Below are positions 1 through 64,000 of a stretch of 64,000 bases of DNA, one piece after another. The notes beneath the pieces are model-generated. The model saw only the letters and a list, made by a program, of their open reading frames with translations. It was not told the origin of the DNA and did no database searches. The first letter of the stretch is position 1. Each line of letters opens with the position of its first letter. The position numbers and the translations under genes are program-made. Where the stretch lies: positions 62,001 to 126,000 of the forward strand of contig NZ_JAFLWW010000001.1 in NCBI RefSeq assembly GCF_018555685.1. The letters are read 5' to 3'. Origin of the DNA: Aminobacter anthyllidis (lineage in GTDB: Bacteria; Pseudomonadota; Alphaproteobacteria; Rhizobiales; Rhizobiaceae).

Positions 1-216
1 AGCGTAGAGAACCAGGCCCGTGGCGAACAGCAGGGCGAACTCGGTGAGCCGCAAGATGCCGCTGACCATGACCGGAGACATGGTGTCGCGACGATACTGC
101 GCTGCCACCTCTTGCGCGACACTGCTCAGCTTGGCCTTGTCGGACGCCTTGCTGTCGCCGCCAGCCGCCTTGATGGCTTCCGGGGTGAAGCGGCGCTTAG
201 GGTCGAAATTGTTCAT
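1..216 (-). CDS. Undecaprenyl-phosphate sugar phosphotransferase, N-terminal fragment (cut by window edge)
   Basis: An open frame of 72 codons starts at the ATG at 216 and runs off the left edge, so only the N-terminus is visible. It reads MNNFDPKRRFTPEAI, then a polar stretch, then a hydrophobic segment (ILRLTEFALLFATGLVLYA) that looks like the first membrane span. From recall, this resembles the N-terminus of rhizobial priming glycosyltransferases (PssA/ExoY/WcaJ-like), which load the first sugar phosphate onto undecaprenyl phosphate in the inner membrane. The glycosyltransferase and Wza-like genes just upstream on the same strand fit an exopolysaccharide operon. The catalytic domain lies outside the window, so the assignment rests on resemblance and context. 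Confidence 0.55.
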   Translation of the reverse strand, partial: MNNFDPKRRFTPEAIKAAGGDSKASDKAKLSSVAQEVAAQYRRDTMSPVMVSGILRLTEFALLFATGLVLYA

Positions 217-313
217 CGTTGTCGATCTGTTGGCTGGTCGCCCGTTTGCCAGATTGACATATCAAAGATGAGCTAAGAAACCCTTGAGCAAGAAAAATGC
301 CTTCTAATGCTCT

Positions 314-1465
314 TCAGCGATGTCTCGCTGGCAGGGCGGAGAAATATGCTTTCTCGACTTCGCGGGCCATCACTTCCACGCCGAAACGTGCTTTCAGCTC
401 AATGATATCAGGCATCGCTGCGGCATAGGCTGGAGGCGACTGGAATACCTCGACCATCTTTGCGCCTATTTCACCGGCGTCCGGGTTTACCAATGCAGGA
501 GAGTGGGGTCCGAGAATTTCGGGGATGCCGCCAACGGTGGTTGCGATGATCGGCTTGCCGGCGGCAAGTGTCTCGAGAACGATGTAGGGCATGGCTTCGG
601 CGCGCGACGGGACGACGACGAAACGGGCGAGGGCAAAAGCCTGGCGCGCCGGCATTGGCGCGAGGAAGCGAATTTTGCCGTCGAGTTCGAGCCGCTCGAC
701 CTGCGCGTGGTAGCGCGGCAGGTCCTCGCCGTCGCCGACCATCACTGCGGTGATGTCCCGGTCGAGCTTCAGCCGCGCAGCGCTCACGGCGTCGATGAAC
801 AGGTCGGGACCCTTCAGGTCGCGCATCATGCCGATATAGAGAAAGTCGGCTGCATCAGGCTGTGCTGCCACCGGCTCGAATTCCGCATCACGCAGTCCGT
901 TGTAGACCAGGCTGTTGGGCACGCGCGGTTTGCCGACCTTGCGGATGAAGGTGCGGCGCTCGTAGTCGGAGACGAAAAGCAGGTGGTCGGTGAAGCGTTC
1001 CATCAGGCGTTCAAGTGCGAAGAACAGCTTTCCGGTCACCGTCTTTTCGTCATAGTGCAGGGAGCCGCCATGCGGCGAGTAGAGGCGGGCCACGCAATAC
1101 CTTGAAACCCGCAACAGTGAGCCGAACGCACGCGCATAGACACCACCTTTGGCGCCATGCCCGTGCAGCACGTCCGGCCGCAATTCCTTGATGATCTTGT
1201 ATGTGCGCCAGCCGGCCGCGATGTCTCCGGGCCCGACATGACGCTGCATTGATGTGCGCCTGATGCCAAGCGCCAGCATCGGCCGGATTGCCTCGAACAG
1301 GCGTTCTTCGTGCTCGCCGCCGGTGGTCGAGTCGCAAATGATGCCGACCTGATGGCCGGCAGCCACCTGGGCCTCCGTCAGGTCGCGCACATGCCTGAAG
1401 ATGCCGCCGACCGGCGACCTGAAGCAGTGGACGATCCTGAGCTGGCGGGGCGAGGTCTGCTGCAC
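314..1465 (-). CDS. Glycosyltransferase, GT4 family (exopolysaccharide)
   Basis: This 383-residue cytoplasmic enzyme probably adds a sugar to the lipid-linked exopolysaccharide repeat. The N-terminus (LRIVHCFRSPVGGIFRHV) has the glycine-rich GT-B opening. The C-terminal half carries the GT4 nucleotide-sugar region: VPSRAEAMPYIVLETLAAGKP followed by IATTVGGIPEIL, which matches the usual EAFGLVLLEAMAAG-type E-x7-E motif. The start is a GTG at 1465, six bases after the stop of the Wza-like gene, so the two are probably cotranscribed. No strong ribosome site is visible, which suggests coupling to the upstream gene. The exact sugar cannot be predicted. Confidence 0.85.
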   Translation of the reverse strand: MQQTSPRQLRIVHCFRSPVGGIFRHVRDLTEAQVAAGHQVGIICDSTTGGEHEERLFEAIRPMLALGIRRTSMQRHVGPGDIAAGWRTYKIIKELRPDVLHGHGAKGGVYARAFGSLLRVSRYCVARLYSPHGGSLHYDEKTVTGKLFFALERLMERFTDHLLFVSDYERRTFIRKVGKPRVPNSLVYNGLRDAEFEPVAAQPDAADFLYIGMMRDLKGPDLFIDAVSAARLKLDRDITAVMVGDGEDLPRYHAQVERLELDGKIRFLAPMPARQAFALARFVVVPSRAEAMPYIVLETLAAGKPIIATTVGGIPEILGPHSPALVNPDAGEIGAKMVEVFQSPPAYAAAMPDIIELKARFGVEVMAREVEKAYFSALPARHR

Positions 1466-1471
1466 GGCGGC

Positions 1472-2038
1472 TTAGAACAGCCGCTCGCGGACGTAGATCG
1501 TGTCGCCGGGTAACAGCGGGTCAGTCGTCAGCACGCGGCCGGTTATCACCTTGCCGTTGATATCGCGGGTGATGTCGACATTGCCCTGGTTGGCGCGGGC
1601 GCTGTAGCCACCGGCCATGGCCACGGCCTTCTGGACGGTCAGGCCGGGGACATATGAATATTGCCCGGCAGCACCCACTTCGCCCATGACGAAGATCGGC
1701 CGGTAGCGATCGACCTCGACCGAAACGTCGGGGTCGCGCAAATAGCCCTGGCGCAGCTTGGCGGCCAGCGCCTTTTCGACTTCCTGCGCGGTGGAACCGC
1801 GCGCCGGCACGCCGCCGACGAGCGGGAAGGAGATGTAGCCCGACTGGTCGACACTATAGGTGTTGGTCAGGCCTTCCTGCTCGAAGACGGTAACGCGTAT
1901 GCGGTCGCCGGCGCCGAGACGGTAGGGCTGGTCGAGTACCTCATGGAAGGCGGCAGGCGCGGGCCGATAGCTCGAGCAGCCGCTGACGACCAGCATGGCT
2001 GCGAGAAGCGCATGGCAAAGGGGAAGGGAGCTTTTCAT
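1472..2038 (-). CDS. Polysaccharide export lipoprotein, Wza/Poly_export type
   Basis: This is a periplasmic or outer-membrane component of capsule or exopolysaccharide export. From the ATG at 2038 the product is 188 residues. It has a lipoprotein signal ending in the lipobox VVSGC (Cys21), then a Poly_export domain beginning YRLGAGDRIRVTVFEQEGL, and an SLBB-like segment near VMGEVGAAGQYSYVPGLTV. It is about half the length of E. coli Wza and lacks the extra SLBB repeats and C-terminal amphipathic helix, as is common in rhizobial short-type proteins. A GTG at 2050 is an alternative start. The gene is divergent from the Wzz-like gene across a roughly 200-base promoter region. Confidence 0.88.
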   Translation of the reverse strand: MKSSLPLCHALLAAMLVVSGCSSYRPAPAAFHEVLDQPYRLGAGDRIRVTVFEQEGLTNTYSVDQSGYISFPLVGGVPARGSTAQEVEKALAAKLRQGYLRDPDVSVEVDRYRPIFVMGEVGAAGQYSYVPGLTVQKAVAMAGGYSARANQGNVDITRDINGKVITGRVLTTDPLLPGDTIYVRERLF

Positions 2039-2239
2039 TTCGGCAGACACACCTTCGACTGCTTGCCGCCACGCAGCGGAATATCGGTTCGCGACAGTTA
2101 TCGACTTGTTAGGGTTAATGCCGGGTAAAGGCCGCGCTCATCTTGCGTCACTGAGGTTGTGTGCCGTGCCGCGATGTTAACGCATGGGTTACCATGTTTG
2201 TTTACCGTGCAGTCTGCTCAGCCTCGGAGTAGGAACTGC

Positions 2240-4459
2240 ATGTCTGGCGTCCAATCCACTGCCGGTGATGTCGATGTCGATCTGCGTCAGCTCTTCGCCA
2301 GTCTTGCGAGGAACTGGTTGCGCCTGGTGCTGTTTTCGGTCGCCGTCACGGCTCTTGCCTTCGTGCTGGCCTCGATGGCGACGCCGCAGTATCGCGCCGA
2401 GACCCGCCTGCTGATCGAAACGCGCGAGTCCGTCTTCACGCGGCCCGACGGCAGCGGCGAGAACGAAAGGCCGATCCTCGACGAGGAGGGGGTGACGAGC
2501 CAGGTCGAGGTCATCGGTTCGACCGATATCCTCAAGACGGTGGCCAAGAAACTTGATCTCGCCAGCCGGCCAGAGTTCGATGCCGCTTCGGAGATGTCGA
2601 CGATTTCTCGCCTTCTGGTCATTGCCGGACTCAAGAGCGATCCGAGCGAGCTGCCGCCCGAAGAGCGCGTGCTCAAGGCTTTCCGCGAAAAACTGACCGT
2701 CTACCGCGTCGAGAAATCGCGTGTCATCGTCATCCAGTTCTCTTCGTCCGATCCCCAACTTGCCGCAGCGGTGCCGAACGCGATCGCCGAGGCTTATCTC
2801 GATTTCCAGCGCGGCTCCAAGCTTGAGTCGAGCACGGAGGCGACGGACTGGCTGAAGCCCGAGATCGCCGACCTGAACAAGCGCGTCAAGGATGCCGAGG
2901 CACGTGTCGCCAGCTTCCGGTCGCAGTCTGACCTGCTTGTCGGGCAGAACAATTCGGCTCTAGCCACCCAACAGCTGTCCGAACTCTCCAGCGAGTTGTC
3001 GCGGGTCCGTGCCAGCCGTTCGGCGGCCGAAGCAACAGCCCAGAGCGTGCGCCAGGCTTTGAAGGGCGGCGGTTCGATCGACGCCATTCCGGAGGTGCTG
3101 TCGTCCGGTCTCATCCAGCGCCTGCGTGAGCGTCAGATCCAGCTGCGGACCGATATCGCCGACCTCTCGACCACGCTTTTGCCCAATCATCCGCGCATCA
3201 AGGCGCTGAACTCGCAGCTGTCCGACCTCGACATGCAAATCCGGTCGCAGGCAGAAAAGGTTCTTGTTGGATTGGTCAACGAAGCCAACAACGCAGACCT
3301 TCGCGAAAGGCAGCTTGTCGCCGACCTCAACCGGCTGAAAGTGGAATCCGGGCGCGTATCGGAAGAAGAGGTCGAACTGCGTGCCCTCGAACGGGAGGCC
3401 GCCGCACAGCGAGCGCTGCTCGAGTCCTATCTCACCCGCTACCGCGAAGCCGCATCGCGTCAGGACCGCAACTATCTGCCGGTCGACGCACGGGTTTTTT
3501 CGACAGCGATCGTGCCGTCGGAATCCTACTTCCCCAAGATCATCCCGATTGTCGGCGCCGCCTTTGTCGGCTCGCTGCTCGTGATGGCAATTTTCACGCT
3601 GCTGCAGGAGTTGTTCTCCGGCCGCGCCATGCGGCCAGCAGCCGGCGCACGCGTCACACCGGTCGAGCAAGTGGCGATGCCGGTGCGCCGCGCCGCAAAC
3701 TTGCCGGAAGAAGACGCACCTCGGGCCTGGGTGGAAGCGGAAGAGCCTGCAATCGCAGTGCCGCTCGCCGATGACGATAGCGAGCCGCAGGCGATGGTCG
3801 ATGCGCATCACGACTTGGATGCCACACAGGAGCCGACCTTGGAGCCCGTGCGTGCGCCTTTACATGGCGGCATCAGCATCGAGACGGCGGCGGAGAAGCT
3901 CATTGCCGGTGGTGCTGCCCGTGCCATCTTCGTGTCGCCGGAAGGCGATGATGCCGCTGCGACGGCGGTGCTGGTAGCACGCGAAGTCGCCGATTCCGGC
4001 CTGCGCGTCTTGCTGCTCGACCTGACGGCCTCAGGCGCCGCGGCAGGGCCGATGCTCGACGGCGGCCGTTATCCAGGCATCACCAACCTTCTGGCGTCCG
4101 AGGCCCAGTTCACCGACGTCATCCGCGCCGACCACTATTCCGACTGCGATGTCATGCCGGTTGGCACGGCCGATCCGGCACGAGCCATGCGGGCCGCCGA
4201 CCGCCTGCCGATCATCATGGAATCGCTGACGACCGCCTATGACCTCGTCGTCGTCGAGTGTGGACCGGCCGACGCCGGCGAAATCCGGCGGCTTGTCGGC
4301 GACGGCACCGAAGTGCTCGTGAGCTTCCTCCACCATGACGATGAGATTGCCTATGTGGCCGACGGTTTGCGTGCCGGTGGCTATGAAGACGTCATCCTCG
4401 TGACCCCGGTCGGCCATGACTTGCCGACGACGCCGCAGCCGACCCGGTCGGCTGCCTGA
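2240..4459 (+). CDS. Wzz/GumC-type polysaccharide chain-length protein with degenerate BY-kinase domain
   Basis: This inner-membrane co-polymerase controls exopolysaccharide chain length and export. The ATG at 2240 follows a GGAGTAGGAA ribosome site and gives 739 residues. The first membrane span lies near residues 25-50 and is followed by a Wzz domain, a long coiled-coil periplasmic region, a second span (IIPIVGAAFVGSLLVMAIF) and a cytoplasmic kinase-like domain. That domain is decayed. The P-loop position near residue 563 reads FVSPEGDDAAATA with no GK[ST]. Walker A' reads VLLLDLTASG without the second acidic residue. Walker B reads YDLVVVECGP. No C-terminal tyrosine cluster is present. It probably lacks kinase activity and acts structurally. 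Confidence 0.85.
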   Translation: MSGVQSTAGDVDVDLRQLFASLARNWLRLVLFSVAVTALAFVLASMATPQYRAETRLLIETRESVFTRPDGSGENERPILDEEGVTSQVEVIGSTDILKTVAKKLDLASRPEFDAASEMSTISRLLVIAGLKSDPSELPPEERVLKAFREKLTVYRVEKSRVIVIQFSSSDPQLAAAVPNAIAEAYLDFQRGSKLESSTEATDWLKPEIADLNKRVKDAEARVASFRSQSDLLVGQNNSALATQQLSELSSELSRVRASRSAAEATAQSVRQALKGGGSIDAIPEVLSSGLIQRLRERQIQLRTDIADLSTTLLPNHPRIKALNSQLSDLDMQIRSQAEKVLVGLVNEANNADLRERQLVADLNRLKVESGRVSEEEVELRALEREAAAQRALLESYLTRYREAASRQDRNYLPVDARVFSTAIVPSESYFPKIIPIVGAAFVGSLLVMAIFTLLQELFSGRAMRPAAGARVTPVEQVAMPVRRAANLPEEDAPRAWVEAEEPAIAVPLADDDSEPQAMVDAHHDLDATQEPTLEPVRAPLHGGISIETAAEKLIAGGAARAIFVSPEGDDAAATAVLVAREVADSGLRVLLLDLTASGAAAGPMLDGGRYPGITNLLASEAQFTDVIRADHYSDCDVMPVGTADPARAMRAADRLPIIMESLTTAYDLVVVECGPADAGEIRRLVGDGTEVLVSFLHHDDEIAYVADGLRAGGYEDVILVTPVGHDLPTTPQPTRSAA

Positions 4460-4460
4460 G

Positions 4461-5669
4461 CTAGTCTTCTTCGACTGATGCTGTGACCGGCTTGCCGCGC
4501 ACGCCTGAGCGCAATCGCTTGATCAGCGCCCACATCCTGGCATTGTTCTTGATGGCGCCCTTGGCGCGCGACAGCGACCTCAAACCGAGCGCATAGAGGC
4601 GTCCTTTGGCGGTTAGCGGTATCAGCACGTCGGCATGCTGGATCTCGAGGTCGCACCATTGCCGCTTGTAGGGCTCGTCGCCGACGCTGAAGTCGTAGAT
4701 GTCGAACCCCTGGTCGCAGGCTTCCGATATATTGTCGAAGAACAGGTACTCGCCAGGGCTCGCATAGGCCAGTTCGTCGTCGGCAATGGCGCCGAACTCG
4801 CAAACCAGGCGATTTCCGGCGCGGCTCGAACCGGTGACCGCGCGATACTTGCCGCCGACTTCGAGCCCGTGCAGCACGAAGGACGGATTTTCCCGCGCGA
4901 GGGCATCGACGAACAGCTTGCGAAAAAAGGTGCGGACCTCGGTATCGGCGAACACATCGGTGATGCCCATGGCACCAAACCGCTGTTCCTTCATCGCGAA
5001 GAACGCATCGAGCATGGCGTTGGCCTCGGCAGTCGTCGTCGCCATCGTGCGCCGTGCGCCGCCAACGACTTCGTACTTTCGTTCCTGGCTGCGATGCCGC
5101 TTGCGCTTCTTCTTGCCGTTGGTTCGCGTCAGCACGGTCTCGAAGCCACCGTCGAGATCGACGGCAAGTGCCACATTCGGGCTCGGCGACGAAGGCAGCT
5201 TGAGCAAAGGATTGGGCAGGCCGTTGAAATCGCCGATCAGGCGGTCGAACGCGACAAGGTCGATATCCGGCCGGGCTTTTCCGATCGAGCGGATCAAGAC
5301 GTCGATGTCGCCGGCGTTCGCTGCTGCCAGCCAGTTCTTGTCCGTGGCCGGAAAGTTGCCGTTGGCATGCTTGCCGCCTAAAAATCGTGCGATGCGGAAC
5401 GGCCCATCGCGGCCAACTTCGAGGGCCACCGACATCACCGGGCGCCCATTGGCGCTCAAGGTGGCGAGCACTGCGTCAGGCGTGTTCGCGTCGATCCAGC
5501 TTGAAACCCATTCCGGGCTCTGGGCCGGCGCGTAGATGCTTGTGAACTTGCCGTAGGCGCTCAGCGCTTCACTGGAAGCCGAGGGGACAACTGCTGTTGT
5601 CGCGTTGCCGGTGATGGCAGCATGACGGAGCAAGGCGTTGTTTTCGCTGGGGGCAGTAGCGTCAACCAT
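4461..5669 (-). CDS. BcsL/CelD-type GNAT acyltransferase
   Basis: This 402-residue protein belongs to the CelD/BcsL family of GNAT-fold acetyltransferases, common in exopolysaccharide and cellulose loci, where they are thought to acylate the polymer or its precursor. The C-terminal half carries the family hallmarks: a basic KKRKRHRSQERKYE segment, the FFRKLFVDAL helix, and the signature YDFSVGDEPYKRQWCD. No membrane segment or signal is seen, so it should act in the cytoplasm. It converges with the Wzz-like gene with one base between the stop codons, and it is divergent from the deacetylase gene. The acyl group and acceptor are unknown. Confidence 0.8.
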   Translation of the reverse strand: MVDATAPSENNALLRHAAITGNATTAVVPSASSEALSAYGKFTSIYAPAQSPEWVSSWIDANTPDAVLATLSANGRPVMSVALEVGRDGPFRIARFLGGKHANGNFPATDKNWLAAANAGDIDVLIRSIGKARPDIDLVAFDRLIGDFNGLPNPLLKLPSSPSPNVALAVDLDGGFETVLTRTNGKKKRKRHRSQERKYEVVGGARRTMATTTAEANAMLDAFFAMKEQRFGAMGITDVFADTEVRTFFRKLFVDALARENPSFVLHGLEVGGKYRAVTGSSRAGNRLVCEFGAIADDELAYASPGEYLFFDNISEACDQGFDIYDFSVGDEPYKRQWCDLEIQHADVLIPLTAKGRLYALGLRSLSRAKGAIKNNARMWALIKRLRSGVRGKPVTASVEED

Positions 5670-5759
5670 ACTTCAATCCTTGCCGGCTATTGATCGGCAC
5701 ATATTGAGCATTCCTCGGTATGCTCGATGCCACCGAGCCTAAGCGCCAAAGGTGAAGGA

Positions 5760-6809
5760 ATGATCGACGTAGCCCGAAAGCTGGCTTTCCTGCTGATCGG
5801 ATATGGTGGTCTTGGCGCCCTGGCCAGGCCGTTGGTGGGCGGCGTCGGCGTCATCCTCATGCTGCACAGGGTCACTGCTTTCCTTGACCGGCCGGAAGGC
5901 CCCAATCGTCATCTGACGATAACGCCCGAGTTCCTCGACCTGCTTGTCGGCGAGATGAAGCGGCTCGGCTATGCCTTCGTCTCGATGGATGAGGTCGTCA
6001 CTCGCCTGCGATCTGGCCGGAGTGGGGGGCCATTCGCCGCGCTCACCGCCGATGACGCCTACCGCGACAATCTCGTCGAGGCGTTGCCGGTACTCGAAAG
6101 CCATGGCGCGCCCATCACCATCTATGTCGCGCCGGGGCTCACCTCAGGCACAGCCGACCTTTGGTGGGAGGTTCTCGACGCGATCGTCGAGGCCGGCAAG
6201 CCGGTGACGGCCACGATCATGGGCGAAAAGCGCACATTCGAATGCGCCACGTCGCGTGATCGCAAAGGTGCTTTCCTTGAACTGTCTGATTGGCTGACGT
6301 CGGAAGTGTCGGAAGAAGATCAGCGGCAAGTGCTGCGAGGCCTGGCCGAACAGGCCGGCGTCGACGCCTCGGCTCCGAACCGGCAACTGTTGATGGATTG
6401 GACCGAAGTCAGGCGTGCGGCGAGCCACCCGTTGGTCACGATCGGCGCCCACACCGTCCATCACTGCAATCTCAAGCGGCTCGAAGCCGGCAAGGCGCTG
6501 CGCGAGATGCACCGCTCACGCAGCCTGATCGAGGCAGAACTGGGCGAGGCGCCGCAACATTTCGCCTATCCCTATGGTTATGAGGCAGCCGCTGGAATGC
6601 GCGAGACCCATCTGGCCCGCGAGGCCGGCTTTGCGTCGGCGGTCACCACGCGGCACGGCGTGCTGGTATCAGGCCACGCTGCGCACCTGCACGCCTTGCC
6701 TAGGCTTTCGGTCAACGGCCGCCACCAGGATCTTGCCGCGATGCGCGCCATGCTGTCTGGCGCGACGACACTGATGACCAATGGCGGTCGCAGGCTTGTT
6801 ACGGTGTAA
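5760..6809 (+). CDS. Polysaccharide deacetylase family protein (NodB homology domain)
   Basis: This predicted carbohydrate esterase family 4 enzyme probably removes N- or O-acetyl groups from a sugar chain or its lipid-linked precursor. The ATG at 5760 is preceded by AAAGGTGAAGGA and gives 349 residues. The metal site is recognisable: TADDAYRDN supplies the Asp pair, with Ala where Gly is usual, and GAHTVHHCNL supplies the H-x3-H pair. FAYPYG matches the downstream substrate-groove motif. An N-terminal hydrophobic stretch (AFLLIGYGGLGALARPLVGG) could anchor it in the membrane. Its position beside the acyltransferase suggests the two tune acetylation of the same exopolysaccharide. Confidence 0.85.
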   Translation: MIDVARKLAFLLIGYGGLGALARPLVGGVGVILMLHRVTAFLDRPEGPNRHLTITPEFLDLLVGEMKRLGYAFVSMDEVVTRLRSGRSGGPFAALTADDAYRDNLVEALPVLESHGAPITIYVAPGLTSGTADLWWEVLDAIVEAGKPVTATIMGEKRTFECATSRDRKGAFLELSDWLTSEVSEEDQRQVLRGLAEQAGVDASAPNRQLLMDWTEVRRAASHPLVTIGAHTVHHCNLKRLEAGKALREMHRSRSLIEAELGEAPQHFAYPYGYEAAAGMRETHLAREAGFASAVTTRHGVLVSGHAAHLHALPRLSVNGRHQDLAAMRAMLSGATTLMTNGGRRLVTV

Positions 6810-6813
6810 AGTT

Positions 6814-7032
6814 CTAGCGGCTGGCGGTCTTGGACGGCTTGACCATCCATTTGATGATCCACATCGCCGGCAGGATCCAGAGCAGGCCGCTGAGGAAGAA
6901 GAACAGCAGATGCGCTACCGGGCCTGACTGCGACAGCTGGGCGACCGCCACCATGGTTGCGATCAGCGCGTAGACGATGACCAGCAGCACCAGCAGCACG
7001 GTTCCGATCAGCTTCTTGACGCGCACGGGCAT
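6814..7032 (-). CDS. DUF2842 small membrane protein
   Basis: This 72-residue protein has two predicted membrane helices, roughly residues 8-31 ([20 protein letters not shown]) and 41-62 ([19 protein letters not shown]), and ends in a basic tail. It matches the alphaproteobacterial DUF2842 family as I recall it, including the [10 protein letters not shown] opening and the [14 protein letters not shown] segment. Its function is unknown. It sits just upstream of and divergent from ctaA, which may reflect a link to respiratory membrane biogenesis, but that is only contextual. Confidence 0.75.
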
Positions 7033-7187
7033 TTCTTCATCCTCTGACGAGGCTTCGCATAGTCGCTCTTGCCAGCCGGTGCAACCGGGGAGGGGCGGCG
7101 CGACTGCGTGTCGCGTGGGCCGAACTTGCCAGCGGGGTAAGCATGGTCCACCAGTCCTGCGGTTTCGATGAGCCGGGAACGATTGTA

Positions 7188-8282
7188 ATGTCAGCCATGA
7201 TCAACACTGCCGCACCGCTTGCCGAGCGCAACAGGGAGTTGCGCAACCGTACGTTCGTTCGCGGCTGGCTTTATGTCGTTCTGTTGGTCCTGTTCGCGCT
7301 GGTCATGGTCGGCGGCGCCACGCGCATGACCGGGTCCGGGCTTTCCATCACCGAATGGAAGCCGATCCACGGCGTCATTCCGCCGCTCAACCAAGCGGAA
7401 TGGCAGGAGGAGTTCGAAAAGTACCAGCAGATCCCGCAATACGAGCAGATCAACAAGGGCATGACCGTTGACGAGTTCAAGGGCATATTCTGGTGGGAAT
7501 GGGCGCACCGCCTGCTCGCCCGTGGCGTCGGTTTCCTCGTCGCCATCCCGTTGGCCTTCTTCTGGATCTCGGGCCGCCTTGAGCGGCGGCTGAAGCCGCG
7601 CCTCGTGGGCCTTCTGGCGCTGGGCGGCTTCCAGGGCTTCATCGGCTGGTGGATGGTCGCCTCGGGGCTGTCGGAGCGCGTCTCGGTCAGCCAGTATCGG
7701 CTGGCGATCCATCTCACCTTTGCCTGCATCATCGTAACGGCAGTCGCCTACATCGCGCGCGGCCTTGCGACCTACACCGAGGCGCCGGCGGAGCGGCGCA
7801 TCCAGCGCTTCGCGGGCATCATGGTGCTGCTGGTCATGTTCCAGATCTATCTCGGCGCCCTGGTTGCCGGCCTGCATGCCGGCCTCAGCTACAACACCTG
7901 GCCGCTGATGGACGGCGCCATCATCCCGGGCGATTTGCTGGTCATCGAGCCGGTCTGGCGCAATTTCTTCGAAAGCCCCAAGACCGTGCAGTTCGTCCAC
8001 CGCATGTTCGCCTACACGGTGTTGATCGTGGCACTTTGGCACGCCTTCGCCACCATGACGCAGGCACCGCGCACGACGCATGCGCGCCGCGCCTGGGTGC
8101 TTGCTCTGCTGATCGTGGTGCAGGCGGCCATCGGCATCGGCACCTTGCTGATGCAGGCGCACATGCATTGGGCGCTGCTGCATCAGGGCTTCGCGCTGAT
8201 CGTGCTGATCTTCGCCACCGCCCATTGGCGCGCGAGCAAGGGGGCTTATCCGCTCGAAAACGACGTCGCCGTCAGAAGCTAG
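7188..8282 (+). CDS. ctaA: Heme A synthase (COX15/CtaA)
   Basis: This enzyme oxidises the C8 methyl of heme O to the formyl group of heme A for aa3-type cytochrome oxidase, in the inner membrane. The product is 364 residues from the ATG at 7188, which has GGGAA upstream; an ATG at 7197 is also possible. It has about eight membrane helices, and the conserved family motifs are present: [16 protein letters not shown], then the histidine motifs [26 protein letters not shown] and [22 protein letters not shown] is diagnostic of the alphaproteobacterial type 2 enzymes. The 3' end overlaps the convergent phosphotransferase gene by 11 bases. Confidence 0.95.
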
Positions 8283-9138
8283 CGCGGACCGCCCTGACAG
8301 CCGCCACGACGGCCAGCTCGCTCGCCTCGTCCTCGTCGTTGTCGTCCTCGGCGTGCCAGGACGACGACAGGCAGCCCCAGGCGATGGCGTGATCCAGGAT
8401 CGCGTCAGGACGTTGGCCCAGCGTCTTGGCGAAAACCTCCGCCATATAGGCGATACGCCCTGGATCGATGCAGAGATCGTCGTGCCGGTCGAGCGGGTTG
8501 TAGAAGAAGTTGGCCGCGTCGAAGCCCGGGTCGCCAAGGATGCCCTTGGGATCGATGACGAGCCAGCCGCGATCGCCGCGCAGGATGTTGTCGTGGTGCA
8601 GGTCGCCATGCAGCACGCGCAGCTCGTGCGGATTTGACAGCAAGCGATCCGCAATGGTTGCGGCGTCGCGATAGGGGCTTGCCAGCCCGGCATCGCGATC
8701 CAGCTCGGCTTTCTTGAACAGGCTGGCAAAACGCTCCCGCAGCGGCTGCAGATCGGCGGGAGGAGGAACGTCGGACGGTGAAAACAGCCTGGCCATCACC
8801 TCGTTGGCGATGTCGGTGGCGTGGCGGTCGCCGTGCTCGTTCAATTCATCGACAAGCAACTGGTCGCCGGCATATTCGAGCAGCATGTCGTGCCCCTCGA
8901 AGCCGAGCAACCGCACGGCGCCGACGCCGTCGCGCCAGCTGAGATAATGCGCGCCGCGCAACTCGTCGGCGACATCGTCGAACGGCTTGAGCGCCTTGAC
9001 CACCGCCGGCTTGCCGTCGGCCAACCGCACCTTCCAGATGCGGCTGGAGAAGGTTTCGGCAATGAGCTGGGGATCGCTGACATTCCAACGATCTGGCCAG
9101 CGGTCCGGCCCATGACCTGAAATCGCAGCCTGATCCAT
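8272..9138 (-). CDS. Aminoglycoside/hydroxyurea phosphotransferase family kinase (APH(6)-like)
   Basis: This 288-residue cytoplasmic kinase belongs to the family that includes streptomycin 6-kinases and hydroxyurea phosphotransferases. It shows the Brenner loop [11 protein letters not shown], the Mg-binding segment [19 protein letters not shown], and an N-lobe with AVVKALKPF supplying the ATP-binding lysine. Chromosomal members in Rhizobiales are often housekeeping kinases of unknown substrate, so resistance should not be assumed. It starts two bases after the argC stop and is probably the last gene of a speB-argC-kinase transcription unit. It overlaps the convergent ctaA gene by 11 bases. 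Confidence 0.85.
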
Positions 9139-9140
9139 TC

Positions 9141-10079
9141 TTAGTGCTTGAGCCCGAGCATCAGGTCCATGTTCTGGACGGCAGCACCCGAGGCACCTTT
9201 GCCGAGATTGTCGAGCAGCGCCACGAGATTGACCTGGCCCTGGCCTTCGGTGCCGAACACGTAGAGTTTCATGCCGTCGGTGTCGGCAAGCTCGGTCGGG
9301 TCAAGCCGGTCGAGCTTGGCGCTGAGGGCCAGCGGCACGACTTCGACGATGTCCTGTCCCGCATAGTGCGCCACAAGCGTCGCGTGGATGTCGCCGATCG
9401 ACGCCGAGCCATTGAGGTCGGCGAGATGCAGCGGCACCTGGACGATCATGCCCTGGGCAAAACGGCCTACCGACGGCGCAAAGATCGGCCGCCGCTCGAG
9501 CAGGCCGTGCTGCTTCATCTCGGCGACGTGCTTGTGCATCAGCGGCAGGCCATAGAGGAAGTGCGGCGACGCGATGTGGTCTGGACGCGAGGCGTCCTCC
9601 ATCTGGCCGATCATCTGCTTGCCGCCGCCGGTATAGCCGGAAACCGCATTGACGCTGACCGGATAGTCGGCGGGCAGGGTGCCGGCCGCGACCAGCGGAC
9701 GGATCAGCGAGATCGCGCCGGTGGGGTAGCAGCCGGGGTTTGCCACAAGGCGCGCGTCGGCGATGCGATGGCGCTGAGCTGCGTCCATCTCGGCAAAGCC
9801 GTAGGCCCAGTCGGGGTGGACGCGATGCGCGGTCGACGTGTCGATGATGCGGGTCGAGTTGTTTCCTTCAAGGACGTGCACCGCTTCCTTGGACGCATCG
9901 TCGGGCAGGCAGAGAATGGCGACGTCCGCCTCATGCAGCCGTTCGGCCCTGAGGTCGACGTTGCGGCGCTCGGCTTCCGGGATCGACAGCACGGCGAGGT
10001 CGTCGCGGGCAGCGAGCCGCGTGCGGATCTGGAGGCCTGTCGTGCCGTGCTCGCCGTCGATGAAGATTTTCGGTTTCAT
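9141..10079 (-). CDS. argC: N-acetyl-gamma-glutamyl-phosphate reductase (type 2)
   Basis: ArgC reduces N-acetylglutamyl-5-phosphate to the semialdehyde with NADPH in arginine synthesis. The 312-residue length and the opening [19 protein letters not shown] identify the short type 2 form. The catalytic cysteine lies in NPGCYPTGA (about Cys117). The second conserved region, [11 protein letters not shown], follows. The gene lies between speB and a kinase gene on the same strand; argC close to rpsI-rplM is common in Rhizobiales. The pairing with an arginine-derived polyamine enzyme upstream makes metabolic sense. Confidence 0.96.
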
Positions 10080-10164
10080 GTTCTGCCGTCCGTCGAAAAA
10101 TTCGTTATTTCAGCCAGTTATGGCCAAATTCGGACTCAGGTCCGCAAGCCCTTGATTCAGTGCC

Positions 10165-11121
10165 TCAGGCCTTGTCGCGTGCTTTCTTCTCGGCCAGCAG
10201 GCCGAGATAATGCATGGCGACCGTCGAGCCGGCGATTGCCGTAATATCGGCATGGTCATAGGCCGGCGCAACCTCGACGATATCGGCGCCGACGACATCG
10301 ATCTGGGTCATCTGGCGCAGCACCGAAAGGATCTTGGCCGAGGACGGCCCGCCTGCCACCGGCGTGCCGGTTCCGGGCGCATAGGCCGGGTCGAGGCAGT
10401 CGATGTCGAAGGTGACATAGGTCTTCTTGCCGCCGGTCCGTTCGGCGATCGCATAGGCAATGTCGGCGGCGCGCATCTCCTCGACTTCGTGGCCATAGAG
10501 GATCTTGATGCCGCAATCGTCGGGCGCGTGGGTGCGGATGCCGATCTGGATCGAGCGGTCGGGGTCGATGATGCCGTCCTTGACCGCGCGCGCCACGAAC
10601 GAGCCGTGGTCGATGCGCTTGCCATCGTCCGGCCAGGTGTCCTGGTGGGCGTCGAACTGCACCATTGCCATCGGTCCGTGGATCGCCGCATGCGCCTTCA
10701 ACACCGGCCAGGTGACGAAGTGGTCGCCACCGAGCGTCAATAGGAAGGCACCCGATTTCAGGATCTTTGCCGCTTCGCGCTCGATCGCCGCAGGTGTCTT
10801 CTGGTGGTTGCCGCTGTCGAGCAGGCAGTCGCCGTAATCGACGACGGCGAGATCGTCGAACAGGTCGCGGTTGAAGGGGTATTGCGGGTCGCAATCGAAG
10901 ATCGCCGAGGCGCGGCGGATGGCCTGCGGCCCAAAACGCGCGCCGGGCCGGTTGGTGACAGCCGCGTCGAAGGGGATACCCCACACGACGGCATCGGCGC
11001 CGGCGACGTTCTTCGAGTACTTGCGGCGCATGAAGGACAAAGCCCCTGCATAGGTCGGATCACCCGAGCGCCCCTTGGGGGTGCGCGCGGTGAAAGCGTG
11101 ATCGATCGACGAAGAGGCCAT
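10165..11121 (-). CDS. speB: Agmatinase / ureohydrolase
   Basis: This ureohydrolase probably splits agmatine into putrescine and urea. The ATG at 11121 sits seven bases after AAAGGAG and is preferred over the in-frame TTG at 11127. The product is 318 residues. All manganese-binding motifs are visible: LGGDHFVTW, QFDAHQDTW and TFDIDCLDPAYAPGTGTPV, with GARFGPQAIR near the N-terminus. The family also includes guanidinobutyrase and related enzymes, so the exact guanidino substrate is not certain. It is the first gene of the unit leading to argC and is divergent from the glycerophosphodiesterase gene. Confidence 0.9.
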   Translation of the reverse strand: MASSSIDHAFTARTPKGRSGDPTYAGALSFMRRKYSKNVAGADAVVWGIPFDAAVTNRPGARFGPQAIRRASAIFDCDPQYPFNRDLFDDLAVVDYGDCLLDSGNHQKTPAAIEREAAKILKSGAFLLTLGGDHFVTWPVLKAHAAIHGPMAMVQFDAHQDTWPDDGKRIDHGSFVARAVKDGIIDPDRSIQIGIRTHAPDDCGIKILYGHEVEEMRAADIAYAIAERTGGKKTYVTFDIDCLDPAYAPGTGTPVAGGPSSAKILSVLRQMTQIDVVGADIVEVAPAYDHADITAIAGSTVAMHYLGLLAEKKARDKA

Positions 11122-11221
11122 GGGCAAACTCCTTTTTCAGTCTTTCGTAATTTCGAGGCGCAAGAACTACAGAAGCATTGGACAACATGCCAGCCCCAAG
11201 GCGAAAGGCGTGTGACAGCTG

Positions 11222-11265
11222 CATTCATCGCCGTGTCATCCACCTTTCACGCCCATGTCATCGCC
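11222..11265 (+). promoter_or_regulatory. Candidate Pho box: four contiguous 11-bp repeats
   Basis: Four direct 11-base units abut exactly: 11222-11232 CATTCATCGCC, 11233-11243 GTGTCATCCAC, 11244-11254 CTTTCACGCCC and 11255-11265 ATGTCATCGCC. The first seven bases of each match the PhoB consensus CTGTCAT in most positions, and the 11-base period is that of PhoB subunit binding. The array ends 45 bases before the ATG of a glycerophosphodiester phosphodiesterase, a typical phosphate-regulon gene. The 4-base spacers are GC-rich rather than AT-rich, which is a mild departure from the E. coli pattern. Confidence 0.6.
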
Positions 11266-11310
11266 GCCTTCTAGGTCGTTCCAGGCATCTTCAGCCATGG
11301 AGCGATTCCC

Positions 11311-12384
11311 ATGCGGGCAGTTCTGGCAGGCACAGCCTCGTTCTTCCTGGCCCTCGGCCTGGCGACATCTGGCCATGCGGGTTCTCGCGCCGAAGAGATC
11401 CTCGAACGCTTCGAAAATGCCAACCAGTGGCGAGACCATGTGATGGTCGTGGCGCATAGGGCAGGCGGCCTGCAGGACGGCAAGCGGCGGTTTGCCGAGA
11501 ACTCCATCGCTGCCCTGCGCGATGCGATCTCGTTAGGCGCCGAGATGGTCGAGATCGATATCCGTCGCTCCGCCGACGGCGAACTGATCGTCATGCATGA
11601 CAGCTGGCTTGACCGCACCACCGACTGCAAGGGCGAGGTGCTTGGCTACGCCATGACTGAACTCAGGAAATGCCACCTCGTTGTCGAGGGCACCGGCGAT
11701 GTCACGGCCGAGCCGGTGCCGACGCTGCGGGAATATCTGTCTGTCGCGAAGGACAAGATCCTGGTCAATCTCGACAACAAGCTCGAAACCGCAGACCTCG
11801 TCGACATGGTTGCGCTGGCGCGCGCCATGGAGATGGAGGAGCAGGTCGTGGTCAAGGCGAACCTGTGGAGTGCCGCGCGCGTTGCCACTGTCAAAGCGAC
11901 GATGGCGCGCGTCGGGCAGGGGTTCCAGTTCATGCCGATCATGGCCGACGACGCCGTGCGCGACCCTGCCTTCGTCGAGGCTGCCGGCAATGCCTTTGCC
12001 GTCGATGCTGTCGAGATGATCACCTGGCGCGGCGATGCCGAGAAGATGACTGACACGGGTGGGCCGCTGTTTTCGGCGAAGGTGAAGGCTGTAGCCGTGC
12101 GCGGCAACTGGCACATCTGGGTCGACACCCACGCCATCGTCAACAAGCCCGGCGGTTTTCTCTCGGGCGGGCGCGGCGACGAAATGGCAGTTGCTGCCGG
12201 ATTTCCCAACGAAGTCTTCGGCTTCTGGGCCGAGCGCGGCGCCACCATGATCCAGACCGACGAACCGAGGGCTGCGATCAACTGGCTGGCCGCCAACGGC
12301 TATCGTGTGCCTTACGCCGATGTCGAAGAACCCGTAGCTTCCGTCGCGGGGCAGGCGGACCTTTCTCAGTTGCCGGTCAACTGA
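11311..12384 (+). CDS. Exported glycerophosphodiester phosphodiesterase
   Basis: This enzyme hydrolyses glycerophosphodiesters to glycerol-3-phosphate and an alcohol, allowing phospholipid head groups to be used as a phosphate source. It is 357 residues. A Sec signal (MRAVLAGTASFFLALGLATSGHA) places it in the periplasm. The GDPD motifs are present: VAHRAGG, FAENSIAALRDAI, MVEIDIRRSADGELIVMHD and, near the C-terminus, a TMIQTDEP segment. The upstream 11-base repeats suggest phosphate-starvation control through PhoB. It is transcribed alone, divergent from speB and convergent with the small basic protein gene. Confidence 0.9.
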   Translation: MRAVLAGTASFFLALGLATSGHAGSRAEEILERFENANQWRDHVMVVAHRAGGLQDGKRRFAENSIAALRDAISLGAEMVEIDIRRSADGELIVMHDSWLDRTTDCKGEVLGYAMTELRKCHLVVEGTGDVTAEPVPTLREYLSVAKDKILVNLDNKLETADLVDMVALARAMEMEEQVVVKANLWSAARVATVKATMARVGQGFQFMPIMADDAVRDPAFVEAAGNAFAVDAVEMITWRGDAEKMTDTGGPLFSAKVKAVAVRGNWHIWVDTHAIVNKPGGFLSGGRGDEMAVAAGFPNEVFGFWAERGATMIQTDEPRAAINWLAANGYRVPYADVEEPVASVAGQADLSQLPVN

Positions 12385-12402
12385 CGGCGCACGGACCGGA
12401 GG

Positions 12403-12684
12403 CTAATACGCGCTGGACTTCCGGAGCGCCTTGCGCCGGTCCTTGAGCGAATATTTCGAGCCGCCCTCCTTGAGCAACTTCTTGCCCAGCTTCTTGCAGT
12501 GACTGTCCGCCTTCCTCGCGGCCTTTCGCGCATCGGCACCTTTCTCGATCGCCTTGTCATGGGCGCGCATCCAGCAACTGTCGAACGACGTCGCCCTTTT
12601 CAGGAACTTGTTGGTGGCGGCGTCCGCCGTCGAAACCGGGGCGACCAAAACCACTGCAATTGCCATTGCGAGCATGCGGAACAT
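12403..12684 (-). CDS. Small exported basic protein of unknown function
   Basis: The ATG at 12684 lies six bases after CGGAGA and gives 93 residues. A signal peptide (MFRMLAMAIAVVLVAPVSTADA) is followed by a mature chain of about 70 residues rich in Lys and Arg, with two Cys residues (FDSCWMRAH and DSHCKKLGK) that could form a disulfide. I do not recognise a named family. It lies downstream of the rpsI terminator, so it probably has its own promoter in the short gap. A longer open frame upstream overlaps the terminator and is not credible as coding. Confidence 0.65.
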   Translation of the reverse strand: MFRMLAMAIAVVLVAPVSTADAATNKFLKRATSFDSCWMRAHDKAIEKGADARKAARKADSHCKKLGKKLLKEGGSKYSLKDRRKALRKSSAY

Positions 12685-12742
12685 GGCTATCTCCGATGGG
12701 TGCGGAGCAGGATCATAAGTCAGGCGCGGTAGAACGGCATGC

Positions 12743-12775
12743 AAAAAGAAAAAAGGCCGCCCGAAGGCGGCCTTT
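12743..12775 (-). terminator. Rho-independent terminator of rplM-rpsI
   Basis: On the minus strand, a 10-bp stem (AAAGGCCGCC paired with GGCGGCCTTT, loop TTCG) is followed by an uninterrupted T-rich tract (TTTTTTCTTTTT in the minus transcript). It lies 25 bases after the rpsI stop. This is a textbook intrinsic terminator for the ribosomal protein operon. Confidence 0.9.
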
Positions 12776-12799
12776 CCGAAATTGCAGGTTCCGAGGCGC

Positions 12800-13276
12800 T
12801 TAGCGCTTCGAGAACTGGAACGAGCGGCGGGCCTTGGCCTTACCGTACTTCTTACGCTCGACGACACGGCTGTCGCGGGTCAGGAAGCCGCCCTTCTTGA
12901 GCACGCCGCGCAGCGTCGGCTCGTAGTAGGTCAGTGCCTTGGAGACGCCGTGACGAACAGCACCGGCCTGGCCCGAGAGACCGCCGCCGACGACGGTGGC
13001 GACAACGTCGTACTGGCCGACGCGGGCAGCCGCGACGATCGGCTGGTTCAGGATCATCTGCAGCACGGGGCGGGCGAAGTAAGCCGCGAATTCCTTGCCG
13101 TTGACGATGATCTTGCCGGTGCCCGGCTTGATCCAGACGCGAGCAATGGCGTTCTTGCGCTTGCCGGTTGCATAGGCACGGCCGCTCTTGTCGAGCTTCT
13201 GGACGTGAACCGGGGCGGCAGGCTGCACCGAAGCGGTCACGGTGCCGAGTTCTGCGAGCGAGCTGAGGTCAGCCAT
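12800..13276 (-). CDS. rpsI: 30S ribosomal protein S9 (uS9)
   Basis: S9 is a small-subunit head protein whose C-terminal tail reaches the P-site tRNA. The 158-residue product has an alphaproteobacterial N-terminal extension, then the conserved core beginning [21 protein letters not shown], and ends RRSFQFSKR with the C-terminal Lys-Arg typical of the family. [17 protein letters not shown] is the diagnostic middle motif. It starts two bases after the rplM stop and is transcribed with it, ending at the strong terminator downstream. Confidence 0.98.
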
Positions 13277-13278
13277 GA

Positions 13279-13743
13279 TTACGAGGCCTTCTTGTTCTTG
13301 ACGTTCAGCGCGCCGACGTCGAGCGTCACTGGCTGCTGAGCGACATGCGGATGTTCGGCGCCTGCATAGACGCGGAGATTCTTCATCTGGCGACGGCCGA
13401 GCGGACCACGCGGGATCATGCGCTCAACGGCCTTCTCCAGGACGCGCTCGGGGAAACGGCCCTCGAGCAGCTGGCGCGCGGTGCGCTCCTTGATGCCGCC
13501 TGGGTGACCGGTGTGCCAGTAGTACACCTTGTCGGTGAACTTCTTGCCGGTGAAGGCGACCTTGTCGGCGTTGATGATGATGACATTGTCACCGTCGTCG
13601 ACGTGAGGCGTGAAGGTTGGCTTGTTCTTGCCGCGGAGGATGTTGGCGACGATGGAGGCGAGACGGCCGACGACGAGACCTTCGGCGTCGATCAGCACCC
13701 ACTTCTTCACCACGTCCGCAGGCTTCTGCGAAAAGGTTGTCAT
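13279..13743 (-). CDS. rplM: 50S ribosomal protein L13 (uL13)
   Basis: L13 is an early assembly protein of the large subunit. The 154-residue product shows [25 protein letters not shown], the family signature [20 protein letters not shown], and [21 protein letters not shown] near the C-terminus. It is the first gene of the rplM-rpsI operon. The 5' region (about 13744-13850) contains a possible 6-bp leader stem, ATTGGC at 13797 with GCCAAT at 13820, but no known L13 leader class can be assigned. Confidence 0.98.
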
Positions 13744-13962
13744 GGTTATATGCTTTCGGTTCGGACCTTCAAAAGAAGGCGTTTCTTGTTGCTTTCATTG
13801 GCAAAAGGCAGAAGCCCTAGCCAATAACAAAACGGCGACCCAATGCGGGCCGCTGCTTTGGATGGGCTTATAGGCGAGGGGTTTCGCATCGTCAAGCGCC
13901 AGCAATCAGACGTCGGGACGAAAAAGGTATATAAAACATAGGCATAGATGAGTGGTATTATT

Positions 13963-14400
13963 TTACCTCATGCCTGCCGCTTGAATCAGCCGGCGATTGG
14001 CGGCTCCGGCTGCAGTTGCCCCCATCTCGTCGCCTGCTGCCTTGTCGAAGTGTTCCTGCGCCGCCAGCACCGCCTCGATGTTGGTTTCCGCCCATTCGGC
14101 GAGGATCTCGATCTTTTCGGAAAGCGTCTGGCCGAGCGGCGTGATCGCATATTCCACCGTCACCGGCACCGTGGCGAAGACCTCGCGCGAAATCAACCCG
14201 TCGCGGCCGAGCCGTTTCAGCGTCTGCGACAGCACCTTGGTCGAAATGCCCTCGACGTCGCGGCGAAGCTGGTTGAAGCGCACCGGGCCGCCAGAGATCT
14301 TCCACAGCACCAGTGCCGTCCATTTGTCGGCGATGTGGTCGAGCAGCATCCTGGTCGGGCAATTCTTGGCATAGACGTCATAGACGGGCATCGCAGGCAT
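13963..14400 (-). CDS. HxlR-family transcriptional regulator
   Basis: This winged-helix regulator is about 145 residues from the ATG at 14400; ATG 14391 and 14436 are alternatives. The HxlR core is clear: CPTRMLLDHIADKWTALVLW, GPVRFNQLRRDVEGISTKVLSQTLKRLGRDGLI, and VEYAITPLGQTL. The conserved Cys of NCPTRM is in the place where redox- or electrophile-sensing HxlR proteins carry their reactive Cys. It is divergent from an NAD(P)-binding protein gene, a common pairing in which the regulator represses the neighbour and itself, with a perfect inverted repeat between them. Confidence 0.85.
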   Translation of the reverse strand: MPAMPVYDVYAKNCPTRMLLDHIADKWTALVLWKISGGPVRFNQLRRDVEGISTKVLSQTLKRLGRDGLISREVFATVPVTVEYAITPLGQTLSEKIEILAEWAETNIEAVLAAQEHFDKAAGDEMGATAAGAANRRLIQAAGMR

Positions 14401-14501
14401 CCCTGGGGTGATTTCCTGGAGGTAACCTGCTGGCAAACGCTACCACCTCATTACCGGAAGGTGCCTTCTTTCTACCAACGTATCAGGTCGCTATCAACCA
14501 T

Positions 14502-14526
14502 CCATTGGAAAGTCGCTTTCCAATGG
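14502..14526. promoter_or_regulatory. Perfect 11-bp inverted repeat, candidate HxlR operator
   Basis: CCATTGGAAAG at 14502-14512 and CTTTCCAATGG at 14516-14526 are exact reverse complements separated by TCG. The repeat lies 19 bases before the ATG of the divergent NAD(P)-binding protein gene, close enough to overlap its promoter or leader. The dyad symmetry and position suit binding by a dimeric repressor. As RNA it would form an 11-bp hairpin just upstream of the GGAG site, so an effect on translation is also possible. Confidence 0.6.
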
Positions 14527-14545
14527 AAACTTGATGGAGCTTGAT

Positions 14546-15391
14546 ATGTCTGAAGGAAAGATCCTTGTTTTGGCGGCCACCGGCAATGTCGGGGCACCGC
14601 TGGTCGCCGAACTGCTGCGCTTGGGCGAGAAGGTTCGGGCCGCCACCCGAAGCGCTGCGTCGACCACAGCTGGCGCCGAGGCTGTTCGGCTCGATCTCGC
14701 CGATCCGCGGACCTTGGCGGCTGCACTAGAAGGTGTCGACCGTATCTTTGCCCTGTCGCCGACCGGCTACCTCGATCCGGTCGGTATGCTCGGGCCGGTG
14801 GTCGATGAGGCGGCTGCACGCAACATCAAGATCGTGCTGCAGACCGCGTTCGGCGTTGACGCCAACGACGCCATTCCACTGCGACAGCTGGAGCTGAAGC
14901 TCGAGCGCTCCGGCGCGCCGTATGTCATCCTGCGGCCCAATTGGTTCAGCGACAACTTCGCCACCTACTGGGCGAATGGCGTGCGCCGCGGCGAGATCCG
15001 CGTTCCCGCAGGCGAGGGCACGACGAGCTTCATTGACGCCCGCGACGTTGCCGCATCAGCGGCTGGTGCACTGACGACCAACCGGCACGACGGCAAGGCT
15101 TTCGCTCTGACCGGCCCGGCAGCCTACAGCTACGCCGATGCCGCGAGGCTTCTCGCCGATGCCCTGGGGAGGCCGGTCCGCTATTCGCCGATCGACAACA
15201 GCACCTTCGTCGCCGAAGCGGTGGCGGGCGGACTGATGCCCGGCTACGCCGAACTGCTGGCAGCGATCTTTCATCCTGTCGCCGAGGGCTGGACATCAGG
15301 CGTCACCGATGCCGTCGGCCTGCTCTCGGGCAAGCCGCCTCGTTCTCTGGAACAGTCGATCGCCGAGATCGCCGCGCGTCTGAACGCTTAG
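14546..15391 (+). CDS. NmrA-like NAD(P)-binding protein / NAD(P)H:quinone oxidoreductase type
   Basis: This atypical short-chain dehydrogenase of the NmrA/QorB-like group is 281 residues from the ATG at 14546, seven bases after GGAG. The N-terminus ILVLAATGNVGAPLVAELL is the NAD(P)-binding glycine motif. Further family segments are FALSPTG, LRPNWFSDNF and FIDARDVAASAAGAL. Members reduce quinones or sense the NADP/NADPH ratio and usually lack the catalytic Tyr-x3-Lys. The divergent HxlR gene suggests control by an electrophile or redox signal, as in the QorR/YtfH-type pairs. Confidence 0.8.
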   Translation: MSEGKILVLAATGNVGAPLVAELLRLGEKVRAATRSAASTTAGAEAVRLDLADPRTLAAALEGVDRIFALSPTGYLDPVGMLGPVVDEAAARNIKIVLQTAFGVDANDAIPLRQLELKLERSGAPYVILRPNWFSDNFATYWANGVRRGEIRVPAGEGTTSFIDARDVAASAAGALTTNRHDGKAFALTGPAAYSYADAARLLADALGRPVRYSPIDNSTFVAEAVAGGLMPGYAELLAAIFHPVAEGWTSGVTDAVGLLSGKPPRSLEQSIAEIAARLNA

Positions 15392-15421
15392 GCCCCCGAA
15401 CATGCTATCCCGCCGGCGCGT

Positions 15422-15868
15422 TCAGCGCTTTGGCGGGATGGAATAGGTGCCGGTGGCGTGCGCCACGGTCTGCTTGTCCGGTCCGGCCACGATGTCGATG
15501 TCGAAGACCATCAGGCTCTTGCCGAGCTTGAGGATACGGCAGTGGCCGTCGATGGGTCCGGCTTCCGCCTTGCGCATGAAATTGATGTTGAGGTTGGTCG
15601 TCACCGACAATGCATCCGGCCCGGCGTGGCTGAGTACGCAGACGTAGCCGCCGATGTCGGCAAGCGTGAACAGCGACGGTCCCGACACCGTTCCGCCGGG
15701 TCGAAGGTGGCGCTCGTCGGCATTGAGCCTGACGGTGCAGCCACCCGGGAAGACCTCTGTCACCTGGTAAAAATCATAGTGTTCGTTGAGCTGGGGGTAG
15801 ACCTCCTTGAGGAGGGCGTTGACCTCGGCCGCGGCCATTAGCGGCTTCAATCCATTCTGCTCGGGCAT
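15422..15868 (-). CDS. PaaI-family hotdog thioesterase
   Basis: This predicted acyl-CoA thioesterase has 148 residues from the ATG at 15868, which has GGAAAGAG upstream. The single hotdog domain is shown by GGTVSGPSLFTLADIGGYVCVLS, where the Asp of LADIGGY is the likely catalytic residue, and by LNINFMRKA. The longer open frame upstream has no ribosome site. It is divergent from the enoyl-CoA hydratase gene, so both may serve turnover of the same CoA esters, although the natural substrate cannot be told from sequence. Confidence 0.85.
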   Translation of the reverse strand: MPEQNGLKPLMAAAEVNALLKEVYPQLNEHYDFYQVTEVFPGGCTVRLNADERHLRPGGTVSGPSLFTLADIGGYVCVLSHAGPDALSVTTNLNINFMRKAEAGPIDGHCRILKLGKSLMVFDIDIVAGPDKQTVAHATGTYSIPPKR

Positions 15869-16059
15869 CAGCTCTTTCCGTTGGCTTGCAGCGATATTTC
15901 CGCGGGCGTCATTCCGACTGCGTTTGACCGACTGCGTTTGAACCTGTGCGGTCGCCCGCGACACATAGTTGGGAACCAATGTTTGTGTGCAAACGTATAT
16001 GGCTCAAGCTCGACGCTGGCGATTCGTCTTTCGCCGCATTGTTCACGTTGGGGGACTCT

Positions 16060-16881
16060 ATGGCAGAAATCGTTGCCATCAAGCACATCACACCTGAAGG
16101 GCCTGTTTGGTCCAGCCTGGACAATGGCGTTCTGCGCCTGGTTCTCGCCAATCCGCCTGCCAACGCCTTGTCGATCGATACGATGGCGGCGCTGCAGGCA
16201 CAGTTGGACGGTGCCCGCGAAGACAGCGACGTCAGAGTCGTCGTGATTGCGGCTTCGGGCAACGTGTTTTGCGCCGGCCATGATCTCAAGGAAGTGACCG
16301 CACACAGAAGCGACGACGATCGCGGCCGCGCCTTCTTCGAGCTCACCATGTCGCGTTGTTCCGTCTTGATGCAGTCGATCGTGCGGCATCCCAAGCCCGT
16401 TATCGCCGAGGTCGACGGCCTGGCGACCGCCGCCGGCCTGCAACTGGTGGCCAGCTGCGATCTGGCGATTGCCTCGGACCAGTCCACCTTCTGCACGCCG
16501 GGCGTCAATATCGGCCTGTTCTGCTCGACGCCGATGGTGGCGCTGTCGCGCAACGTTTCGCGCAAGCAGGCGATGGAGATGCTGCTGACCGGCGAAACGA
16601 TCGATGCGACCACGGCCCGCGACTTCGGCCTTATCAACCGCGTGGTCCCGCGCGAATACCTGACTCATATTGTTGCGAAATACGTCCAAACCATTGTTTC
16701 GAAATCACCTTTGACGCTGAAGATCGGCAAGGAGGCGTTTTACGCACAGGCCGAGATGGGCCTCGCCGAGGCCTACGATCATGCGTCGCGGGTGATGGTC
16801 GAAAACATGCTGGCACGCGATGCCGAAGAGGGGATCGGCGCGTTCATCGACAAACGCAACGCTGAATGGAAGGGAGAGTAG
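16060..16881 (+). CDS. Enoyl-CoA hydratase/isomerase family protein
   Basis: This crotonase-fold enzyme of 273 residues starts at the ATG at 16060, preceded by GGGGGA. The oxyanion-hole segments are visible: FCAGHDLKEV and, later, DGLATAAGLQLVASCDLAIAS. In the second active-site segment the sequence is TFCTPGVNIGLFCSTP. The position of the usual hydratase Glu in the AAGxQLV-type loop is occupied differently from classical mitochondrial hydratases, so isomerase or hydrolase activity is possible. It leads into a VOC protein gene and a CoA-binding protein gene on the same strand. Confidence 0.85.
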   Translation: MAEIVAIKHITPEGPVWSSLDNGVLRLVLANPPANALSIDTMAALQAQLDGAREDSDVRVVVIAASGNVFCAGHDLKEVTAHRSDDDRGRAFFELTMSRCSVLMQSIVRHPKPVIAEVDGLATAAGLQLVASCDLAIASDQSTFCTPGVNIGLFCSTPMVALSRNVSRKQAMEMLLTGETIDATTARDFGLINRVVPREYLTHIVAKYVQTIVSKSPLTLKIGKEAFYAQAEMGLAEAYDHASRVMVENMLARDAEEGIGAFIDKRNAEWKGE

Positions 16882-16883
16882 GT

Positions 16884-17306
16884 TTGGAACAGCGGATTTC
16901 GCTTGTCACCCTGGCGGTCGACGATCTCGGCCGCGCCGTGCGCTTCTATGAGGCGATGGGTCTCAAGCGAAACCAGTCGATCACCGACGGTGTCGCTTTC
17001 TTCCAGATGGGTGGAATCGTGCTCGGCCTTTGGGGGCGCGAGCAACTGGCGAGCGATGCGGGCATTCCAGGCGGCAAGGGCGGCTTTTCCGGTGTGTCGC
17101 TTGCTTACAACACGCGCTCCGAGGCCGAAGTCGACGAGGTGCTGGCCACCGCCGAGAAAGCCGGCGGCCGTATTGTCAAACCCGCACAGCGCGCCTTCTG
17201 GGGCGGCTGGTACGGCTATTTCGCCGACACCGAAGGCCATTTGTGGGAAGTGGCCCACAATCCAGATTTCCCGATCGCCGAGGATGGCAGCATCTCGCTG
17301 CCGTGA
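16884..17306 (+). CDS. VOC-family (glyoxalase-like) protein
   Basis: This single-chain vicinal-oxygen-chelate protein is 140 residues. I favour a TTG start at 16884 (EQRISLVTLAVDD), seven bases after GGGAGAG; an ATG at 16866 overlaps the hydratase gene and adds six residues. The VOC pattern of paired beta-alpha-beta modules is seen from RISLVTLAVDDLGRAVRFYEAMG through WYGYFADTEGHLWEVAHNP, where Glu in GHLWEV is the typical C-terminal metal ligand. The substrate is unknown. It is probably cotranscribed with the enoyl-CoA hydratase. Confidence 0.8.
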   Translation: MEQRISLVTLAVDDLGRAVRFYEAMGLKRNQSITDGVAFFQMGGIVLGLWGREQLASDAGIPGGKGGFSGVSLAYNTRSEAEVDEVLATAEKAGGRIVKPAQRAFWGGWYGYFADTEGHLWEVAHNPDFPIAEDGSISLP

Positions 17307-17368
17307 GGTGCTGGACGTTTGCGCGCCCCGTCGAAAGCCGGTATCCAAGCCTGTCGAACGAGGCGGCC

Positions 17369-17890
17369 ATGAATCACGACAGCTACGACAATGCCTACAT
17401 CGCCGGCATCCTGAATTCGGTCAGGACAATCGCCGTCGTCGGCGCGTCGGCCAATGACGTCAGGCCCAGCTACTTCGTCACCAAATATCTCATCGACAAG
17501 GGTTATGAGGTCTTTCCGGTCAACCCGGGTCATGCCGGAAAGGAAATTCTCGGCCGCATGACCTATTCGAGCCTGGCCGACATCCCTCAGCCAATCGACA
17601 TGGTCGATGTCTTTCGCGCCTCCGCAGCGGTGCCTGGCATCGTCGGTGACGTGCTCAAGCTCGATCCGCTGCCCAAGGTCATCTGGATGCAACTGACCGT
17701 TCGCAACGACGAGGCGGCAGCGCGCGCCGAAGCCGCCGGCATCAAGGTCGTCATGAACCGCTGCCCCAAGATCGAATATGCCCGACTTGCCGGCGAGATC
17801 GGCTGGACCGGCGTCAATTCGGGTGTGCTCTCGTCGAAGCGCCCGATGATGCGCGAGGGCTTCCAGAGTTTTGGCATCCGCGCAAAATAG
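17369..17890 (+). CDS. CoA-binding domain protein (YccU type)
   Basis: This 173-residue protein consists of a single Rossmann-like CoA-binding domain similar to that of succinyl-CoA synthetase alpha. Key segments are IAVVGASANDVRPSYFVTKYL, the YEVFPVNPGHAGKEILGR region, and the VIWMQLTVRNDEA strand. The Cys in VMNRCPKIEY is conserved in the family. The true start is the ATG at 17369; an in-frame upstream extension overlaps the VOC gene and is a shadow. The function of the free-standing domain is unknown; it may bind CoA or a nucleotide as a sensor or chaperone. Confidence 0.82.
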   Translation: MNHDSYDNAYIAGILNSVRTIAVVGASANDVRPSYFVTKYLIDKGYEVFPVNPGHAGKEILGRMTYSSLADIPQPIDMVDVFRASAAVPGIVGDVLKLDPLPKVIWMQLTVRNDEAAARAEAAGIKVVMNRCPKIEYARLAGEIGWTGVNSGVLSSKRPMMREGFQSFGIRAK

Positions 17891-17915
17891 TCGCCGTTAT
17901 CAGGCAGTCGCCTAA

Positions 17916-19319
<1,404 letters not shown>

Positions 19320-19387
19320 TTGGCTGTGCAAGAGTTGGCCCCCGGCAGATAACGCTGCCGGGGCCTTTGCTGTTTGGGAGTCGAATC

Positions 19388-19732
19388 TTGCCGAGATTTC
19401 TTACCATCGACGTCAGTGGCATCGAGCCGGAAGCAGGCGCTCCGGCAAAGGACCGGCTGATTTCGGGCGACCCGAAATTCAGCACCTGGAATGCCGAGGA
19501 GGCCGATGGCGGGCTTTATGCCGGTATCTGGCAATCGACGCCGGGCAAATGGCGCATCGAATATGACGAATGGGAATTCTGCCATATCCTGTCGGGCGTC
19601 TCGGTGATTGCAGAGGATGGAGGCGAGGCCCGCACCGTCCGCGCCGGCGACAGCTTCGTTCTGCGGCCCGGCTTCGAGGGAAGCTGGGAAGTGCTTGAAA
19701 CGACTCGCAAGGAGTATGTGATCCGGCTCTGA
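19388..19732 (+). CDS. Cupin-domain protein (DUF861/Cupin_3)
   Basis: This small single-domain cupin has 114 residues and probably starts at the TTG at 19388, seven bases after GGGAG, giving LPRFLTIDVSG. The Cupin_3 signature is present: GLYAGIWQSTPGKWRIEYDEWEFCHILSG, then AGDSFVLRPGFEGSWEVLETTRKEYVI. One of the usual metal-binding His positions appears as Glu and Cys (EFCHIL), as in the EutQ/ureidoglycolate-type group. Its substrate is unknown. It is convergent with the acetyltransferase gene, three bases apart. Confidence 0.78.
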   Translation: MPRFLTIDVSGIEPEAGAPAKDRLISGDPKFSTWNAEEADGGLYAGIWQSTPGKWRIEYDEWEFCHILSGVSVIAEDGGEARTVRAGDSFVLRPGFEGSWEVLETTRKEYVIRL

Positions 19733-19735
19733 GCC

Positions 19736-20383
19736 TCAGTTCCTCCCGGCGTCGAATTTCTCGGACGCCAGTGCCAGCGCGTCGATCTCGTTCGCGCACA
19801 GCAGCGGCTTCAGCGCCTCGAATTTCTCTGCCCGCCATTCGTAGACCTGCAGCGCCAGCAGTTTGTCGATAACGGCCTGGGGAAAGCGCGTCTTGATCGG
19901 CACGGCCGGATTGCCCGCAACGATCGTGTAGGGCGCCACGTCCTTGGTGACGATAGCGCCTGATGCGACAATCGCCCCTTCGCCAATGGTGATGCCGGGC
20001 ATGACCATGGCGCGCATGCCGATCCACGCACCGTCGCCGATGATCGTGTCGCCCTTGCCGGCATAGGCATCCAGAATGACCTCTGGGAAGGGGTACAGGC
20101 TGAACCAGTCCGTACGGTGCGTGTGGTTGCCGCCGAGCAGGATTACCGCCTCCGCGCCGATGCAGACGTAGTCGCCGATATGCAACTGGTCGATCGGCCA
20201 GGCGGGCTCCCATGCCTTGAGGCTGTACTCGTCGCCATAGAGATAGCGCACCACGCTGTCTTCGAACGATCCCGACCAGGCATCGCTGTAGTAGCTGTGC
20301 GTGCCGCGAACATGGATGTTCGGGTTCCTGACGGTCTCGTGCAGGAGTTCCACTTTTGACCAGTGCTTGGTGTCGTTCTTCAT
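19736..20383 (-). CDS. CatB-related O-acetyltransferase (hexapeptide repeat, XAT type)
   Basis: This trimeric left-handed beta-helix acetyltransferase is 215 residues from the ATG at 20383, which has GAGGA upstream. It resembles the xenobiotic acetyltransferases: a loop containing HTHRTDWFSLYPFP, then hexapeptide turns IGDGAWIGMRAMVMPGITIG and GAIVASGAIVTKDV, and the closing VAGNPAVPIKTRF. CatB-type enzymes acetylate chloramphenicol or virginiamycin, but chromosomal members often act on sugars or unknown alcohols, so resistance is not implied. It stands alone, facing the cupin gene. Confidence 0.85.
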   Translation of the reverse strand: MKNDTKHWSKVELLHETVRNPNIHVRGTHSYYSDAWSGSFEDSVVRYLYGDEYSLKAWEPAWPIDQLHIGDYVCIGAEAVILLGGNHTHRTDWFSLYPFPEVILDAYAGKGDTIIGDGAWIGMRAMVMPGITIGEGAIVASGAIVTKDVAPYTIVAGNPAVPIKTRFPQAVIDKLLALQVYEWRAEKFEALKPLLCANEIDALALASEKFDAGRN

Positions 20384-20702
20384 CGCGTAAAATCCTCGGA
20401 GGTCGTCGTAGCTGCTGCCTCTATGACCACTGGTTTCAAAATGCCCGTTCCAGCCGGGGCGCCGTATGCGCCCGCCAGCCGCTGCCGGACATCGTCTGAT
20501 TTGGTCCACTACCGCAGCAAGTGGGGAAAGTTCCAGTACCGAGCGTTGAGCCAGCTATCGCTGCGAAAGTTAGCGGTAGCTGAAATCATGCGTGCTTAGC
20601 GGTCTTGCGCAACGCTTATGCGGCATCCTATTTACAGGGCAAAGCCTCTGAACCGATTCTGCCCGTCCGGCGCCGGAATCCCCTCACGAAAAGGGATAGT
20701 CG
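20384..20702. other. Intergenic region upstream of clpP (319 bp)
   Basis: The region separates the divergent acetyltransferase gene from clpP. It contains the inverted repeat at 20553-20581 and, next to the clpP ATG, an AAAAGGGA ribosome site. I see no credible gene and no clear heat-shock promoter. Confidence 0.5.
20553..20581. repeat. 10-bp inverted repeat in the clpP upstream region
   Basis: AGCTATCGCT at 20553-20562 and AGCGGTAGCT at 20572-20581 are reverse complements with one G/T difference, which would pair as a wobble in RNA. The loop is nine bases. It lies 121 bases before clpP and could be an operator, a leader hairpin or the terminator of a short upstream transcript; no T-tract follows. 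Confidence 0.4.
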
Positions 20703-21335
20703 ATGAAGAACCCCGTCGAAACATACATGAACCTCGTTCCGATGGTGGTCGAGCAGACCAACCGGGGCGAGCGCGCCTACGATATCTTCTCGCGCCTGCT
20801 CAAGGAGCGCATCATCTTCATCACCGGTCCGGTCGAAGATGGCATGGCGACGCTTGTCTGCGCCCAGCTTTTGTTCCTCGAAGCCGAGAACCCGAAGAAA
20901 GAGATCAACCTCTACATCAACTCGCCTGGTGGCGTGGTGACCTCGGGCATGGCGATCTACGACACCATGCAGTTCATCAAGCCGGCGGTTTCGACGTTGT
21001 GCATCGGCCAGGCGGCCTCGATGGGCTCGCTGCTGCTCTGCGCCGGCCACAAGGATATGCGTTTTGCCACGCCGAACGCCCGCATCATGGTGCACCAGCC
21101 ATCGGGCGGCTTCCAGGGCCAGGCTTCGGATATCGAACGCCACGCCCAGGACATCGTCAAGCTCAAGCGCCGTCTCAACGAGATCTATGTCAAGCACACC
21201 GGCAAGGACTACGAGACCATTGAAAAGACGCTCGACCGCGACCATTTCATGACCGCGGACGAGGCACGCGACTTTGGTTTGATCGACAAGGTCATCGCAA
21301 GCCGCGACCCTGTTGAGGGTGCTACCGCTTCGTGA
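20703..21335 (+). CDS. clpP: ATP-dependent Clp protease proteolytic subunit
   Basis: ClpP forms the barrel-shaped serine protease that degrades proteins unfolded by ClpX or ClpA. The product is 210 residues. The catalytic Ser106 lies in [10 protein letters not shown] and His131 in VHQPSGG, with the Asp in the TLDRDHFM region. Two oligomer-contact segments ([18 protein letters not shown] and [10 protein letters not shown]) are conserved. It precedes clpX, with 301 bases between them, and lon follows, as in other Rhizobiales. Confidence 0.98.
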
Positions 21336-21636
21336 TTGGACGCTGCGACCTGCCTACGAGGTCACATCTCGCATTTTTGAGGTGCCCTGCGGCATTTCGG
21401 ACACATTTTGCTGTTCCCACAGCGAAAGCGTCGGCCTACGTTAAGGCCGCGTTGAGCTTCGACGGCTTAGCGTTGTTCAAGGGTGCCGCGACTCGTTGCA
21501 GCGACTTCTGGAATGTGAGTTGTACGGAGCTCGTTGCGGCGGCCATGGAATGGCGCTGGCGGCGTCCGTCGTTAGATTGCATATGCGCCCCAAAGCCAGA
21601 CCAGCGGCCGGGCGGCAGTGAAAGGACTTGGACAAG
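21336..21636. other. clpP-clpX intergenic region (301 bp)
   Basis: No supported gene lies here. A short open frame across the gap has low-complexity, non-conserved composition and no ribosome site. The length suggests clpX has its own promoter. An AAAGGA ribosome site lies ten bases before the clpX ATG at 21637. I could not identify a specific promoter or a terminator for clpP. Confidence 0.5.
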
Positions 21637-22911
21637 ATGAGCAAGGTCAGCAACGGCGGCGGCGACTCCAAGAACACGCTCTATTGCTCGTTCTGCGGCA
21701 AGAGCCAGCATGAGGTACGCAAACTCATAGCCGGTCCGACCGTCTTCATCTGCGACGAATGCGTCGAACTGTGCATGGACATCATCCGCGAGGAAAACAA
21801 AACCTCGATGGTGAAGTCGCGCGAGGGCGTGCCGACACCGCAGGAAATCCTCAAGGTTCTGGACGACTACGTCATTGGTCAGCCTTACGCCAAGCGCGTG
21901 CTGTCGGTGGCCGTCCACAACCACTACAAGCGCCTGGCGCATGCCTCGAAGAGCAACGACGTCGAATTGGCGAAGTCGAACATCCTGCTGATCGGCCCGA
22001 CCGGCTGCGGCAAGACGCTGCTCGCCCAGACGCTCGCCCGCATCATCGACGTGCCGTTCACAATGGCGGACGCGACGACGCTGACCGAAGCCGGTTATGT
22101 CGGCGAGGACGTCGAAAACATCATCCTCAAGCTGCTGCAGTCGGCCGACTACAATGTCGAACGGGCTCAGCGCGGCATCGTTTACATCGACGAAATCGAC
22201 AAGATCTCGCGCAAGTCGGACAATCCTTCGATAACCCGCGACGTGTCGGGCGAGGGCGTCCAGCAGGCGCTGCTGAAGATCATGGAAGGCACCGTGGCTT
22301 CCGTCCCACCCCAGGGCGGCCGCAAGCACCCGCAGCAGGAATTCCTGCAGGTCGACACGGCCAACATCCTGTTCATCTGCGGCGGCGCGTTTGCCGGCCT
22401 CGACAAGATCATCTCGGATCGCGGCCGCAAGACCTCGATCGGGTTTGGCGCGACTGTCGCTTCGCCGGAAGACCGGCGCAGCGGTGAAGTGTTCCGCCTC
22501 GTCGAGCCTGAGGATCTGCTGAAGTTCGGCCTGATCCCCGAGTTCGTCGGCCGTCTGCCGGTTTTGGCTACGCTTGAAGACCTCGACGAGCCTGCGTTGA
22601 TCCAGATCCTGACCGAGCCGAAGAACGCTCTGGTCAAGCAGTACCAGCGCCTGTTCGAGATGGAGAATGTGGATCTCACCTTCCACGAGAACGCGCTGTC
22701 GGCGATCGCCAAGCGCGCCATCGAGCGCAAGACCGGCGCCCGCGGCCTGCGTTCGATCATGGAAGCGATCCTGCTCGACACCATGTTCGAGCTTCCAGCG
22801 CTCGAAGGCGTCCAGGAAGTGGTGATTTCGGAAGAGGTGGTGACCGGCAGTGCCCGGCCGCTCTACATCTACTCCGAACAGAAGGAAAAGAAGGGCAACG
22901 TCAGCGCCTGA
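21637..22911 (+). CDS. clpX: Clp protease ATP-binding subunit ClpX
   Basis: ClpX is the hexameric AAA+ unfoldase that feeds substrates to ClpP. It is 424 residues from the ATG at 21637. The N-terminal zinc domain has the four cysteines in [12 protein letters not shown] and [10 protein letters not shown]. Walker A is [12 protein letters not shown], Walker B is [10 protein letters not shown], the pore loop is in [12 protein letters not shown], and the sensor-2 region is [13 protein letters not shown]. The IGFGA ClpP-binding loop is present at TSIGFGATV, indicating a partner of the clpP product upstream. Confidence 0.98.
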
Positions 22912-22943
22912 GGCCTGGCAGTTCCCCTTTGACCGCTCCAGCG

Positions 22944-22966
22944 AACGGCGCCCCAGCGGCGCCGTT
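22944..22966 (+). terminator. Stem-loop downstream of clpX
   Basis: AACGGCGCC and GGCGCCGTT form a perfect 9-bp stem with a CCAGC loop, 33 bases after the clpX stop. Only a short T-run follows (TTGGCATTTGG), so it may be a weak or Rho-assisted terminator or a 3'-end stabiliser separating clpX from lon. Confidence 0.5.
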
Positions 22967-23179
22967 GGCATTTGGAGCCTCGTCGGTTCGGGCCTGCAAA
23001 CGGAAGCGTGATTGGCCTTGATGTTTACCCGACGAAGCTCCAACTAACGAAGAAGAGGCGATGGGTGGGTTTTCGTGCTGTAATGCCGCGCGGTAATCGG
23101 CGGTAGGCGGAACCGTCCATGGTCGTTAATATGAGATTCGCGGTTGGCCTTGCGCGGCTGCGAAATGAAAGGTTGGACA

Positions 23180-25594
23180 ATGGCCAAAATATCCCGCTCT
23201 TCCAGCGAAGGTACCTTCGCAGTCCTGCCGTTGCGCGACATTGTCGTGTTCCCGCACATGATCGTTCCGCTGTTTGTGGGGCGTGAAAAGTCGATCAAGG
23301 CTCTGGAAGAGGTGATGGGTCAGGAAAAGCAGATCCTGCTTGCGACCCAGATGAATGCCGCCGACGATGATCCCGAGCCGGGCGCCATCTACGACATCGG
23401 CACGCTCGCCAATGTGCTGCAGCTGCTGAAGCTGCCGGACGGCACCGTCAAGGTGCTGGTCGAAGGCACGACGCGCGCCAAGATTCAGTCCTTCACCGAC
23501 AAGCCCGATTTCCACGAGGCCCACGCTCTTGTCTTGAGCGAGCCCGAGGAGGAAGAGGTCGAAGTCGAGGCGCTGGCCCGTTCGGTGGTTTCCGACTTCG
23601 AAAACTACGTCAAGCTGAACAAGAAGATTTCGCCCGAGGTGGTTGGTGCTGCCAGCCAGATCGAGGACTATTCCAAGCTCGCCGATACGGTGGCCTCGCA
23701 TCTCGCGATCAAGATCACCGAGAAGCAGGAAATGCTCGGCACGCTGTCCGTCAAGGAACGGCTCGAGAAGGCGATGGGCTTCATGGAAGCCGAAATCTCC
23801 GTCCTGCAGGTGGAAAAGCGCATCCGCAGCCGCGTCAAGCGGCAGATGGAGAAGACCCAGCGCGAGTACTACCTCAACGAGCAGATGAAGGCGATCCAGA
23901 AGGAACTCGGCGAAGGCGAAGATGGCCGCGACGAGTCCGCCGAGATCGAAGCGCGCATCAAGAAGACCAAGCTTTCGAAGGAGGCCCGCGAAAAGGCGGA
24001 TGCCGAGCTCAAGAAGCTGCGTTCGATGTCGCCGATGTCGGCTGAAGCCACAGTTGTGCGCAACTATCTCGACTGGATCCTGTCGATTCCGTGGGGCAAG
24101 AACTCCAAGGTCAAGCAGGACCTGAACTTCGCCCAGGAGGTGCTCGACACCGACCACTACGGCCTCGACAAGGTCAAGGACCGCATCGTCGAGTATCTCG
24201 CCGTGCAGAGCCGCCAGAAGAAGCTCAAGGGGCCGATCCTGTGCCTCGTTGGCCCTCCCGGTGTCGGCAAGACCTCGCTCGGCAAGTCGATCGCCAAGGC
24301 GACCGGCCGTGAGTTCGTACGCATGGCGCTCGGCGGCGTGCGTGACGAAGCCGAGATCCGCGGTCACCGCCGCACCTATATCGGCTCGATGCCCGGCAAG
24401 GTCATCCAGTCGATGAAGAAGGCCAAGAAGTCGAACCCGCTCTTCCTGCTCGACGAGATCGACAAGATGGGCCAGGACTTCCGTGGCGATCCTTCGTCGG
24501 CGCTGCTCGAGGTGCTCGATCCGGAACAGAACGCAACGTTCATGGACCACTATCTGGAGGTCGAGTACGACCTTTCGAGCGTGATGTTCGTGACGACGGC
24601 GAATACGCTGAACATTCCTGCGCCCTTGATGGACCGCATGGAGATCATCCGTATCGCCGGCTACACGGAAGACGAGAAGGTCGAGATCGCCAAGCGGCAT
24701 CTGATGTCCAAGGTCGTGCGCGACCATGCGCTGCAGCCGAAGGAATTCTCGGTGTCCGAGGATGCCATCCGCGGCATCATCCAGACCTACACGCGGGAAG
24801 CCGGTGTCCGCAGCCTCGAGCGCGAGCTGATGAAGCTTGGGCGCAAGGCGGTCACCGAGATCATCAAGACCAAGAAGAAGTCGGTGAAGGTCACCGCCGC
24901 CAACTTGGACGAGTATCTCGGCGTGCCGCGCTACCGCTTCGGACAGGTCGAGGCTGACGATCAGGTTGGCGTCGTCACCGGTCTGGCCTGGACAGAGGTC
25001 GGCGGCGAATTGCTGACGATCGAAGGCGTGATGATGCCCGGCAAGGGTCGCATGACCGTCACCGGCAACCTGCGCGACGTCATGAAGGAGTCGATTTCGG
25101 CGGCGGCATCTTATGTCCGCAGCCGCGCCATCGATTTCGGCATCGAGCCGCCGCTGTTCGACAAGCGCGACATCCATGTGCACGTGCCGGAAGGCGCGAC
25201 GCCCAAGGACGGTCCCTCGGCCGGCGTTGGCATGGCGACGGCCATCGTCTCGATAATGACCGGTATCCCGGTCAAGGCGGATGTTGCGATGACTGGCGAG
25301 ATCACGCTGCGTGGTCGCGTGCTGCCGATCGGCGGCCTCAAGGAAAAGCTGCTTGCAGCGCTTCGCGGCGGCATCAAGAAGGTGCTGATCCCGGAAGAAA
25401 ACGCCAAGGACCTGGCGGAGATTCCGGAAAACGTGAAGAGCGGCATGGAGATCATCCCGGTCAGCCGCATGGGCGAAGTGCTCAGGCACGCTCTGGTGCG
25501 CATGCCCGAGCCGATCGAATGGACCGAGCCTGTCGATGTGGCTGCGTCCAAGTCGGATGCCGGCGACGATGCCGGCAAGGGCTTCGCTCATTAG
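23180..25594 (+). CDS. lon: ATP-dependent protease La (Lon)
   Basis: Lon is the cytoplasmic AAA+ serine protease for damaged and regulatory proteins. The ATG at 23180 gives 804 residues and the conserved N-terminus [27 protein letters not shown]. Walker A is [15 protein letters not shown] and Walker B is [10 protein letters not shown]. The Ser-Lys dyad lies in [10 protein letters not shown] and in the GLKEKLLAA region. An in-frame ATG at 23165 would add five residues. A strong terminator follows 26 bases after the stop, and the HU gene comes next, which is the standard order in alphaproteobacteria. Confidence 0.98.
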
Positions 25595-25620
25595 CTGCAT
25601 CTAAAGTTGAGCCAAAAACG

Positions 25621-25648
25621 AAAAAGCCGGGCACGCGCCCGGCTTTTT
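25621..25648 (+). terminator. Rho-independent terminator of lon
   Basis: AAAAAGCCGGGC, loop ACGC and GCCCGGCTTTTT form a stem with a GC core flanked by A and T tracts. The symmetric tracts could let it work in both directions, but only lon ends here. Confidence 0.9.
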
Positions 25649-25777
25649 CATGTGAAAAACCGCAGAAATCCGGGCTTTGTGAGCCTTTTCGACTTGGTTG
25701 TGGCGCAGCTTTTTTCTAAAGTCCGTGTCCTACCGGCTGAGTCTAATGTCCCGGTTTTCTCATGGAAGGGAATTTGA

Positions 25778-26050
25778 ATGAACAAGAACGAACTAGTGTC
25801 CGCCGTCGCCGAGGCATCCAAGCTCTCCAAGGGTGACGCGCAGTCCGCTGTCGACGCTGTTTTTTCCGTCATCACCGGCGAACTGAAGAGCGGCGGCGAC
25901 GTCCGGCTTGTCGGTTTCGGAAATTTCACCGTGTCAAAACGTGCGGAGTCGACTGGCCGCAACCCGCAGACCGGTGCGGAAGTGAAGATTCCGGCGCGCA
26001 CGGTACCGAAGTTCTCGGCCGGCAAAGGCCTCAAGGACGCTGTCAACTGA
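25778..26050 (+). CDS. HU family DNA-binding protein
   Basis: This nucleoid protein bends and compacts DNA as a dimer. The 90-residue product starts MNKNELVSAVAEASKLSKGDAQ and contains the HU signature GFGNFTVSKRAESTGRNPQTG with the DNA-binding arm and its intercalating Pro in KIPARTVPKF. The ATG follows AAGGGAA. Its place directly after lon matches hupB in other Rhizobiales. A clear terminator follows, so it is monocistronic. Confidence 0.97.
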   Translation: MNKNELVSAVAEASKLSKGDAQSAVDAVFSVITGELKSGGDVRLVGFGNFTVSKRAESTGRNPQTGAEVKIPARTVPKFSAGKGLKDAVN

Positions 26051-26076
26051 TCGCTCTTCAGCCGATGCAATGCTTG

Positions 26077-26107
26077 AAAAGCCGGGTTCGCCCGGCTTTT
26101 CTTTTTT
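26077..26107 (+). terminator. Rho-independent terminator of the HU gene
   Basis: AAAAGCCGGG, loop TTCG and CCCGGCTTTT form a stable stem followed by CTTTTTT, 26 bases after the HU stop. It is a strong intrinsic terminator. Confidence 0.92.
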
Positions 26108-26151
26108 GAGCGATCGCATTGTGCAGCGAGCCTCGAAGGACGCACTAAGAC

Positions 26152-26183
26152 AAAAGGGGCCGCGGCTAAGCCACGGCCCCTTT
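26152..26183 (-). terminator. Terminator downstream of the M24 peptidase gene
   Basis: AAAGGGGCCGCGGC and GCCACGGCCCCTTT pair with one mismatch around a short TAA loop. In the minus-strand transcript the stem ends in a run of four T residues. It lies about 60 bases beyond the peptidase stop and between convergent genes, so it probably ends the peptidase transcript. Confidence 0.75.
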
Positions 26184-26245
26184 GACATTGTCGGTGGGAC
26201 AAAGATTTGCTGGGCGGTGCCGCCAGGCCGCCCGCCCAGCGTGGT

Positions 26246-27340
26246 TCAGGCCTTCACGCGGAACACTTCACGCGACAGGTCGGACAGCACTTCGGCACGA
26301 TTGCCGCGCAGGATCACGATCTCTTCCAGCCTGAGCCCGAAGCGGCCCTGGAGGTAGATGCCCGGCTCGATCGAGAACACGTTGCCTTCCACAAGGACCG
26401 TTTCCGAGGTGCCGGTGATGTAGGGCTGCTCGTGGATATCGATGCCGAGGCCATGACCGGTACGGTGCAGGAAGAAGTCGCCATAGCCGGCAGCCGTAAT
26501 GACGTCGCGCGCGGCCTTGTCGACTTCCTTGGCTGCCACGCCCGGCTTTGCTACGGCAATCGCCGCCTGCACTGCGCGCTCCAGAACGCCATGAACCTCG
26601 TCGAAGCCTTCCGGCTTTTCGCCGAAAACGCCGACGCGGGTCATGTCCGAGGGGTAGCCATCCTTTCGGCCGCCGATGTCGATCAGCACGGCCTCGTTCG
26701 CCTTGAGCTTGCGGTCGCCGGTGTGATGATGCGGGAAGGCACCGTTTTCGCCGAAGCAGACGCTGGTGAACTCGGGCTTGGCACCATTGGCGGCGTAGAA
26801 GTCGCGGATCGCCTGTGCCACTTCCAACTCGGTCACGCCTTCCTTGAGCGCGGCAAAGCCGGCGCGCATGGCGCCGTCGTTGAGCACTGCGTTCATCTTG
26901 AGCAGCGCGTACTCGGCCTCGTCCTTCTGGCCGCGCAGGAAGCTCACTGTATCGGCGAGGAAGCCACGCTCGGCACTTGGCAGGGCGTCGATGACCAGCA
27001 GCGCGAAATCGGCGCGCATGGTTTCGTCGAGCGCGATCTTGAGCTTGCCGTTGTCAGAGCCGCAATCCTTGAGCAGCTTGGCAAGTGCGGCGCCGGGGCC
27101 GTCGGCATCGGTCCACGGGTAGAACGGCAATTTGGTGAAGGGGCGCTGGCTGTCGACGTTGAGCGCCGGCATCAGGAAACCGGCATGGTCCTTGGCGACG
27201 ATCAGCAGCACCGGGCGTTCGTCGCCATGCGGCGACATGCCGGCGAGCCAGACAAGGTGCGAAGAGGGGCCGACGACTACTAGGTCCGTCCCGGTTTCAG
27301 CCATGCGCTCGCGCAGCCGCGCCATCCGCTCTTCGTACAT
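26246..27340 (-). CDS. M24-family Xaa-Pro peptidase
   Basis: This predicted aminopeptidase P/prolidase-type enzyme is 364 residues with a creatinase N-terminal domain and a pita-bread catalytic domain. The five metal ligands are visible in order: Asp in AVLIDIGGRKDGY, Asp in YPSDMTRVG, His in HRTGHGLGIDIHE, Glu in VFSIEPGIY and Glu in LRLEEIVIL. It lies downstream of the peptide-binding protein gene on the same strand, so it probably breaks down imported proline-containing peptides in the cytoplasm. Substrate preference, dipeptide versus longer, cannot be decided. Confidence 0.9.
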   Translation of the reverse strand: MYEERMARLRERMAETGTDLVVVGPSSHLVWLAGMSPHGDERPVLLIVAKDHAGFLMPALNVDSQRPFTKLPFYPWTDADGPGAALAKLLKDCGSDNGKLKIALDETMRADFALLVIDALPSAERGFLADTVSFLRGQKDEAEYALLKMNAVLNDGAMRAGFAALKEGVTELEVAQAIRDFYAANGAKPEFTSVCFGENGAFPHHHTGDRKLKANEAVLIDIGGRKDGYPSDMTRVGVFGEKPEGFDEVHGVLERAVQAAIAVAKPGVAAKEVDKAARDVITAAGYGDFFLHRTGHGLGIDIHEQPYITGTSETVLVEGNVFSIEPGIYLQGRFGLRLEEIVILRGNRAEVLSDLSREVFRVKA

Positions 27341-27390
27341 CGTCTCTGCCTTCTTGGAGTTGGGGAGGGGTAGGGTGAGTTAAGGACAAT

Positions 27391-27416
27391 GGGACCGCCC
27401 GCAACGGGGCGGTCCC
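27391..27416 (-). terminator. 10-bp stem-loop between binding-protein and peptidase genes
   Basis: GGGACCGCCC and GGGCGGTCCC form a perfect 10-bp stem with a six-base loop, 16 bases beyond the binding-protein stop. No T-tract follows on the minus strand. Such stems often stabilise the abundant binding-protein message and reduce read-through to the next gene, here the peptidase. Confidence 0.55.
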
Positions 27417-27431
27417 TGTCAGTGCCGTTCG

Positions 27432-29027
27432 TCAGTTCTTCTTGACGAGGCGGTAGTAGACGAAGTCGGAGGTCGCGCCGTTGACGTAGCCCTCGACATT
27501 CTTGGCACGCGCCACCTGGGTCGCGGCCTGGAACATGACGACGATCGGCGACTTCTCCTGCACCTTCTTCTGCAGGTCGACATACATCGCGCTGCGCTTT
27601 GCCTGGTCAGGCTCGGCGAGTGCCGCCTTGGTCTCCTTGTTCAGCTCTTCCGGCACGGCCCAGCTGTTACGCCACGTGGTGGTCGACTGGTAGTTTCCGT
27701 CCGAGTTGTCCTCGTTGTAGGCGAAGGCCTTGGCGTTGGAATGCGGGTCCATGAAGTCAGGGCCCCAGTAAAGCAGCATCGCCTCATGCGTGCGCGCGCG
27801 GTACTTGGTGATCACCTGCGAGCCGGTGCCCGGCACGATGTCGAAGTTGATGCCTGCTTCGGCGAAGCTTGCCTGCAGCGACTGTGCCATGTCGGTGAAC
27901 GGCGTCGAGTTGATGACGTCGAGCGAAACCTTGATCGGCGTCTTGATGCCGGCGTCAGCCAGGATCTGCTTGGCCTTGGCCGGATCGTAGGTGTAGGGCG
28001 TCTCGTCGAGCGAACCCGGGAAGCCCGACGGCCAGAATGCCTGGTGCGTCTGCATCTGGCCCTTCAGGAAGGTGTCGGTCATGCCCTTGTAGTTGACCAG
28101 GTAGCGGGCGGCATCCCAAACGGCCGGCGGCGTCAGCGACTCGGTCTTCTGGTTGAACGACAGGAAGTGCACGGCGGCCTGCGGATAGGTCTCGGTGACC
28201 AGCGTGTCCTTGCCGGCGATCGTTGCAATCTGGTCCGACGTCAGGTTCTTGGCCATGTCGACGTCGCCCGATTCCAGCAGAAGCTGCTGGGTCGCGGCTT
28301 CAGCGACGTGGCGGATGATGACGCCCTTGATCGCGGGCGCGCCATTGAAATAGTCGGGGTTGGCGGCGAGGTTGATGATTTCGCCCGGGCGGAAAGCCTT
28401 GAGCACGAACGGGCCGGTACCGGCCGAGTTGGACTTCAGCCAGCCATTGCCCATGTCGCCATTGGCCTCGTTGGCCTGCAGCGTTGCGGCATCGACCACC
28501 GAACCCGGACGGGCGGCGAGCACGTTCAGCACGAAGGCCGAAGCGAAGTTGCCCTCATACTTGATCACGACCTTGTTGCCGTCGGCCTTGACCATCGAAT
28601 CGAAATTCTCGGGCGTCCAGCCGAGCTGCGTCAGGATGAAGGCCGGTGCCTTGTTGAGCACGATCACGCGCTTGAAAGAATAGACCACGTCTTCGGCGCG
28701 CAGCGGATTGCCGGAGGTGAACTTGACGCCGTCGCGCAGCGTAAACGTGATGGTCTTGTTGGCGTCGTCGGCCGTCCATTCCTTGGCCAGGCCAGCGGCC
28801 AGCGTCTTGGTGTCGGCGGCATCGTACTGGACGAGACGATCATAGGTCTGGGCGACGTATTCGCCCGAGGAGAACTCGTAGGCCTCCGCCGGGTCGATGC
28901 TGACGATGTCGTCGATATTCTGAGCCACCACGAGCACGCCGGCCGGCGTAGCTGCAAGGCTGATTGCTGGCGTCATCGGCATCGCCAGCGCCGCGGCGAG
29001 CAGCGCGGCTTTGAACAGTTTCATCAT
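27432..29027 (-). CDS. Peptide ABC transporter substrate-binding protein (family 5, DppA/OppA-like)
   Basis: This periplasmic binding protein delivers peptides to the divergent permeases. It is 531 residues with a Sec signal (MKLFKAALLAAALAMPMTPAISLA). The SBP_bac_5 features include YDRLVQYDAADTKTLAAGLAKEW, FTLRDGVKFTSGNPLRAEDVVYSFKR and GTGPFVLKAFRPGE. Two adjacent ATG codons at 29027 and 29024 follow GGAGAGAA. The start overlaps the stop of the XRE regulator gene, indicating translational coupling. The ligand could be dipeptides or another small compound; the neighbouring peptidase favours peptides. Confidence 0.9.
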   Translation of the reverse strand: MMKLFKAALLAAALAMPMTPAISLAATPAGVLVVAQNIDDIVSIDPAEAYEFSSGEYVAQTYDRLVQYDAADTKTLAAGLAKEWTADDANKTITFTLRDGVKFTSGNPLRAEDVVYSFKRVIVLNKAPAFILTQLGWTPENFDSMVKADGNKVVIKYEGNFASAFVLNVLAARPGSVVDAATLQANEANGDMGNGWLKSNSAGTGPFVLKAFRPGEIINLAANPDYFNGAPAIKGVIIRHVAEAATQQLLLESGDVDMAKNLTSDQIATIAGKDTLVTETYPQAAVHFLSFNQKTESLTPPAVWDAARYLVNYKGMTDTFLKGQMQTHQAFWPSGFPGSLDETPYTYDPAKAKQILADAGIKTPIKVSLDVINSTPFTDMAQSLQASFAEAGINFDIVPGTGSQVITKYRARTHEAMLLYWGPDFMDPHSNAKAFAYNEDNSDGNYQSTTTWRNSWAVPEELNKETKAALAEPDQAKRSAMYVDLQKKVQEKSPIVVMFQAATQVARAKNVEGYVNGATSDFVYYRLVKKN

Positions 29028-29677
29028 TTTCTCTCCTTTTTGGTTCCCGTTGTCTTCTCGTCGGCCCTGGAACCGCGCAGGGCCGGATGCTCCGTGCGCG
29101 ACCTGAACATCGGTAAAGTGCCGGTCCAGAGCATGCGCGCGAAATTTTGGGTGTCGTTTGACCAGGAATGCGGGCGATTGCCGCGGAAGTGCAGGCTGTC
29201 GCCGGCCGAAAGCACCATCTCGTCATCTTCCAGGCGCTGCGTGATCGAGCCCTCGAGGATGAACAGGATTTCTTCGCCTTCATGGCTGACCGTTTCGGAA
29301 CGGTAGCCTGGCGGAACGTTCAGCACGAAAGACGAGAGCACGTTGCCGGTGAAGTCGGCGGCGATGCGTTCGTAGACGATCGACGAGCCGTCGACGGAGA
29401 ATCGGTTGCGGTCGCCAGAACGGGTCAGCCCGTCCTCCATGCTCGGTGTCGCGATGAAGTAATCCACACCCACATCGAGGCTGCGGGCGATCTGGGCGAG
29501 CGTGCCAAGCGAGGGGGTAGCGTGGTCGCGTTCGACCTGGCTGAGGTAACCCACGGAAATGCCTGCGGCGTCGCACAATTCCTGCAATGTCATCGACAGC
29601 TGGCGCCGCCGGGCACGGATCAGCGCGCCTACCTTGGGTTGGCCCGATGCCGTGTTCTTGCTGGCCTCCGAGGACAC
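29024..29677 (-). CDS. XRE-cupin transcriptional regulator
   Basis: This 217-residue regulator has an N-terminal lambda-repressor-type helix-turn-helix (LIRARRRQLSMTLQELCDAAGISVGYLSQVERDHATPS, about residues 19-56) and a C-terminal cupin ligand domain (PPGYRSETVSHEGEEILFILEGSI then LSAGDSLHFRGNRPHSW). This architecture is used for control of amino-acid, polyamine and peptide uptake. The start is a GTG at 29677 with GGGAG upstream. It overlaps the binding-protein gene and faces the permease operon, with a phased set of half-sites in between, so it probably controls both arms. Confidence 0.88.
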   Translation of the reverse strand: MSSEASKNTASGQPKVGALIRARRRQLSMTLQELCDAAGISVGYLSQVERDHATPSLGTLAQIARSLDVGVDYFIATPSMEDGLTRSGDRNRFSVDGSSIVYERIAADFTGNVLSSFVLNVPPGYRSETVSHEGEEILFILEGSITQRLEDDEMVLSAGDSLHFRGNRPHSWSNDTQNFARMLWTGTLPMFRSRTEHPALRGSRADEKTTGTKKERK

Positions 29678-29681
29678 GCTT

Positions 29682-29758
29682 TTTTGCTCCCATCAAAATT
29701 TTTTTGATCTAAGCAAAATTATTTGTATAGTCCAAGCAGAATTTTGCTCGACAGAAAA
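29682..29758. promoter_or_regulatory. Helically phased array of half-sites between regulator and permease operons
   Basis: Seven-base half-sites occur on an exact 10-base grid in alternating orientation: TTTTGCT at 29682, ATCAAAA at 29692, TTTTGAT at 29702, AGCAAAA at 29712, TTTTGCT at 29742 and a weaker CAGAAAA at 29752. The grid positions 29722 and 29732 are degenerate. Neighbouring opposite pairs form dyads, including the perfect 17-bp palindrome at 29692-29708. The tract is very AT-rich in a GC-rich region. The likely ligand is the adjacent XRE-cupin regulator, binding cooperatively on one DNA face. Confidence 0.6.
29703..29731 (+). promoter_or_regulatory. Candidate sigma-70 promoter of the permease operon
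   Basis: TTTGAT at 29703-29708 and TATAGT at 29726-29731 are separated by 17 bases and resemble -35 and -10 boxes. They lie inside the phased half-site array and 78 bases before the favoured GTG start of the first permease gene, so regulator binding would block or modulate polymerase. Confidence 0.5.
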
Positions 29759-29808
29759 CATCCGTGCCGCATCCGCGACGCGGCCAATGTGGTAGGAACA
29801 AAGACCGC

Positions 29809-30897
29809 GTGGCATTAGAAACCGACACCGCCGCAAAGGCGCTTCCAACAGGGCCCGGCGGCTCCTCGCGCAATGCGCGGCACGCCTGGAAAACGGTAAA
29901 GGGCGTGCTTGGCGTCCTCGTCGCCGTTGCCTTCACCTTCCTTGGCCTCCTTGCCATCACCTTCTTCATCGGCCGCGTCGTGCCGATCGATCCGGTGCTG
30001 GCCGTCGTCGGCGACCGGGCTCCGCGCGCCGTCTATGAAGCCGCGCGCATCGAAATGGGCCTCGACAAGCCCTTGATCGTCCAGTTCTTCCACTATGTCG
30101 GCAACGTCCTGACGGGCGATCTTGGCATGTCGGTGTCGACTGGGCGGCCGGTGGTCGAGGACCTCAAGCGCGTCTTTCCGGCAACGCTTGAGATGGCGAC
30201 GATCGGCATCATCATCGGCGTGCTGCTGGGCGTGCCGATGGGCGTCTATGCCGCGAGCCGCCAGGGCAGCCTTATCGACCAGGTCATCCGGGTCGTTGGC
30301 CTGCTCGGCTATTCGGTGCCGGCGTTCTGGCTCGGCCTCGTCGGCCTGGCGCTGTTCTACGCCAAGCTGCAGTGGGTCGGCGGTCCCGGGCGAATCGACA
30401 TTTTCTATGATGGGGTCATAGAGCCGGTCACCGGGTTGCTCCTGATCGACAGCCTGCTCGCAGGCGACACCGAGATTTTCTTCAACGCCCTGACGCATAT
30501 CGCGCTGCCGGCCGCGGTGCTCGGCTTCTTCAGCCTTGCCTACATCGCCCGCATGACGCGCTCCTTCATGCTCGACCAGCTGGCGCAGGAATATGTCACC
30601 ACCGCGCGGGTCAAGGGCGTCTCCGAGCGGCTGGTGCTGTGGCGCCACGCCTTCCGGCCGATCCTTGTGCCGCTCATCACTGTCATCGGCCTGTCCTATG
30701 CAGGTCTGCTCGAAGGTTCGGTGATGATCGAGACGGTGTTCTCCTGGCCCGGCATCGGCAACTACCTGACCACGGCGCTGCTCAACGCCGACATGAACGC
30801 CGTGCTCGGCTCGACGCTGGTCATCGGCGCGGTCTTCATTGGCATTAACAAGATTTCGGACGTGCTCTACCGCGTCCTCGACCCGAGGGCACGCTGA
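29809..30897 (+). CDS. Peptide ABC transporter permease (DppB-like)
   Basis: This inner-membrane permease is 362 residues from the GTG at 29809, which has TAGGAAC upstream; an in-frame GTG at 29764 has no ribosome site. It has an N-terminal span (VLGVLVAVAFTFLGLLAITFFI) and the DppB domain. The EAA loop is EYVTTARVKGVSERLVLWRHAFRPILVP, followed by GSVMIETVFSWPGIGNYL. A long insertion (about residues 190-220) lies between transmembrane segments. It overlaps the second permease gene by one base, the start of a tightly coupled four-gene transporter set. Confidence 0.92.
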   Translation: MALETDTAAKALPTGPGGSSRNARHAWKTVKGVLGVLVAVAFTFLGLLAITFFIGRVVPIDPVLAVVGDRAPRAVYEAARIEMGLDKPLIVQFFHYVGNVLTGDLGMSVSTGRPVVEDLKRVFPATLEMATIGIIIGVLLGVPMGVYAASRQGSLIDQVIRVVGLLGYSVPAFWLGLVGLALFYAKLQWVGGPGRIDIFYDGVIEPVTGLLLIDSLLAGDTEIFFNALTHIALPAAVLGFFSLAYIARMTRSFMLDQLAQEYVTTARVKGVSERLVLWRHAFRPILVPLITVIGLSYAGLLEGSVMIETVFSWPGIGNYLTTALLNADMNAVLGSTLVIGAVFIGINKISDVLYRVLDPRAR

Positions 30898-31802
30898 TGG
30901 CGACGACACGTGACTGGCTTCTCGACGATTCGCCGTCCTCGCGCCTGCAGGCGCGTCTCGGCCGCAGCTACCGCCTGAGCCGCGCGCTGGCCCGCAACCC
31001 GCTGGCCATGGTCGGCGCGGTCATCGTGCTGACGCTGATTCTCGTGGCGCTGTTTGCGCCATGGATCGCCACCCATTCGCCCGTTGGCCAGGATCTCGCC
31101 ATGCGGCTCAAGCCGCCGAGCTGGGACAACTGGATGGGCACAGATGAACTCGGCCGCGACATCTGGAGCCGCGTGGTCTACGGCGCGCGCATCACGCTGA
31201 TGATCGTGGCGCTGGTGGCTGTGCTTGCCGCGCCAGTCGGGCTGGTGATCGGTGCCGTCGCCGGCTATTTCGGCGGCTGGGTCGACCGCATCCTGATGGG
31301 CATCACCGATATCTTCCTGTCGATGCCCAAGCTGATCCTGGCGCTGGCCTTCGTGGCGGCGCTCGGACCCGGGATCCAGAACGCCATCATCGCCATCGCC
31401 ATCGCTACATGGCCCGGCTATGCCCGCATTGCCCGCGCTGAGACGTTGACCATTCGCAACTCCGAATTCGTCGCGGCGGTCGAATTGCAGGGCGCTTCGT
31501 CGCTGCGCGTCATCGTCAACCACATCCTGCCGCTATGCACGTCGTCGATGATCATCCGCGTCACCCTCGACATGGCCGGCATCATCCTGACGGCCGCCGG
31601 CCTCGGCTTCATCGGCCTCGGCGCGCAGCCGCCGCTGCCGGAATGGGGCGCCATGATCTCGCGCGGTCGCTCCTTCATTCTCGACCAGTGGTGGGTGGCG
31701 ACGATGCCCGGCTTTGCCATCGTAATCGTCAGCCTCGGCTTCTGTTTCCTCGGTGACGGCCTGCGCGATGTGCTTGATCCCAAGCATGGAGATCGGCAAT
31801 GA
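30897..31802 (+). CDS. Peptide ABC transporter permease (DppC-like)
   Basis: The second permease subunit is 301 residues with an N-terminal OppC_N segment (LSRALARNPLAMVGAVIVLTLILVALFAPWIATH) and the typical GTDELGRDIWSRVVYGARITL motif. The EAA loop reads NSEFVAAVELQGASSLRVIVNHILP, and the C-terminus carries GLGAQPPLPEWGAMISRG. It pairs with the DppB-like subunit to form the membrane channel. Its ATG overlaps the upstream stop, and its own stop overlaps the first ATPase gene by four bases. Confidence 0.93.
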   Translation: MATTRDWLLDDSPSSRLQARLGRSYRLSRALARNPLAMVGAVIVLTLILVALFAPWIATHSPVGQDLAMRLKPPSWDNWMGTDELGRDIWSRVVYGARITLMIVALVAVLAAPVGLVIGAVAGYFGGWVDRILMGITDIFLSMPKLILALAFVAALGPGIQNAIIAIAIATWPGYARIARAETLTIRNSEFVAAVELQGASSLRVIVNHILPLCTSSMIIRVTLDMAGIILTAAGLGFIGLGAQPPLPEWGAMISRGRSFILDQWWVATMPGFAIVIVSLGFCFLGDGLRDVLDPKHGDRQ

Positions 31803-32629
31803 ACGCGCTGCTTGAAATCCGAAATCTGAAGGTCACGTTCCCGACGGCGCGTGGTCCGGTCGACGTGGTCAAGGGCCTGTCGCTGACGCTTGGCCGCGAA
31901 CGCCTCGGCATCGTCGGCGAGAGTGGATCCGGCAAGTCGATGACCGGACGCTCGATCCTGCGGCTGATCCGTTCGCCCGGCCAGGTCACCGCCGACGAAA
32001 TGACCTTCAACGGCACCGACCTTCTGTCGCTTTCGGAAAAGCAGATGCGTTCGATCCGCGGCGCTCGCATTTCGATGGTCATGCAGGATCCGAAATTCTC
32101 GCTGAACCCGGTCATGACCATCGGCGACCAGATCGCCGAAGCGCTTCTGACCCACCAGAAGCTCGGCCGCAGCGACATCCGCAGCCGCACGCTCGCCATG
32201 CTCGAAGCGGTGCGCATCAACGACCCCGAGCGCGTGCTCGGGCTCTACCCGCACGAAGTCTCGGGCGGCATGGGCCAGCGCGTCATGATCGCGATGATGC
32301 TGATCCCCGAGCCTGACCTGTTGATCGCCGACGAACCAACATCGGCGCTCGACGTCTCTGTCCAGGCCCAGGTGCTCGAGATCATCGACGATCTGGTCAA
32401 GCGCAAGGGCATGGGCCTGATCCTGATCAGCCACGACCTCGACCTCGTTTCGGCCTATTGCGACCGCATCCTGGTGATGCGCAGCGGCGAGGTGGTCGAG
32501 GAGTGCGATGCCGGCGAACTCAAGAACGCCAAGCATCCCTATACGCGCGGCCTGCTCGCTTCGATCCCGCGCCTCGACGAAAGCCGCGACGAGCTCCCTG
32601 TCCTCGAACGTACTGGGGCTTCGACATGA
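31799..32629 (+). CDS. Peptide ABC transporter ATPase (DppD-like)
   Basis: This cytoplasmic ATPase has 276 residues. Walker A is GESGSGKSMTG, the Q-loop is VMQDPKFSLNPVMTIG, the signature is YPHEVSGGMGQRVMIAMML, Walker B is LLIADEPTSALDVS, and the H-loop is LILISHDLDLVS. The C-terminal oligopeptide-transporter extension is present but short (PYTRGLLASIPRLDES) and lacks the Cys-rich 4Fe-4S-like segment of longer DppD proteins. It overlaps the next ATPase gene by ATGA. Confidence 0.94.
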   Translation: MNALLEIRNLKVTFPTARGPVDVVKGLSLTLGRERLGIVGESGSGKSMTGRSILRLIRSPGQVTADEMTFNGTDLLSLSEKQMRSIRGARISMVMQDPKFSLNPVMTIGDQIAEALLTHQKLGRSDIRSRTLAMLEAVRINDPERVLGLYPHEVSGGMGQRVMIAMMLIPEPDLLIADEPTSALDVSVQAQVLEIIDDLVKRKGMGLILISHDLDLVSAYCDRILVMRSGEVVEECDAGELKNAKHPYTRGLLASIPRLDESRDELPVLERTGAST

Positions 32630-33369
32630 ACGCGCTGGCGATCGACAACCTCGACATCTCCTATGGCGATTCGAAGGTCACCCACGGCATCGGCTTCGAG
32701 GTCGCCGAGGGCGAGAGCTTCGCTCTCGTTGGCGAGAGCGGCTCGGGCAAGACCACCGTGCTCAAGGCCATCGCCGGCATGGCCAAGAGCTGGACTGGCT
32801 CGATCTCGGTCTTCGGCGAGCAGCGCACGCACGGCATCGACCGCGCCTTCGCCAAGCAGTGCCAGATGGTGTTCCAGGATCCCTATGGTTCGCTGCACCC
32901 GCGCAAGACTGTCGACGCGACGCTGAGCGAGCCGCTGACCATTCATGGTATCGGCAACAGCGGCGAGCGCGTCGACGAAGTGATGCAGTCGGTCGGCCTC
33001 GACCGCCGGTTCCGTTTCCGTTTCCCGCACCAGTTGTCGGGCGGCCAGCGCCAGCGCGTGGCGATCGCCCGTGCGTTGATCCTCAAGCCCAGGATGCTGT
33101 TGCTCGACGAGCCGACCTCGGCGCTCGACGTGTCGGTGCAGGCGGAAATCCTCAATCTGCTCAAGCGACTGCGCCGTGAGCAGGGGCTGACCTATCTGAT
33201 GGTGACGCACAATTTGCCTGTCGTTTCGTTCCTGTGCGACCGTCTCGCCGTCATGCGTCATGGCCGCGTTGTCGAGGTTGCCAGCGTCGACCAGCTCAAG
33301 CGCGGCGCGCTTGTCGATACCTATTCGCGCGAACTGACCCGCTTCAGCGCGTCTCATCCCAAGACTTGA
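32626..33369 (+). CDS. Peptide ABC transporter ATPase (DppF-like)
   Basis: The partner ATPase is 247 residues from the ATG at 32626. Walker A is GESGSGKTTVLKAIAG, the Q-loop is MVFQDPYGSLHPRKTV, the signature is HQLSGGQRQRVAIARALI, Walker B is LLLDEPTSALDVSVQ, and the H-loop is LMVTHNLPVVSFLCD. It is shorter than DppF, lacking the usual C-terminal peptide-transporter extension, as in some opine and glutathione systems. It is followed after 14 bases by the GAF-domain protein gene. Confidence 0.93.
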   Translation: MNALAIDNLDISYGDSKVTHGIGFEVAEGESFALVGESGSGKTTVLKAIAGMAKSWTGSISVFGEQRTHGIDRAFAKQCQMVFQDPYGSLHPRKTVDATLSEPLTIHGIGNSGERVDEVMQSVGLDRRFRFRFPHQLSGGQRQRVAIARALILKPRMLLLDEPTSALDVSVQAEILNLLKRLRREQGLTYLMVTHNLPVVSFLCDRLAVMRHGRVVEVASVDQLKRGALVDTYSRELTRFSASHPKT

Positions 33370-33383
33370 AATAGAGGTACATC

Positions 33384-33890
33384 ATGACAGAGACCAATTT
33401 CGCCGAGGCGCTGGCCGCCTTCGATGCCGCCATTGCGACCACCACTGAAGTCGAGGGTGTGTGGAAGGCGCTGCAGGCTCTGGCCGACGTCGTTGTCGGC
33501 GCCAAGCTCTTCACCGTCATGAAGCTCGACTGGGCCACCGAGGTTTCGGGCCGCACCTACACCAGCCATCCGGATGCCTATCCGGTTTCCGGCACCAAGC
33601 CGATCAACCGCACGCACTGGTTCGACACGATCCACATCGCCCGTAAGCCCTTCGTCGCCAACACCATCAAGGACATCGCCGACGTCTTCCCGGATCACGA
33701 GACGATCTGGGCGCTCGGCTGCGGCTCGGTGCTGAACTGGCCGGTCTTCGTCGGCGACAAGCTGGTCGGCACCGTCAACATGCTGCACGAGGAGCATTTC
33801 TACACGCCGCTGCGCGTCGAGGCCGCCAATCACCTGTCGCTGGCCGCCAAGACCGCATTCCTGGCTGTCGAGCATCTCGAACGCCAGTAA
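33384..33890 (+). CDS. Free-standing GAF-domain protein in the transporter operon
   Basis: This 168-residue cytoplasmic protein is essentially one GAF domain: AALQALADVVVGAKLFTVMKLDW at the N-terminal side, and the core LGCGSVLNWPVFVGDKLVGTVNMLHEEHFYTP. There is no output domain. Free-standing GAF proteins can bind small ligands or act as reductases (fRMsr), but the fRMsr cysteine triad is not seen, since only one Cys (LGCGS) is present. Its place as last gene of the peptide importer operon suggests it senses or processes the imported compound. The ATG follows AGAGGTAC. Confidence 0.75.
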   Translation: MTETNFAEALAAFDAAIATTTEVEGVWKALQALADVVVGAKLFTVMKLDWATEVSGRTYTSHPDAYPVSGTKPINRTHWFDTIHIARKPFVANTIKDIADVFPDHETIWALGCGSVLNWPVFVGDKLVGTVNMLHEEHFYTPLRVEAANHLSLAAKTAFLAVEHLERQ

Positions 33891-33897
33891 TCAACTT

Positions 33898-33922
33898 CGT
33901 CAGGCTGTATTGCGGCCTGACG
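33898..33922. terminator. Intergenic stem-loop between converging transporter and vitamin operons
   Basis: CGTCAGGC and GCCTGACG form a perfect 8-bp stem with a nine-base loop, placed between the GAF gene stop (33890) and the panD stop (33926). There is no strong T-tract on either strand. Its position between two convergent operons suggests a bidirectional 3'-end element. Confidence 0.55.
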
Positions 33923-33925
33923 CGG

Positions 33926-34378
33926 TCAATGACTGCTCACCAGCGCGGGGATAGGAAGCTTCGCGCTGGTCTCGTCCAGGATCGAAAAGCTGTAGCGTCC
34001 CAACTGGTCGCGCTCGACCGAATAGGTCAGCCGGTCAGCGATGCGATTGTCCTTGTCGAAGGTCAGAACGCGCGGCTTGAGCGCGGTAATCTCGCTTTCG
34101 TTCACATAGACCGAATTGCAGATGATGACCTGGTCGCCGGCCTGGCAGGTGCGTGCGGCTGCGCCATTGAGGATGCAGCAGCGCGAGCCGCGCTCGCCCA
34201 GGATCACATAGGTCGAAATCCGTGCGCCGGAACTCTTGTTCCATATCTCGACGAACTCCATCGGCAGGAGGCCGGCTTCCTCGCAATGGTCGGGGTCGAG
34301 CGGGATCGAGCCATGATAGTTGAGGTTGGCTTCGGTGACGTGGATGCCGTGCAGCTTGCCGGCGACGATCTTGCGCAT
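33926..34378 (-). CDS. panD: Aspartate 1-decarboxylase
   Basis: PanD makes beta-alanine for pantothenate and CoA from aspartate, using a pyruvoyl group formed by self-cleavage. The ATG at 34378 follows GGAGGAAGA and gives 150 residues. The cleavage site Gly23-Ser24 is in [12 protein letters not shown], and the downstream core has [19 protein letters not shown]. The chain is about 20 residues longer at the C-terminus than the E. coli enzyme. It follows bioZ after 31 bases and is the last gene of the vitamin block, an unusual partner for biotin genes. Confidence 0.96.
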
Positions 34379-34409
34379 TCTTCCTCCCTGATACGCCAGT
34401 CGGCGCCAG

Positions 34410-35393
34410 CTACATTCCAACCACCAGCGCACCGCCGGTGAGACCCGCGCCGGCCGCCGAAAGCAGCAGCTTCTCGCCGCGCTGGAACGGGTCCGTCTGG
34501 TGGGCCAGCGATAGCGAAAGCGGGATCGTCGCGGCCGACGAATTGCCGTAGTCGGCGATTGTCTTGACGATCCTGTCGTCGGAGATGCCGAGCGACTTGC
34601 CCACCGCGTTGAAGATGCGGGCATTGGCCTGGTGCGGCACGAAGCGGCTGACGGCGGCAGTATCCAGGGCCGCAGCCTTGAGCGCATCCATCGAGCAACG
34701 GCTCATCATCTCAACTGCCTTGGCGAAAACCGCCCGCCCGTCTGAAATGGTCATGCGCGTCTCGGCGATGTCGAGCTCGTCGGCGAAGGGCCGGTTGCTG
34801 CCGCCTGCCGGGATCTGGATCAGGCCGTAGCCCGCACCGTCTGATGCGACCGAGGCACCCAGGATGCCGTGGCCGGGATCGTCGGAGGGCGCGAGCACCA
34901 CCGCGCCTGCGGCGTCGGCAAACAGCACCGCGCTCGCCCGCTCTGCCGGGTTGATGCGGCGGCTCAGGATATTGGCGGCGATGACCAGCGCCGGCTTGTT
35001 GTGCAGCCGCACGAAGCCGTCGGCGAAGGTCAGCGCATAGATGAAGCCGGCGCAGGCACCGGCGAGGTCGACCCCGCCGGCATTGTCGAGCCCGAGCTTG
35101 TGAGCGACAAGCGGCGCGCTCGGCGGCAAGAGATGATCCGGCGTCGACGTGGCGAGCAGCACGAGGCCGATGTCGCTTCGACCGATGCCGGCAGCCTCAA
35201 GCGCCATCTCGCCAGCCTTGGCCGCCATCCCGGACAGCGTGTCCTCGGGAGCGGCCCAGTAGCGTTGCCGGATGCCGGTGCGGCCTTCTATCCAGCCTGC
35301 ATTAAGCCCGAGGCTCGCTTCGATCTCGGCGTTCTCCACCTTGCGGCCCGGTACATGGTGGCCGAAGCCGGCGATGCGTGCCGTTCGGCTCAT
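34410..35393 (-). CDS. bioZ: BioZ: FabH-like ketoacyl-ACP synthase for the biotin pimelate moiety
   Basis: This 327-residue KAS III homologue sits inside the bio operon. In Mesorhizobium and Agrobacterium, BioZ is known to replace BioC/BioH by condensing glutaryl-CoA with malonyl-ACP to begin the pimelate chain. The KAS III triad is seen as Cys in [12 protein letters not shown], His in [10 protein letters not shown] and Asn in [11 protein letters not shown]. The start overlaps the bioA stop by ATGA. Identification as BioZ rather than housekeeping FabH rests on this operon position, since the motifs are shared by the whole family. Confidence 0.9.
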
Positions 35394-36655
35394 CCGGCGC
35401 CGCCAGCAAGTTCGGCGGCCTCGTCGACGGCGTCATAAAGCCGGTCGAGTTCGCCTGATGTCACGCAATAGGGCGGCAACACATAGATGACATTGCCGAG
35501 CGGCCTGACCAGCAGGCCACGCTCAAGGAAGAACGCGCGCAGTTTCGGACCGACTTCGGCGAGATAGCCTGCCGTGCCGACACGCAGGTCGAGGGCCGCG
35601 ATGGTGCCAGCCGTGCGCACATTCTCGAAGCGGGCGTCGTTTGCGAACCTCGCGACCTTCTCCGATTGCATGCGCGAAAGCGCCGCCACACGCTCGGCCA
35701 CCGGCTCGTCGCGCCATATCTCGACATTGGCGAGTGCTGCGGCGCAGGCGATCGGGTTTGCGGTATACGAGCTGGAATGGAAGAAGGTCTTTGCCCGGTC
35801 TTGCGAGAAATGCGCCCGGAAGACCGCGTCGGTCGCAAGCGTCGCCGCCAGCGGTACCGAACCACCGGTCAGACCCTTTGATGTGCAGAGGATGTCCGGT
35901 GAAATGCCGGCCTGTTCACAGGCGAAAATCGTGCCGGTGCGGCCCCAGCCGGTCATCACCTCGTCGGCGATCAGCAATGTGCCCGACTTTTCGGCGATGC
36001 GCTTGAGTTCGCTCAGCACCCAGGCCGGATACATCAGCATGCCGCCAGCGCCGAGCACCAGGGGTTCGACAATGAGGGCTGCTGCCTTGTCGTCGCGCGT
36101 CATCGCCTCGAAGCGGTCGAGCGTCTCCTGCTCGCGGCCCGGGGCGGGGAAGGGGATGGTGTCGACCTCGAACAGCAGCGGGTCGTAGGCGGCGTTGAAC
36201 ACGCCACGGGCGCCGACGCTCATCGTGCCGATGGTGTCGCCATGGTAGCTGTGTTCCATGACGACGATGCGCGAGCGTGCGTCACCATTGTTGCGGTGGA
36301 AGCCGAGCGCCATCTTCAGCGCCACCTCGACGCTGGTCGAGCCGCTGTCGGAATAAAACACCCAGTCGAGTCCCGCAGGCGCCATATCGATCAGCGCAGT
36401 CGCCAGCTGTTCCGCCGGTTCGTGCGTCAGGCCGGCGAAGATCACCTGGTCGAGCGTTTCGGTGGCGTTGCGGATCGCTTCGATGATCTTCGGATGCCTG
36501 TGACCGTGAGTGATGACCCACCAGGATGAGATCGCGTCGAGGATGCGCTTGCCGTCAGCCGTCTCGACATAGGCGCCTTCGGTGCGCGCGATGACAGGCG
36601 GCACCGGCTCCGTCGCATGCTGGGTGAAAGGATGCCAGACTGCGGAACGGCTCAT
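35390..36655 (-). CDS. bioA: Adenosylmethionine-8-amino-7-oxononanoate aminotransferase
   Basis: BioA converts KAPA to DAPA, using S-adenosylmethionine as amino donor and PLP as cofactor. The product is 421 residues. It opens [16 protein letters not shown], typical of BioA (W-H-P-x-T/F), and has [30 protein letters not shown], the Asp motif [15 protein letters not shown] and the PLP-lysine segment [16 protein letters not shown]. It overlaps bioD upstream and bioZ downstream by four bases each, so the genes are translationally coupled. Confidence 0.97.
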
Positions 36656-37290
36656 GGACTGGCCTCCAGGAAATCGGTGGCACTGAAGTTCGCGTGCATG
36701 TTCTCAGCAAGCGTTTCAGGCGTCAGCGGGTCGAGCCGCGGCAGGCGGCCGAGCACGCGCACCTTGCCCATCTCGGCGATGGTGCGCTGGGTATCAGCCA
36801 TTTCGTCGCCGATGAAGGCCACGCCCAGCAACGGGACCGCGCGGCTGCGCAACGCCTCGATGGAAAGCAGCGTGTGGTTGATCGTGCCGAGCCCGGTGCG
36901 GGCGCAGAGCACGACGGGTGCTTGCCAGCGCGCGAAGACGTCGATGTAGAGCGTGCGCCGGTTGACCGGCACCATCAGCCCGCCAGCGCCTTCGATGATA
37001 AGCGGCCGTTCGTTTACGGGCAGGGCCAGCGCGTCAGCATCGATCTCGACGCCGTCGAGCTCGGCGGCGCGATGCGGCGACAATGGTTCCTTCAGCCGCC
37101 ATGTCTCAGGCAGCACCCGATCCGCAGATAGGCCAGCGAGCCGGGCGACGATCTCGCTGTCGGTCTCCTCCTCGATGCCAGACTGAACCGGCTTCCAGTA
37201 GATTCCGTCGAGCAGGGCGGTGAGACCTGCCGCGAACACGGTCTTGCCAATGCCGGTGTCGGTGCCGGTCACGACGATACTGGCTGTCAT
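36652..37290 (-). CDS. bioD: Dethiobiotin synthase
   Basis: BioD carboxylates DAPA to dethiobiotin with ATP. From the ATG at 37290 it is 212 residues. The P-loop reads [18 protein letters not shown], followed by YWKPVQSG with the catalytic Lys, and [13 protein letters not shown]. An ATG at 37299 has no spacing for the GAGGA ribosome site, so 37290 is preferred. The start overlaps the bioF stop and the end overlaps bioA. A much longer open frame upstream in the same frame is a shadow of bioF. Confidence 0.96.
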
Positions 37291-38423
37291 CGCGAGCATT
37301 CCTCTGAGAGTGCCGCAAACAGCGCCGCAACATCGTCTTCGCTTACATTGAGCGTCAGCGAGATCCTGAGCCGTGCCGTGCCTTCCGGCACCGTCGGCGG
37401 GCGGATGCCGCGCACATCGAAGCCGCGTGCCTGCAGTGCCTCCGCCAACGCCATGGCCCGGGCATTGTCGCCGATGACGATGGGCAGGATCTGCGATCCG
37501 CTTGGCTTGAATCCCAGCGCTTCCGCCTTGGCGCCAGCCAAAGCCACAATCTTCGCCAGCCGCTCGCGGCGTTCGGGTTCGTCGGCAACGATGTCGAGTG
37601 CTGTCGCCGACGCCACCGCCATCAGCGGTGAGGGCGCCGTGGCGTAGATGAAGGGGCGGCAGCGGTTGATGAGATAGTCGCACAGTATGGCCGGTGCGGT
37701 GACGATCGCGCCCGAGGCGCCGAGCGCCTTGCCGCAGGTGTGCAGCACAACGACATTGTCGCGGCCTTCCAGGTGATGCGCCAATCCGCGCCCGCCAAGG
37801 CCGTAGACGCCGGTCGCGTGCGCCTCGTCGACAAACAGGAAGGCCTCGTGCCGATCGGCGACGGCCATCAAATCGTCTAGCGGGGCGCGGTCGCCGTCCA
37901 TGCTGTAGAGGCTTTCGGCGACGATCCACGCACGGCCAGCACCGCCACTGGCGCGCCAGTTTTTGACCGCGTCGTCCACCGCGTCGGCATCGTTGTGTTT
38001 GGCTTCCACCACCTCGGCGCGACCGGCGCGCGCGCCTTCATGGGCGCTGGCGTGGATCAGCTCGTCGAGCACGACCAGGTCGCCTTTTTGCGGCAGGGTG
38101 GTGAGCACGGCGAAGTTGGCGACATAACCGCCGCCGAAGAACAGGGCGCGTTCGGAACGGAAGAACTTCGCCGCCTTTTCCTCCAGCGCTTCGTGCTCGG
38201 GGCCGTTGCCGCGCAACAGGCGCGAGCCGGTGGCGCCGACCGGCGTGCCATTGGCAAGTGCTGCGGCAACCGCGTCTGCCATGCGCTTCGAGCCGGCGAG
38301 GCCGAGATAGTCGTTGGAAGCGAAATCGAGCCCGGCGCGGCCGCTCAGCGAGCGCAGCCGGCTCTTCCGGGCCAGCCCGCGCAGACTGGCCTCGTAGCGG
38401 TCGAGCAAAGCTCGTCCCGTCAC
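37287..38423 (-). CDS. bioF: 8-amino-7-oxononanoate synthase
   Basis: BioF condenses pimeloyl-ACP or pimeloyl-CoA with alanine to give KAPA. I choose the GTG at 38423, which overlaps the bioB stop as GTGA and follows GGAGCGGA; the product is 378 residues. Family motifs are [46 protein letters not shown], and the PLP-lysine region [14 protein letters not shown]. The reading frame upstream of 38423 is a shadow of bioB. Confidence 0.96.
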
Positions 38424-39418
38424 TCCGCTCCGCGCTCCATCGGCTGGATGCCGAGGCGTCGGAACAGCGCTGTGTCCTTGTCTTCGCCTGGATTTTCGGC
38501 GGTCAAAAGCGTGTCGCCGACGAAGATCGAGTTGGCGCCGGCAAAAAAGCACAGCGCCTGCATCTCGTCGCTCATCGCCGTGCGCCCGGCCGACAGGCGC
38601 ACGTGCGACTTCGGCATCATGATGCGGGCGAGCGCTATGGTGCGCACGAACTCGATCGGCTCGATCGGATCGGCATCGCCCAGCGGCGTGCCTTCGATCG
38701 GGATCAGCATGTTGATCGGCACGCTGTCGGGATGCTCTGGCAGGTACGCCAGCGTCACCAGCATGTCGACGCGGTCGGCCTTTTCCTCGCCCATGCCGAC
38801 GATGCCGCCGCAGCAGACCTTGATGCCGCTGTCGCGGACATTGGCGAGCGTATCCAGCCGGTCAGCGAACGTACGGGTGGTGATGATCTCGTTGTAGTAG
38901 CGCTCGGAGGTGTCGATGTTGTGGTTGTAGTAGTCGAGGCCTGCTTCTTTCAGCCGCTGCGCCTGGCCGAGATCGAGCATGCCGAGCGTCATGCAAGTCT
39001 CCATGCCAAGATCCTTCACGCCCTCGATCATGGCGACGACCGCGTCCATGTCGCGCTCCTTGGGGCTGCGCCATGCCGCGCCCATGCAGTAGCGGGTGGC
39101 GCCGGCGTCACGCGCCTTCTTGGCTTCGGCCAGAACGCGCTGCACTTCCATCAGCTTGGACGCCTTGAGGCCGGATTCATGGCGCGACGACTGGCTGCAA
39201 TAGCCACAATCCTCGGGGCAGCCGCCAGTCTTGATCGACAGCAGGCGCGAAAGCTGCACCCGGTTGGGGTCGAAATTCTCGCGATGGACAGTCTGGGCCT
39301 GGAAGATCAGGTCGTTGAAGGGCAGGTCGTAGATCGCCTGGGCATCCGCGCGGCTCCACCGAGGGCGTGCCCCGGTCAGCGGTTCCGCAGCTGCGTTCAG
39401 GTGCAAATCGGCGTTCAT
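38420..39418 (-). CDS. bioB: Biotin synthase
   Basis: BioB is the radical-SAM enzyme that inserts sulfur into dethiobiotin. The ATG at 39418 follows GGAGAGCGC and gives 332 residues. The radical-SAM cluster motif is [12 protein letters not shown]. The 2Fe-2S ligands are spread over later segments including [23 protein letters not shown] and HVRLSAGR. It is the first bio gene, 62 bases after nadC, the only sizeable gap in the vitamin block, so a secondary promoter there is possible. Confidence 0.97.
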
Positions 39419-39480
39419 GCGCTCTCCATTGCCAAGACGTATCGTTGCCATACCCACCCGGGGCGGGACCATTGCCCCGG

Positions 39481-40332
39481 TCAGGCGGCCGTGTCCAGCC
39501 CAATATCGAGGATCGGGGCGCTGTGCGTCAGCCAGCCGACCGAAATCAGGTCAACGCCGCTGGCGGCGATGGCGGGTGCGGTGGTGGGGTTGACCCGGCC
39601 CGAAGCCTCGGTGATCGCCCGTCCGCCGACCATTTTCACGGCGGTTGCCAGCATCTCAGGCGACATGTTGTCGAGCAGCACGGCGTCGACGCCAAGCGCC
39701 AGCACTTCGTCCAGCTGGCCGAGTGTGTCGACCTCAATTTCGATCTTCACCAGATGCCCGACATTGGCCTTGGCTCGCTCGAGCGCCTGCTTCACTCCGC
39801 CTGCTATGGCGATGTGGTTGTCCTTGATCAGCACGGCGTCGTCGAGGCCGAAGCGGTGGTTGGAGCCGCCGCCAGCGCGCACCGCGTATTTCTCCAGCGC
39901 CCGCAGGCCGGGCGTCGTCTTGCGGGTGCAGACGATGCTCGCCTTGTGGCCACGCACGGCCTCGACGATGCCGGATGTGGCGGTGGCTATGCCGCTGAGA
40001 TGGCAAAGGAAGTTGAGCGCCACGCGCTCGGCGGTCAGCAGCCCGCGCGCCGGTCCGCTGAGCGTGGCGATCACATCGCCGGCCACAAGCCTGCTGCCAT
40101 CAGGCATGGCGACCTTCATCTCGATTGAAGGATCGATCAGCCGAAAGGCGAGTGTCGCCAGGTCGAGCCCGGCAACCACGCCCGGCTGGCGCGCGGCGAG
40201 CACGACTGTCGCCCTGATATCGGCGGGCACGATGGCGTCGGTGGTGATGTCGCCAGCGCGGCCGAGGTCTTCCAGCAGTGCGGCCCGAACCAGCGGTTCG
40301 AGCATGATCTGGGGCAGGGGCGAGAGGTTCAT
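39481..40332 (-). CDS. nadC: Nicotinate-nucleotide pyrophosphorylase (quinolinate phosphoribosyltransferase)
   Basis: NadC joins quinolinate and PRPP to give nicotinate mononucleotide. The product is 283 residues. Conserved segments are [70 protein letters not shown] and [14 protein letters not shown], containing the PRPP- and quinolinate-binding Arg, Lys and His residues. It starts three bases after nadB. Besides the aspartate route, it would also use quinolinate formed from 3-hydroxyanthranilate cleavage, whose dioxygenase is encoded 13 kb away. Confidence 0.97.
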
Positions 40333-40335
40333 GTG

Positions 40336-41870
40336 TCAGGCGCTCCGGGCAAGCGGCTTGAGGTCGAGTTCGGCGGCAATCTTTGATGCTGCGTCGAGCG
40401 TGAGCGTCGAGCGGCGCGCGACAGCGCTCCGCGTCGGATAGTCGGCTCGGCAATGGGCGCCGCGGCTTTCCATGCGGCCGAGCGCCGAGATAGCCATCAT
40501 CAGCCCGACCGCCGCCGGATCCGCGCAGGCATCAGTCCCGCTCGCCAGCGGCCAGAGGGTGGAAGCCGCGTCCCGCAGGCCGTCACCGTCGCGCAGCACG
40601 CCAAGCGCGGGCGAAACGATGTTCCGCACGACGATCGGATCGGGGCGGTTCGGCATTTCAATCGGCAATGCCGGCCCCACAGGGCGGATCGCCGCGCTGG
40701 AAACGCTCTTTGCCACCCAGCTGGCCATCACCACGGCCTCGGTCAACGAATTGCTGGCGAGCCGGTTGGCACCGTGCAGGCCAGTCGAGGCGACTTCGCC
40801 GCAAGCCCAGAGACCCGCCACCGAGCTGCGGCCCTCCGCGTCCACGGCGATGCCGCCCATATGATAATGCGCCGCAGGTCGAACCGGGATCGGATCGACT
40901 GCAGGGTTGATGCCGGCCTCGTGGCAATAGCCCGCGATCGCCGGGAAGCGCGTGGCGAAGTTTGTGCCGAGACAGGCGCGGGCGTCGAGGAAAACGCGGT
41001 GCCCCCGTGCCAGATGGCGATAGACGCCGCGCGCCACCGCATCGCGCGTGCCAAGTTCCGCGCCTGGCATGTCGGCGAGAAACCGCCTGCCGGTCTCGTC
41101 GATCAGAATGGCACCTTCGCCGCGAACCGCTTCGCTGATCAGCCGCATCGGGCGTGCTGCACTGTCGAGTGCTGTTGGGTGAAATTGCACGAATTCGAGA
41201 TCGGCGAGTTCGGCCCCCGCGCGCGCGGCAAGCGCCAGGCCCTGGCCAAAGCAGCCGAGCGGATTGGTCGATTGATGGAACAGGCCGCCGACTCCACCGG
41301 TGGCAAGCACGACGCGGCTTGTGGCCAGCACAATGGCACCCGACATTCCAGCGGCAAGGACGCCTGCGATGGCGCCGCCTTCCAGAAGGAGCCGCCGGGC
41401 CTCGAAACCCTCGATGACAGTAACTGAAGGCGTTCGCCTGACGGCGGCTACAAGTGCGCGCATCAACGCGCTGCCGGTTGCGGCGCCGGCCGCGTGGACG
41501 ATGCGGCGGCGGCTATGCGCGGCCTCCAGGCCAAGGCTCGGCTCGCCATTCGGCATCAGGTCGAAAGCGACGCCGAGACGTCTCAACCTGTCGATCGCCG
41601 CGGGCGCTGCTTCGACGATCCGACGAATCACAGCTTCGTCGCACAGGCCGTCGCCGGCGGCGAGCGTATCCGCAATGTGGAGCGCGGGGCTGTCGTCCGA
41701 GCCGATGCAGGCAGCAAGCCCGCCTTGCGCGAGCGCGCTCGATGCCTCGGCGCCGAGCGGTGCCGCCGACAGAAGCACGACCGGTTCAGGCGCCAGTTCG
41801 AGCGCGGTCATCAGCCCGGCCAGGCCACCGCCGATGATTATGGAACGGCCCGCGAGGTCGCGAAAGTCGC

Positions 41871-41874
<4 letters not shown>
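40336..41874 (-). CDS. nadB: L-aspartate oxidase
   Basis: NadB is the flavoprotein that oxidises aspartate to iminoaspartate for quinolinate synthesis. The product is 512 residues. The FAD-binding N-terminus is [17 protein letters not shown], followed by [14 protein letters not shown]. The active-site regions include [48 protein letters not shown] and [17 protein letters not shown]. It overlaps nadA by ATGA. The iminoaspartate product is passed to NadA, whose gene lies immediately upstream. Confidence 0.96.
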
Positions 41875-42845
<971 letters not shown>

Positions 42846-42855
42846 CGTCATCCAT

Positions 42856-42884
42856 ATGCTTAGCATGAGCATAAGCACTGTCAA
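42856..42884 (-). promoter_or_regulatory. nadA promoter with overlapping dyad operator (candidate NadQ site)
   Basis: On the minus strand a perfect -35 box, TTGACA, lies at 42884-42879. Immediately downstream is a dyad: TGCTTA at 42857-42862 with TAAGCA at 42872-42877 on the plus strand, and an inner pair ATGCT (42856-42860) with AGCAT (42868-42872). The dyad fills the spacer between -35 and the expected -10, the classic place for a repressor. It lies 12 bases beyond the stop of the NAD regulator gene and just before nadA. Confidence 0.65.
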
Positions 42885-42896
42885 GCGGCAATTGGA

Positions 42897-43841
42897 TTAT
42901 TTGGTTCCGGCGACCGCGTGCTCGTCGAGAACAGCGTGGCGGAAACGGAACAGCTTTGCCGGCCGGCCGCCGGTGTCGGAACTCATTTCGCCAGTTTCTT
43001 CAACAAGATCCTGCTGTTCGATGAGACGGCGGAAATTCTGCTTGTGGACAAGCAGTCCGGCCAACGCTTCCACGGCGCGCTGCAACTGCAGCAAGGTGAA
43101 GGATGGCGGCATCAGTTCGAACACCACCGGGCGGTATTTGATCTTGGTCCTCAGCCGGGCAATGCCGGTTGCCAGGATGCGCCTGTGGTCGCCAACCATA
43201 GGCTTGCCGGGCATTGCAGGTGCGTCGCCGATGTCCTTTGCCCGTGCGGCCTCTTCGACAAGACCTGCCTCGAAGAGCAGTTCGTAGCGCTGCAACACCA
43301 GTTCTTCGTTCCATGGGCGACCGTCGAAACCGAACGCGCTTCCAGCGCGGCGCAGGCGATTCTGGCGCTTGTCCTGTTGCTCCGCCGTGTCCGCCCACTG
43401 GCGCAGGCGTGGCACGATGAGCTCCTGGATGATGTTTGGCGCGCCGGTGCGATGATCCTCCCAGGGGAAGAACTCATACCAGCCGCGCCAGCTGCCCGGC
43501 GGCGTTCCGTGCGCCGGCTCGACGCGGGTCAGGCCGAGGTAGCTGATCGAGATCACCCGGCCAGCCGGCCCGTCGCTGCCGCGGTCTCGGTCGGCGAAGG
43601 TATAGAGCTGCTCGATGTAGCCAAGCGGATGCCCTGTCTGCTGCTCGACCCAGTTGCGCAGGCCCGATTGCAGTGAGCGGTGGCCGAGTTCGAACGGTCC
43701 GGAGGGCAGGGCGGCTGCCTCCTTGATCGTCAGCACCACCGGGTTGCCGTTGGGGGCTGCAACAAGCACCGCGATCAGGTCCGCGCTGATCGCGTGGCGC
43801 TCGGTCGCGCTTTGTTGGGTAGCCCCTGGTGTATCCCGCAT
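42897..43841 (-). CDS. nadQ: Nudix-like NAD biosynthesis regulator (NadQ/NrtR type)
   Basis: This 314-residue protein matches, by length, content and position, the alphaproteobacterial NAD regulator NadQ, a Nudix-related domain fused to a winged helix. The N-terminal part has a Nudix-like beta-alpha core with a degenerate Nudix box (GPFELGHRSLQSGLRNWVEQQTG) in which the catalytic REUXEE residues are lost, as expected for a sensor. The C-terminal part (FTLLQLQRAVEALAGLLVHKQNFRRLIEQ) is the likely DNA-binding winged helix. It is encoded immediately upstream of nadA on the same strand, with the probable operator between the genes. Confidence 0.75.
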   Translation of the reverse strand: MRDTPGATQQSATERHAISADLIAVLVAAPNGNPVVLTIKEAAALPSGPFELGHRSLQSGLRNWVEQQTGHPLGYIEQLYTFADRDRGSDGPAGRVISISYLGLTRVEPAHGTPPGSWRGWYEFFPWEDHRTGAPNIIQELIVPRLRQWADTAEQQDKRQNRLRRAGSAFGFDGRPWNEELVLQRYELLFEAGLVEEAARAKDIGDAPAMPGKPMVGDHRRILATGIARLRTKIKYRPVVFELMPPSFTLLQLQRAVEALAGLLVHKQNFRRLIEQQDLVEETGEMSSDTGGRPAKLFRFRHAVLDEHAVAGTK

Positions 43842-44080
43842 CTTGCCCTGGTTGGTTCCGGTTCGTCCTCATCGGAAGGCCAGTCGGATCAAAGGTCAAC
43901 ACCCAATCACCTGCCGCCGACTTCTGCTGTACGCAGTGCCTGGCAGTTATTGGCCTGTAGGAACAAGAAAATCCACATTGTGGGCGGGATTTATGCGTGA
44001 CGCAGGGTAACAGCGTACTTGCCGGCCGCGAGTTTGTATCGCTTTGAGCGGAATGAAGATTTGACGGAAGGCACGAGGGT

Positions 44081-44112
44081 ACCCGGCATGGTCGAGCGCA
44101 ACCATGCCGGGT
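44081..44112 (-). terminator. 12-bp perfect stem-loop after the orphan binding-protein gene
   Basis: ACCCGGCATGGT at 44081-44092 and ACCATGCCGGGT at 44101-44112 are exact reverse complements with an eight-base loop, 13 bases beyond the binding-protein stop at 44126. There is no T-tract. It is probably a 3'-end stabiliser or Rho-dependent end for an abundant message. The adjoining stretch 43842-44080 holds the nadQ promoter region and nothing else I can identify. Confidence 0.65.
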
Positions 44113-44125
44113 CGAATGCTCAGTG

Positions 44126-45301
44126 CTAGTCGGCTGCCGGCATCTTGCAGTCGGCAGCGTAGCTGTCGCTATGGGCGGTCAGCACCTTGGTGTCGGTCTT
44201 GAGCACCATCTTGCCGTCGGCGCCCTTCTCGGCCTTCAGCGAATACCAATCCTGCACCGGGTGCTGGTTGGGGCCGAACTTGAACGATCCGCGCACCGAA
44301 GGGATTTCCTGGGTCAGCAGCGCCTTGCGGAACGCCGGCAGGTCGTCGACGCCTGCCTTTTCGAGGCCGGTGCCTATCAACAATGCCGCGTCATAACCCT
44401 GCGCGGCATAGTACGTGATCGGCCGGTCGCCGAACTTGGCCTTCCAGGCGGCGACGAAGCTCTTGTTGACCGGATTGTCGAAGTCGTCGTTCCAGTGGCT
44501 GGTGACCTTCACGCCTGCTGCCGCGTCGCCCACCGCGCCGACGATGACCTGGTCGAGGGACGCCGGATGGACGACCATCGGGATGTCCTTGAGCAGGCCT
44601 GCCTGCTGGTACTGGCGCATGAAGGCGATGCCGAGCCCGCCCGGCTCGAACTCGTAGACGACGTCGGGCTTGGCGGCACGGATCTGCGCCATCTCGGCGG
44701 CGAAGTCGGTCTGGTCGAGGCCGGTGTAGGTCTCGCCGACAACCTCGCCCTTGTAGAAGCGCTTGAAGGCGCCCATCGTTTCCTTGCCGGCCTGGTAGTT
44801 AGGTGCAATCAGGAAGGCCTTCTTGTAGCCGAGCGACTGGGCGAGCGCGCCAGCGCTTTCGCCTTGGCTGTCGTCTTGCCAGGAGCTGACGAAATAATTC
44901 GGGTGGCAATCCTTGCCGGCGAAGGTGGCGGACGCGGTGTTGGCGCTGACATAGATCGCATCGCCGTCGAGGATATCGGGCAGGGCTGCAAATGCGACGT
45001 TGGCGAAGACCATGCCGGTGAACAGCTTGATGCCCTCGTCGCTCAACATCTTGTCGGCGATCTGCTTGGCGTTGCCGGGCTTGAGGCCGTCATCCTCCAC
45101 GACGAGTTCGACGTCCTTGCCGCCGAGCTTGCCTTTGTTTTGCTCGATGGCGAGCTGGAAGCCGTCTCGGATATCCTGGCCGAGATAGCCGGCCGGCCCC
45201 GAAAGCGTGGTGATCATGCCGATCTTGAGCGGGTCTTCGGCATAGGCCGCGCTGACGGACAGTGCCATGATGGCCGCCGACAAAATTCCCTTGAAATGCA
45301 T
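44126..45301 (-). CDS. Orphan Liv-type (HAAT) ABC substrate-binding protein
   Basis: This periplasmic binding protein has 391 residues from the ATG at 45301, which has GAGGAAC upstream, and a signal peptide (MHFKGILSAAIMALSVSAAYA). It belongs to the leucine/aromatic-compound family: KIGMITTLSGPAGYLGQDIRDGF and APNYQAGKETMGAFKRFYKGE. It is a close paralogue of the binding protein at 54789, by eye about 60 percent identical, ending in the same YAADCKM. No permease or ATPase genes adjoin it, so it may share the importer at 56.0-59.4 kb. The two Cys residues (KDCHPNYF and ADCKM) probably form a disulfide. Confidence 0.88.
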   Translation of the reverse strand: MHFKGILSAAIMALSVSAAYAEDPLKIGMITTLSGPAGYLGQDIRDGFQLAIEQNKGKLGGKDVELVVEDDGLKPGNAKQIADKMLSDEGIKLFTGMVFANVAFAALPDILDGDAIYVSANTASATFAGKDCHPNYFVSSWQDDSQGESAGALAQSLGYKKAFLIAPNYQAGKETMGAFKRFYKGEVVGETYTGLDQTDFAAEMAQIRAAKPDVVYEFEPGGLGIAFMRQYQQAGLLKDIPMVVHPASLDQVIVGAVGDAAAGVKVTSHWNDDFDNPVNKSFVAAWKAKFGDRPITYYAAQGYDAALLIGTGLEKAGVDDLPAFRKALLTQEIPSVRGSFKFGPNQHPVQDWYSLKAEKGADGKMVLKTDTKVLTAHSDSYAADCKMPAAD

Positions 45302-45611
45302 CAGATTTGTTCCTCTTCCCCAAAGTTTCCCCCCGCTCCAACTCAGCTGCCGCAATTCTGGATCGCGAGATGTGCTGAGCCTTTGCAGGCAAAAAGGTGT
45401 TTCAAAGGGAGGGCAGCAGGCAGGCGGCCGCACGCTTTCCCGAGGCTGTGGCGTCAGCTCACAACCTTCGTTCAAGATAGAGACCGCAAGCAACAGCTGC
45501 TCCTCCGCAGTGTTGTCCAATCGGCCAAGCTTGGCCCAACCAGCATTCCGGTAAATGGAAAACTCGTCATCCAGGTGTGACGGGTGGGAATACCAATCGT
45601 ATAGCGATTAC
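45302..45611. other. Regulatory region upstream of the orphan binding-protein gene (310 bp)
   Basis: No gene is supported here, although the frame of the binding protein stays open for part of it. It contains a perfect 14-bp palindrome, GGCCAAGCTTGGCC, at 45523-45536, and LysR-like dyads at its far edge: ATAC-N5-GTAT at 45590-45602 and CGTATA-N9-TATACG at 45598-45618, the latter reaching into the end of the LysR gene. CTTTG and CAAAG flank a 16-base loop at 45378-45403. Confidence 0.45.
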
Positions 45612-46547
45612 TTATACGTCATGGCGCGCGAGGTCGGCGGCTGTGCGGCGCAGCGTCTCCACCAGCACCTCGGCTGCCGGCGACAGGCGGGCATTCGTCC
45701 GGGTGGTGATGCCCATTGGCATGGCGGTAGCGCGCAACGTCACCGGCAATATCACGATGGCGCCGGCGGCGGCCTCGCGGCGCGCGACCTGGGCGGGGAA
45801 CACGCCGAGATAGTCGGCGTCGATCAACAGCGCCCTGTTGGTCAGCAGCGAAACGGAATCCACCGCATGCGACGGCGGTTCGAGGCCTTCCTCGCGAAAG
45901 GCGATGTCGATCTGTCGGCGCAGGCTGGTTTCCTGCGGCGGCAGGATCCATTCCCAGCCGATCAGGTCGGCGAGGTTGAGCTCGCTGCGCTCGGCCAGCG
46001 GATGGCCGCGGCGCGCGACGACGCAGGCGATGTCGTCCATTAGCACCTCCTGCACGACATTCAGCCGGTCGCGCTGCTCGGACAGGCGCCCCACCACCAT
46101 GTCGAGCTCACCGGCACGTAATGCCGGGATCAGCACGTCGTTGGTGCCCTCGACGATCTTGACCACGAGCTTGGGCCGCTCCTTGCGCAGGCGGGCGATG
46201 GCGGTCGGCAGCAATTCGGCCGAGGCCGAAAGCAGCGTGCCGATAGCGACACGGCCGCCGGTGCCGTCGCGCAGGTCGGCGAGATGTTCCTCGGCATGGG
46301 CGAGCTGGGTGATGACGAGACGGGCGTGCTCGGCCAGCGTGTCGCCGAACATCGTCGGCACCACGCCGCGATTGGTGCGGTCGAACAGCCTCGCCTTGGT
46401 CAGCGCCTCGATTTCCTGCAGCGCCTTGGTCACCGCCGACTGGGTCATGTTCAGGCGCTTGGCGGCGCGCACCAGATTGCCCTCTTCGACGATCGCCACG
46501 ACCATGCGCAAATGGCGGATGGTGAGACGGCTGGTGACGAGTTTCAT
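45612..46547 (-). CDS. LysR-family transcriptional regulator (first of two)
   Basis: This 311-residue regulator has an N-terminal winged helix (RLTIRHLRMVVAIVEEGNLVRAAKRLNMTQSAVTKALQEIEALTKARLFDRTNRGVVPT) and a LysR substrate-binding domain with RVAIGTLLSASAELLPTAI. The domain resembles the GbpR/PcaQ group, which respond to sugars or aromatic acids. It is divergent from the flavin monooxygenase gene with a T-N11-A type dyad between them, so it probably activates the monooxygenase-HOD-hydrolase operon in response to the substrate or an intermediate. Confidence 0.88.
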   Translation of the reverse strand: MKLVTSRLTIRHLRMVVAIVEEGNLVRAAKRLNMTQSAVTKALQEIEALTKARLFDRTNRGVVPTMFGDTLAEHARLVITQLAHAEEHLADLRDGTGGRVAIGTLLSASAELLPTAIARLRKERPKLVVKIVEGTNDVLIPALRAGELDMVVGRLSEQRDRLNVVQEVLMDDIACVVARRGHPLAERSELNLADLIGWEWILPPQETSLRRQIDIAFREEGLEPPSHAVDSVSLLTNRALLIDADYLGVFPAQVARREAAAGAIVILPVTLRATAMPMGITTRTNARLSPAAEVLVETLRRTAADLARHDV

Positions 46548-46584
46548 CGGAGCCTTGCCTTCAAGTCGTTGCGTCAGAGTTGAT

Positions 46585-46605
46585 ATTCCAAATCCTCATA
46601 GGAAT
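46585..46605. promoter_or_regulatory. LysR-type dyad between regulator and monooxygenase genes
   Basis: ATTCC at 46585-46589 and GGAAT at 46601-46605 are reverse complements separated by exactly 11 bases, the T-N11-A arrangement of LysR recognition sites. The dyad lies 38 bases before the LysR start and about 170 bases upstream of the divergent monooxygenase gene. A second, partial element (GAATTTCC then GAGAATTC) follows directly. Confidence 0.5.
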
Positions 46606-46776
46606 TTCCAGAGAATTCACTTGTCTGAATGTCCAATCGCTGGAAACTTGCCATGAGGAGGCGTTGGCGGCGCGAGGCGTTGCCAGTGCGCGGAGGTATT
46701 TCGGCTTGAGGTCGCCCGTTGCGGCCCGGGCCCCAGACGTCGGCAGGATTTGCCGCACGGGGAGGACAATCCAGAC

Positions 46777-47934
46777 ATGACCGAGAAAACCGGAGCCGGG
46801 CGCCACGCGGAGATCGCAGGCGCTGGAATTGGCGGCCTGACCACGGCCGCAGCATTGGCCCAGCGCGGCTGGTCGGTGACCGTGCATGAGCGGGCACCGA
46901 ACCTGCGTACCTTCGGCGCCGGCATCTACATCTGGAGCAACGGCCTGCGCGTGCTGAAGGCGATCGGCGCCTATGAGCAGGCCATTGTCGGCGCCCATAT
47001 CGGGCCGCAGTTCCATACCCGCGACCACGACAACACCACGATGGAGGAAATCCCCATCAACGGTCAGGGCGACGCCAGGCTGATCACCATCCTGCGCGAG
47101 CAACTGATCAATTCGCTGGTCGACACCTGCCGCCGCAGCGGCGTCGAGATCATGACCAATTCGGAAGCGGTGGGCGCGACATCAGAGGGCGAGCTGCTGC
47201 TCGCCGACGGCACGCGACGCAAGGCCGACCTCGTTGTCGGCGCCGACGGCATCAATTCCAAGGTGCGCGACTCGCTCGACCTGATGATGTACCGCAAGCA
47301 TCTCGGCTATGGCGCGATCCGCATGCTGATTTCGCGCGACGACGCCGACGTGCCGACAGCAGATCGCGACCGCTACATCGAATATTTCACCGGCACCCGC
47401 CGTATCCTCTACACTCCGGCCAGCGCGACCGACCTCTATGTCGCGCTGTGCTGTGCCGCCGACGACACCGACGCGCTGAAGGTTCCGGCCGACCGGGCGC
47501 TGTGGACCGAGTCTTTCCCGCATCTCGCCCATCTTGTCTCGCGTTTCGGCGACGCCGGGCGCTGGGATGCCTTCGAGGTGGTCAAGCTCAAGAAGTGGAG
47601 CAAGGGCCGCACGGCGATTCTCGGCGATGCAGCCCATGCCATGCCGCCTTATCTCGGGCAGGGCGGCGGCTGCGCGCTGATGAACGGCCTTGGGCTCGCC
47701 GCTGCCGTGGCCGATGCGGTCGACATCGAGCAGGCGCTGGTCGCCTGGGAAGAGCGCGAACGGCCGATCACCGAGCACACCCAGGACACGGCCGAACGTC
47801 TCGGCGACATGAATCTCTGGCCCGACGACGTCCGCTCGCAGGTGATGAAGATCACCGGCAAGAGCCGCGAGATCGGCGCCGAGCGCATGAAGACTGCGCG
47901 TCATGCGCCGACCGCCACCGAGCCGCTCGCGTGA
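46777..47934 (+). CDS. FAD-dependent monooxygenase, MHPCO/AqdB-like
   Basis: This class A flavoprotein monooxygenase is 385 residues from the ATG at 46777, downstream of GGGGAGGA. It has the Rossmann GxGxxG (AEIAGAGIGGLTTAAALAQRGW), the DG motif (VVGADGINSKVR) and the GD motif (AILGDAAHAMPPYLGQGGGCALMNG). The segment RTFGAGIYIWSNGLRVL closely recalls 2-methyl-3-hydroxypyridine-5-carboxylate oxygenase of Mesorhizobium, a ring-opening enzyme. With a HOD-type dioxygenase next, an alternative role is 3-hydroxylation of a 4-quinolone, as by AqdB/Moq. The reaction is not settled. Confidence 0.85.
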   Translation: MTEKTGAGRHAEIAGAGIGGLTTAAALAQRGWSVTVHERAPNLRTFGAGIYIWSNGLRVLKAIGAYEQAIVGAHIGPQFHTRDHDNTTMEEIPINGQGDARLITILREQLINSLVDTCRRSGVEIMTNSEAVGATSEGELLLADGTRRKADLVVGADGINSKVRDSLDLMMYRKHLGYGAIRMLISRDDADVPTADRDRYIEYFTGTRRILYTPASATDLYVALCCAADDTDALKVPADRALWTESFPHLAHLVSRFGDAGRWDAFEVVKLKKWSKGRTAILGDAAHAMPPYLGQGGGCALMNGLGLAAAVADAVDIEQALVAWEERERPITEHTQDTAERLGDMNLWPDDVRSQVMKITGKSREIGAERMKTARHAPTATEPLA

Positions 47935-47980
47935 CCAGTGAACATCGGGCGCGAAGCGCCCCAGATTTCGGAGACTTCAG

Positions 47981-48769
47981 ATGAAATCCATCCAGATCGG
48001 CGCCAACACGCTTTCTTATGACGAGACCGGCGAGGGCGAGGTGCTGCTGCTTCTGTCGGGCTGGTGCCAGGACCACCGCCTGTTCAAGACGCTGGCGCCC
48101 GAGCTCGCCAAGACCCATCGCGTCATCCGTCTGGACTGGCGCGGCCATGGCGAGTATCGCGAGCATGACGGCGACTTCGCCACCGACGACCAGGCGTCCG
48201 ATGTCGTCGCTTTCCTCGACAAGATGAACATCGACAAGGTTGTGCCGGTCTCGACCTCGCATGGCGGCTGGGCCAACATCGAGGTGACCGACCGGCTGGG
48301 CACGGCGCGCATCCCGCGCTCGGTTGTGATCGACTGGATCCAGACGACGCCGAACGAAGATTTCTTCCGCATGATCGACCACATCCAGGATCGCACCAAC
48401 TGGGAGAACGGCCGCGGCGACTTCTTCAATTACTGGATCGGCGACACCGAAAACCAGGACATCGTCAATCACGTCAACAGCGAGATGGCTCAGTACAGCT
48501 TCGAGATGTGGGCGCGTTCGGGCCGCGAGATCGGCAAGGCCTACCGCAAGTGGGGCAACCCGATGCAGCGCATGGCGGCGCTGACCGAAAAGCGTCCGAT
48601 CACCCACATCTATTCGCAGCCCTTCGAGCCCGAATACGCCCAGGCTCAGCTCGATTTTGCCGCCGGAAACGCCTGGTATAAGCCCAACAAGCTGCCTGGC
48701 AGGACGCACTTCCCGACGCTCGAGCAGCCCAAGGTGGTGGCCGACACCATCCGCGCCTTCGTCGCCTGA
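47981..48769 (+). CDS. Cofactor-less quinolone 2,4-dioxygenase (HOD/QDO/AqdC type)
   Basis: This alpha/beta-hydrolase-fold protein has 262 residues. Family members cleave 3-hydroxy-4(1H)-quinolones to N-acylanthranilates and CO without metal or cofactor. From memory of Arthrobacter HOD, its triad Ser101-Asp126-His251 maps here to Ser93 (TSHGGW), Asp118 (VVIDWIQ) and His243 (RTHFP), each with a constant offset of eight, and active-site Trp160 maps to Trp152. GWCQDHRLFK, DWRGHG, WARSGREI and THIYSQPFEPEY are also matched. HOD has a second His in its WCHDH motif where this protein has Gln30. The substrate ring is probably a 4-quinolone. Confidence 0.82.
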   Translation: MKSIQIGANTLSYDETGEGEVLLLLSGWCQDHRLFKTLAPELAKTHRVIRLDWRGHGEYREHDGDFATDDQASDVVAFLDKMNIDKVVPVSTSHGGWANIEVTDRLGTARIPRSVVIDWIQTTPNEDFFRMIDHIQDRTNWENGRGDFFNYWIGDTENQDIVNHVNSEMAQYSFEMWARSGREIGKAYRKWGNPMQRMAALTEKRPITHIYSQPFEPEYAQAQLDFAAGNAWYKPNKLPGRTHFPTLEQPKVVADTIRAFVA

Positions 48770-48780
48770 ACCGGAGTCTG

Positions 48781-49656
48781 ATGCGCATGAGCGTGCTTGC
48801 CGAAGAAGCCAACTGGCCGCGCGAAGTCCTCGACCGCGACTATGGCGCGCGGGCTTCCGTGACGCCTGAGGTCTTCGAGGCTGCAATGCGTGATTATCGA
48901 AGCCGCTCCGAGGAGATGCGGAGCCACGCCACGCATGTCGATGTCGTTTATGACGAGCCGAGCGGCCAGACGATCGATATCTATGGCACGGGTGCTACGC
49001 CGCGGCCGGTCTTCGTCTTCATTCATGGCGGCTATTGGCGGATGCTGTCCAAGCAAGATTCCGCCTTCATGGCGGCGATGCTGGCCAAGCAGGGCATTGC
49101 AACCGCTGTCGTCGACTACAGACTGGCTCCCGAGGTCAGCCTTGACGAGATCGTACGCGAAGTGCGCGCCGCCATCGGCTTCCTGTGGAGGACTGGCAAG
49201 GACTACGGCATCGACCCCGATCGCATCCATGTCGGCGGCAGTTCCGCAGGTGGTCACCTCACCGGGGCCGTCCTGAGCAGTGGCTGGCATGAGGGCGAGG
49301 GCGTGCCGGAAGACGTCATCAAGGGCGCGCTGCCGATCAGCGGCCTGTTCCACCTCGCGCCGATTGCAAACTCGTTCGTGCAGGACTGGATCAAGCTGGA
49401 TGCGGCAGCCGCGGAGCGGCTGAGCCCGGCCGCAAACATTGCCAGGGTTGGTTGCCCGATAGTCGTAGCCTATGCCGATGGCGAACCCGACGGGTTCAGG
49501 CGGCAATCGACGGAGTATGACCGGCTCTGGCGCGAGGCCGGCTTTGCCTCGGAGTTGATGCAAATTCCCGGCCGCAACCATTTCGACGTTCTGCTCGACC
49601 TAGCCACCGAGGACACGGTCCTGTCGAAGGCTCTGGTCCGACTGATCAAGGGCTGA
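48781..49656 (+). CDS. Arylformamidase-like alpha/beta hydrolase
   Basis: This 291-residue cytoplasmic hydrolase belongs to the kynurenine formamidase/carboxylesterase group. It has the oxyanion motif HGGYW at residues 82-86, the nucleophile Ser155 in GGSSAGGH, and the His in GRNHFDVL. The ATG at 48781 follows GGAG. N-formylanthranilate or another N-acylanthranilate is the direct product of HOD-type enzymes, so this gene, 11 bases after the dioxygenase gene, is well placed to release the free amino acid. This matches the role of AqdA or Amq in quinolone degradation. The substrate is inferred from context. Confidence 0.78.
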   Translation: MRMSVLAEEANWPREVLDRDYGARASVTPEVFEAAMRDYRSRSEEMRSHATHVDVVYDEPSGQTIDIYGTGATPRPVFVFIHGGYWRMLSKQDSAFMAAMLAKQGIATAVVDYRLAPEVSLDEIVREVRAAIGFLWRTGKDYGIDPDRIHVGGSSAGGHLTGAVLSSGWHEGEGVPEDVIKGALPISGLFHLAPIANSFVQDWIKLDAAAAERLSPAANIARVGCPIVVAYADGEPDGFRRQSTEYDRLWREAGFASELMQIPGRNHFDVLLDLATEDTVLSKALVRLIKG

Positions 49657-49659
49657 ACG

Positions 49660-50571
49660 TCAAGCCGTTTCGCGCGGCGTCAGCTGCTGCGCGTAGCGGC
49701 GCACGACGGCGGCGAAGGCAGAGACTGCCGGCGAGACCGAGCGGCCGGTGGCGTGGATCAGTGACACTTCGCGCGATATTGTCGGCTCGGCCAGTGGCTT
49801 GCCGGCGACTTTCCTGAAGCGCGCCGCCGCCAGCGCATAGGTGGGCAGCACGGCGATGCCGAGGCCTGCCTCGACAAGGGCGATCGCCGTCGTCACCTGC
49901 GTCACCTCAAAGACCGGCTTGAACGGGATCTGCGCCATCTCGAAGCCGACTTCGACAAGCAGCCGGATGCCGCTGTCTCGGGTCAGCGTGATCAGCGGCT
50001 GTTCCGCCAGACCAGCCCATTTGACTGTGTCCGCACCGTAAAACGAGCTCCGGTGGTCGCAGAACAGCATCAGGCTGTCACGCACCAGAGATAGCCGCTC
50101 GATGCCGTCCTCGGCCGGCGAGAAGGTGCCGAGGCCGCAATCGGCCTGGCCGCTGCGCACGCTTTCAACGATCTGCTCGGTGCCGACGTCGGCGAGCTGC
50201 ACCGATATCCCCGGATAGCTCCTCTGGAACTCGGCGATGGCCTGCGGCAGCACGACCGAGGCGAGCAGCGGCGGGGCGGCGATGCGCAGGCGTCCGCGTC
50301 GGCGTTCGGCCAGCATGTGCACGCCTTCGACGGCATGCTCCAGCTCTTCGATCACCTTGGTTGCGGAGTTCTGAAACTCGCGTCCAGCATCGGTCAGTTC
50401 GACCCGGCGCGTGGTGCGGTCGAACAGGCGCACCGACAATTCCGCTTCGAGATCACGGATTGCCTGCGACAGCGCCGGCTGCGCGGTTCCAAGCCGCTTC
50501 GAGGCGCGCGAAAAGCTGCCGAGCTCGGCGACCGCCAGGAACTGCTGGATCTGCTTGATCGTGATCTTCAC
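49660..50571 (-). CDS. LysR-family transcriptional regulator (second of two)
   Basis: This LysR protein has 303 residues from the GTG at 50571, six bases after GGAG. The winged helix is IKQIQQFLAVAELGSFSRASKRLGTAQPALSQAIRDLEAELSVRLFDRTTRRVELT and the effector domain begins RLRIAAPPLLASVVLPQAIAEF. It is unrelated beyond family to the first LysR gene. It is divergent from the aldehyde dehydrogenase gene with a perfect palindrome between, and it splits the plus-strand catabolic genes into an upper (46.8-49.7 kb) and a lower (50.8-60.2 kb) operon, which suggests separate inducers. Confidence 0.88.
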   Translation of the reverse strand: MKITIKQIQQFLAVAELGSFSRASKRLGTAQPALSQAIRDLEAELSVRLFDRTTRRVELTDAGREFQNSATKVIEELEHAVEGVHMLAERRRGRLRIAAPPLLASVVLPQAIAEFQRSYPGISVQLADVGTEQIVESVRSGQADCGLGTFSPAEDGIERLSLVRDSLMLFCDHRSSFYGADTVKWAGLAEQPLITLTRDSGIRLLVEVGFEMAQIPFKPVFEVTQVTTAIALVEAGLGIAVLPTYALAAARFRKVAGKPLAEPTISREVSLIHATGRSVSPAVSAFAAVVRRYAQQLTPRETA

Positions 50572-50645
50572 GGCGGTCTCCGTGGCGCAGGCCCCGAACG
50601 GCACAGCTTTTCGTTGGATGCTGACTTATACAGAAAACAGTCTTA

Positions 50646-50660
50646 ATTTATCAGATAAAT
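50646..50660. promoter_or_regulatory. 15-bp palindrome, candidate LysR operator of the lower operon
   Basis: ATTTATC-A-GATAAAT is a perfect odd-centred palindrome in an AT-rich island between the second LysR gene and the aldehyde dehydrogenase gene. It lies 75 bases before the LysR start and 105 bases before the dehydrogenase ATG. Its position suits a shared operator for divergent promoters. Confidence 0.55.
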
Positions 50661-50764
50661 CCATCTTGTCGATATATTGGTTTCCGTCGATGTTGTGCCC
50701 ACGACGACACGGGCTGCTGCCCGCACTGTCGAATTTGATGCCAATTGCGAAGCCGAGGCGACCG

Positions 50765-52198
50765 ATGTCCAACTACCCCGATCTCCAGCTTTATATCGGC
50801 GGCGCCTGGCGGCGGACGGCGGAAACGCTGCCTGTCATCAACCCGGCCGACGAGAGCGTGATCGGCGCGGTTCCGGTGGCATCCACCCACGACCTCGATG
50901 CGGCTCTCGAAGCTGCCGAACGCGGCTTTGCCGTCTGGCGCAAGACCTCGCCCGCCCGCCGCGCCGAGGTGCTGCGCAAGGCAGCGGCGCTTCTGCGCGA
51001 GCGCATCGACGAGATCGCCAGGGACATCACCCGCGAACACGGCAAGCCGTTCCAGCAGGCGCGCCTCGAAGTGATCCGCGGTGCCGAGTTCTTCGAATGG
51101 GATGCCGGCGAAGCGCAGCGGACCTATGGCCGCGTCATCCCGAGCGAGCCTGGCATCCGCTACATCGTCCATCACCAGCCGATCGGCACGGTGGCGGCGT
51201 TTTCGCCGTGGAACTTCCCGATGAGCCAGCCGGCACGCAAGATCGCCGGTGCGCTGGCCGCCGGATGTTCGATCATCATCAAGGCCGCCGAAGAGACGCC
51301 GGCAGGCTGCCTCCACATCGCCCGTGCGTTCCATGATGCCGGTCTTCCGGCTGGCGTGCTCAACCTCGTTTTCGGCATCCCTTCGCAGATTTCGGAGTAT
51401 CTCATCCCGCAGGAGCAGGTGCGCCTGATCGCCTTCACCGGTTCGACGGCGGTCGGCAGGACGCTCACCGGCCTCGCTTCCCACTATGTGAAGCCGACGC
51501 TTATGGAACTTGGCGGCCACGCTCCGGTCATCGTCTGCGACGACGCCGATCCGGTTAAGGCCGGCATCGCCTCGGCCATCCGCAAGGTGCGCAATTCCGG
51601 CCAGGTCTGCACCTCGCCGACCCGCTTCTTCGTCCACGAGAAGGTCTACAAGTCGTTCACTGAGGCCTTCATCGAGCGTGCCCGCGCCGTGAAGGTCGGC
51701 AACGGCCTGGAAGAAGGTATCGAGATGGGGCCGGTGGCCAACCATCGACGCGTCGAGGCAATGGAAATGCTGGTCGCGGATGCCGTCTCGAAGGGCGCCA
51801 AGCTCCTGCTCGGCGGCGAACGCCCGCGCAACAGCGGCTACTTCTATCCGCCGACGATCCTCGCCGATCTGCCTGACAATGCCCGCGTCATGCGCGAGGA
51901 GCCGTTCGGCCCGCTGGCGGTGATCAATCCCGTTTCCTCGCTTGAAGAGGCGATCGAGAAGGCGAATGGCGTGCCCTTCGGCCTTGCCGCCTACGCCTTC
52001 ACCAACTCGGCCGCCAATGTCGACCAGATCACCGATGACCTGGAAGCCGGCAACGTCTCGATCAACACGCTTGAGGCATCGGTTGCCGAGACGCCGTTCG
52101 GCGGCGTCAAGGAGAGCGGTTTCGGTCGCGAGGGCGGTGTCGAAGGCATCCTGCACTACATGGTGGCCAAGAACGTCTCGCACCGCATGGCGATCTAA
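50765..52198 (+). CDS. NAD(P)-dependent aldehyde dehydrogenase
   Basis: This ALDH-superfamily enzyme has 477 residues from the ATG at 50765, six bases after GAGG. The active site has the Asn in SPWNFPMSQ, the catalytic Glu in LMELGGHAP and the Cys in RNSGQVCTSPTRFFV; FTGSTAVGRTL binds the cofactor. It most resembles the succinate-semialdehyde dehydrogenase/GabD branch. In this operon it could oxidise the ring-cleavage semialdehyde or a C3 semialdehyde released by the next enzyme. It is the first gene of the lower operon. Confidence 0.88.
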   Translation: MSNYPDLQLYIGGAWRRTAETLPVINPADESVIGAVPVASTHDLDAALEAAERGFAVWRKTSPARRAEVLRKAAALLRERIDEIARDITREHGKPFQQARLEVIRGAEFFEWDAGEAQRTYGRVIPSEPGIRYIVHHQPIGTVAAFSPWNFPMSQPARKIAGALAAGCSIIIKAAEETPAGCLHIARAFHDAGLPAGVLNLVFGIPSQISEYLIPQEQVRLIAFTGSTAVGRTLTGLASHYVKPTLMELGGHAPVIVCDDADPVKAGIASAIRKVRNSGQVCTSPTRFFVHEKVYKSFTEAFIERARAVKVGNGLEEGIEMGPVANHRRVEAMEMLVADAVSKGAKLLLGGERPRNSGYFYPPTILADLPDNARVMREEPFGPLAVINPVSSLEEAIEKANGVPFGLAAYAFTNSAANVDQITDDLEAGNVSINTLEASVAETPFGGVKESGFGREGGVEGILHYMVAKNVSHRMAI

Positions 52199-52243
52199 CC
52201 GAAGCTCGCAAACGCCGACTGGCCCCTCGGAAAAGGCAATTCG

Positions 52244-53203
52244 ATGAAATACGACAAGAAGACCGCCAAGGCCCATTCGAGGGCGACGATGAAGGGCATC
52301 TGGGCCGCCGGCCTGATGCCGTTCAAAGATGATCTGTCGATCGACGAAGACGGCTTCCGCAGCAACATTGACCACTGGATCGGCGACCTCGGCATCGACG
52401 GCTTCTTTATCGCCGGCAAGCAGGGCGAGTTCTTCTCGATGTCGCTGGACGAGCGCAAGCGCAGCTTCGACCTGGCGGTCGACGCCTGCGCCGGCCGCGC
52501 CCAGACCATCATGTCCTGCTCGGACCAGAACATGGACGTGGTCATCGACCTCGCCAAGCATGCCCAGAAATGCGGCGCCGACTATATCGTCGTGCACGCG
52601 CCGATCCTGCACTTCTTCAAGCAGCAGGACGAGACGCTTCTCAACTACTACCGCACCATCGCCGACAAGGTCGACATCGGCATCGCGCTCTGGAGCCATC
52701 CCGACAGCGGCTACCTGATGAGCCCCGAGCTGTGCAACAAGCTCGCCGACATCGAAAATGTCGTCGCCATCAAATACTCGGTGCCGCGCCCGATGTACAA
52801 GGAGCTGACGGCGCTCGCGGGCGACCGCATCCTCGTCAGCACGGCCTCGGAAGAGGAGTGGCTGGACAACATCCTCGAGCTCAACTGGCAGCTCTATCTG
52901 TGCTCGTCGCCGCCCTATCTGATCCAGACCAAATACGATCGCCGCATGCGCGAATACACCGACCTTACCTTATCAGGCAAAGCCGAGGAAGCCCGCCGCA
53001 TTCGCGACAGCCTCGATCCGGTGCGCGCCGCGCTCAAGGACACGCGACCGGCCGAGAAGCCGCATTCGCACCAGAAGTACTGGCAGGAGCTGCTGGGGCA
53101 GGCGGGTGGACGGGTGCGCCCGCCGCTGCTGGAACTCACCGAGGCGGAGAAGCGCGCCACCCGTGCGGCTTTCGAGGCCTGCGGCCTGAAAACCACCGCC
53201 TGA
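52244..53203 (+). CDS. DHDPS/NAL-superfamily lyase, candidate hydratase-aldolase
   Basis: This 319-residue class I aldolase-type protein has the Schiff-base Lys177 in VVAIKYSVP and a GKQGEF motif (residues 58-63) in place of the GTTGE loop. The canonical catalytic Tyr of DHDPS (in PYY) is absent; the position reads HAPILHF. The superfamily includes NahE/PhdJ hydratase-aldolases, which hydrate and then retro-aldol-cleave unsaturated 2-oxo acids from aromatic ring fission. Its place between an aldehyde dehydrogenase gene and a ring-cleaving dioxygenase gene suggests such a role on the 3-hydroxyanthranilate ring-fission product. This is inference. Confidence 0.8.
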   Translation: MKYDKKTAKAHSRATMKGIWAAGLMPFKDDLSIDEDGFRSNIDHWIGDLGIDGFFIAGKQGEFFSMSLDERKRSFDLAVDACAGRAQTIMSCSDQNMDVVIDLAKHAQKCGADYIVVHAPILHFFKQQDETLLNYYRTIADKVDIGIALWSHPDSGYLMSPELCNKLADIENVVAIKYSVPRPMYKELTALAGDRILVSTASEEEWLDNILELNWQLYLCSSPPYLIQTKYDRRMREYTDLTLSGKAEEARRIRDSLDPVRAALKDTRPAEKPHSHQKYWQELLGQAGGRVRPPLLELTEAEKRATRAAFEACGLKTTA

Positions 53204-53794
<591 letters not shown>

Positions 53795-53798
53795 GCGC

Positions 53799-54761
53799 AT
53801 GAAGGCAATCAGGCGACATATCGAGGGAATCGGCATCGAACTGGAGCAGCTTCTGGCTGGTCCCGTCGTGGTGACCTGCATTCCCGACATGGCCAATGTC
53901 GCCTGGCCGGCGAGGGCGATCTTCGCGGGGCTTTCCCGCGCGGACCTTGAAGCTGCTTTCAGGCGTTCGCCTGCAGGCACCGTCGATCCCGAGGGCGAGA
54001 CGGTCGCGCTCAGCTTCAACTGCTACGTCATTGAGACACCCGACTATGTTGCGCTGATCGACGGCGGCATTGGCGACGGCAAGGAGCGGCCGCATCGGCC
54101 GGCCTGGCATCGCCGCGAGACGAAGTTCCTCGACACGCTCGCCGCGATCGGCATTTCGCCCGAGCGCGTCGACATCGTCATCAACACGCATCTGCACGCC
54201 GATCATGTCGGCTGGAACACAAGGCGGGAAGGCGAGACCTGGCGGCCGACCTTTCCCAATGCGCGCTACGTCGTCGCCGAAACCGAGCTTGCCCACTGGA
54301 CCAACGTCCACGAGGCTTCGGTCGACGGCAACACGCTGCATGGTGCCTTCGCGGACAGCGTGTTGCCCATTATCCGGTCCGTCGGCTTCGATGCGGTGGC
54401 ATCGGATGCCGAGATCGCGCCGGGGCTGCGGCTGAAGCCGGCGCCGGGGCACTCGCCCGGCATGGTGGTCGTTGCGCTCGACACCGGCGAGGGCGAGGTG
54501 CTGTTCCTGGCCGACGCGGTTCATCATCCGCTGCAGCTCGGCGACGACGCCATCGTCTGCAACTTCTGCGAAGACCCGATCCTCGCGCGTTCGACGCGGA
54601 TCGGCCTGCTCGGTGCGGCAGCAGCCAGGGGCACCGTGCTCGCGCCCTACCATTTTCCCGCCCCTGTCTTCGGCCGGCTGACGGCAGAGGCGGCCTCGTT
54701 CCGGTTCGTGCCTCTCCAGATCGATGCACCCGGCCAGCCGGCACCTAACAATGCGCGCTGA
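53799..54761 (+). CDS. Metallo-beta-lactamase-fold hydrolase
   Basis: This 320-residue hydrolase starts four bases after the dioxygenase stop with no obvious ribosome site, suggesting coupling. The two-metal motif is VINTHLHADHVGWN, followed by GHSPGM and, later, LADAVHH, giving the usual His and Asp ligands. An N-terminal extension of about 70 residues precedes the MBL core, which begins NCYVIETPDYVALIDGG. Related enzymes open lactones or hydrolyse esters and amides; 4-pyridoxolactonase is a catabolic example of the fold. Here it may act on a lactone, lactam or enamine intermediate of the pathway. The substrate is unknown. Confidence 0.82.
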   Translation: MKAIRRHIEGIGIELEQLLAGPVVVTCIPDMANVAWPARAIFAGLSRADLEAAFRRSPAGTVDPEGETVALSFNCYVIETPDYVALIDGGIGDGKERPHRPAWHRRETKFLDTLAAIGISPERVDIVINTHLHADHVGWNTRREGETWRPTFPNARYVVAETELAHWTNVHEASVDGNTLHGAFADSVLPIIRSVGFDAVASDAEIAPGLRLKPAPGHSPGMVVVALDTGEGEVLFLADAVHHPLQLGDDAIVCNFCEDPILARSTRIGLLGAAAARGTVLAPYHFPAPVFGRLTAEAASFRFVPLQIDAPGQPAPNNAR

Positions 54762-54788
54762 AATGCGCCGACCAGAGGAGAACTGACG

Positions 54789-55952
54789 ATGAATTTGAGG
54801 AAAGCGTTTCTTGCCGCATCGGTCGCAGCACTTGCGACGTTTCCGGCGTTTGCCGCCGATCCGGTCAAGATCGGCATGATCACCACGCTGTCGGGCCCGG
54901 CCGGCTATCTCGGCCAGGACATCCGCGACGGCTTCATGCTGGCGATGGAAGACGGCAAGCTTGGCGGCGTGCCCGTCGAGCTTGTGGTCGAGGATGACGG
55001 CCTGAAGCCGGGGCAGGGCAAGCAGATTGCCGAGCGGTTCCTTGGCGAGGAAGGCATCAAGCTGTTTACCGGCATCGTCTTCTCCAATGTCGCCGGCGCA
55101 ACCGTTCCCGATATCGTCGACAACGACGCCTTCTATGTCAGCCCCAATGCCGCGCCCTCGAACATGGCCGGCAAGGAGTGCAACCAGAACTATTTCGTCG
55201 TTTCCTGGCAGAACGACTCCCTGCATGAAAGTGCCGGCCAGAACGCCACCAATCTCGGCTACAAGAAGGCCTTCGTGCTGGCCCCGAACTACCAGGCTGG
55301 CAAGGACGCCATCGCCGGCTTCAAGCGCTACTTCAAGGGCGAGATCGCGGGCGAAATCTACACCCGGCTTGACCAGACCGATTTCGCGGCGGAACTCGCC
55401 CAGGTCCGCGCCGCCAAGCCTGACGTTGTGTTCCAGTTCCATCCGGGCGGCCTCGGCATCACCTTCCTGCGCCAGTACGAGCAGGCCGGCCTGATGAAGG
55501 AAATCCCGATGGTGGTGGCCGAGCCGTCGATGGATGGCGTGACGCTCGCTGCCGTCGGCGACGCGGCCATCGGCCTCAACGTGACGAGCCATTGGAACTC
55601 CGACTTCGACAACGCCGCCAACAAGAAGTTCATGGAAGACTGGAACAAGGCCTACAACCGTCCCGTGACCTATTACGCCAGCCAGGGCTATGACGCAGCC
55701 CTTGCCTATGCCTCGGCGCTGAAGGCCACCAGCGGCAGCCTCGATGATGCCGATGCTTTCCGCGCAGCACTGCGCAAGGCTAATTTCGAATCCGTGCGCG
55801 GCAAGTTCGCCTTCGGCACCAACCAGCATCCGGTCCAGGATTGGTATGCGCTCAAGGTTGAGAAGGGCGAGGACGGCAAGCCCTTCCTGAAGACCGTTGG
55901 CGACATCCTCAAGGACCATGGCGACGCCTACGCGGCCGATTGCAAGATGTAG
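54789..55952 (+). CDS. Liv-type (HAAT) ABC substrate-binding protein of the catabolic operon
   Basis: This periplasmic binding protein has 387 residues with a signal peptide (MNLRKAFLAASVAALATFPAFA). The start has AGAGGAG upstream. The core reads KIGMITTLSGPAGYLGQDIRDGF and APNYQAGKDAIAGFKRYFKGE, nearly identical to the paralogue at 44126-45301. The family binds hydrophobic amino acids and aromatic acids. It is followed by two permease and two ATPase genes, so the importer is complete, and its place between the catabolic enzymes and the dehydrogenase indicates that it brings in the growth substrate. Confidence 0.92.
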   Translation: MNLRKAFLAASVAALATFPAFAADPVKIGMITTLSGPAGYLGQDIRDGFMLAMEDGKLGGVPVELVVEDDGLKPGQGKQIAERFLGEEGIKLFTGIVFSNVAGATVPDIVDNDAFYVSPNAAPSNMAGKECNQNYFVVSWQNDSLHESAGQNATNLGYKKAFVLAPNYQAGKDAIAGFKRYFKGEIAGEIYTRLDQTDFAAELAQVRAAKPDVVFQFHPGGLGITFLRQYEQAGLMKEIPMVVAEPSMDGVTLAAVGDAAIGLNVTSHWNSDFDNAANKKFMEDWNKAYNRPVTYYASQGYDAALAYASALKATSGSLDDADAFRAALRKANFESVRGKFAFGTNQHPVQDWYALKVEKGEDGKPFLKTVGDILKDHGDAYAADCKM

Positions 55953-56029
55953 TTCGACCAGTTCGCTGTGGCGGGCGGCAACATTGCCGCTCGCTCCCCC
56001 TTTAGGTCTTCCAATCGAAGCGACAGGCG

Positions 56030-56944
56030 ATGACGCTCTTCCTCGAACAGATGCTCAATGGCGTGCAATTCGGCGTCATGCTTTTTCTGCTGGCAGCCGG
56101 CTTGACGCTGATCTTCGGCATCATGGGCGTCATCAACCTGGCGCATGGCTCGATCTACATGATCGGCGCCTATGCCGGCACGTGGGTCGCCGCGGAGACC
56201 GGCTCGTTCTGGCTCGGCATTCCCGCGGCGCTTGCGGCGGCCGCGATATCGGGCGTGGCGATCGAATTTCTCGTCGTGCGCAGGCTCTACCAGCGCGATC
56301 ATCTTGACCAGGTGCTCGCCACCTTCGGCCTGATCCTGATTTTCAACCAGACGATTACCATCCTGTTCGGACGCCAGCCGCTGTTCGTGTCGATGCCGGC
56401 CCTGCTTGACGGTTCGGTCGAATTGCTGCCGGGCCTGTTCTATCCGATCTACCGCCTCGCCATCATCGCCGTTGGCCTGCTGGTTGCCGTGGGGCTCTAT
56501 TTGCTCATCAACAAGACCCGTATCGGCATGCTGGTTCGCGCCGGCTCGACCAACCGCGAAATGGTGCGCGCGCTCGGCGTCGACATCCGGCTGCTCTACA
56601 CGCTGGTCTTCGGCCTCGGCGCGCTGCTCGCCGGTCTCGCCGGCTTCATGGCCGGCCCGATCCTCGCCGTGCAGGTCGGCATGGGCGAGCAGATACTGAT
56701 CACCACCTTCGTCGTCGTGGTCATAGGCGGCGTCGGCTCGATCCGCGGCGCGTTCTTCGCCAGCCTCATCCTCGGCATCGTCGATACCGGCCTGCGCGCC
56801 TACCTGCCAGGCCTGCTGCGCCAGGTCATGGTTGGCCCCGAGGCCGACGCGCTCGGCGCGGGCATCTCCTCGATGGGCATCTACCTTTTGATGGCGATCG
56901 TGCTTCTGATCCGGCCGAAAGGCCTCTTCATCCGAAATTCCTGA
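56030..56944 (+). CDS. Liv-type ABC permease (LivH-like)
   Basis: This inner-membrane permease has 304 residues and about eight membrane spans. The family segments are QMLNGVQFGVMLFLLAAGLTLIFGIMGVINLAHGS, typical of LivH, and VVVIGGVGSIRGAF near the C-terminus, which includes the cytoplasmic coupling region. The ATG is 77 bases after the binding-protein stop and has AGGCG upstream. It works with the second permease encoded immediately downstream. Confidence 0.93.
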   Translation: MTLFLEQMLNGVQFGVMLFLLAAGLTLIFGIMGVINLAHGSIYMIGAYAGTWVAAETGSFWLGIPAALAAAAISGVAIEFLVVRRLYQRDHLDQVLATFGLILIFNQTITILFGRQPLFVSMPALLDGSVELLPGLFYPIYRLAIIAVGLLVAVGLYLLINKTRIGMLVRAGSTNREMVRALGVDIRLLYTLVFGLGALLAGLAGFMAGPILAVQVGMGEQILITTFVVVVIGGVGSIRGAFFASLILGIVDTGLRAYLPGLLRQVMVGPEADALGAGISSMGIYLLMAIVLLIRPKGLFIRNS

Positions 56945-56945
56945 G

Positions 56946-57947
56946 ATGGGCCCCGCTTCGCCAATGGAAACGTCACTCAAGCGACCCGCACTGCTCATCA
57001 GTGTGGTGATCGCACTCATCGCATTGCCGCTGATAGCCGACGCCACCGGCTACACCGCGCTGATGTCGCTCGCGACGCGCGTGCTGATCTACGGCATCGC
57101 TGCGGCCAGCCTCAACTTCGTGCTCGGCTATGGCGGCATGGTCAGCTTCGGCCACGCAGCCTTCTTCGGCATCGGTGGTTACGTCGTCGGCATACTCTAC
57201 CAGCACTATTCGCTGGGCGAGCCGCTGCTCGGCTTCATTCCCGGCACCAACCAGCTATTGATCACTGTGCCTGCGGCGATCGTGGTCAGCGGACTCATGG
57301 CTGCCGTCATCGGCGCGCTGTCGCTGCGCACCGGCGGCGTGCAGTTCATCATGATCACGCTCGCCTTCGCCCAGATGTTGTTCTTCCTGTTCGTGTCGCT
57401 GAAGACTTATGGCGGCGACGATGGCCTCATCATCCGCCGCGCCAACGAGCTGCCGGGTCTCAACATGCGCGACAAGCAGACGGTCTATTATGTCTGCCTG
57501 GCGATCACGGCGCTGTTTTTCGTCATCCTGTGGCGTATCGTCAATTCGCGCTTCGGCAACGTCATCGTCGGCCTGCGCCAGAGCGAAAAGCGAATGGCGG
57601 CCATCGGCCTGCCGGCCTACCGCTACAAGCTGATGGCCTTCGTCATCTCGGGCATGGGCTGCGGCCTTGCCGGCGCGCTGATGGCCAACTTCCTGCGTTT
57701 TGCCAGCCCCGACATGCTGCACTGGACCAAGTCGGGCGAACTGATGGTAATGGTCATTCTCGGCGGCGTCGGCACGCTGTTTGGGCCGCTCATCGGTGCT
57801 GCCGTGTTCATCGTGCTCGAAACGCTGCTTGCCTCGTGGACCGAGAACTGGCAGCTCGGCCTCGGCCTCATCCTGCTGTTCGTCGTGCTTTACACCCAGG
57901 GCGGCGTGCAGGCGCTGGGCGCACGTCTTTTTGGGAGGCGCGCATGA
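56946..57947 (+). CDS. Liv-type ABC permease (LivM-like)
   Basis: The second permease has 333 residues, or 327 if the in-frame ATG at 56964 is used. It carries the LivM motifs LNFVLGYGGMVSFGHAAFFGIGGY, IALSLRTGGVQF-like segments (ALSLRTGGVQFIMITLAFAQM) and MVMVILGGVGTLFGPLIGA. It starts one base after the LivH-like stop, and its stop overlaps the first ATPase gene by ATGA, so all four transporter genes are tightly coupled. Confidence 0.92.
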   Translation: MGPASPMETSLKRPALLISVVIALIALPLIADATGYTALMSLATRVLIYGIAAASLNFVLGYGGMVSFGHAAFFGIGGYVVGILYQHYSLGEPLLGFIPGTNQLLITVPAAIVVSGLMAAVIGALSLRTGGVQFIMITLAFAQMLFFLFVSLKTYGGDDGLIIRRANELPGLNMRDKQTVYYVCLAITALFFVILWRIVNSRFGNVIVGLRQSEKRMAAIGLPAYRYKLMAFVISGMGCGLAGALMANFLRFASPDMLHWTKSGELMVMVILGGVGTLFGPLIGAAVFIVLETLLASWTENWQLGLGLILLFVVLYTQGGVQALGARLFGRRA

Positions 57948-58702
57948 GCCAGCCGATCCTCAATGTCCGCGGTCTGGTCAAGCGCTTCGGCGGCCTGCTT
58001 GCCACAGACCATGTCGACATCACCGTCAATCCAGGCGAGATCCACGCCTTGATAGGCCCCAATGGCGCCGGCAAGACGACGCTGATCTCGCAGCTGATGG
58101 GCGAGCTCAAGCCCAACGAAGGCACCATCGAGATCGACGGCCGCACCGTGGACGGTATGCCGACCGCCAGGCGCGTATCGCTTGGCCTGGCGCGCACCTT
58201 CCAGATCACCTGCCTGCTGCCCGACTACACAGTGCGAGACAACGTCGCCATCGCCGTACAGATCCGGCAGGGCCACAGCTTCCGCTTCTGGGGCGACGTG
58301 CGCCGCGAGAATGCGCTCGCCGAAGAGGCTTCGACCTACCTCGGAACCGTCGGCCTCGATGGCCGCGCCGACGAGTTGGTCGCCAACCTCTCCCATGGCG
58401 AGCAGAAACAGCTGGAGCTTGCGGTGGCACTCGCGACCAAACCGCGGCTGCTGCTGCTCGACGAGCCGATGGCAGGCCTCGGCCATGTCGAGAGCCAGCA
58501 GATGATCGAGATCCTGAGCGGCCTCAGGAGCCAGGTCTCGATGCTGCTGGTCGAGCACGACATGGAGGCCGTGTTCGCGCTGGCCGACCGCATCTCGGTG
58601 CTGGTCTACGGGCGTGTCATCGCCACCGGCACGGTCGACGAGATCAGGGACAATCCGGAAGTGCGCACCGCCTATCTGGGCGAAGGAGACGAGCTATGCT
58701 GA
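57944..58702 (+). CDS. Liv-type ABC ATPase (LivG-like)
   Basis: This ATPase has 252 residues from the ATG at 57944. Walker A is GPNGAGKTTLISQL, then GLARTFQITCLLPDYTVRDNVAIA, the signature NLSHGEQKQLELAVAL, Walker B LLLLDEPMAGLG and the H-loop LLVEHDMEAV. The signature LSHGEQ is standard for LivG. A longer open frame in this phase begins inside the permease gene and is a shadow. It overlaps the last ATPase gene by seven bases. Confidence 0.94.
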   Translation: MSQPILNVRGLVKRFGGLLATDHVDITVNPGEIHALIGPNGAGKTTLISQLMGELKPNEGTIEIDGRTVDGMPTARRVSLGLARTFQITCLLPDYTVRDNVAIAVQIRQGHSFRFWGDVRRENALAEEASTYLGTVGLDGRADELVANLSHGEQKQLELAVALATKPRLLLLDEPMAGLGHVESQQMIEILSGLRSQVSMLLVEHDMEAVFALADRISVLVYGRVIATGTVDEIRDNPEVRTAYLGEGDELC

Positions 58703-59397
58703 GCGTCGCCAAACTGCAATCGGGCTATGGCCGCAGCCAGGTGCTCTTCGACGTCGAGCTGGAGATCGGCGAAGGCGAGGTCATCACGCTGCTCGGCCGC
58801 AACGGCATGGGCAAGACCACCACTGTCAAGTCGATCATGGGCCTGGTCAGGCCGATGGCGGGCGAGGTGCGCTTCAGCGGCCGTGATGTGTGCGGCGCCA
58901 CGCCAGAGACGGTCGCCCGCCTTGGCGTCGGGCTTGTGCCGGAGGGGCGGCAGGCCTTCGCCACGCTGACCGTGCGGGAGAACCTGGTCGCCACCGCCGC
59001 CAACCGCCTCAGCCGCAAGGACCCATGGACGCTGGAGCGCGTCTACGCGCTGTTTCCAAGGCTGAAAGAGCGTGCCGGGCAGGCCGCGGGCACGCTGTCC
59101 GGCGGCGAGCAGCAGATGCTGGTCGTCGGCCGGGCGTTGATGACCAACCCGAAACTGCTTATCCTCGACGAGGCGACGGAGGGCCTTGCCCCCGTCATCC
59201 GGGCCGAAATCTGGGGCTGCATCGAGGCGCTGAAGGTGGAAGGGCAGTCGATCCTGCTGATCGACAAGAACCTCAATGTGCTGAAGCGCCTCGCCGACCG
59301 CCACTACATCCTGGAAAAGGGCCACACCGTCTGGTCCGGCACCGGCGCGGACCTGACCAGCAACGCCGAACTGGTGCAGCGTTATGTCGGCCTCTGA
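58696..59397 (+). CDS. Liv-type ABC ATPase (LivF-like)
   Basis: The partner ATPase has 233 residues from the ATG at 58696, with AAGGAGAC upstream inside the previous gene. Walker A is GRNGMGKTTTVKSIMG, with GLVPEGRQAFATLTVRENL typical of LivF, the signature GTLSGGEQQMLVVGRAL, and Walker B LLILDEATEGLAPV. The H-loop position reads LLIDKNLNVLKRL, with Asn-free Lys in place of the usual His (QHN or EHD), a notable departure seen in some LivF proteins. It overlaps the dehydrogenase gene by 14 bases. Confidence 0.93.
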   Translation: MLSVAKLQSGYGRSQVLFDVELEIGEGEVITLLGRNGMGKTTTVKSIMGLVRPMAGEVRFSGRDVCGATPETVARLGVGLVPEGRQAFATLTVRENLVATAANRLSRKDPWTLERVYALFPRLKERAGQAAGTLSGGEQQMLVVGRALMTNPKLLILDEATEGLAPVIRAEIWGCIEALKVEGQSILLIDKNLNVLKRLADRHYILEKGHTVWSGTGADLTSNAELVQRYVGL

Positions 59398-60211
59398 CAA
59401 GCCTTCCAGGCGCCTGCGGCTCTGCTTCATCGGCTGGGGCGCGATTGCCAGCCGCGTCGGTGAGTTGCTTGCCGAGCGGCAGCCGGCGGGCGTGGCGATC
59501 GTCGCCGTTGCCGTGCGCGATGCCGGCCAGGTGCGCGCCAACCTTCCCGCTGGCGCGCAGCTGATCTCAAGCCCTGAGGAACTGGCCGGGCTCGACATCG
59601 ACATGGTGATCGAGGCGGCGGGCCGACCGGCCGTCGCGATATGGGGTGAGGCGGCCTTGCGTCACGCGCGCAGCTTCGCGGTGTCTTCGGCGAGTGCGTT
59701 TACCGACGAGTCGATGCTTGGCCTGCTTTTGTCGGTCGCCGAGGAGGCTGGAAGCCGCATCCTTGTCCCATCAGGCGCGCTCGGTGACCTCGGCGCGCTG
59801 GCCGCGGCCTCCGTGCTGCCGCTCGACCAGGTCAGGCATTCGATCGTCAAGCCGCCCCGCGCCTGGCGGGGCACGAAGGCAGCCGAGCTTGTCGACCTCG
59901 ACACGCTCACCGAAAGAACCGAGTTTTTCGCCGGCTCGGCGCGCGAGGCGGCAGCAAGCTTTCCGCAGAACGCCAATGTCGCTGTCATCACTGCGTTGTC
60001 CGGCATTGGACTCGACCGCACCCGCGTCGTGCTGGTCGCCGACCCCCATGTCAGCCGCAATGTTCACGAGATCAGCGCGTCCGGCGCATTCGGCAAGCTG
60101 GACCTGAGACTGGAAAACGAGGCGCTGAAGACCAATCCGAAATCGTCCGAGATGACGGCCCTCAGCCTCGTGCGCCTTATCGAAAGCAGCGTTGCAACGC
60201 TGGTCAGCTGA
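59384..60211 (+). CDS. nadX: Aspartate dehydrogenase-like protein (NadX family)
   Basis: This NAD(P)-dependent dehydrogenase has 275 residues. The N-terminal Rossmann motif is LCFIGWGAIASRVGELL, followed by VIEAAGRPAVAIWGEAAL, VPSGALGDLGAL, FPQNANVAVITALSGIGLDRT and DPHVSRNVHEI, all hallmarks of the L-aspartate dehydrogenase family. The enzymes interconvert aspartate and iminosuccinate. Its gene overlaps the last transporter ATPase gene by 14 bases, so it belongs to the catabolic operon. It could reduce or accept an iminosuccinate fragment from ring fission, or supply NadA; the direction of reaction is not evident. Confidence 0.85.
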   Translation: MSASDKPSRRLRLCFIGWGAIASRVGELLAERQPAGVAIVAVAVRDAGQVRANLPAGAQLISSPEELAGLDIDMVIEAAGRPAVAIWGEAALRHARSFAVSSASAFTDESMLGLLLSVAEEAGSRILVPSGALGDLGALAAASVLPLDQVRHSIVKPPRAWRGTKAAELVDLDTLTERTEFFAGSAREAAASFPQNANVAVITALSGIGLDRTRVVLVADPHVSRNVHEISASGAFGKLDLRLENEALKTNPKSSEMTALSLVRLIESSVATLVS

Positions 60212-60247
60212 AGCGCGGCGCATCGCTCGGGACCCACCACGCCGACG

Positions 60248-60291
60248 GCAGCGGCCAGCGCACGACCGCGTTCGAGGGTCGCGGCCGCTGC
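60248..60291. terminator. Two-stage stem-loop after the catabolic operon
   Basis: An outer 9-bp stem (GCAGCGGCC at 60248-60256 with GGCCGCTGC at 60283-60291) encloses an inner 5-bp stem (CGACC at 60263-60267 with GGTCG at 60277-60281). It lies 37 bases after the dehydrogenase stop and before the convergent AraC gene. No T-tract follows on either strand, so it is a structured 3' end rather than a classical terminator. The rest of 60212-60338 shows nothing else. Confidence 0.55.
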
Positions 60292-60338
60292 TTGGCGACA
60301 CAGGACGGCCAGATACGTCGACTACCAGGCAGATTGGT

Positions 60339-61178
60339 TCAAGCTCCGCCGTCAACCAATCTGCTCGTGTGTTCCCAAGCGCTCGACATCCCGTGAGCCT
60401 CCTGAGTGCGAAGCTCTGTCGGGGGCATGCCAAAATGCAGCTTGATCTGGCGCGAGAAATGATAGGGATTCTTGTAACCGCACCGTTCCGCTATCTCCAG
60501 AACCGGTAGATCGGAGTGAAGGAGCAATTGCCGGCCATGAGCCGCTCGTATCTGCCAGAGATATCGAACGGGTGTTACGCCGATGTGCTTGCGGAACGCT
60601 GAAACGAGATGTGAGGGTGTGAGCGCAAGCATATCGGCCAGTTGGCCGACCGTCAGTTCTTTCGCGAAGTTTTCTTCCATGTAGCGGCGGGCGCGGTGAA
60701 TGGAGCGGGGCGTGTGCCGTTCTCGCTCCGATATCTGCGCCTCATGGAAATATGCGGCGATAAGCGACTGAGCCAATGTCTCGCAAACAATGCGGATATC
60801 CGTTTCGGTTCCTTGGGTAAGTCCCAGGCCCAAGCGCTGGATCGTCTCCAGTCGTGCGGAGATCGGAATCTTGCTGATTGCGCCGCGCAAGCTTAGCGCT
60901 GCGGATTCGGGCAGGTTCACAGGAAACGCCTCGCACCAGCTCACCTTGTTGCGCTTACCTTTTTCGTATTCGAACAAGGAAAGCTGCTCACCCAGAAACA
61001 GGCCGCACTCACCGGCTTCGACGATGGTGATGTTGCCGTCGCACGTCGCCTTGGCTGTGCCTTCATGCACCATGAGCAGCGCGACATAGTTGCCTGTCAG
61101 CGGTCCGTAGACTCCGCCTACCGGATATACGGCCTCGCCAAAAGCAAAGCCGTCCTCGTGGTCCACGACGATTTTCAT
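60339..61178 (-). CDS. AraC-family transcriptional regulator (first paralogue)
   Basis: This 279-residue regulator has an N-terminal cupin-like effector domain (GEAVYPVGGVYGPLTGNYVALLMVHEGTA) and a C-terminal AraC domain with both helix-turn-helix units (LTVGQLADMLALTPSHLVSAFRKHIGVTP and LPVLEIAERCGYKNPYHFSRQIKLHFGMPPTELR). It is about 55 percent identical by eye to the second AraC protein at 62560-63429. It is divergent from the adenosine-deaminase-family gene, which it probably controls. The ATG at 61178 has CGAGG upstream. Confidence 0.9.
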   Translation of the reverse strand: MKIVVDHEDGFAFGEAVYPVGGVYGPLTGNYVALLMVHEGTAKATCDGNITIVEAGECGLFLGEQLSLFEYEKGKRNKVSWCEAFPVNLPESAALSLRGAISKIPISARLETIQRLGLGLTQGTETDIRIVCETLAQSLIAAYFHEAQISERERHTPRSIHRARRYMEENFAKELTVGQLADMLALTPSHLVSAFRKHIGVTPVRYLWQIRAAHGRQLLLHSDLPVLEIAERCGYKNPYHFSRQIKLHFGMPPTELRTQEAHGMSSAWEHTSRLVDGGA

Positions 61179-61245
61179 CTGCTTGCCTCGATAGCCGCCG
61201 CATCTTGAGCGATTGGCCTGAGCCCCGCAACGTTGGATCGTCGCT

Positions 61246-61264
61246 ATCTTTATTCAAGATATGC
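61246..61264. promoter_or_regulatory. 19-bp motif shared by both AraC upstream regions (copy 1)
   Basis: ATCTTTATTCAAGATATGC lies 68 bases before the first AraC start, in the 240-base gap shared with the deaminase gene. It matches the copy at 63472-63490 at 16 of 19 positions and is set in otherwise dissimilar sequence. It also contains an internal ATCTT/AAGAT dyad. A common AraC binding site is the simplest explanation. Confidence 0.5.
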
Positions 61265-61421
61265 ATCGCGGCGCCGGCGATATTTCGTTTGATGCCTCGA
61301 TGCATGACACTCCTGCCATTGCGACGAGCGATGAGACGCAGCCTGCGATATGTGGCCAGAATGGTCCACCTGGCGTCCGCCCAATGCAAGTCGCGAGCTA
61401 CGTTGGCAGTGGAGAAGACCA

Positions 61422-62456
61422 GTGAATATCCAAGAGTTCATCAGGAAAGTCCCAAAGACAGAGCTTCACCTTCATCTGGAAGGCGCCATCCACCCGCAAA
61501 CCGCGCTGGACCTGGCCAGGAAGAACGGCGTGCATCTGCCCCCGGTCGACGATGCCAAGGATCTCTATCGCTTCAAGAGCCTCGAGGATTTCCTCGTCAT
61601 CTACTCCGCGGTGTCGGCAAGCGTCGTCGACGTCGATGATTTCCGGCGCATCACCTATGAGATGCTGGAGCGCTGCGCGAGAAGCGGCGCGCGTTATGTC
61701 GAATTCTTCTTCAGCCCGCATGCGCATCTGGATTGCGGGGTTGCATACGAGACGCAGCTCAAGGGTATCCTGACCGGCATGAAGGACGCCGAGAAGGATT
61801 TTCGCGTTGTCAGCCGCATCGTGCCTGGCATCAATCGCGAACGCGGGCCGGCGGCAGGGCAAGAGATGGTCGAACTGATCCTCGCGCATCGAACCGATGA
61901 AGTGATCGGCATCGGGCTGGACTTCAACGAGGCGCCATTTCCGCCCGAGCCCTTCGCCGACGTCTTTGCCCATGCGCGCAAGTCCGGGCTGCATGTGACC
62001 GCACATGCGGGCGAAACGGGACCGGCCGCCTACATCAGGGGCTCGCTTGACGCTTTGAAGGTCGAACGCATCGATCATGGCTACAATGTCGTCAATGACA
62101 TGCAGTTGATGCAGCGCTGCAAGGATGAGGGGGTGCTCTTCACCGTATGCCCTTCAACCGCAGCGGTCACTTCGGCGTGGCATGATCTGTCGGCGCCTGA
62201 TCACGCCATTCGCCAGATGCTCGATTTTGGCCTGACGCTTTCGATCCACAGCGACGATCCGCCAATGTTCTTCACCGACCTCGAGAACGAATACGTAAAG
62301 GCGGTCGAACTGCTGAAGTTCACCCCGCGCGACATCCGGGACGCCATCCTGGCGGGCATCGACGGCTCCTGGCTTGATGCAACGACAAAGCGTCGGTGGC
62401 TGCAGGAGTGGTCGGAAGAGATCGACGGCCTGATGACGGCGTTGTCGCCCAACTAG
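61422..62456 (+). CDS. Adenosine deaminase family protein
   Basis: This zinc amidohydrolase has 344 residues from the GTG at 61422, seven bases after GGAG. The motifs are HLHLEGA (His16 and His18), TAHAGETG with the catalytic Glu, ERIDHGYN, and SIHSDDPPMF with the paired Asp. The variant SDDPPMFFTDLENEY differs from classical adenosine deaminases (SLNTDDP) and is nearer to the bacterial adenine and N6-substituted-adenine deaminases. The substrate is therefore likely a purine base or nucleoside, but not certainly adenosine. It is flanked by two paralogous AraC genes. Confidence 0.88.
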   Translation: MNIQEFIRKVPKTELHLHLEGAIHPQTALDLARKNGVHLPPVDDAKDLYRFKSLEDFLVIYSAVSASVVDVDDFRRITYEMLERCARSGARYVEFFFSPHAHLDCGVAYETQLKGILTGMKDAEKDFRVVSRIVPGINRERGPAAGQEMVELILAHRTDEVIGIGLDFNEAPFPPEPFADVFAHARKSGLHVTAHAGETGPAAYIRGSLDALKVERIDHGYNVVNDMQLMQRCKDEGVLFTVCPSTAAVTSAWHDLSAPDHAIRQMLDFGLTLSIHSDDPPMFFTDLENEYVKAVELLKFTPRDIRDAILAGIDGSWLDATTKRRWLQEWSEEIDGLMTALSPN

Positions 62457-62559
62457 GCGCGGCGTTCCAGCGTCGCCAGTACCGGCGCGCTCACAACCTG
62501 CTGCGTCAGCTGGGCTTGCCTTGTCGCGGGCCCGGCTGACGACGAAAAGTCCCCGCCGT

Positions 62560-63429
62560 TCAATATGCGATATCGACCGTATCCTCGGCAACTTCGCTTG
62601 GCTTGTGGTAGCCCATGTTCGCGCGCACTTCAGTTGGCGACATGCCGAAAAGCTGCTTGATCTGACGCGAGAAATGGTAGGGGTTCTTGTAGCCGCATTG
62701 ATATGCGATTTCCGCAATCGTCAGGCCGCTGTGCAAGAGCAGATGACGTGCCCGTTTTGCGCGTACCTGCCAGAGATAGCGGGCCGGTGTGACCCCGATA
62801 TGTTTGCGAAACGACAGGATGAGATGCTGCGGCGTTCGCGCGACCAACGCCGCCAGGCTGTTGATCGTGACATCCTTTTCGGAATTTTCTTCGATGTAGT
62901 TTCTGGCGCGATGGACGGGTCGGGGAATATGCCGATCACGCTCTGAAACGTGGGCTTCGTGAAAATAGGCCGCGTAAAGAGCCTGCCCCAGGGCGTTGCG
63001 CAGCATGTTGAGATTGGCTGTGGATCCGGAGCCCAGTTCGACGCCAAGGCGCTGAAGCGCTTCAAGCGGCTCTGATATCGGAATCTTGGCGGGCACCTCG
63101 CGCAGAAGCCGCGCAATCGAGTCCGTCAGCAGTCCTGGTGAGCCTTCGCACCAGCTCACCCTGCAGCGATCACCATTGCCATATTCGAACAAAACCTGTC
63201 GTTCGTTGCGAAAGACGCCGCACTCGCCGCTATCCACGATCGTCACTTCTTCGTCGCACGTCACCCTTGCCGTTCCTTCGTGGACCAGCAGCAGCGTGAC
63301 GTAGCGATTGCGAAGCGGGCCATATACCCCACCCGCACTGTACATCGCCTCGCCGAAAGTGAAGCCATGCTCCGGGTCGACAATCGTCTGCAATGGCTGG
63401 CTCCACTCGTTAACGGGACGAAGACTCAC
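62560..63429 (-). CDS. AraC-family transcriptional regulator (second paralogue)
   Basis: This 289-residue protein starts at a GTG at 63429 and has a 14-residue N-terminal extension relative to the first AraC paralogue, with which it aligns throughout. The effector domain reads GEAMYSAGGVYGPLRNRYVTLLLVHEGTA, and the DNA-binding domain has VTINSLAALVARTPQHLILSFRKHIG and LTIAEIAYQCGYKNPYHFSRQIKQLFGMSPTEVR. The recognition helices are nearly identical in the two paralogues. It is convergent with the deaminase gene and divergent from the Rieske gene, which it probably regulates. Confidence 0.9.
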   Translation of the reverse strand: MSLRPVNEWSQPLQTIVDPEHGFTFGEAMYSAGGVYGPLRNRYVTLLLVHEGTARVTCDEEVTIVDSGECGVFRNERQVLFEYGNGDRCRVSWCEGSPGLLTDSIARLLREVPAKIPISEPLEALQRLGVELGSGSTANLNMLRNALGQALYAAYFHEAHVSERDRHIPRPVHRARNYIEENSEKDVTINSLAALVARTPQHLILSFRKHIGVTPARYLWQVRAKRARHLLLHSGLTIAEIAYQCGYKNPYHFSRQIKQLFGMSPTEVRANMGYHKPSEVAEDTVDIAY

Positions 63430-63471
63430 GGTACGCCGCTATCCAGCTATTTCAAGCGGCGGCTTATGGCG

Positions 63472-63490
63472 ATCTTCATTCAAGGTATCC
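63472..63490. promoter_or_regulatory. 19-bp motif shared by both AraC upstream regions (copy 2)
   Basis: ATCTTCATTCAAGGTATCC lies 43 bases before the second AraC start, in the gap shared with the Rieske gene. Sixteen of 19 bases match the copy at 61246-61264. It has the same orientation relative to its regulator gene. Confidence 0.5.
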
Positions 63491-63611
63491 TTTAGGCCGG
63501 CAAGGACATTCCTCGAAAACCTCTGTTCGCCGACTATTCAGCTACGAAAATCAAAGCCGATCCGACGAACCAGATATGGCAAATCGGGCCGGGCTCCAGG
63601 GAGCTGAACTT

Positions 63612-64000
63612 ATGTTTTTGCCCGTCGACAACTCGAAAACGAAAAGCGAGCTGCCGCCCGGATGCACATTCGCGGAAAGCGACTGGCATATCCTCTCCTC
63701 GTTCTGGCATCCGGTGGAATATGCTCACGAAGTTGGCGAAAAGCCTGTGCGGGCCCGCCTCCTGGATGTCGACCTTGTGCTCTACCGGACACCGCAGGGC
63801 GTAGCAGTCGCTCGCGATATCTGTCCTCACCGCGGCACCAGGATCAGCTCCGGCTGGATGGCCGACGGCCAGATCGTCTGCCCGATGCATGGGCTGCATT
63901 TCGACCATGGCGGACAGTGCACCAAGATCCCGTCGATGACCGATCCGACGGCGAAGATTCCGCCCAAGCTGAGGCTGCTGACTGTGCTGTCGGAGGAGCG
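63612..64000 (+). CDS. Rieske 2Fe-2S oxygenase, N-terminal fragment (cut by window edge)
   Basis: An open frame of 129 codons begins at the ATG at 63612, about nine bases after GGGAGC, and runs off the right edge. The Rieske cluster is complete: Cys71 and His73 in ICPHRGTRIS, and Cys90 and His93 in VCPMHGLHFD. The N-terminus (SDWHILSSFWHPVEYAHEV) is typical of the large subunits of Rieske monooxygenases and N- or O-demethylases such as vanillate demethylase and NdmA. The catalytic iron domain lies beyond the window. It is divergent from the second AraC gene and may act on the same class of compound as the deaminase product. Confidence 0.85.
   Translation, partial: MFLPVDNSKTKSELPPGCTFAESDWHILSSFWHPVEYAHEVGEKPVRARLLDVDLVLYRTPQGVAVARDICPHRGTRISSGWMADGQIVCPMHGLHFDHGGQCTKIPSMTDPTAKIPPKLRLLTVLSEE

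Follow-up and report, generated by a model that had tools for sequence, protein, structure and literature searches.

Why a soil bacterium should keep probable genes for opening a quinolone ring beside genes for consuming 3-hydroxyanthranilate is the question raised by a locus of Aminobacter anthyllidis. In tryptophan degradation, the compound whose ring is cleaved is 3-hydroxyanthranilate; the product, 2-amino-3-carboxymuconate semialdehyde (ACMS), is the fork that leads either to quinolinate and NAD or to catabolism. The original prediction for the window (the whole stretch of 64,000 nucleotides that was analysed) named a flavin monooxygenase, a HOD-type dioxygenase, an arylformamidase-like hydrolase, 3-hydroxyanthranilate dioxygenase, an aldehyde dehydrogenase, a lyase, an MBL hydrolase, an importer, an aspartate-dehydrogenase-like enzyme and two LysR regulators; all are present, each as an open reading frame at its predicted place.

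Organisation of the cluster and the proposed pathway

The second of the two LysR genes, LysR1 (45612-46547), and a second importer binding protein, SBP2 (44126-45520), lie just outside the predicted start and belong to the set, which comprises:

44126..45520, minus strand: SBP2, second branched-chain-amino-acid-type (HAAT) binding protein, upper module; 65% identity to the SBP at 54789-55952
45612..46547, minus strand: LysR1, PcaQ-like regulator, divergent from FMO; TF_pcaQ 215 bits, under the cut-off of 303.8
46777..47934, plus strand: FMO, class A flavin monooxygenase, proposed quinolone 3-monooxygenase; FAD_binding_3, best PDB match MHPCO (264 bits)
47981..48769, plus strand: QDO-type (HOD-type) cofactor-free 2,4-dioxygenase; best PDB match 3ibt (QDO, 271 bits); S93, D118, W152 and H243 conserved
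48781..49656, plus strand: KFA, arylformamidase-like alpha/beta hydrolase, proposed N-formyl(or N-acyl)-3-hydroxyanthranilate amidase; family matches
49660..50604, minus strand: LysR2, regulator accompanying the lower module; family match and related loci
about 50765..52198, plus strand: ALDH, dicarboxylate-semialdehyde type; succinate-semialdehyde dehydrogenase 490 bits, alpha-ketoglutaric semialdehyde dehydrogenase 485 bits
52244..53203, plus strand: DHDPS-superfamily lyase, proposed hydratase-aldolase; family match, invariant K177, co-occurrence with HAO
53249..53794, plus strand: HAO, 3-hydroxyanthranilate 3,4-dioxygenase; above both NCBIfam cut-offs
53799..54761, plus strand: MBL-fold hydrolase, AidB-like, accessory; family match
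54789..55952, plus strand: SBP, importer binding protein; family match
56030..56944, plus strand: LivH-type permease; family match
56946..57947, plus strand: LivM-type permease; family match
57944..58702, plus strand: LivG-type ATPase; model match
58696..59397, plus strand: LivF-type ATPase; model match
59384..60211, plus strand: AspDH, L-aspartate dehydrogenase homolog, overlapping LivF; model match 236.5 bits (cut-off 177)

Sequence and comparison across genomes establish both the gene families and a division into two modules: an upper module proposed to open quinolones (SBP2-LysR-FMO-QDO) and a lower, 3-hydroxyanthranilate module (DHDPS-type lyase, HAO, Liv importer, AspDH and ALDH, with SBP-LivH-LivM-LivG-LivF spanning 54789-59397). 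In related loci, LysR1 adjoins FMO, and SBP2 is divergent from FMO in most QDO loci. The MBL hydrolase had been counted as a cluster member but does not belong to the core: the named loci of Mesorhizobium, Nitratireductor and Brucella gave no match to it (threshold 38% identity across half of the query), and a core step for it was rejected as many related loci did not show it. Locus counts rest on tblastn, while the codon-usage gene caller still misses or mis-calls some genes.

In the pathway that we narrowly favour, an 8-hydroxylated 4-quinolone (4,8-dihydroxyquinoline or a xanthurenate-like compound) would be imported by SBP2 with LivHMGF. FMO would hydroxylate it at C3, and the QDO-type dioxygenase would then open the ring, releasing CO and giving an N-acyl(formyl)-3-hydroxyanthranilate that KFA would hydrolyse to 3-hydroxyanthranilate. 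HAO would open this ring to ACMS, the aldehyde of which would be oxidised by ALDH (an XDH-type molybdenum enzyme in other genomes) with no decarboxylation by ACMSD. The lyase would then form a Schiff base at K177 and, by hydration and retro-aldol cleavage of 2-amino-3-carboxymuconate, yield malonate semialdehyde and iminosuccinate (or oxaloacetate), and AspDH would reduce iminosuccinate to L-aspartate. The atoms balance: C7H7NO3 takes up O2 to become C7H7NO5, oxidation leads to C7H7NO6, and addition of H2O gives C3H4O3 + C4H5NO4. The gene logic is strong; we infer the chemistry, including which quinolone is used, whether ALDH acts before the lyase and what the cleavage yields. A literature search, mostly outside subscription journals, found no paper with this cluster or the lower route.

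The upper module and its likely link to 3-hydroxyanthranilate

The dioxygenase falls within the HOD/QDO sequence family, as predicted; beside 3ibt, AqdC and HOD score 225 bits, and the next best match (an esterase) scores 33 bits. The catalytic residues of HOD are a His-Asp dyad (H251/D126) and a nucleophile-elbow serine, S101 (PMC10548524). Their equivalents in the window enzyme (H243, D118 and S93) are kept in 51, 50 and 51 of 51 distinct homologs. Alignment further reveals the QDO-subtype residues Q30 and T92 (for HOD H38 and H100), as in 3ibt, which are kept in 49 and 50 of the 51 homologs. The enzyme is proposed to cleave a 3-hydroxy-4-quinolone with CO release. QDO from P. putida 33/1 belongs to the 1H-4-oxoquinoline pathway, and its QDO-type residues are common to the window enzyme; that pathway and the quinaldine pathway share with the proposed upper pathway the succession of a C3 flavin monooxygenase, a cofactor-free 2,4-dioxygenase releasing CO and an amidase.

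FMO had been described as MHPCO/AqdB-like, and the MHPCO part of this description, the one to which the present comparison speaks, agrees with its nearest solved relative (MHPCO, 264 bits; next 93 bits), while the 25 best NCBIfam models (of 70) all score under their cut-offs. In all 25 named loci whose QDO reaches 68% identity, FMO is its neighbour, and 21 of these stretches contain HAO; two of the remaining four meet contig ends (L028, L033) and two have HAO elsewhere in the genome (L026, L031). The set is therefore not a product of chance.

An unlikely, though chemically precedented, reading holds that the quinolone is not 8-hydroxylated, so that QDO and KFA would give anthranilate and a flavin monooxygenase would convert it to 3-hydroxyanthranilate, as in Geobacillus thermodenitrificans NG80-2. 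An FAD-dependent anthranilate hydroxylase yielding 3-hydroxyanthranilate is described (PMC4539516), and a Brevibacillus locus (L048) holds FMO together with an HsaA-like hydroxylase (264 bits, under the HsaA cut-off). However, the sole hydroxylase of the window cluster is the one nearest MHPCO, far from a probable salicylate monooxygenase (72 bits), and the FMO-QDO pair also occurs in two genomes without an HAO match (L099, L100), which argues that FMO serves QDO and disfavours FMO as an anthranilate hydroxylase.

Comparison gives good support to the originally predicted step from an 8-hydroxy-4-quinolone, the putative substrate, to 3-hydroxyanthranilate; counting against it, no 8-hydroxylase gene lies in the cluster. 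HAO again neighbours the upper module in Aminobacter, Mesorhizobium, Nitratireductor and Brucella, and some Bacilli and Actinobacteria have QDO and HAO side by side. In nine of ten family genomes with a QDO of at least 73% identity (own genome included), HAO sits on the same contig as QDO, no more than about 6 kb away (Fisher 1.5e-9; as the genomes are related, this and the other p-values overstate independence). Among 21 distant loci from other groups, HAO is near QDO in five, three of which (L049, L055, L058) have classical-route genes for ACMSD, a RidA-like protein and ALDH. The presence of HAO in 24 of 24 genomes is weak by itself, since some distant groups are themselves rich in HAO (23 of 39 genomes in the Brevibacillus order). 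An amidohydrolase (c12) occurs in 13 of the 21 distant loci; the own genome has only distant relatives of it.

The linkage to HAO also bears on a reading to which we give very little weight, in which an alkylquinolone signal (HHQ/PQS type) is the substrate of FMO and QDO and their neighbours are incidental. PQS is cleaved by HOD, AqdC and related enzymes (PMC8961568, PMC5332414), and the aqdABC systems of Rhodococcus and Mycobacteroides likewise combine a monooxygenase, a HOD-family dioxygenase and a hydrolase. Nevertheless, the window dioxygenase is nearer QDO than AqdC (271 vs 225 bits), its linkage to HAO is strong, and the cluster differs from aqd in its formamidase-like hydrolase, LysR regulators and 3-hydroxyanthranilate module; AqdA is described as a carboxylesterase type B and AqdR as TetR-type (PMC5332414). 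KFA lies outside the AqdA-type carboxylesterases, being BD-FAE/Abhydrolase_3 with a COesterase match under cut-off, and no fewer than 39 of 42 distinct homologs keep its HGGYW and GSSAG positions. KFA occurs without QDO in 5 of 37 lyase loci, so its association with QDO is not strict; in L079 and L089, a QDO relic of 22 codons precedes it. A 1010-aa open reading frame in L079, suspected of hiding QDO or FMO, is FtsK-like (575 bits, under cut-off). Arthrobacter Rue61a, the source of HOD, makes anthranilate, unlike the window with its linked HAO and 3-hydroxyanthranilate module; that strain is reported to degrade anthranilate via CoA-thioesters and not to grow on 3-hydroxyanthranilate (PMC3534580).

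The lower module

HAO exceeds both NCBIfam equivalog cut-offs (281 bits against 220; 274 against 146), and R47, H51, E57, H95, R99 and four cysteines, which we take to be metal and substrate ligand positions, are invariant in 89 of 89 distinct homologs. Loci without QDO have the lower module too, in three cases next to kynureninase (L083, L084, L088, from two genera; 341 bits vs a cut-off of 246 in L083), which points to 3-hydroxyanthranilate as its input. This compound is likely the junction of the two modules. The original prediction is supported on the QDO/FMO/HAO linkage and missed the two-module structure and the lower ALDH/lyase/AspDH pathway, the latter, as an ACMSD-free route, being the more novel part of the cluster.

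The classical meta pathway (nba, kynurenine type) consists of HAO, ACMSD, a semialdehyde dehydrogenase and a deaminase. HAO ring opening and an aldehyde dehydrogenase are shared with it, whereas the cluster has a DHDPS-type lyase and AspDH in place of ACMSD and the genes that follow it. In the own genome, the best ACMSD-like match has 28% identity (57 bits), and an alphaproteobacterial ACMSD query finds nothing at E 1e-25. This query is genuine (458 bits to solved ACMSD, next family 94); solved structures were used to identify the ACMSD candidates, as NCBIfam named no family for them. Of 297 family genomes, 26 have the lyase, and every one of these also has HAO, which itself occurs in 28 (Fisher 2.4e-35). 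Among 63 HAO-bearing alphaproteobacterial genomes, 47 carry the lyase, six ACMSD (at least 61% identity to the query, one being the query's own genome), none both and ten neither (p 1.2e-4), four of the 47 holding a 25-32% relative left out of the ACMSD count. Lyase and ACMSD are hence mutually exclusive in this genome sample, and ACMSD is found in none of the 37 lyase loci. ALDH is present in 18 of these loci (one clipped by a stretch end) and an XDH-type enzyme in 16, never both, so that 34 of 37 carry one or the other. The L071 XDH-type subunit matches best with the alpha subunit of glyceraldehyde dehydrogenase, an aldehyde oxidiser (556 bits, under cut-off), and the XDH-type gene of L104 shows just 37% identity and lies about 6 kb away from the lyase. 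The window ALDH shares 31-34% identity with its counterparts in four ACMSD loci.

The exclusion would be expected if the lyase were a Schiff-base decarboxylase replacing ACMSD, with ALDH making 2-aminomuconate, AspDH reducing that imine or serving nitrogen assimilation, and the upper pathway and the ACMSD-free gene set unchanged; the C3 carboxyl of ACMS is beta to an imine carbon. We regard this as a minority possibility: once decarboxylated, the product would lack the second carboxylate to which it owes its likeness to an AspDH substrate. Nor was the module seen to be accompanied by a hydratase, a 4-oxalocrotonate decarboxylase or an aldolase, in contrast to the ACMSD loci L049, L058 and L080. 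The nearest described counterparts for the preferred hydratase-aldolase assignment are NahE and PhdJ, hydratase-aldolases of the DHDPS superfamily with a TIM-barrel Schiff-base lysine fold and an expected cleavage of unsaturated 2-oxo acids. The window lyase has the fold and the Schiff-base lysine of the DHDPS/NAL superfamily, K177 being invariant, but is divergent from its solved members (16-26% identity among the matches listed, where no named hydratase-aldolase appears, which excludes nothing). It carries the motif HAPILHF where solved relatives have a Tyr-containing one, and among the DapA, NanA and KdgD equivalogs its best score is 87.6 bits, under the cut-off of 206.

Reduction of iminosuccinate to L-aspartate is the AspDH family's own reaction. 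The window protein exceeds the cut-off for PRK13303.1-3 (seven other AspDH models fall under theirs), matches only aspartate dehydrogenases among solved structures (one titled TM1643 hypothetical), and its NxHEI-motif H228 is present in 36 of 37 distinct homologs, with one gap; the divergent homologs of L071 and L081 match Asp_DH_C. AspDH is present in 24 of the 37 lyase loci and missing from 13, three of which are stretch ends (L090, L094, L098), and the gene shows in L091, L025 and L036. As 8 of 14 class-wide lyase loci are without it, AspDH may be replaceable or dispersed. An ACMSD locus (L111) holds an AspDH-like gene (35% identity) about 10 kb from HAO.

Finally, nadC-nadB-nadA, with a weakly NrtR-like gene, lie at 39481-43841 and adjoin the cluster, as would suit cyclisation of the HAO product to quinolinate for NAD synthesis. 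We consider this highly improbable and rejected it as the purpose of the cluster: a NadB/NadA route already exists in the genome, the module brings in an importer, ALDH, lyase and AspDH (of which NAD synthesis leaves the importer and ALDH unexplained), and within the fetched stretches nadA was seen beside the cluster only in two Aminobacter loci (L020, L029).

Implications for alphaproteobacterial metabolism

We put at about even the wider proposal of a widespread alphaproteobacterial, ACMSD-free route from 3-hydroxyanthranilate to malonate semialdehyde and L-aspartate, with the ring nitrogen kept in an amino acid, onto which a quinolone-opening module has been plugged. If true, many HAO-bearing alphaproteobacteria (the 47 of 63 sampled with the lyase) would not use the textbook pathway, AspDH would gain a catabolic role and the DHDPS superfamily an added function, and the QDO-type enzymes of such bacteria would be explained. 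The fate of quinolones and xanthurenate in soil thereby becomes testable, and the cluster would represent a new way of degrading hydroxylated quinolones that dispenses with the usual decarboxylase and possibly ends in aspartate.

Organisation of the cluster and its flanks

The cluster extends over positions 44126-60211 of the window (G000:C1:62001-126000, part of the 6.7 Mb own genome), and Aminobacter species are the closest named relatives at this locus. Its upper module (SBP2-LysR1-FMO-QDO) is proposed to convert a quinolone to 3-hydroxyanthranilate, which the lower module would process further. The genes are arranged as follows:

First genes of 44126-60211, minus strand: SBP2 (importer binding protein), LysR1
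After LysR1, plus strand: FMO (flavin monooxygenase), QDO (cofactor-free 2,4-dioxygenase), KFA (arylformamidase-like hydrolase)
Between KFA and ALDH, minus strand: LysR2
After LysR2, plus strand, in this order: ALDH, DHDPS-type lyase, HAO (3-hydroxyanthranilate 3,4-dioxygenase), MBL (accessory hydrolase), SBP (importer binding protein), LivH, LivM, LivG, LivF, AspDH (L-aspartate dehydrogenase homolog)

The pairs LivM/LivG, LivG/LivF, LivF/AspDH and HAO/MBL overlap or almost abut, a spacing as in an operon. Directly upstream of the cluster lie nadC-nadB-nadA and a weakly NrtR-like gene (39481-43841); nadA and the latter also adjoin the cluster in two Aminobacter loci (L020, L029). An adenosine deaminase gene is flanked by AraC-type regulators (60339-63429 and own-genome stretch L102), and a second pair of AraC and adenosine deaminase genes occurs further along the same contig.

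Upper-module enzymes and their conservation

The window dioxygenase matches the solved QDO (3ibt) with 271 bits and HOD and AqdC with 225, the next family scoring 33. Its S93, D118 and H243 are equivalent to the catalytic positions S101, D126 and H251 of HOD (roles described in PMC10548524), while Q30 and T92 agree with QDO and not with HOD; each of the five is kept in no fewer than 49 of the 51 distinct homologs that remained after identical sequences among the 69 retrieved had been merged. For FMO, the nearest solved structure is MHPCO (264 bits). KFA carries HGGYW and GSSAG motifs, which are linked to arylformamidases; its best PDB match is a lipase (98 bits), with kynurenine formamidase also among the matches (63 bits). 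In contrast to KFA, AqdA of the aqd system is a carboxylesterase type B, according to PMC5332414.

One scan yielded 46 named loci, in which hits were counted at a minimum of 38% identity over half of the query. The original prediction of quinolone or hydroxyquinoline breakdown via 3-hydroxyanthranilate gains from this comparison, as the gene families do co-occur. QDO has 68% identity or more in 25 of the loci (L018-L042), which belong to Aminobacter (with A. aganoensis DSM 7051 and A. ciceronei DSM 15910 as L019 and L020), Mesorhizobium, Nitratireductor, Brucella, a Rhizobium sp. and relatives without classification. FMO is next to QDO in all 25; KFA is present in 22 and HAO in 21. Two of the four stretches without HAO stop at contig ends (L028, L033); for the others (L026, L031) HAO lies elsewhere in the genome, in that of L026 with a complete lower module. 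Since gene order varies among genera, the linkage is more than the inheritance of one block.

At E 1e-40, QDO was found in 12 of 297 family genomes, ten with at least 73% identity (counting the own genome) and two at 45-48%. HAO lies on the QDO contig within ~6 kb in nine of the ten; the tenth (G252) is fragmented and 85% complete, and the 3.2 kb contig L033 looks like the same record. In the two 45-48% genomes (G176, G178; loci L099, L100), FMO adjoins QDO, accompanied by its own Liv-type importer, and a search of both genomes for HAO gave no match; FMO is thus tied to QDO, and these pairs represent another, putative, quinolone cluster.

Twenty-one distant QDO loci (L043-L063) come from Bacilli, Actinobacteria, one Comamonadaceae and one Serratia MAG. 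HAO lies within the stretch in five, three of which (L049, L055, L058) also contain RidA-like, ALDH and ACMSD genes, ACMSD being the classical decarboxylase of the HAO product 2-amino-3-carboxymuconate semialdehyde (ACMS); the L058 copy scores 427 bits against solved ACMSD. HAO occurred in all 24 genomes searched (those of L043-L063, L026, L031 and L042), a count that argues weakly when set against the high background in at least one group (23/39 genomes of the Brevibacillus order). Of the ten match loci retained from this search, six (L142-L147) have ACMSD next to HAO.

Several other genes were observed at these loci. An amidohydrolase lies close to QDO in 13/21 (L045, L046, L048-L050, L055-L061, L063), its L048 copy being nearest to atrazine chlorohydrolase and 8-oxoguanine deaminase. 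Five loci with no good FMO match (L050, L053, L057, L059, L061) have a two-component flavin hydroxylase of the HsaA type near QDO, a possible replacement for the 3-monooxygenase; the L050 copy scores 630 bits, over the HsaA cut-off of 450. A cytochrome P450 (L055:7011-8201, Streptomyces) near QDO, FMO, HAO and ACMSD is a candidate hydroxylase acting on the quinolone. Brevibacillus reuszeri (L048, L151) has two HAO copies, one near QDO and the other within a pathway of the ACMSD type that includes a kynureninase-like gene.

The lyase, ACMSD and the proposed lower-pathway chemistry

HAO is present in 28/297 family genomes and the lyase in 26/297, all 26 of which carry HAO (Fisher 2.4e-35); the two HAO genomes without lyase are G126, where ACMSD is present, and G065, in which the HAO match has 56% identity and an internal stop. 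Across the class, 36/385 genomes (own genome included) carry HAO. In the pooled HAO genomes of both surveys (union n=63), the lyase occurs in 47, ACMSD at 61% identity or above in six (one being the source of the query), both together in none and neither in ten, the exclusion having p 1.2e-4 without correction for kinship. The ACMSD query scores 458 bits against solved ACMSD and 94 against the next family; relatives at only 25-35% identity in 13 further genomes (four with lyase) were left uncounted.

The literature searched contained no description of this cluster or of an ACMSD-free lower route. Only two of its papers mention 3-hydroxyanthranilate together with aspartate dehydrogenase, and both were off topic by title and abstract opening; a review of aromatic amine degradation (PMC4539516) describes the 3-hydroxyanthranilate meta pathway, the word "aspartate" being absent from its available portion.

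For ACMS, the lyase and AspDH, we infer the following chemistry. One tautomer of ACMS or its oxidised form would be a 3-substituted iminosuccinate, and another an unsaturated 2-imino acid. The latter presumably resembles substrates of DHDPS-superfamily hydratase-aldolases. Addition of water at C4 and a retro-aldol split of the C3-C4 bond would then yield malonate semialdehyde and iminosuccinate, the substrate AspDH would use; if ammonia were expelled by transimination, oxaloacetate would result and be re-aminated by AspDH. ALDH may act before or after the lyase, in the latter case on malondialdehyde or malonate semialdehyde. The lyase has a predicted DHDPS/NAL barrel fold (pLDDT 81) with an invariant K177. 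AspDH exceeds its curated cut-off, has aspartate dehydrogenases as its only structure matches and keeps His228. ALDH is closest to succinate- and alpha-ketoglutarate-semialdehyde dehydrogenases, which fits a dicarboxylate semialdehyde substrate.

Variation among the lyase loci

Gene content was compared in 37 fetched lyase loci, own-genome stretches L101 and L102 being left out. ALDH of at least 55% identity occurs in 18 (the L093 copy cut by the stretch end) and an XDH-type subunit in 16 (L071, L082, L089, L096, L097, L104, L108, L109, L112, L115, L117, L119, L121, L126, L129, L137); three have neither (L079 and, on short contigs, L087 and L107). That no stretch contains both suggests that ALDH and the XDH-type molybdenum enzyme perform the same aldehyde oxidation. 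Of the 16 XDH-type genes, 15 lie next to the lyase or HAO and the L104 copy ~6 kb off; the L071 enzyme scores highest with glyceraldehyde dehydrogenase alpha, below that model's cut-off. An XDH-family molybdenum enzyme subunit also adjoins HAO in L073, without lyase.

No ACMSD was found within the 37 fetched stretches. AspDH is present in 24 and missing from 13 stretches; L090, L094 and L098 end too early to show it (it is seen in L091, L025 and L036). It is out of view in 8/14 class-wide lyase loci. An AspDH-like gene (35% identity) is also found in the ACMSD locus L111.

KFA occurs without QDO in five of the 37. In L083, L084 and L088, kynureninase adjoins the lower module in the absence of QDO (the L083 copy exceeds its curated cut-off, the others being 92-93% identical to it), so the entry compound of the lower module is most likely 3-hydroxyanthranilate. 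Directly before KFA in L079 (~6.7 kb) and L089 (~15.8 kb) lie 22 codons of the QDO C-terminus, with no QDO or FMO match remaining in the stretches at these relic sites; these lineages appear to have shed the upper module while retaining the lower one.
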